A program made the translations under genes and the position numbers. A model generated the notes under the pieces. The model was not told the origin of the DNA. It worked only from the letters and a program-made list of their open reading frames with translations, and did not search any database. A stretch of 20,327 nucleotides of DNA from a virus. Location: positions 1 to 20,327 of IMG/VR virus record IMGVR_UViG_3300044830_000005. One strand, given 5' to 3'. Position 1 is the first letter of the stretch. Every line of letters begins with the position of its first letter. This document shows positions 1 through 20,327 of this stretch, in pieces.

Positions 1-84
1 CACAGTCTGTACAACCGCAGGAACCCCTTCCATTGGCGTTTTAAGGCGCTGACCGTCCTCACTGGTAAGGTTGTGTGGGTATGA
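1..84 (+). CDS. C-terminal end of an upstream gene (partial)
   Basis: Frame 1 is open from the first base to a TGA at 82-84 and encodes a 27-residue tail ending in TGKVVWV. The TGA overlaps the ATG at 81 of the next gene (ATGA), the same coupling used by later genes of this strand. That is the main reason to treat it as the end of a real gene that begins left of the window. Nothing in 27 residues allows a family assignment. Confidence 0.6.
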   Translation, partial: HSLYNRRNPFHWRFKALTVLTGKVVWV

Positions 85-329
85 GCGCCATTGATGAGGT
101 ACGCGCCCTACAGAGGGCGTACGATAGGGCTCTGCTAGTGATCGACGCTGTAGACGTTGACAAACTTACGCTCGTGGATCAGAACCTACGGCTGAAAGCT
201 TTCGCCAAGGACGTAGAGTTCCTGGCCCAGAACTACAACCTCCCCGAGATTGGGCTCGCATGCAGGAACCATGTAGAACTGTGCGACCATCTGAATGAAG
301 CCCTAGGCATGGTGAAGGAAGACCTGTGA
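81..329 (+). CDS. Small hypothetical protein, helical
   Basis: An 82-residue acidic protein, probably all alpha-helical (heptad-like Leu/Ile/Val pattern through residues 5-60), with two cysteines in its second half. I do not recognise a family. A GTG at 75 is also in frame, but ATG 81 is preferred because it overlaps the upstream stop as ATGA and lies about 10 nt after an AAGG motif. It ends in TGA at 327-329, overlapping the GTG of the next gene. It is probably a non-essential early-type phage gene in a rightward operon. Confidence 0.7.
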   Translation: MSAIDEVRALQRAYDRALLVIDAVDVDKLTLVDQNLRLKAFAKDVEFLAQNYNLPEIGLACRNHVELCDHLNEALGMVKEDL

Positions 330-577
330 GCCCCTGTAAATGCAAGTGGGATGGCGCTCTCGACGGACATAGGGTAAGATGCCGCGAGCATCAGCTAGAG
401 TACCTGGCTGAGAAGAACAAGCTGACACCTGAGCAGATAGCGCACCAGGGCTTCCAGACGGAAGCTATGATGTGGCTAATGGCGGGAAGCAATCACGTAG
501 AAGCTCACCTGGCGGTCCTGCGTGGAGGCTGGGAAGCTTACATTGCAGCAGGCGGAAGGACTTGGGGTAAACGATGA
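326..577 (+). CDS. Small hypothetical protein with N-terminal Cys/His cluster
   Basis: An 83-residue protein starting at GTG 326 (GTGA overlap with the preceding stop). The first 22 residues hold C4, C6, C19 and H22, spaced as in a small zinc-binding knuckle. The rest is probably helical, with a Trp/Met-rich stretch (MMWLMAG) and a Gly-rich basic end. The family is not recognised; metal binding is inferred from the Cys/His spacing only. The stop at 575-577 overlaps the next ATG at 574, so translation is coupled on both sides. Confidence 0.7.
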   Translation: MSPCKCKWDGALDGHRVRCREHQLEYLAEKNKLTPEQIAHQGFQTEAMMWLMAGSNHVEAHLAVLRGGWEAYIAAGGRTWGKR

Positions 578-792
578 CCACTGTATTAGAACGTCCGCAG
601 TTGCAGGACGTGGACACGACCGGTGACGATGGGATGCAACATTACTTCCCGAAACGTCTCCTGAACGACGCGATCATTTTCGGCACCCCAATCGCCGCTC
701 TGTGCGGTGACGTACGTATCCCATCCAAGAACCCTGACGGTCGTCCCGTGTGCCCCAAGTGCCACGAGATCTGGCTGACAAAGGAGAAGTAA
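574..792 (+). CDS. DUF3039-like zinc-ribbon protein
   Basis: A 72-residue protein. The C-terminal half has the pattern ALCG...PSKNPDGRPVCPKCHEI, with C44, C60 and C63. This resembles the actinobacterial DUF3039 family (a CG-x-W/R-x-PS-x-DP motif, then CPxCKEI); the assignment is from memory of the motif, not a search. It is probably a structural zinc site; the cellular role of the family is unknown to me. The start overlaps the preceding stop (ATGA) and the stop TAA directly abuts the ATG of the next gene. Confidence 0.75.
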   Translation: MTTVLERPQLQDVDTTGDDGMQHYFPKRLLNDAIIFGTPIAALCGDVRIPSKNPDGRPVCPKCHEIWLTKEK

Positions 793-1074
793 ATGGCTAT
801 CGCTACTATCTATCTTATCGTATTCCTTTTCTGCCTCATCCCCTACACGCGCATGCATTACCAAGTTTGGTGGGGACCGAACACGCAGAATAATGGATAC
901 GGCATAAAGGTTGACAGCATGGGCGCACACCTACTCAGTGCGCTCGCCGGGTTCGGCTACGCGCTGATCTGGCCCCTTACGATGCTCGGACTCTGGATCA
1001 TCCGCACGGCCTTTCATAATACCTACATGCCGCAGGACGTTGACCCTGAGACGGGTGTCAGTCTTGGCGAGTAA
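793..1074 (+). CDS. Small membrane protein, two hydrophobic segments
   Basis: A 93-residue protein. The N-terminus (IATIYLIVFLFCLIPY, residues 3-18) is a membrane segment or uncleaved signal anchor. A second hydrophobic region spans about residues 43-70 (LLSALAGFGYALIWPL, then MLGLWII). The loop between is polar with Trp and Asn, and the C-terminus is acidic. The ATG immediately follows the preceding TAA. No family is recognised; the composition suggests an inner-membrane protein, perhaps a host-takeover or exclusion factor, which is speculation. The last 35 nt overlap the longest possible reading of the next gene. Confidence 0.7.
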   Translation: MAIATIYLIVFLFCLIPYTRMHYQVWWGPNTQNNGYGIKVDSMGAHLLSALAGFGYALIWPLTMLGLWIIRTAFHNTYMPQDVDPETGVSLGE

Positions 1075-1411
1075 AGGCACTAGAATACTGTCCGTCACGA
1101 AAGATGATTGTGACTGGGAATATTTTCGTGTCGGGGGTGCAGGCGGGCAGCACCGTGACAAGACGAGCGCTGGCGTACGAGTCAGCCATGCACCATCAGG
1201 TGCGGTAGGGACAGCTACGGACAGTCGCTCGCAGCTAAAGAACCGCAAGGTTGCTTTTGTACGCATGACAGAGACAGTGAAGTTTAAGTTGTGGCTGGCG
1301 CGTGTCACCGCTAGTGGCCCAACCCCGGAAGAGCTTGTCGAGAAGGACATGAACCCGAAGAACATCCTCATTGAGGTACGTGTTGACGATAAATGGGCAC
1401 CACTGGTATGA
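1040..1411 (+). CDS. RF-1 domain (GGQ) peptide chain release factor-like protein
   Basis: Up to 123 residues if started at TTG 1040; GTG 1055 is an alternative, and a weak AGGA precedes TTG. The core matches the catalytic domain of class I release factors and ArfB/ICT1-type ribosome-rescue hydrolases: GGAGGQHRDK (GGQ at 35-37), VRVSHAPSG, and the RSQ-x3-NR-x3-A motif. In this family the GGQ glutamine places water for peptidyl-tRNA hydrolysis in the ribosome. Codon-recognition domains of RF1/RF2 are absent. The basic C-terminal tail that ArfB inserts in the mRNA channel is also not evident; the end is mixed-charge (IEVRVDDKWAPLV). It overlaps the upstream membrane gene and is the last gene before the tRNA-like element. 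Similar small RF-1-like genes are known in actinophages; their function is not established to my knowledge. Confidence 0.85.
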   Translation: MTLRRVSVLASKGTRILSVTKDDCDWEYFRVGGAGGQHRDKTSAGVRVSHAPSGAVGTATDSRSQLKNRKVAFVRMTETVKFKLWLARVTASGPTPEELVEKDMNPKNILIEVRVDDKWAPLV

Positions 1412-1421
1412 TGCACCTATG

Positions 1422-1513
1422 ACTAATGGGCGGGTATCCCAGCGGTCTTATAAGCCGTGGAGACAATAGGGTAGAGGGCCAGGTGGGTTCGAGTCCCACG
1501 CCGCCTACTAATG
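1422..1513 (+). repeat. Direct repeats ACTAATG bracketing the tRNA-like element
   Basis: ACTAATG occurs at 1422-1428 and again at 1507-1513, exactly at the two ends of the tRNA-like element. A second direct repeat, ATGCACCTA, lies outside it at 1411-1419 and 1530-1538. Nested short repeats could reflect insertion, duplication or slippage around the tRNA gene; chance cannot be excluded for 7-mers. Confidence 0.55.
1428..1507 (+). tRNA. Atypical tRNA-like element, possible tRNA-Ile(UAU), D-arm missing
   Basis: The T-arm is canonical: GTGGG at 1483-1487, loop TTCGAGT, CCCAC at 1495-1499. The acceptor pairs GGGCGG (1428-1433) with CCGCCT (1501-1506): five Watson-Crick pairs and one G-U, with a G-G mismatch at position 7-66 and A1507 as discriminator. 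The best anticodon arm is GCGGT/GCCGT around loop CTTATAA (1442-1458), giving U33, anticodon UAU and A37. Only seven bases (TATCCCA) lie between acceptor and anticodon stem, so no normal D-arm can form. The anticodon-to-T-arm segment is 24 nt with no clear long variable arm. CCA is not encoded. It may be a tRNA damaged by an internal deletion, an unusual D-arm-less tRNA, or a tRNA mimic. The anticodon call is tentative. Confidence 0.5.
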
Positions 1514-1584
1514 TATGCGAACGCAGACAATGCACCTAATGTATACGTTCGCATACATTACACAATGTAAGCGAACGTATACAT
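1511..1584 (+). promoter_or_regulatory. Array of three 20-bp palindromic operator-like boxes
   Basis: Box 1 is 1511-1530, box 2 is 1539-1558 (inverted) and box 3 is 1565-1584, with centres 28 and 26 bp apart. In a common orientation, box 2 reads ATGTATGCGAACGTATACAT and box 3 differs from it at one base. Box 1 shares the first 13 bases, then diverges. Each of boxes 2 and 3 is itself a near-perfect inverted repeat around CGAACG. The array fills the gap between the tRNA-like element and the AAGGAG Shine-Dalgarno (1593-1598) of the gene at 1604. It is therefore a good candidate operator, or iteron-like protein-binding array, controlling the 1604-2618 operon. The binding protein is not identifiable here. 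Confidence 0.75.
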
Positions 1585-1603
1585 CCATCCCCAAGGAGTA
1601 GTC

Positions 1604-1780
1604 ATGATCTTCCAGACACACCGCTACTACAGTGAGATCGACCAGAAAGAGTACATCCTCTCAGGTGGCCCAGGAGCCTACATCCTCACACAGGACAAGA
1701 AGAGGGACTTCCCCATCACCGATGACGCGGCGGCAGAGTTCATCACTCTAGCCAGCGAGATCGAGCATGACTGTGAATAA
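1604..1780 (+). CDS. Small hypothetical protein (58 aa)
   Basis: ATG 1604 has a strong AAGGAG five bases upstream and opens a 58-residue frame ending in TAA at 1778-1780. The protein begins MIFQTHRYYSEID and has a Gly-Pro turn near residue 21 (SGGPGAYIL) followed by an acidic C-terminal helix. It is the first gene after the palindrome array and overlaps the next ATG (1767) by 14 nt. The family is not recognised. Support comes from the ribosome site and the coupling. Confidence 0.7.
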   Translation: MIFQTHRYYSEIDQKEYILSGGPGAYILTQDKKRDFPITDDAAAEFITLASEIEHDCE

Positions 1781-2024
1781 CTACGGGCTGTACGCTGTCA
1801 TCACGCCAGGACCAGGAGAGAGGGAATGGAACTTCCACATCTACCGCGACAGCTACGGGCAGAGTGCCATCGAGGAAGACCGCATCTGGAAACAGACAGG
1901 CGTCAAGACCTACGGCACACACTACGCCACGCGCTTTCGGGCCGAGAACAGGGCGCGCAAGCGGATCGCCAAAATAGTTCACGCATATGACATGCTCGCA
2001 CGACAGGAGTCTACCGTTGTCTGA
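1767..2024 (+). CDS. Small basic hypothetical protein
   Basis: An 85-residue protein starting with ATG inside the end of the preceding gene. The N-terminal half is aromatic and beta-like (LYAVITPGPGEREWNFHIYRD). The C-terminal half is a basic helix (RFRAENRARKRIAKIVHAYD), which could bind nucleic acid, though no known motif is present. Its end overlaps the start of the DUF3307-like gene, whose Shine-Dalgarno lies within this coding sequence. Confidence 0.7.
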   Translation: MTVNNYGLYAVITPGPGEREWNFHIYRDSYGQSAIEEDRIWKQTGVKTYGTHYATRFRAENRARKRIAKIVHAYDMLARQESTVV

Positions 2025-2394
2025 GATGTTCGCACACGTAGCGGGAGACTACCTGATCCAATCCGACTGGATGGCCCAAGAGAAGACGAAACACTCCCTC
2101 CCGGCTGTGCTGCACGCAGCCTCATACGCAGCCTGTTTCCTGCCTGTAACCCGTTCCTGGAAAGCGCTAGCGGTGATTGGTGGCACGCACTTCGTGATCG
2201 ACAGGTTCCGTCTCGCCAAGCATATTGGTTGGGCGAAGAATCAGGTCGCACCCAAGGCGTACCGTCCACCACATACCCCCACGGGGTATAGTCCATCAAC
2301 ACCGGATTGGCTTGCGACGTGGCTGCTCATTATCGGTGATAACTGGGTGCATGTTGCTATAAACCGGCTCGCTATTAGAAAGTGGGGCAAGTGA
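2017..2394 (+). CDS. DUF3307-like membrane protein
   Basis: A 125-residue protein with the hallmarks I associate with DUF3307: an N-terminal HVAGDYLIQSDWMAQEK motif, then LHAASYAACF, and a later HFVIDRFRLAKHIGWAKN segment. Three hydrophobic stretches are visible (about residues 30-45, 50-62 and 98-113). The frame is open from an ATG at 1987, but TTG 2017 is chosen because AGGAG lies seven bases before it; ATG 2026 is the other option. The family is widespread in bacteria and phages, probably membrane-associated, with no firm function known to me. It is coupled to both neighbours by overlap. Confidence 0.8.
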   Translation: MSEMFAHVAGDYLIQSDWMAQEKTKHSLPAVLHAASYAACFLPVTRSWKALAVIGGTHFVIDRFRLAKHIGWAKNQVAPKAYRPPHTPTGYSPSTPDWLATWLLIIGDNWVHVAINRLAIRKWGK

Positions 2395-2618
2395 TTACAG
2401 TAACGGCAGAAGAATTGGCAAGCGCCAACACTGAAGAGAACACTCTGCGAAAGGTGGCGTTGATCATCGACAGTGTTGTTGCAAATCTAGACCAGGAAAT
2501 CGAAGTATCGGATCAACGTCTCGGTTTGCACATCCAGATTGGTGTGGATACGCTCAAGACTTTGCGTTCAACCATGTTCTCCATGTTTGGATACCGGGAG
2601 CCTGGCAACCTAAGCTGA
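2391..2618 (+). CDS. Small hypothetical protein
   Basis: A 75-residue protein, mostly helical and acidic at its N-terminal half, ending REPGNLS. GTG 2391 overlaps the preceding TGA as GTGA and is chosen for that reason; GTG 2382 adds three residues. No family is recognised. The stop lies 9 bp inside the 3' end of the oppositely oriented membrane gene, so the two transcripts converge and overlap. Confidence 0.65.
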   Translation: MITVTAEELASANTEENTLRKVALIIDSVVANLDQEIEVSDQRLGLHIQIGVDTLKTLRSTMFSMFGYREPGNLS

Positions 2619-3110
2619 CAAACCCTCTGTGCGTGCGTCAGCCAGTTTAGCTTCCGTGATCTGAGTGGCAACAGCCACCGCTTCCTGTACCACCCTCTCA
2701 GCTTTCGCGTCAAGATGGTTGTTGAGCAGCCCTGAGATCATGGGGACGGCGATAGCTACCAAGACGACGAATGTGTAGGCTGGCTGGCCAGGCGTAGCTG
2801 GACCCCAGTCCCAGGATACCGCCCAAACAACTAACGGTATCAAGGTTGACCATTGAATTGTGGCAGCCAGAGGCTTCCAATGTAACACGAAGATCTCGAT
2901 GACCTTCAACGAGCCAGCTACTAGGAAAATAACAGCCCATGTGTGCGCCGTGAAGATTGCTCCGGGGCCGTGGGCGAACACTACGGTAGTTGGCCTGTTG
3001 GCTGTGATGAGCAGAATCCCGCCGAGCCACAGCATCCAGCCCGCGAGCATTCCGATTCCACCAATGGTGACGGGACGTTCACGCCAAGCGCTTAAGAGAC
3101 CTGACTGCAT
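2610..3110 (-). CDS. Four-helix membrane protein, isolated reverse orientation
   Basis: A 166-residue protein with four predicted membrane segments, roughly residues 17-36, 54-74, 84-103 and 110-128. An Ala-rich amphipathic helix with alternating charge forms the C-terminus (about 130-160). It is the only leftward gene among rightward ones; its 3' end overlaps the 2391 gene by 9 bp, and its 5' end faces the 3223 operon across a 112-bp divergent gap. The Shine-Dalgarno before ATG 3110 is weak. No family is recognised. The layout of four helices plus a charged tail resembles the gene at 18328-18858, but I see no clear sequence match. A membrane or superinfection-exclusion role is possible but unproven. 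Confidence 0.7.
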   Translation of the reverse strand: MQSGLLSAWRERPVTIGGIGMLAGWMLWLGGILLITANRPTTVVFAHGPGAIFTAHTWAVIFLVAGSLKVIEIFVLHWKPLAATIQWSTLIPLVVWAVSWDWGPATPGQPAYTFVVLVAIAVPMISGLLNNHLDAKAERVVQEAVAVATQITEAKLADARTEGLSA

Positions 3111-3124
3111 GGACGTTGCTCAAT

Positions 3125-3155
3125 TCGATAGATGACCGGTTATGCTACCTATCGA
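3125..3155 (+). promoter_or_regulatory. Inverted repeat in the divergent gap, candidate operator
   Basis: TCGATAG (3125-3131) and CTATCGA (3149-3155) are perfect inverted arms 17 bp apart. Between them ATGACCGGTTAT is itself a near-palindrome (10 of 12 positions). The site sits between the divergent starts at 3110 and 3223, just upstream of the rightward -35 element, where a repressor or activator could act on both genes. Confidence 0.5.
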
Positions 3156-3166
3156 CATGCTCGCTA

Positions 3167-3195
3167 TAGAAAGAGCCGATATTACCTGATATAAT
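3167..3195 (+). promoter_or_regulatory. Sigma70-type promoter for the 3223-4390 operon
   Basis: A perfect TATAAT -10 lies at 3190-3195, with TAGAAA at 3167-3172 as the -35 (4 of 6 matches to TTGACA) and a 17-bp spacer. Transcription would start near 3202, leaving a short leader with a strong purine-rich ribosome site (GGAAAGGGGG, 3207-3216) before GTG 3223. It is one of the best-matching promoters I can see in the window. Confidence 0.7.
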
Positions 3196-3222
3196 GGCTT
3201 ACAAAAGGAAAGGGGGTGGACC

Positions 3223-3705
3223 GTGACCGCTGCAATAATGACAGGACGTGTCGTAAAGACGCATGGCACTATTACGTTGCTAAACGCGACGTATGAGATG
3301 ATCTCCCAGAAGGTTACCATGCAGAAGGCAGTACGCCTACTGTCGCTTGGTAAAGCTACCGTCGAGGAAGACGACGGGTCTGGGCGCATGCTCGGCCCGT
3401 GGCCATTCCCTAAGGTGCTTCGCCTAGTCAAGTTCGTGCAGATCGCATTCGACGTACTGAACGGTTCACCGCAGATCTCCAAGCAGGGCGTACTGAGACG
3501 TGACAACTACGAATGCGCTTACTGCGGCAAGGAAGCTAACACCGTTGACCACATTAACCCCAAGGATTACGGCGGCAAAACTTCCTGGATGAACCTAGTG
3601 GCGTGTTGTTTCAGGTGCAACCAGAACAAGCGTAACCGTACCCCTAGTGAAGCAGGTATGAAGCTCCGCAAGACTCCCTACGCCCCGAAAAGGAAGCTAC
3701 GATGA
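3223..3705 (+). CDS. HNH endonuclease
   Basis: A 160-residue protein. The C-terminal half is a clear HNH domain: ECAYCG (C98, C101), the VDHINPK core (D109, H110), N124 in WMNLV, and CCFRCNQNK, where C129 and C132 complete the zinc site. The N-terminal part (LLNATYEMISQKVTMQKAVRLL) matches the lead domain seen in HNH proteins of the 'NASYEPL...RAL' type. It would nick or cut DNA at a site not known here. It starts at GTG 3223 with a strong ribosome site and ends in TGA inside the ATG of the next gene. It may be a free-standing homing endonuclease, or a functional partner of the two downstream genes. Confidence 0.9.
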   Translation: MTAAIMTGRVVKTHGTITLLNATYEMISQKVTMQKAVRLLSLGKATVEEDDGSGRMLGPWPFPKVLRLVKFVQIAFDVLNGSPQISKQGVLRRDNYECAYCGKEANTVDHINPKDYGGKTSWMNLVACCFRCNQNKRNRTPSEAGMKLRKTPYAPKRKLR

Positions 3706-4211
3706 CAATTTCTACAACCCCAAAAGAGGGCGACTTCGGGGTTCTTCTCCTGAAGAAACGCAACTGGTTCAAGGAGACCGTTATATCGTTGGTCAGTTGG
3801 GGTACTCATTCCCCGGCCTATCACGCTGTCCTGGTAGTCAGGAACAGTAACGGCTTAGCGCTGGTTGAGGCCGAGCCAGGTGGGGCGATACTGTCACCTA
3901 TTGATAAGTATCAGGACATAGTGTGGTCCGATCTGGGACTCACTGACACGCAGCGTGCGGCTGTTAGTGCCGCTGGCCTATCCTATGTCGGCTACGAGTA
4001 TGGCTGGTACGCTGATGCCGCTATTGGCGTACACTCGGCCCTGCGTATCCCTATCCCGCAGTTCGTGTGGCGCTTGCTGTCTCGTGGTCATGTGATGGAA
4101 TGCGCCCAGCTTGTAGATGCCGCTGAGCTTAAAGCTGGCGTGCACCTGTTCAATGACGGTAGGCAGACCGGGCAGGTAAGTCCCGCATCTCTGTACGACC
4201 TGATCAAGTGA
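3702..4211 (+). CDS. Permuted NlpC/P60-type (YiiX/YebB-like) cysteine hydrolase
   Basis: A 169-residue protein with the order seen in circularly permuted papain-like NlpC/P60 proteins. It opens with a GDFGVLLL strand, then SPAYHAVLVV carrying the likely catalytic H41, then LVEAEPGGAI. The likely nucleophile C134 follows late, in VMECAQLVDAA. Known members act on amide or thioester bonds in peptides or lipids; the substrate here cannot be read from sequence. No signal peptide is evident. It is ATGA-coupled to the HNH gene and GTGA-coupled to the next gene. It is far from the lysis module, so a role in wall entry or host modification is more likely than lysis, as an inference. Confidence 0.7.
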   Translation: MTISTTPKEGDFGVLLLKKRNWFKETVISLVSWGTHSPAYHAVLVVRNSNGLALVEAEPGGAILSPIDKYQDIVWSDLGLTDTQRAAVSAAGLSYVGYEYGWYADAAIGVHSALRIPIPQFVWRLLSRGHVMECAQLVDAAELKAGVHLFNDGRQTGQVSPASLYDLIK

Positions 4212-4390
4212 TAGGCCCGCACGATTTAGTGATCAGCTACGGCGACTGCGAGTTCTTCGCGCAGTGCTCCTGTGGGTCAAGTTTCGGTACATGCCGACCA
4301 GATCAATCGCTTGACAGCTTCGGCCCCCACTGGGAGCGGCACGTATTGAGCGCCCACCGGGACTGTGATTGCTGGTCTTGCAAGCTATAG
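4208..4390 (+). CDS. Small Cys/His-rich zinc-finger-like protein
   Basis: A 60-residue protein starting at GTG 4208 (GTGA overlap). It has C20-x-C22-G and a distant H45-x4-H50 pair, a pattern typical of short phage C2H2-like zinc proteins. An extra CDCWSC cluster (C53, C55, C58) sits at the C-terminus. It ends 10 nt before a long inverted repeat. Metal binding is likely; DNA or RNA binding is only possible. It is the third and last gene of the cassette starting at 3223. Confidence 0.75.
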   Translation: MIGPHDLVISYGDCEFFAQCSCGSSFGTCRPDQSLDSFGPHWERHVLSAHRDCDCWSCKL

Positions 4391-4394
4391 GCAC

Positions 4395-4658
4395 TTAGCA
4401 AGAGACCCACTCGCCGTTAGTGATCCATCCGTGACATCCGCAATCAAGCAAATGGATGGATGGTACTACGGTGAGTGGGTCTCTTTGTGTTATGGTCCAA
4501 CCCTTATCAGGGTCGAGAGGCATGGTAGCCCAGAGGAACGGATCTTCAGGGTCGATGTCGTACCCAGCGTCAGACCAACGTACAGCCATATGAGAGCACT
4601 GGATTTCGAAGTGGTCTGCTACACGCTCAGACCAGCGCCAGCGAACTACGCTAGCCAC
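4395..4658 (-). CDS. Small hypothetical protein, possibly DUF6527-like
   Basis: An 87-residue protein starting at GTG 4658, within the end of the preceding leftward gene (13-nt overlap). Its C-terminal part, PSIHLLDCGCHGWITNGEW, resembles the 'PSI...C..HG(F/W)I.NG.W' signature I recall from DUF6527-type phage proteins; this is a weak match by eye. A competing rightward frame (4365-4721) covers the same DNA. It is rejected because it lacks coupling, a good ribosome site and any recognisable motif. The stop lies 5 bp past the stop of the opposing gene. Confidence 0.6.
   Translation of the reverse strand: MASVVRWRWSERVADHFEIQCSHMAVRWSDAGYDIDPEDPFLWATMPLDPDKGWTITQRDPLTVVPSIHLLDCGCHGWITNGEWVSC
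4400..4485 (+). terminator. Long inverted repeat, candidate terminator at the convergence point
   Basis: The arm 4400-4415 (AAGAGACCCACTCGCC) pairs with 4470-4485 over 16 bp with one G-U. Inside, ATCCATCC (4423-4430) pairs with GGATGGAT (about 4453-4460), giving a two-tier hairpin. It begins 10 nt after the last rightward stop and is followed by TGTGTT, a weak U-tract. It also lies inside the 3' coding end of the leftward 4395-4658 gene. It could terminate the rightward transcript, and perhaps act in both directions. Confidence 0.5.
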
Positions 4659-4981
4659 ACCGTGCCTGCACCAGTGCCAGTGACACCGACGTACAGGCCC
4701 CTGTTGGCGTTCACTTCGTAGCTGAACGAGTAGGTACCAGCACCGCCACCGACAGCCAGGACATCGCCTGTGTTGTCAGAGCCGTTGTAGAGGACGACCT
4801 GTGTGAATCCGGTGTATGCGAACCCTACTACACGCTGCGGTTGCTGTGGCACAACAATGCTGTGGTTGTTTGTGAGTGGCGCGTCGAACGGCTGACCCGT
4901 GAGAGGGCTCGTGGTGGTGCCTGTAAACCCTGCTGCACCGACTATTCCACTGCCCGTGAAGGCGACTGGCTGCACTTGCAT
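4646..4981 (-). CDS. Gly/Thr-rich beta-type protein, structural-like
   Basis: A 111-residue protein rich in Gly, Thr, Val and Ala with alternating beta-strand patterns (GSGIVGAAGFTGTTT, VVGFAYTGFTQVVLYNGSDN, YSFSYEVNANRGLYVGVTGTG). It has few charged residues and no cysteine. The composition resembles head-decoration, fibre-tip or carbohydrate-binding domains, but no family is recognised. AGGGAG precedes ATG 4981 at proper spacing. It is separated from the tail and lysis genes by about 14 kb of DNA-metabolism genes, unusual for a virion protein in this layout. Confidence 0.7.
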   Translation of the reverse strand: MQVQPVAFTGSGIVGAAGFTGTTTSPLTGQPFDAPLTNNHSIVVPQQPQRVVGFAYTGFTQVVLYNGSDNTGDVLAVGGGAGTYSFSYEVNANRGLYVGVTGTGAGTVWLA

Positions 4982-5001
4982 GTTATCTCCCTAGGCTCTG
5001 A

Positions 5002-5160
5002 TTACGCGTCAGATGAATCATCGTCAGTTTCCTGGGGCGTGATGGAGGTTGCCTGCTCATATTCCTCGGCAGTGTCGTGCTCCGGGCGTAGCTTCTCGAT
5101 ACGGGCACGTGCCTCTTTCAAGGTCAGGTCCGCGTCAACGAATGCGCGTTCTGTGGTCAT
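5002..5160 (-). CDS. Small acidic protein (52 aa)
   Basis: ATG 5160 has an excellent GGGGAGG ribosome site and opens a 52-residue frame ending in TAA at 5002-5004. The protein starts MTTERAFVDADLTLKEARAR, is predicted helical in its first 35 residues, and ends in a very acidic tail (ETDDDSSDA). Acidic helical miniproteins in phages sometimes mimic nucleic acid, but nothing here proves it. It sits 20 nt before the next start codon. Confidence 0.7.
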   Translation of the reverse strand: MTTERAFVDADLTLKEARARIEKLRPEHDTAEEYEQATSITPQETDDDSSDA

Positions 5161-5172
5161 GTCTACCTCCCC

Positions 5173-5376
5173 TCAGGGTCTAGATCCTACAAGCCAGGGA
5201 AGCCCCGAATAGTATGCGTCCGGGAAGTGCTTCAAAGCATGTATCGTCTCATAGAGGGTGGCGAACTCTGACCGCACAACGCCAAGACAGCGCAGCCACG
5301 AAGGGCGTACGCTGACTATGACGCCGGGGGAGTCGGGATGCCACAGCAACACTCTGTCCGTACGGTGGTACCTCAT
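5173..5376 (-). CDS. Small hypothetical protein
   Basis: A 67-residue protein rich in Trp, His and Arg (MRYHRTDRVLLWHPDS, PSWLRCLGVV, ALKHFPDAYYSGLPWL). ATG 5376 overlaps the stop of the preceding gene (ATGA at 5373-5376), which fixes the start. The pattern suggests a small beta/alpha fold; no family is recognised. Confidence 0.65.
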   Translation of the reverse strand: MRYHRTDRVLLWHPDSPGVIVSVRPSWLRCLGVVRSEFATLYETIHALKHFPDAYYSGLPWLVGSRP

Positions 5377-5891
5377 ACGCCACTGCCTACAGGGTTACGC
5401 GTCGGCGTGGGAGCTTTGACGTGAATGCCACGCTCGCCGCACCAAGGACACCACGGCTGTAGCTTCTTGTGCGTGACTGAACCGTAGATAATTTCAACGC
5501 CTGCCAGCTTAAAGAACACCGACAGTGCTAGGGCAAGCATCCCATGCACAAAGAACATGGCAACCACAAGCACGACCACCGCGCCCCAGTAAGCCTTCTT
5601 GTTGCCGTCCAGGATGTGCATGAGATGAAGGTGGATCTTGCGCTTCTGTGCTAGGCTCGCGCAATCCAGCGGCATTGATCTGGCGCAAGTCTCACACAAG
5701 CGTCGCGCATGCAGGTATAAGGCGACAAGGCTGGCAATCAACACAGCCATCGTGACCGGGGCGAATATCAATGACACCACGAAAGGAAGGATAAAGATAT
5801 ACGCCACAATGTCAAACGCGGCAGAGAGCACCAGCGTCCACATTGCTGTGGGCGCAGCGTAATGACCGAAGTCGATCTGTCTAAGCTTCAC
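5373..5891 (-). CDS. Membrane protein with two CxxC motifs
   Basis: A 172-residue protein. The open frame extends to 6113, but its first 74 codons only shadow the DUF6378 gene. GTG 5891 is chosen because it lies just after AAGGAG and overlaps that gene's stop by 11 nt. Hydrophobic segments occupy about residues 13-30, 36-52 and 99-125. Between them is LCETCARSMPLDC and near the end CPWCGERG, so two Cys pairs could form a zinc or redox site on one side of the membrane. No family is recognised. It sits in the run of small leftward genes after the RNR. Confidence 0.7.
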   Translation of the reverse strand: MKLRQIDFGHYAAPTAMWTLVLSAAFDIVAYIFILPFVVSLIFAPVTMAVLIASLVALYLHARRLCETCARSMPLDCASLAQKRKIHLHLMHILDGNKKAYWGAVVVLVVAMFFVHGMLALALSVFFKLAGVEIIYGSVTHKKLQPWCPWCGERGIHVKAPTPTRNPVGSGV

Positions 5892-6300
5892 GGGCTCCTT
5901 CTTCGATGCACTCCCAGCCACAACCTGCGTATCCCGCAATGTCGAGCCAGTGATCTTTCTTGCCGGGTGAAGTGACCATGCGGGATATCTTGGTGAGGAT
6001 TTGAATCGTTGCCACATCGGCAGGAGTGAACTCCATGCCCTCTTTGAACATGTGTTCGAATCGTGCGTTGAGCAGTTTCGCGGTGTTCGTGAAGTTGGCG
6101 ACCGGTGATCCATAGTTCTTGTTTCGGTCTCCGTCGATCAGCCCAGCAGACTCTTCGAGAAGTTGACGCCTAGGTGGAACATCGGCCTTCTGAACTGGTG
6201 GCTCAAATGTTGCGCCACGCAAGTCTCGGAGGACTGGTTCCTGCGTGGCGGCGTAAGACTCGCACGCCTCACGGAGACGGGGCGAATATCCTTCATTCAT
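5881..6300 (-). CDS. DUF6378 domain protein
   Basis: A 139-residue protein. Residues from about 50 onward carry the signature I associate with DUF6378: LIDGDRNKNYGSPVANF, then FTPADVATIQILTKISRM, then DHWLDIAGYAGCGWE. The domain is common in phages and is all alpha. The function is not established, although conserved Asp/Glu residues and the YGSP motif suggest a metal-linked nucleotide role. The first 45 residues are variable linker. ATG 6300 overlaps the end of the HNH gene, and the stop overlaps the next GTG. Confidence 0.85.
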   Translation of the reverse strand: MNEGYSPRLREACESYAATQEPVLRDLRGATFEPPVQKADVPPRRQLLEESAGLIDGDRNKNYGSPVANFTNTAKLLNARFEHMFKEGMEFTPADVATIQILTKISRMVTSPGKKDHWLDIAGYAGCGWECIEEGAREA

Positions 6301-6670
6301 CTGTTCCTACCATTCTGCCAACACGCTTACCGGTTGGCCTTATCGTACCAGTCACAGGACGGTTCCACAAGCTCAACCCAGTCTTACCCCGCCCCTCAGG
6401 GCCGATCAGGTAAGACAGGATTTCTTGAGCTTCACCCTTGGGGAGGGCGTACGAGTCGTGGACGAACTCGTGGTGCTCGCGGCAGAGTGTGATGAGGTTG
6501 GCCAAATGATCCTGCTGGTACCCTCTGCGGTATTCGATATGATGTATATCCACACCGGCATTAGTTCGGCCACACCATCGGCATCTATAATCATCACGCG
6601 CCCATACAAGTGCCTTGAGGCCGTCAGGCAATCCATGATAGCTAGCCTTCGGCACGAGACGGTCGCGCAT
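6293..6670 (-). CDS. HNH endonuclease (second copy type)
   Basis: A 125-residue protein with a compact HNH domain: YRCRWCGR (C30, C33), DIHHIEYRRG (H43, H44), N59 in LANLITLC, and C63-x2-H66. It is not closely related to the HNH protein at 3223. The frame is open to 6778, but ATG 6670 is preferred because the extra part shadows the gene upstream; GTG 6655 is another option. A basic C-terminus (RPTGKRVGRM) may bind DNA. It overlaps the 6642-6878 gene by 29 nt. It is probably a mobile, homing-type nuclease, because it interrupts a run of small conserved genes. Confidence 0.85.
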   Translation of the reverse strand: MRDRLVPKASYHGLPDGLKALVWARDDYRCRWCGRTNAGVDIHHIEYRRGYQQDHLANLITLCREHHEFVHDSYALPKGEAQEILSYLIGPEGRGKTGLSLWNRPVTGTIRPTGKRVGRMVGTDE

Positions 6671-6878
6671 CTGCCCGCTGAAGAACCCACAGCGCATCCA
6701 GGAGAGTCTGTAGATCCACACCGATAGCGGCCTGGGCCGTACTAGTCTCAGTGTCGTGACTCTCGTCATACTTGTCAATGGACATAAACAACGTGTCGCC
6801 TACCAAGCCGAGACGAAGCACCTTCTCGGGCGGTGCATACTTCTCGTTATGTTGCCTAATGGCGAGCGACTGGATCAT
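6642..6878 (-). CDS. Small hypothetical protein
   Basis: A 78-residue protein with a central beta-like stretch (VLRLGLVGDTLFMSIDKYDE) and a C-terminal helix (LQTLLDALWVLQRAD). ATG 6878 overlaps the preceding TGA (ATGA), which supports the start. Its 3' end is overlapped by the HNH gene, which may have arrived later. No family is recognised. Confidence 0.65.
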   Translation of the reverse strand: MIQSLAIRQHNEKYAPPEKVLRLGLVGDTLFMSIDKYDESHDTETSTAQAAIGVDLQTLLDALWVLQRADARPSRAEG

Positions 6879-7246
6879 GCTGCCTTCAGATCCATTGTAT
6901 CCCAGTCTTCAGCGTGAGGGTGCTCTTCTACCGTGTAGTTGCGGAGAGCTTCCTCATGGGCTAGCTGAGCCTCTTCCTGAGCCGCTAGAGCAGCCTCAGC
7001 TTGCGCGCGGAGCATGCCAGGCGTCTCAACGTTAACAATACCGCACTCTTCCACCACGAGCACGTGACGGCGAGACAGGTCACCGTCCTTGTTGGGCTCC
7101 AACAAGACCGACTTCACTCGCACGCGGACCTTCATGTCCAGGTACGTACCACGCGAGTACGGCTCTAGACATTCGATCCTGGCAGACGGAAGCTGCAAGA
7201 AGAACCCATTGACGACATCACCCTCAAACTCTGCGGGGCTACTCAT
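6875..7246 (-). CDS. Hypothetical protein, beta N-terminus with Ala/Glu helix
   Basis: A 123-residue acidic protein. The first 75 residues look beta-rich (FFLQLPSARIECLEPYSRG, DMKVRVRVKSVLLEP). Residues 78-105 form a strong Ala/Glu coiled-coil-like helix (LRAQAEAALAAQEEAQLAHE), followed by a short acidic tail. It starts and ends with ATGA overlaps. The N-terminal pattern looks like a conserved actinophage hypothetical, but I cannot name a family. Confidence 0.75.
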   Translation of the reverse strand: MSSPAEFEGDVVNGFFLQLPSARIECLEPYSRGTYLDMKVRVRVKSVLLEPNKDGDLSRRHVLVVEECGIVNVETPGMLRAQAEAALAAQEEAQLAHEEALRNYTVEEHPHAEDWDTMDLKAA

Positions 7247-7440
7247 AGGTCGCGGACAGTCTCACGGGCACGGAGCTTGGCGGGAGTGTAGCCGTCCACT
7301 GTCTTGCCGTTGAACGTGCCGGGGGCTACATTCTGACCCTTGCTGGCCTTCGCGCGCTCAGCATCAGCGGCACGGGCCTTCGTGTAGTTCTCGACATGCT
7401 TTGCCTTGCTCTTTTGTGACGAAGGCTTACTCCCAGCCAT
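7243..7440 (-). CDS. Small basic Lys/Ala-rich protein
   Basis: A 65-residue very basic protein (MAGSKPSSQKSKAKHVENYT, KARAADAERAKASKGQ). ATG 7440 follows GGGAGTG and comes just after the stop of the preceding gene, so the longer frame to 7515 is not used. The composition suggests a disordered nucleic-acid-binding protein, which is an inference. The stop overlaps the next ATG. Confidence 0.7.
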   Translation of the reverse strand: MAGSKPSSQKSKAKHVENYTKARAADAERAKASKGQNVAPGTFNGKTVDGYTPAKLRARETVRDL

Positions 7441-7441
7441 G

Positions 7442-7714
7442 TTACACTCCCATTCGCAGTGCGCGGTCAGTTTCCATACGCTCCACCGCAAGGGCTTCAC
7501 GAGTTCCACGTGCAATGTACCGCATAACGGACGGCCATGTCAAGCTAGTTACAACAAAACTTGTGATCGCGGTCTTCAAGCTGTCACCGTCTAGGTTCTT
7601 CTGCAATGCCCGCTCTACGGTGGAGAAGGTGCGACGGTATCCGACGATCAACCGTACCGTATATATCATTCCAAATGCGACATATGCGGCCAATGCGACA
7701 ATTACCAATATCAT
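7442..7714 (-). CDS. Small single-pass membrane protein
   Basis: A 90-residue protein with a membrane segment at residues 2-20 (ILVIVALAAYVAFGMIYTV) and a basic stop-transfer stretch (GYRRTF). A helical cytoplasmic part follows (about residues 30-88). ATG 7714 is preferred over TTG 7726 because GGAG lies about seven bases before it and the TTG overlaps that site. It is the first gene after nrdJ on this strand. No family is recognised. Confidence 0.65.
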   Translation of the reverse strand: MILVIVALAAYVAFGMIYTVRLIVGYRRTFSTVERALQKNLDGDSLKTAITSFVVTSLTWPSVMRYIARGTREALAVERMETDRALRMGV

Positions 7715-7762
7715 TGGTGGCTCCAATTTCGTTCCGGGGGAAGTATGTCCCCAGTCTACACG

Positions 7763-10030
7763 CTAAACGTCACATGCGCCAGCGAAGCACGCAAGCTCTG
7801 AAGTAGCCGTAGTCATATCCTGCAACTCATAGCGGTAGATCTTAGAGAAGTCAACATTGGGGAATGCGTCAACCATCTCTTTATACTCTACATCCGTTAT
7901 GGCCTCATATGGAAGCTGGTCATAAGAAGGGTTCTCTCGGGGCAGGAATGACAGCCCGCCGATCTTGTCCTTATTGTTCCATACCCACTTAATGACATCC
8001 AGTAGTTCATCATCCGAATAGGATACGGTACAGGACGGGTTATGCTCTGTCCAATTAGTCTTGCACTGCAACCAGAAATCCAACTGATTCACAGCGGACA
8101 AGTCGTCGCGGAGTATAGCACCATCAGGTGACTTCACAGGGAACGGGATCACCCACGTTGTAGCCGTCTCAGTCGTCTGACCGTTCTCCGGGTTCATCGG
8201 GACGCCAGCTTCCTTCATCGCCCTATACACGGGGGACGAACCAGACACCCGCATGTTGCGGCGGATGTACTTAGAGTGGCGAGCATGCAGACCGGAAGCG
8301 GTATTAAGCAGTTGAGACGAGTTGCCACCAGGCTTGTTGCATGTGATACCCGCCGAAGCATTTATTCCAAGGGTAGCGGCATAGGCAGCATTTACCGAAA
8401 CGGCATAGTCACGTAGCTCAGCCTGCACCCTAGGGTCACGGGCAATAGCCGAGTCCTGCATTCCCAGGATATCAACACCTAGCAGGCGTTCCTCTTCCTG
8501 ATTCTTAACCCATTCCTCTCGGAGCCCTGGGAAGTGGGTGGCCATTGACTGAATGGTACCGATGATGGTGGCCAATTCAACCTTCTCCTTTAGTGACTCC
8601 ACAGTATCATCCGCGCGGGCCACTGCAATAGAAAGGTTACACACCTGATATGGACGTAGAATGATTTCACCACAGGGGTTAGTTCCAAAGCGCGCCTTCT
8701 TCCTGCGGGCTGGCTTTGTACGTACAGCATTCTCTCTAGAGAAGATACCGGGCTCGCCATGCTTACCCTTATCCATATCGAGCATCTGCTGAATAAGCTC
8801 CTGCTGGTTTAGATCCTCTGGCCACACCGCTGAGTTGTTAGCGTTCCAGCGGATCGGGTTCTGGTCAAGCTTGATACCGTCCTTACATGTACGCATCTCG
8901 TGATCGTCCCAATCGAAAAGAGAGATCATGGCCGTACGGCGGACACCGCCCGAAACGGCGGCTTGACCGACAGCACACATCATGTCATGTGCATCTAGCG
9001 TACGAAGGAACTGACCTTGACGTGAAAGGATCTTAGCGCGACAGAATGTCAGCATCTCACGAAGCGGTCCCGGACCTGACGCACGACCACCCTTGCGGCG
9101 AAGTGGTAGACCAGCGCGACGTACCATAGTGTCATCGAACTTGATGTCTTCACCGTTGAACCACGTAGTCAGACCGACACGAAGAGCATCAATCCAGCCT
9201 TCCGTGGAGTCAGGGATGACGTAGGTAGCGATGTCCTGGTTCTTCTTTTGACGCTTGATCCTGGGAAGCGAATCCACGTAGTAGGACTCGACCGAGAAAC
9301 CTACGCCGCAACCACTCATGGAGATCAGAAGCCCTTCACAGAACGCTTCAAGATCCTTCACTGGTAGGTATGAACAGTTGAACAGGGCAAGGTTTTGGCT
9401 GCGCGCGTACTCGCCTGCGGTGGCCAGCATACGCATTGACGGCATGGCCTGCATGTTTAGGATGCCTTCACGAAGCCGGATATATGTTGCGTCGTCCAGC
9501 ATGTCCTGGGACAGTTCGCGGAGAAAATCTACCGTACGATCAACGGTTTCGATCCAGGTCTCACGTCGGCCTAATTCATAGTTGTATTTGCTATACTTGT
9601 CGAAAAACATGAACTGTTGTGCTTCGGTTGGGAAATACTGGGCTGCATCAGTGAAAGCGGCGCGAATGTCATCTGGCACATCACGGTTTTCGCGGTCATT
9701 GGCACGGTCGGCGCGGTGTAGGATGTAGCGTTTAGCGGCTTCAAACTCTCCTGCTGACTGTAGTACGATCTCTACGGTGTCCTGTACTCTCTCCACGCTA
9801 GCTAACTCGTTAGCAGGGATCTGAGCCGACACGGCGAGTGCTACACGTTCGGTGATCTCAGTTGCGGACACCTTAGGTGTTGAATCACAGTTGGCGTAGC
9901 AGCGAGCTACGGCCTGTTCGATACGATTGAGATCGAATGCTACTGTGCGTCCGTCGCGCTTTACAACTTGGACGGGAAGGGTGTGTCCTGCTTGTTCTGC
10001 GTAATAGGCTACCTTGTGGGCGTTGGCCAT
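7763..10030 (-). CDS. nrdJ: Class II (adenosylcobalamin-dependent) ribonucleoside-triphosphate reductase
   Basis: A 755-residue protein that reduces ribonucleotides to deoxyribonucleotides with a radical generated from coenzyme B12. Residues about 18-105 look like an ATP-cone (VVKRDGRTVAFDLNRIEQA), an allosteric domain. The core carries C219 (FNCSY), the catalytic NPCGE (N451, thiyl C453, E455) and C464. The C453-to-C464 spacing of 11 equals that of the Lactobacillus leichmannii enzyme (C408, C419). GGRASGPGPL and SGGVRRTA are typical of this class. C748 and C753 near the C-terminus are the shuttle cysteines. No NrdAB-type second subunit is needed or visible. AGAGGAAAAG precedes ATG 10030. 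It supplies dNTPs for phage replication and needs host or scavenged B12. Confidence 0.95.
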   Translation of the reverse strand: MANAHKVAYYAEQAGHTLPVQVVKRDGRTVAFDLNRIEQAVARCYANCDSTPKVSATEITERVALAVSAQIPANELASVERVQDTVEIVLQSAGEFEAAKRYILHRADRANDRENRDVPDDIRAAFTDAAQYFPTEAQQFMFFDKYSKYNYELGRRETWIETVDRTVDFLRELSQDMLDDATYIRLREGILNMQAMPSMRMLATAGEYARSQNLALFNCSYLPVKDLEAFCEGLLISMSGCGVGFSVESYYVDSLPRIKRQKKNQDIATYVIPDSTEGWIDALRVGLTTWFNGEDIKFDDTMVRRAGLPLRRKGGRASGPGPLREMLTFCRAKILSRQGQFLRTLDAHDMMCAVGQAAVSGGVRRTAMISLFDWDDHEMRTCKDGIKLDQNPIRWNANNSAVWPEDLNQQELIQQMLDMDKGKHGEPGIFSRENAVRTKPARRKKARFGTNPCGEIILRPYQVCNLSIAVARADDTVESLKEKVELATIIGTIQSMATHFPGLREEWVKNQEEERLLGVDILGMQDSAIARDPRVQAELRDYAVSVNAAYAATLGINASAGITCNKPGGNSSQLLNTASGLHARHSKYIRRNMRVSGSSPVYRAMKEAGVPMNPENGQTTETATTWVIPFPVKSPDGAILRDDLSAVNQLDFWLQCKTNWTEHNPSCTVSYSDDELLDVIKWVWNNKDKIGGLSFLPRENPSYDQLPYEAITDVEYKEMVDAFPNVDFSKIYRYELQDMTTATSELACFAGACDV

Positions 10031-10087
10031 TGTGTTTCTTTTCCTCTCACAGCTTTGTGTTCGGTGGAACTGGTAGCATCGACACCC

Positions 10088-10300
10088 TCATTGGTGCAAG
10101 ATTTGAGCCACTTCCTCAACATAGAATTGGTCCCCCAGCGCGGGGTCGCGCATCACTTGAGCGCCCCGGTAATACTCGGGGTACGGGTTCCCCCATCCGA
10201 TCCAGTGATCAATTAAACAGTCAGGCCCAATCCAGATGACCGGCGCGGGGAGCCTACACTTCACAAGCCTGGCGTCTAACTCTTCCTGCGTAGTGTTCAC
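10088..10300 (-). CDS. Small hypothetical protein
   Basis: A 70-residue protein starting at GTG 10300, which overlaps the stop of the primase-helicase (GTGA). The longer open frame to 10357 is a shadow of that gene. It contains a Trp/Asp-rich centre (VIWIGPDCLIDHWIGWGNPY) and an acidic C-terminal helix (YVEEVAQILHQ). No family is recognised. It lies between two replication genes and 57 bp before nrdJ, so it may act in DNA metabolism, as guilt by association only. Confidence 0.65.
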   Translation of the reverse strand: MNTTQEELDARLVKCRLPAPVIWIGPDCLIDHWIGWGNPYPEYYRGAQVMRDPALGDQFYVEEVAQILHQ

Positions 10301-12492
10301 GGAATCAGAGTCCCTTGGTCGTACGCTTCCTCGTCGGGCGTGTAGACATAGCGCCACATGTAGGGTGACGTACGGGAACCTGAGCCCTCACGAACGAAGT
10401 CAGGGTGGCGGTCCAGGATGTCCAGAAGGAATACCTGCACACTGTCCGGCTTGCAACCGAAAAGTGCTGATGAGGCATGAAGGAAGGATGTCTGCTCAAC
10501 AGGGCAAGCTGCGAGTAGCGCGTTCGCTACATTGTCATAGTTCAAGTGCTCCTTCTTACCACCCTGCCACGGAGAGTCGGACAGGTCATCACTGTCATCG
10601 AACGAGTAAGGCTGAATGCTGGTATACGCCAGCGACTCCTTGCTGCGTCCCAGCAGTAGCGGATCGGGTTGTGCGGCGTCACGGAAAGCAACGAACGAAG
10701 CTACAGTCGTGAACGGGTCTTGCACCGAGCGGTTCTTGAAGTTCAACAGCACCGTACCGTTCACCCAACCCGTCCACAAGAACGAGCCTACCACAGAGTC
10801 CACGTCCGGCGCACCTGAAGAGTTACTACCCTTGCGTTGGTGGTGCGTCAGGACCACAGAGACGCCCGTTTCCTTGATAACGTAGTCCAGGGCATCGAAC
10901 GCCTTACGGAGACCGCTAGAGCGCTCTACATCACCTTGGAAGAACTTGTACGCCGTGTCCAGAATGATTACCTCAGCGTTGTTCGCACGAATCAGGTTGA
11001 TGAGCGAATCGCCAGCGCCCTCCTGGTCAAGGATGAGGCTGAACTTGTGGTCCACGAGCAGCTTATCTTCCGCCAGCTTCAGCGCAGGACGGTTCTCGAT
11101 GAGAGTGTCCAGCCTGTCGAACAAGGAACGCTCGGATAGCTCACGATCCAGCAACAGCACGCGGTGACCCGGCGTGATGTTGTCGTTAGCGATGGGGAAC
11201 TTCTTGAGGAACGGGACACCGGCAGCGATACTCAACGCCAGGTTTTCAATGAAGATCGACTTCCCCGTCTTCGGGGCACCCGTCACCAACAAGCGACCAC
11301 CCTTAGGTAGAAGGCCGTCACCAACCAGGAACACCGTCTCCGGTGGGGGATCTGCACGGACCTGACTAAGCGTACGAACAATGTACTTGTTGTTGCCCTT
11401 ACCGTCAACAAGCTCCTGAAATTCAAGGAACGTGTGGGCGTCACGCATTAGATACTCGTTGATATCCGTCTTTGGTGAGTTCTCATCTGGCAGTGGCAGT
11501 ACGACATTCTTGGCGCGGTGAGCAAAGAAGTCCCGAATCTTCGCGGCAGCTTCCTGACCGGGATTGTGTCCCGAGCAGTCGTCCTTCTCTGTTGTGCTGC
11601 AACGACGGCAAGGGCCTTTCTGGTGGGCGAGCGGGTTATCATTATCCATGACAACGATGACTTCCTTCGCCTTCATGAAATACTGTGCCCACTCAGCCTT
11701 AAAGCTAGACGCTCCTGGAATAGAGACAGCAGCCAGCCCGTGACGCGTGAGCAGCATAGCCTTGAACTCGCCCTCACAAATGTACACGCGACCATCTGCG
11801 CCACCGTCTGCGTCGGAAGGGTTGAACAGCCGTATAACGCCGTCAGCTTCAGGGTCGATAACGATAGAGCCAGGGTTGTCCCCATAGCCCTCAGCGCGCT
11901 CCCACCAATACTTTGAGCCATTCGGACCACGCTTCTGCGGGTCGTAGTAGCGGAAGGCGATTGGGCGACGGTTCACGAGATACGGGATAACGTACGCGTC
12001 CTGCTTAGGGTCGAAGCCGAGACGGAACCGGTCAATCTCAATGTCACGCATACCCTTGTCCTTAGCCAGGAACTCACGGTGGCTTGGACGCAGGTTGGAC
12101 TGGTATTCCTTGAGGATGGTATCCTTGTTCTTGAACTTCGTCATGAGAGTCGGGTCAGCGATAACGCCGAAATACTTCTCAAGCGTCTGAAGGTTCCCCT
12201 TCTCACCACACGAACCTGACTGGCAGTAATACTGGCTTGTCTTATGGTTCATGTAGAAGTTCGTTGAATTCTTCTTATCCAATGCACCGGGTTGTTCATG
12301 GAATGGGCATAAGAACTCCCACTGATTGTTACTAGGCGTCATCCTGCGAGGCAGATATCCATTAGCCTCAAGCAATCTCTTCGCCGCTTCACCATCCGTA
12401 TTGACGCCCGCCCTGTGAGAACCGGAGCTACCTCCGACTGATGCGGTAGACGATCCCTTTTTCTTTGCCTCAGTCACGACTAACCGTGCCAC
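10297..12492 (-). CDS. Primase-helicase (zinc finger, TOPRIM, RecA-like ATPase)
   Basis: A 731-residue protein for fork opening and primer synthesis. In order: a DnaG-type zinc finger (CPFH at 62-65, then C90 and C95); TOPRIM with EGE (240-242) and DNDN (283-286); a small Cys/His insertion just after it (C295, C298, C306, H309); then a RepA/DnaB-like RecA fold. That fold has Walker A GAPKTGKS (405-412), Walker B VIILDTAYKFF and the SVVLTHHQRKG sensor strand. The frame opens at 12561, but those first codons lie in a perfect hairpin. GTG 12492, with GAGGGAG five bases before it, is chosen. It is GTGA-coupled to the small gene that follows. Strand polarity and primer specificity cannot be read. 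Confidence 0.92.
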   Translation of the reverse strand: MARLVVTEAKKKGSSTASVGGSSGSHRAGVNTDGEAAKRLLEANGYLPRRMTPSNNQWEFLCPFHEQPGALDKKNSTNFYMNHKTSQYYCQSGSCGEKGNLQTLEKYFGVIADPTLMTKFKNKDTILKEYQSNLRPSHREFLAKDKGMRDIEIDRFRLGFDPKQDAYVIPYLVNRRPIAFRYYDPQKRGPNGSKYWWERAEGYGDNPGSIVIDPEADGVIRLFNPSDADGGADGRVYICEGEFKAMLLTRHGLAAVSIPGASSFKAEWAQYFMKAKEVIVVMDNDNPLAHQKGPCRRCSTTEKDDCSGHNPGQEAAAKIRDFFAHRAKNVVLPLPDENSPKTDINEYLMRDAHTFLEFQELVDGKGNNKYIVRTLSQVRADPPPETVFLVGDGLLPKGGRLLVTGAPKTGKSIFIENLALSIAAGVPFLKKFPIANDNITPGHRVLLLDRELSERSLFDRLDTLIENRPALKLAEDKLLVDHKFSLILDQEGAGDSLINLIRANNAEVIILDTAYKFFQGDVERSSGLRKAFDALDYVIKETGVSVVLTHHQRKGSNSSGAPDVDSVVGSFLWTGWVNGTVLLNFKNRSVQDPFTTVASFVAFRDAAQPDPLLLGRSKESLAYTSIQPYSFDDSDDLSDSPWQGGKKEHLNYDNVANALLAACPVEQTSFLHASSALFGCKPDSVQVFLLDILDRHPDFVREGSGSRTSPYMWRYVYTPDEEAYDQGTLIP

Positions 12493-12530
12493 GCGGACTC
12501 CCTCATCTGTTTCGTGTCGAAATAAGTAGA

Positions 12531-12564
12531 GCCGTGGGAGGCAATTGAGCCAGCCTCCCACGGC
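12531..12564 (-). terminator. Perfect 12-bp hairpin before the primase-helicase gene
   Basis: GCCGTGGGAGGC (12531-12542) and its exact complement (12553-12564) enclose a 10-nt loop. In the leftward transcript the stem is followed by TCTACTTATTTC, a loose U-rich run. It lies between the ssDNA-binding-like gene and the helicase start, so it could be a leaky terminator or attenuator that lowers helicase expression, or a processing site. Confidence 0.6.
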
Positions 12565-12594
12565 CCGCCGAACCGGTATTCAGTTGTGTAGATG

Positions 12595-13074
12595 TTAGAA
12601 GTCCGGCTCGTCCAACGGAAGAGCTTCCGTCTGCGGTGCTGCCGGGGCGAATGAAGCGTCAAAGCTCAAGAGGGCACCAACGGTGTGCTGACGACCGCCA
12701 GCCTTCTTGTCGTAGCTGCTGATGATTGCACGAGCCGACAGCCCCTCAAGGTTGTCCGTGTCAAGCTCGAACCCTGTTTCCAGCGGTCCGATGTTCAGAA
12801 GCGCCTCAGCCCACTGACGAAGCTTGTTGTCGGGATGAGAAGTGAGGTTGGCTCCGGTGTTGCCCCAGATCGGGTTACCGATCAGGAAGCCGAACTCACT
12901 GTCCAGCGCGCTAGGCACTGAATCGACCTTGAACTTGAAGTCGAGCTTCTGGAATGAACCAGAGCCGTCCTTGCGCTCAACGTCCTTGACGGTTACGGTG
13001 TCAACGGTGACGCCGATGATCGTGTCATCGGGGAGTACCGCGAAATCCTGCTCTGTTACTGTCAAAACTGCCAT
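12595..13074 (-). CDS. Single-stranded DNA-binding-like protein (DUF669/OB-fold type)
   Basis: A 159-residue protein. The N-terminal 115 residues are beta-rich (VLPDDTIIGVTVDTVTVKD, FQKLDFKFKVD, FGFLIGNPIWGNTG) and compatible with an OB-fold or DUF669-like phage ssDNA-binding protein. The C-terminus is a disordered Ala/Pro linker ending in the acidic, aromatic tip EALPLDEPDF, the usual SSB feature for recruiting partner proteins. It sits between the Sak4-like ATPase and the primase-helicase, the place expected for a phage SSB. Fold assignment is by pattern and context, since phage SSBs diverge strongly. Confidence 0.75.
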   Translation of the reverse strand: MAVLTVTEQDFAVLPDDTIIGVTVDTVTVKDVERKDGSGSFQKLDFKFKVDSVPSALDSEFGFLIGNPIWGNTGANLTSHPDNKLRQWAEALLNIGPLETGFELDTDNLEGLSARAIISSYDKKAGGRQHTVGALLSFDASFAPAAPQTEALPLDEPDF

Positions 13075-13116
13075 TGCTGTGTTGCCTCTCTTGTTTGTTG
13101 TATGCGTTGTTACGCG

Positions 13117-14586
13117 TTATTTTGTTGTTGCTGCCACGAGTCGCTTGTAGTCCTTGAAACATGCTGCCTTCTTATAACGCGAGAGTGACAAGGTGCCAAT
13201 CTCGGGGTCGTCAACGTTGTGCGGATCTTCGCCGTCCGCAACGTACTCACAGGGAGTGTCGGTGGTGACGGTTCGGTTGATTACCTGAGCGCCTGGGAAC
13301 GTCTCCTGCACGTTCTTCAACGCTTCCGTGTCGTTGATTACTGTATCTTCGACGGGTGTATCAGGGGTTGTAACGGATGGCGTCTCCCCAGATGGGGCGT
13401 CTTCGGCATGTCCAGATTCTACCACTTCGGCAGCCTTTGCGCTAGCCTTGGTGGCCGGTGCAGACTTCTTGTCTACAGGTTGTGATGTCTCCCCGTTGAA
13501 TGCTTCCACCGCTGTCAGATACTCAATGAGATCCTGAAGGCTCACGCCAGATGCACCAGCGGCAGCGTCGGCCTTCCATGCGATAAAGTAACGGATGACC
13601 TGACGTGCCTTACCTAGGTTCCAAGTCTTCAGATCTTCTGGAACCGCGAGATTGTGGGCCTTGTATTCTTTTTGGACAGCCGTGATGCCACCCGCGTTGA
13701 TCGGATCACCGTCGTCGGGCTTTGCTGTACCAGTATTACCCTTCGGGCTGCTCGGACTTTGAGCCGCTGGCTTCGTTCCAACTGCCGCTGCTGGGGTTGA
13801 TGTTACAGGTGTGGCAGCAGGTACGTCAATAGCTACGACAGCACTGGTCTCATTGCGTACGATACCATTGAACACTGCGCTGTGCAGGACCGCGAACTCA
13901 GGCTCAGAGATCGGTGAGAGACGGCCAGCAGCACGGTTACCCAAGTGAGGGTTCTTCGCGTCACCTTCGTTCTTCAACACGTACTTGATAGCCTTCTTGC
14001 CTTGCGCGTCAATGCCAGGGATACGCTCACTGAGCAGCGAGAAGTCCACGTACCCGGCGATCTCGTCACGGATGCCACCCTGCAATGCTGGGGCGTAGAT
14101 GAGTTTCTTCTCATCATCCTGGGTTGACTGCGTGTGCACCGTGAACACCGTGTTGATCGGGAGAGCAACGAACGCCTTAATGATGGTGGCCATCCGCTCC
14201 TTAAGCGTACCCCAGTCGGCCTGCTGCATCTCAGTGCGCTTGTTCTCCTTCATGATTTCCTTCTTCATCATCTCCTGCCACGCGTCAAGCGTGTCGATAG
14301 CGAAGGTCTCAATGTCGTCCAAGCCCATAGCTTCAGCGGCCTTCTTGCGAAGGTTCGCATCACCTAGAATGATGTGCAGTTCCTTCAGCTTGCCTGTGGA
14401 ATCAATGTCCACGTAGTTCACGTGCTTGTGGGCAATGGACATGAGTCCAGCTTCCACGGCACCAATGACGACGTTAGGGCACGTAGCCAGAAAGGATGTC
14501 TTGCCGCTCTTCGGCGGTCCTAGAAGAAGGATATTGAGATGACGTGGATAGTTAGCGTCACCGGTTGACTTGAACTCAATTGCCAT
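13117..14586 (-). CDS. Sak4-like RecA-family ATPase with long C-terminal extension
   Basis: A 489-residue protein. Residues 15-250 form a RecA/RadA-like core of the phage AAA_24 (Sak4) type: Walker A GPPKSGKT (23-30), Walker B FAIDTL (95-100), INTVFTVHTQ, and a GGIRDEIAGYVDF segment. Sak4 proteins assist single-strand annealing and recombination with phage SSB. Typical members are about 220-300 residues, so the last 230 or so are extra. These comprise Ala/Pro/Thr-rich linkers and a helical block (ITAVQKEYKAHNLAVP, ARQVIRYFIAWK). The final segment is a small Cys-bearing tail (TPCEY, SLSRYKKAACFKDYKRL). It starts 2 nt after the Cas4-like gene ends, forming a recombination operon. Confidence 0.85.
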   Translation of the reverse strand: MAIEFKSTGDANYPRHLNILLLGPPKSGKTSFLATCPNVVIGAVEAGLMSIAHKHVNYVDIDSTGKLKELHIILGDANLRKKAAEAMGLDDIETFAIDTLDAWQEMMKKEIMKENKRTEMQQADWGTLKERMATIIKAFVALPINTVFTVHTQSTQDDEKKLIYAPALQGGIRDEIAGYVDFSLLSERIPGIDAQGKKAIKYVLKNEGDAKNPHLGNRAAGRLSPISEPEFAVLHSAVFNGIVRNETSAVVAIDVPAATPVTSTPAAAVGTKPAAQSPSSPKGNTGTAKPDDGDPINAGGITAVQKEYKAHNLAVPEDLKTWNLGKARQVIRYFIAWKADAAAGASGVSLQDLIEYLTAVEAFNGETSQPVDKKSAPATKASAKAAEVVESGHAEDAPSGETPSVTTPDTPVEDTVINDTEALKNVQETFPGAQVINRTVTTDTPCEYVADGEDPHNVDDPEIGTLSLSRYKKAACFKDYKRLVAATTK

Positions 14587-14588
14587 TG

Positions 14589-15461
14589 TTAGAACTCCCA
14601 GCTATCGTTGCCTGATATGATTGTCAAGCCCATTTCCTCTTCACGCGTAGGCAGTCCACAGTTGTTGCGGAACTCGCAATATTCGCATGTCTCGCCAGTC
14701 ACAGTGGGAACCCAAATGTCCGCTTTCTGCGACTTGTCGATCTGGTCTATTGTGTACGCTAATCTGGTGTAGTGTACAGGTACGCGCTCCCCCGCGTCAA
14801 TACGCTTGGCGAGACGGAGATGAACCCACTCCGCTAGCCTTGGCGCGGACATGTACCTCTCGTATAGCTCTGCACCGTTTTCGATGTTCACCCAAAATTC
14901 GGGGCGCGTGGTCGCGTAGCAGTAGGCGTGGAACTGAATGTCGTGGCGCAAGTAATCTCTCGTGGGTTGCTTGCGGCTCGTCTTATAGTCGGACACAAGG
15001 ACACCGAAGCCACCGTCCTTGAGAGGACGCAGCGCGAGCTTGTCCAGGGTGCCTGTAAGCTGATGGTCACCTACATCTACGGTGAAGTTGTACTCGCGGG
15101 CCAGCACTACGTCAGACTCCCACTGGATCAGTGACCACCAGTCGCGGAGGATCTTATGCCCGTCTGTGGAGTAACCTACATGACTGTTCCTGGGCATGAT
15201 GTAGTCGTACGCAAGGCTGACCTCTCCGGGCTGTATAGGTTCACAGTCTTGGTTGTAAGCTTCCAGATTGTCCCATATTGCGTTGAATCTGTCAAGGCCA
15301 CCCTGGTAGCTGTACGACTTCTCCATGTGGAGGATAGCGTCGTGGATCACTGTGCCAAACGAGAGGGCGCTGGACTGTTCACGGGGGTAGCCCTCTTGAG
15401 CCCATTTCACCTTCAGCGCACAAGAACTGTAGGTTTTGATGGTCGATTGGCGGATCAGCAT
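14589..15461 (-). CDS. Cas4-like PD-(D/E)XK nuclease with Fe-S cluster
   Basis: A 290-residue RecB/Cas4-type nuclease. Visible motifs: H40 (FGTVIHDAI), D140 (GTLDKL), D158-Y-K160 (VSDYKTS), and Q176 in the QFHAY motif. C14 (YSSCALK) together with C259, C262 and C268 (CEYCEFRNNC) matches the four cysteines that bind a 4Fe-4S cluster in Cas4/AddB-type nucleases. It probably trims DNA ends to 3' single strands for the Sak4-like recombinase downstream. No CRISPR array or Cas1 is present here, so this is the stand-alone phage form. ATG 15461 has a good GGAGACG site. It is the first gene behind the candidate promoter at 15511. Confidence 0.9.
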   Translation of the reverse strand: MLIRQSTIKTYSSCALKVKWAQEGYPREQSSALSFGTVIHDAILHMEKSYSYQGGLDRFNAIWDNLEAYNQDCEPIQPGEVSLAYDYIMPRNSHVGYSTDGHKILRDWWSLIQWESDVVLAREYNFTVDVGDHQLTGTLDKLALRPLKDGGFGVLVSDYKTSRKQPTRDYLRHDIQFHAYCYATTRPEFWVNIENGAELYERYMSAPRLAEWVHLRLAKRIDAGERVPVHYTRLAYTIDQIDKSQKADIWVPTVTGETCEYCEFRNNCGLPTREEEMGLTIISGNDSWEF

Positions 15462-15510
15462 GCGTCTCCAAACGGATCAAGAGGCCCGCCCAAATCGGAC
15501 GAACCCCCTG

Positions 15511-15519
15511 ATTGTAGCA
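15511..15519 (-). promoter_or_regulatory. Extended -10 promoter for the replication/recombination operon
   Basis: On the minus strand TGCTACAAT (15519 to 15511) gives an extended -10 (TG-n-TACAAT, 5 of 6 matches). No good -35 is visible, as expected for this type. Transcription would begin near 15504, about 43 nt before ATG 15461. It lies in the 72-bp gap between holin and Cas4-like genes, where late and DNA-metabolism genes should separate. Confidence 0.5.
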
Positions 15520-15533
15520 CAAACTACTGACAG

Positions 15534-16031
15534 TTAGCCAGCGTTTGCAACTCCGTTGTGCTCAACGTTCTCGTGCTGCCCGCTGTACTCAGCGTGGGCA
15601 AGGTCAGGGCCAGACACCAGGGATGCTGCGGTAATTGTACCTGGCTTGTTGAACGCGATCAGACCCTTGATGAGGGCAGTCATCGCAGCAGTGAATCCGA
15701 TAGCTGCGGCAGCTTGCCAACTAGCATGAACAACATCCGTGGCACCGGAGGCGATCAGTGTAGCGCCGAAGGATGCCAGGAAGGTCTTCACGACGCGAGC
15801 TATTAGGTCTAGCTTGCCCGGAAGGACTCCCAACGGAAGCTGTGCGGCCCACATGATGATGGACAGCGCAGCGGCGAACAGGGCCGTGAGTCCGGCAACC
15901 TGCCAGTTCTGCTGAAGTAGAAGGCCACCGGAACCGGTTGCCAGGAGCACGACAGCGAACTGCTGGACGAAGGTAGAACCAGCACGCTCTAGCGGGTCTA
16001 GAACATACTTAGTGACGAAAGCTGATGCCAT
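15534..16031 (-). CDS. Holin
   Basis: A 165-residue protein with four hydrophobic segments, about residues 24-41, 45-63, 80-98 and 103-122, starting LDPLERAGSTFVQQ. The C-terminal tail is polar (GPDLAHAEYSGQHENVEHNG). The N-terminal pattern and layout resemble r1t-type actinophage holins, which form membrane lesions that release the endolysin. It directly follows the endolysin gene (15-bp gap), which supports the call. AGGAG precedes ATG 16031. A sharper family call needs a profile search. Confidence 0.8.
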   Translation of the reverse strand: MASAFVTKYVLDPLERAGSTFVQQFAVVLLATGSGGLLLQQNWQVAGLTALFAAALSIIMWAAQLPLGVLPGKLDLIARVVKTFLASFGATLIASGATDVVHASWQAAAAIGFTAAMTALIKGLIAFNKPGTITAASLVSGPDLAHAEYSGQHENVEHNGVANAG

Positions 16032-16046
16032 AGTGTGCGCTCCTAG

Positions 16047-17225
16047 TTACGGAAGGGTCAGAACTTGACCGGGGTAAATGTTGTTCGGATTGGTGATGCT
16101 CGGGTTGGCGTGTTCAAGGGCAGCCAGTGTTACGTGATATGCCGACGCGATACCAGACATGGTGTCACCGTTCTTAACGGTATACGTCCTGCGCTTTGGG
16201 GCTGGTGCGGGTGCCGGTGCCGCCCCGCCTGGACGGTGGATCTTCTGGCCGGGGTAGATGTTGTTGGGATTGACGATCTGAGGATTGGCCTTTTCTAGTG
16301 TTGCCAGGCTCACGCCGAGCCTGCTAGCGATACCCCCCATGGTGTCACCTGAGACCACCGTGTAGTCACCGGACGGCTTAGGTGCAGGCTTGGGCACCGG
16401 CTTGGGGGTCGGCTTAGGTGTAGGTGCGGCTCCTGGACGATGAACGGCCTGGCCGACCTGAATGTTGTTCGGGTTGGTGATCTGAGGGTTCGCGTGGATC
16501 AGGGCAGACAGAGTAACACCCATCTGATTAGCGATACCGGACAGGGTGTCACCCGACTTCACGATATAGTCGCCCGTGCTGGGCTTCGGTGCCGGTGGCT
16601 TGACCGGTGGCTTCACTGGCGGCTTCGGAGCGGAGCCACCGATTCCCAATACGGCAAGGAACTGTGCAAGGTTAAGACCATCAGCGGAGTTGATATCGCA
16701 CTTACCGAACGGCGGCACATTGAAGGTGCTGCTGTACTGGTGAGCGATCTTGCCAGGGAACGATGGGTTGCCACTGTAGTTAGCCAGGATAACCTTCGTG
16801 TCACCACGCGACGGCCATAGACTGTTGAAATCGCCAGCATTAGCGTAGCCAATAACCTTCTTGCGGTTACCACCAAGCCATGCGATGATGTTCTCGCGGG
16901 CAGCATTAATGCCCGCTGACTGGTTACCGCTAAGGCGACCCCATGCTTCCACATCAATCATGACCGCCATCTTAGGATGGGGCGTACCCACCATAGACTT
17001 GAAGGTTTCGACAGTCTGTTGCCAGTTTGGTTCCCAAACGAAGTAAACCATGAAGCCGCCAAGCTTGCCTATATCCGTGGCATGCTTCGCCCAAGCCAGG
17101 TTGTAGGCGAAGTGGTGATCGCGGTACGTTCCATCGTTACTGCGGAATGAAATGAACTGATATGGGTACTGGTCGTTAACGTCTACCTGGAATTCAGATA
17201 CGTCGGCAAACTGCGTGTCAGTCAT
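16047..17225 (-). CDS. Endolysin: GH25 muramidase with three LysM repeats
   Basis: A 392-residue lysin. Residues 1-195 are a GH25 lysozyme fold: D8 (FADVSEFQ), the catalytic D91-V-E93 (VMIDVEAWG), and HQYSSTF with CDIN near 162-179. It cleaves the beta-1,4 bond between N-acetylmuramic acid and N-acetylglucosamine. After a Pro/Lys linker come three LysM wall-binding repeats (about 218-264, 286-332 and 346-392), each with a SGDT or NGDT motif and NPNNIxxGQ ending, joined by PKP/APAP linkers. There is no signal peptide, so it depends on the holin. The frame opens at 17294, but ATG 17225, with AGGAGAGG upstream, is the likely start. Confidence 0.93.
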   Translation of the reverse strand: MTDTQFADVSEFQVDVNDQYPYQFISFRSNDGTYRDHHFAYNLAWAKHATDIGKLGGFMVYFVWEPNWQQTVETFKSMVGTPHPKMAVMIDVEAWGRLSGNQSAGINAARENIIAWLGGNRKKVIGYANAGDFNSLWPSRGDTKVILANYSGNPSFPGKIAHQYSSTFNVPPFGKCDINSADGLNLAQFLAVLGIGGSAPKPPVKPPVKPPAPKPSTGDYIVKSGDTLSGIANQMGVTLSALIHANPQITNPNNIQVGQAVHRPGAAPTPKPTPKPVPKPAPKPSGDYTVVSGDTMGGIASRLGVSLATLEKANPQIVNPNNIYPGQKIHRPGGAAPAPAPAPKRRTYTVKNGDTMSGIASAYHVTLAALEHANPSITNPNNIYPGQVLTLP

Positions 17226-17300
17226 AACTGGCTCGTTTCCTCTCCTGTGGTTGTGTTCATACCTAATTGTTCGACCACGGGAAGGACGGATCACACTACG

Positions 17301-17933
17301 TTAGACGCATGGCCGTAAGGGGGTCGGAAGAATCGTACAGACGTACGACAGTATGGAAGGCAGGTTGATTAATGGTGGGGACGAGTTGGGTGGCCTGGGC
17401 GGGGGTGCGGGTGAGGTTTGACCTTGTGGACCACTGCGTGACGGGGTGGAGCTTGGCCTGCGCGACCCGCTCGGCGCGGGGGAATTACCCCCGTGACTTG
17501 GGGGGTTGCTTACCTTTGGGTTGACGGCGGACCCACCAGGAACATTAGGCAGGGGCTTCTTGGTCGGTGCGCTGGGAGCTTTCGCGCCCTTCTTGTGGAC
17601 GCTCGCGGCAGCACACTTATGTACTTGGCGAAGATGCTCAAGGAACGGGCTACTCTTCAAACCATTTGAATCAACGTAATACACTACGTCACAGAAACCC
17701 TGATTGGCCGCATCTATAATGGCCTGCTGCGCGGCGATGCGCTGTAGGCGACCATCTACCTGTGATTGCTTGATAGCCTGTGTGGTGTCGTGGTTAGCCT
17801 TGATGCCCTGGTAACCACCTACGATGGCGAAAGTAACCACCAGCGCGAATATGGCGAGGGAGACAGCTAAAGCGCGGACCGTAAGTGTCAGCGCAACTCT
17901 CTCGCTCATCTTTCCCTTACTTACACGTGTCAT
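17301..17933 (-). CDS. Membrane-anchored protein with Pro-rich tail, lysis module
   Basis: A 210-residue protein. A single membrane anchor covers about residues 19-41 (LAVSLAIFALVVTFAIVGG). A short extracellular domain with C81 and C107, likely a disulfide, follows. From about 118 to the end is a Pro/Ser/Gly/Lys-rich disordered tail with a final hydrophobic patch and two cysteines (LSYVCTILPTPLRPCV). Such a tail could cross the thick cell wall. It is the gene transcribed just before the endolysin, so a spanin-like or wall-interacting lysis accessory is possible. No family is recognised. GGAGG precedes ATG 17933; ATG 17909 is the alternative start. Confidence 0.75.
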   Translation of the reverse strand: MTRVSKGKMSERVALTLTVRALAVSLAIFALVVTFAIVGGYQGIKANHDTTQAIKQSQVDGRLQRIAAQQAIIDAANQGFCDVVYYVDSNGLKSSPFLEHLRQVHKCAAASVHKKGAKAPSAPTKKPLPNVPGGSAVNPKVSNPPSHGGNSPAPSGSRRPSSTPSRSGPQGQTSPAPPPRPPNSSPPLINLPSILSYVCTILPTPLRPCV

Positions 17934-17939
17934 AGCTGA

Positions 17940-18353
17940 TTAACCTCCTGCATTAGCTATCGGCAGGGGACCACCCGTGGCTGGATCTATCCTGGCAACG
18001 AGCAGAATTCGTGTAAGTCTGTCGAGTTCCATGTCCCTCACTCGAACAGTCTGCTGCTCAGCTTCAAGGGACGCCTGGATGACATCCGACTTGTGTTCAG
18101 CCTCAGTCGCCCTGCGGATGAGTTCTGCGATATAGTCGGTTGTGGTAGCAGGGTTGGGGGCAATCGTGATAGACGTGTCCTTACGGAAGGTGGCGAAGAT
18201 GGCAGTGATTGCGGCAGCCAGAACAAGACCCAAGGTTGAAATGATAGCAATCTTGAGACTGTTACTATCGCCCGCACTAGCAGGGCTGGCGTCTGCTAGC
18301 AAAGAGACGAGAAGAAATCCCTTTACCTTATAGACTCCTAATAGGTGATGCAT
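17940..18353 (-). CDS. Membrane protein with coiled-coil tail, lysis module
   Basis: A 137-residue protein. A hydrophobic N-terminus (KGFLLVSLLADASPASAG) resembles a signal or reverse-signal sequence. A membrane segment follows at about residues 33-53 (IAIISTLGLVLAAAITAIF), then a charged coiled-coil helix (IAELIRRATEAEHKSDVIQA, then VRVRDMELDRLTRI). TM plus coiled coil is the usual layout of an inner-membrane spanin or a second holin-like protein, but neither is proven. GAGGGA precedes ATG 18353, which overlaps the preceding gene by 26 nt. Confidence 0.75.
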   Translation of the reverse strand: MHHLLGVYKVKGFLLVSLLADASPASAGDSNSLKIAIISTLGLVLAAAITAIFATFRKDTSITIAPNPATTTDYIAELIRRATEAEHKSDVIQASLEAEQQTVRVRDMELDRLTRILLVARIDPATGGPLPIANAGG

Positions 18354-18858
18354 TAGACCCGTCCCTCAGCGATGCTTTAGCTGCCGCCTCCAATGCACTG
18401 ATGGTCTGCGCCGCACTTGTATTACGTACCATCCGTGTTGATGCCAGGAGCGTACCGGCACTGATAAGAGTAGCCAAGAAAAACCATGTGATAGAAACGT
18501 AATGGTGATTACTAACCCATGCCGCAGCGAAAGCGTACGTGCACCAGGCGCTATAGAATGTAATAGCGACCAGTGAAACTCTCGCCGCATTCCAGCTAGA
18601 TGCTGCGAACCCATGTGATTGCACTATCCCTGCAATGCCCCAGAGCAAACCTAAAGCCATCGCGCACATTAGTATGCCGTGAGTGGCCAGCCCACCAGGG
18701 ATTAGGTCGATATACTTGAACGGTTCCAGTGAGTAAACAGAGGACGCGCCCCCGAAAGCATATCCGCCACCGAACCCGAGGAAGCCAACAACGGTAGATA
18801 CGCAAAGAAGCAGCCACATTGTGAGGGCCGTAGAAATACGCATCTTATGTTGCTTCAT
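18328..18858 (-). CDS. Four-helix membrane protein upstream of lysis genes
   Basis: A 176-residue protein with four hydrophobic segments at about residues 11-33, 58-77, 91-113 and 120-141. The C-terminus is polar with a helix (AQTISALEAAAKASL). Small-residue-rich Gly patches (LGFGGGYAFGG) follow the first helix. No typical Shine-Dalgarno precedes ATG 18858. Instead the start lies directly behind a candidate hairpin (18864-18920), so translation may be controlled. Its place between a tail-like gene and the lysin suggests a role in lysis or membrane modification, as an inference from position. Confidence 0.75.
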   Translation of the reverse strand: MKQHKMRISTALTMWLLLCVSTVVGFLGFGGGYAFGGASSVYSLEPFKYIDLIPGGLATHGILMCAMALGLLWGIAGIVQSHGFAASSWNAARVSLVAITFYSAWCTYAFAAAWVSNHHYVSITWFFLATLISAGTLLASTRMVRNTSAAQTISALEAAAKASLRDGSNASPIRSL

Positions 18859-18863
18859 GGATT

Positions 18864-18920
18864 ATTGGCCTGTCGTTGGTTGGTTGGTTGGTCCTCTGTA
18901 GTATCGGCGGATAGGCCAAT
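18864..18920 (-). promoter_or_regulatory. Hairpin with CCAA-repeat loop before the 18858 start
   Basis: ATTGGCCT (18864-18871) and AGGCCAAT (18913-18920) form an 8-bp stem, extendable by one or two imperfect pairs. The 41-nt loop of the leftward transcript contains four CCAA units; the opposite strand reads GGTTGGTTGGTTGG (18878-18891), a two-layer G-quadruplex candidate. The 3' arm of the stem ends five bases before ATG 18858 and covers the only AGG near it. It could block ribosome entry or mark the 3' end of the tail transcript. Confidence 0.45.
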
Positions 18921-18942
18921 TGAATCCGAACATCAAGATCGA

Positions 18943-20327
18943 CTAGAACCACAGGGTAACGTTTACGTCCGCCCCGTTGTTGGTGCCGCCAGTCACAGTG
19001 GCAGTCGTGGTGATAGCACCAGCCTGCAATGTTGGCACGGTAGCTGTGTAACGCATCAGGTCCACGTCATAGCCCTGAGTGGATGTGGACAGCGACTTTG
19101 TGACACGCAGCACCAGATCGACACCACCAGGGGCCGTAATCACTGGACCGGCATACTCAATGTACAGGAAGTCATCAGGAACAGAAGACGGGTCAGTCGG
19201 GAAGGATGACTGAATGTTCTGGGTTACTGCGCTACCAACGACAGCCATTGTGTCTGTTCGGATGACCGAAATGGTTATGTCGTTACCGGTGTGAACGGTA
19301 TCGAAATTGAGAACCCGTAGGGTGGTAAAGGTAGAGTACGATCCGGTATCTAGAGCGCCAAGATCTGCCTCAACCCAGTCGTTGTAGGTAGCCAATGTCA
19401 CAGCTTGCTCATTTGAAGCGGCAACGTCGTTGTCTATCTCTACGTCAAGAGAAGATCGTGTGCCGTCTTCCGCCTGGAAAGTGGCGGCAACTAGCAGTGG
19501 ATATTCCACCCGGTAGTATCCTGTAGCGTCACCTACCCTATGTGTTGAAGGTGAACAAACGACATCGACGTGGTTAGATGCCGTATCAGCTATACTGATA
19601 TTCAGTGATACACCCACAGCGGTCGGGTCGGTTTTGAAAAATGCTGTCAGCCTAACCGGAACGACACTGCTAGGGCTCTCTGTGACGTTCATGATCTGTC
19701 CGTCAGTAAGAACACCAGGAGTGAACGAACTGAGTACCCTGCCGCCACGTGGGAGCGCGGAAAGAGGTAGTGAGCCGTTAATGTCACCAAGGTCCAGGAT
19801 TGAACCCTCTGGGACGGTCGATGAAATGTCCTGCGGGAAGCCTGACAGGGTTGTCGTGCCGGTATCTACCCAGGTGGTGACAGGAGTAGCCGACGTGTCG
19901 GTAGCACCCTCAACAACCCAGTGGACTAGAGACGCGCCAGTGTATCCACCTGAAATAGTCGAACGATAGATCTTCCAAGACGCGCAGCCCTCAGGGATGA
20001 ACGCACTCGGGATCTCCACAGTGACAGAGTTCTTCGAGTGGGTAGTGTTCGTCGTCGGTGCGATGATCGTTTGATCTTCCGCTGATCCGGTGTCATAGTA
20101 GGGGCTTGTTGTGACCGTGGTACTCAACTTGTACATATGTGTCTGGCCTGGACGTGCTCGGTAGATTCCATACGATACCGCGCCGGAAGGAAGTGAGGGA
20201 AGGTCTAGCCTGATACGGTTGACAGCACCAGTGCCAATAGAGAAGCTGGTCAAGGGGCTAGTAGTGGTCTCGCCACCCTTAGCGTCCAGGAACGTCACAA
20301 CATAGTTGTACGAACCGACAGTCAGTG
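18943..20327 (-). CDS. Tail-fibre-like or minor tail protein (5' end beyond window)
   Basis: At least 461 residues; the frame stays open through the right edge (TVGSYNYVVTFLDAKGG precedes the internal GTG at 20298), so the start lies outside. The sequence is almost all beta-type, rich in Thr/Ser/Val/Gly and poor in Cys. Two tandem sandwich-like domains each carry an IYR motif (GAVSYGIYRARPGQTHMYK and ASWKIYRSTISGGYTG), as in Ig- or Fn3-like repeats of phage fibres and minor tail proteins. A middle linker (QDISSTVPEG, LGDINGSLP) leads to a C-terminal beta domain. It lies just upstream of the lysis genes in transcription order, as common in siphoviruses. Exact virion role is not certain. Confidence 0.75.
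   Translation of the reverse strand, partial: LTVGSYNYVVTFLDAKGGETTTSPLTSFSIGTGAVNRIRLDLPSLPSGAVSYGIYRARPGQTHMYKLSTTVTTSPYYDTGSAEDQTIIAPTTNTTHSKNSVTVEIPSAFIPEGCASWKIYRSTISGGYTGASLVHWVVEGATDTSATPVTTWVDTGTTTLSGFPQDISSTVPEGSILDLGDINGSLPLSALPRGGRVLSSFTPGVLTDGQIMNVTESPSSVVPVRLTAFFKTDPTAVGVSLNISIADTASNHVDVVCSPSTHRVGDATGYYRVEYPLLVAATFQAEDGTRSSLDVEIDNDVAASNEQAVTLATYNDWVEADLGALDTGSYSTFTTLRVLNFDTVHTGNDITISVIRTDTMAVVGSAVTQNIQSSFPTDPSSVPDDFLYIEYAGPVITAPGGVDLVLRVTKSLSTSTQGYDVDLMRYTATVPTLQAGAITTTATVTGGTNNGADVNVTLWF

Follow-up and report, generated by a model that had tools for sequence, protein, structure and literature searches.

Three coupled phage genes for an HNH nuclease, a permuted NlpC/P60 hydrolase and a putative zinc-binding protein as a candidate moron-like accessory unit

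The nucleotide composition of phage morons often differs from that of the phage that carries them, a difference that is common without being obligatory. In permuted NlpC/P60 enzymes, a Cys/His dyad works with a third residue, which is polar, and with a tyrosine, and a fatty acid is bound in YiiX (PMC3142127). Phospholipase activity has been demonstrated for a permuted enzyme (PMC12994826), and LnsA is involved in the N-acylation of lipoproteins (PMC7387801). HNH genes, in turn, are the commonest coding genes of mycobacterial and mycobacteriophage tRNA arrays (PMC5966550, PMC6409571). Here, we analyse a phage locus that encodes an HNH nuclease, a permuted hydrolase and a small zinc-type protein in one cassette. 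With moderate confidence, we explain it as an accessory (moron-like) unit, i.e., three independently moving phage genes at the junction of convergent arms, in which the nuclease, the hydrolase and the zinc-type protein would have the separate roles proposed below.

The window, by which we mean the whole stretch of DNA that was analysed, is a linear IMG/VR virus record of 20,327 bases. It encodes a B12-type ribonucleotide reductase, a primase/helicase, a Sak4-like annealing protein, an exonuclease, a holin and a GH25/LysM endolysin, and the affinities of these and its other proteins indicate a phage that probably infects actinobacteria. The genes at 75-2618 lie on the plus strand, 2610-3110 on the minus strand, the cassette at 3223-4390 on the plus strand and everything at 4395-20298 on the minus strand. 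The gene at 2610-3110 is the lone minus-strand gene to the left of the hairpin at 4398-4488, to the right of which all genes are on the minus strand. The features of the cassette and its surroundings are as follows.

2610-3110, minus strand: divergent neighbour, a 166-aa hydrophobic protein without known family (open reading frame list and family searches)
3125-3155, no strand assigned: inverted repeat TCGATAG-17-CTATCGA, previously termed operator-like, with 7-bp arms at 3125-3131 and 3149-3155
3167-3195, plus strand: promoter-like site, TAGAAA, 17 nt, TATAAT with extended -10; consensus match only
3223-3705, plus strand: free-standing HNH endonuclease, 160 aa, GTG start (HNH_5 3e-13, HNH 2e-11, phrog_16726 3e-32)
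3702-4211, plus strand: permuted NlpC/P60 (YaeF/YiiX-like) cysteine hydrolase, 169 aa, with H41, E56, Y100 and C134 (phrog_1128 4e-12, alignments, AF2, Foldseek)
4208-4390, plus strand: 60-aa putative zinc-binding domain protein with invariant H5, C14, C20, C22 and H45; predicted beta-beta-beta-alpha
4395-4658, minus strand: convergent neighbour, a DUF6527 protein of 87 aa (PF20137 1e-7, above the curated cut-off; phrog_15183 2.5e-6)
4398-4488 (about 4395-4490), no strand assigned: long hairpin that starts 8-10 nt after the last cassette stop, within the coding 3' end of the DUF6527 gene

The preliminary description had reported three coupled plus-strand genes between oppositely directed neighbours and had assigned them to an HNH nuclease, a permuted NlpC/P60 hydrolase and a small zinc protein. 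Both the arrangement and the assignments are borne out, with zinc binding regarded as putative. The three open reading frames are enclosed by the minus-strand genes 2610-3110 and 4395-4658 and overlap by 4 bp of stop and start codon at each junction (ATGA at 3702-3705, GTGA at 4208-4211), and the GTG at 3223 is preceded by a good ribosome-binding site (AAAGGGGG). Further to the left, the plus strand carries a tRNA-Leu(UAA)-like sequence at 1428-1507 with a reduced D arm, which scored 21.4 bits against the Rfam tRNA cut-off of 29, was missed by ARAGORN and could be a degenerate phage tRNA or a remnant. Directly 3' of it lies a nearly perfect 46-nt palindromic hairpin at 1539-1584 (ATGTATACGTTCGC...), probably a terminator or a processing signal.

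The proposal that the cassette is an undescribed three-gene system received little support from comparison with relatives. Searches with each protein and its alignment in phages and viral contigs, and with the hydrolase only in bacterial genomes, found no other locus with all three genes, and the three families are scattered across different phages. A profile scan of the collected loci yielded 91 with the hydrolase, which form 23 clusters at 55% identity, and 88 for the HNH set (27 clusters). Most of the 91 hydrolase loci lack an HNH gene of the window type; it lies near the hydrolase gene in two phages among them, L002 and L105, and a zinc-domain gene occurs about 1 kb from the hydrolase in one, L093. 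Separate occurrence in relatives, named beforehand as the observation that would speak against a joint system, thus prevails, although these partial pairs are still found close together. With its genes separated in nearly all relatives, the cassette has the look of ordinary accessory cargo and not of a new system, but recurrence of the pair of HNH and hydrolase in two other phages suggests that some of this linkage may be functional.

L002 encodes both the closest hydrolase relative (63%) and the closest HNH relative (57% identical, with one zinc cysteine lost), on the same strand and with four tRNA genes between them. The region L002 1-8967 holds 33 tRNA genes in 9 kb, among which both genes lie. 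In L105 the order is reversed, with the hydrolase gene before the HNH gene and a tRNA-Cys between. The hydrolase tree places L002 next to the window with support of 99. L105 belongs to a looser clade, together with L024, L025, L031 and L044, and is the only member of that clade with a strong HNH profile match. An all-against-all comparison of neighbours over the 23 clusters revealed no partner that is conserved beside the hydrolase gene; the neighbours that recurred were limited to terminase, endonuclease VII and HNH genes, in three to four clusters. The largest neighbour group (14 clusters) was discarded, as it consists only of opposite-strand open reading frames that overlap or adjoin the hydrolase gene and that by eye were taken for antisense frames. 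In two unrelated loci, open reading frames that by eye are staphylococcal-nuclease-like (L003 6554-6880 and L188 7542-7913) are close to the hydrolase gene.

The HNH protein has the HNH (beta-beta-alpha-metal) motif and the Cys4 zinc site of HNH endonucleases, and both the four cysteines (C98, C101, C129, C132) and the core residues D109-H110, N124 and N133 are intact in the alignment. Full-length relatives are encoded by Gordonia, Arthrobacter, Microbacterium and cyanobacterial phages. The window has a second HNH endonuclease gene at 6293-6778 on the minus strand. The 60-aa product of the third gene has relatives in gp60 of Rhodococcus phage E3 and gp45 of Streptomyces phage Kromp, and its Cys and His residues are conserved among relatives, which suggests that it may bind zinc; no significant fold match was found for it in the PDB.

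For the hydrolase, H41, Y100 and C134 are present in all 56 rows of the alignment, so that both residues of the permuted order, His before Cys, are invariant, and E56 is kept in 39 of the 56 (Gln in 10). The spacing of 15 residues from His to Glu equals that of H49 and E64 in BcPPNE (positions from PMC3142127). The AF2 model (pLDDT 88.3) matched the solved structures 3KW0 (Foldseek E 1e-4, probability 1.00, TM 0.62) and YiiX 2IF6 (E 5e-4), as well as C92-type phage proteins in BFVD (E 2e-11). A Pfam search with the window protein gave no match, PF05708 (Peptidase_C92) included, and its best relative reached 26.9 bits against the PF05708 cut-off of 27. The protein hence shares the fold and superfamily of C92 but is not a Pfam C92 member by sequence. 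The label 'enoyl-CoA hydratase/carnithine racemase-like' that some phage genes of phrog_1128 carry (e.g., in L018 and L022) appears to be wrong, as fold and residues are those of a permuted NlpC/P60 enzyme. Because enzymes of the same fold act on lipids, the substrate of the phage hydrolase could, by analogy, be a lipid-type acyl or amide bond.

The signals around the genes had been described more firmly than they deserve. The extended -10 (TGnTATAAT) is perfect (TGATATAAT, 3187-3195) and ends 27 nt 5' of the GTG start codon, but 'near-consensus' overstates the promoter-like site, because its -35 TAGAAA is poor (4/6) and because two such sites were found versus 1.4 expected. A perfect extended -10 arose in 0.9% of shuffles of the 112-base intergenic region and was present somewhere in 22% of shuffled whole windows. 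An operator role of the repeat at 3125-3155 was abandoned, as an equally good inverted repeat appeared in 9% of shuffled intergenic regions, which is near chance. The terminator-like hairpin stands as a strong structure (-58.6 kcal/mol, z = -8.2) that folds on both strands; however, it lies inside the DUF6527 gene, which had gone unmentioned, its U-tract is weak (TCTCTTTGTGTT) and a terminator scan did not call it. Both arms are coding sequence, formed by the last ~30 codons of DUF6527, and no free intergenic space is left. Among 2000 synonymous recodings of these codons, none equalled the hairpin on the plus strand and one did on the minus strand, so the DUF6527 protein sequence alone does not explain it. 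The plus-strand RNA is untranslated here, directly downstream of the last stop, which suits a terminator, and we consider a terminator or an arm-junction hairpin probable. A search for DUF6527 relatives in phages and plasmids, made to judge conservation of the hairpin, gave no match.

One syntenic relative of the window was found, L189, whose NrdJ is 77% identical. The order NrdJ, w6875, HNH w6293 and w5881 is kept in L189, where the HNH at the place of 6293-6778 has 66% identity. Beyond the homologue of w5881 the two genomes differ, and where the window has the genes from 5376 to 2610, L189 has other genes and ends in an excisionase-like gene, HTH-17, and a tyrosine integrase (6682-8604), which suggests that the phage group probably includes temperate members. 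None of the three cassette genes has a homologue in L189. Synteny followed by divergence places the cassette in a genome end that varies among these phages, but L189 does not offer a clean empty site, and no relative turned up in which the two flanking genes enclose one. The preliminary designation as a moron-like unit is reasonable. The promoter-like site, the coupling, the hairpin at the end and the absence from L189 speak for it, but the G+C content and GC3 of the cassette match those of the rest of the window (0.551 versus 0.547-0.549) and give no compositional sign of recent import.

The main rival to an accessory unit is that the cassette has no autonomy and is the distal part of the rightward, plus-strand arm, split from 75-2618 by the reversed gene 2610-3110, with a shared terminator in the hairpin and a promoter of secondary importance. 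We regard this as rather unlikely, although the gene layout invites it: left of the hairpin all genes but 2610-3110 are on the plus strand, right of it all are on the minus strand, and the rightward arm may therefore end with the cassette, the two arms meeting at the hairpin. Folding of the hairpin on both strands and a cassette G+C content that matches the flanks fit as well. Read-through from the left, however, would have to cross 500 bp of opposed gene, and the perfect extended -10 directly upstream of the cassette is rare in intergenic shuffles. Alternatively, the HNH enzyme could be a free-standing homing endonuclease of tRNA-array regions with the hydrolase and zinc-type genes as hitch-hiking passengers. 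HNH genes are frequent in such arrays, as noted above, the HNH and hydrolase genes lie close together among tRNA genes in L002 and L105, and the window has its own tRNA-Leu-like sequence. Yet the raw proximity of a tRNA within 1 kb (28 of 91 hydrolase loci, 33 of 88 HNH loci) shrinks after clustering to 5 of 23 and 11 of 27 clusters. In a clustered within-locus control, tRNA density was 0.27 per kb near the hydrolase versus 0.4-0.6 at 1-4 kb, and 0.7-0.8 per kb near the HNH gene versus 0.5-0.8 at 1-4 kb. As tRNA genes are thus no denser next to either gene than at a distance, a functional tie of either gene to tRNA arrays was dropped, and we hold the homing scenario to be improbable.

A dedicated conflict system of three cooperating proteins for superinfection exclusion or anti-defence, with nuclease and hydrolase effectors and a zinc regulator, would account for the translational coupling and for the partial pairs in L002, L105 and L093. 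It is very improbable in view of the absence of any other locus with all three genes, the lack of conserved neighbours over the 23 hydrolase clusters, and a PADLOC search in which the nuclease had no more than generic HNH-domain matches (PtuB, Cas9) and the other two proteins had no match. Remoter still is a version in which several tRNA-rich phages share a linked pair of HNH nuclease and permuted lipid-type hydrolase, and in which this pair was extended here by a zinc-domain regulator to a coupled three-gene superinfection or competition system. Least probable of all, the hydrolase could be a cell-wall amidase or endopeptidase of the lysis or entry apparatus, as its NlpC/P60 superfamily and the annotation of a relative in phage Samy as 'putative amidase' might suggest. 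The permuted topology and YiiX-like fold argue against this, as do the absence of a visible signal or wall-binding domain and the position of the holin and endolysin genes at 15534-17294, away from the hydrolase; with its own holin and GH25/LysM endolysin, the phage does not need the hydrolase for lysis.

We therefore prefer the accessory unit of independently moving genes, for which the following model can be proposed. Transcription would start near 3202 and stop in the hairpin at 4398-4488. The HNH protein might be a free-standing nuclease that cuts DNA at specific sites, as enzymes of homing or of competition between phages do, and thereby help its own locus to spread. The hydrolase, which has no visible signal sequence, would be cytoplasmic and could use a Cys134-His41-Glu56 triad with Tyr100 to attack, through an acyl-enzyme, an acyl or amide bond of lipid type in the host (an N-acyl lipid, a lipoprotein or a phospholipid), modifying the infected cell without lysing it. 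The 60-aa zinc-type domain may bind nucleic acid or protein. Joint action of the three proteins would not be required.

As a combination, the three genes appear to reflect ordinary phage mosaicism. What the analysis settles is the hydrolase family: a widespread phage gene often labelled 'enoyl-CoA hydratase-like' or 'peptidase' encodes a permuted NlpC/P60 enzyme with a complete catalytic set, and this assignment leads to a testable chemistry on lipid-type acyl or amide bonds. Compared with described systems, the cassette resembles phage morons in being a small unit that has promoter-like and terminator-like signals and is opposed to its neighbours, but it differs from them in that neither an empty-site relative nor a compositional difference was found. 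The hydrolase shares the permuted His-Glu-Tyr-Cys set, the fold and a similar size with BcPPNE (3KW0) and Escherichia coli YiiX (2IF6), whereas it is phage-encoded and too divergent for the Pfam C92 cut-off. Closer in sequence are the phrog_1128 or 'peptidase' genes of Streptomyces phages (Circinus gp102, Ibantik gp61, Samy SAMYPH_45), with 32-34% identity over nearly the whole length, which occur alone or with other neighbours and often in tRNA arrays. The HNH protein is 40-44% identical over its full length to free-standing phage HNHs of phrog_16726, such as Gordonia phage GodonK gp53 and Arthrobacter phage Atuin gp160, and has the N-terminal 'LLNxxYexi...RAixLLlxGKA' domain in common with this type, which is found without a hydrolase or zinc partner, unlike in the window. 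Finally, the H-x8-C-x5-C-x-C ... WERH pattern of the 60-aa protein is shared with the C-terminal domain of E3 gp60 and Kromp gp45, where it is part of proteins of 114-173 aa, whereas in the window the domain stands alone.
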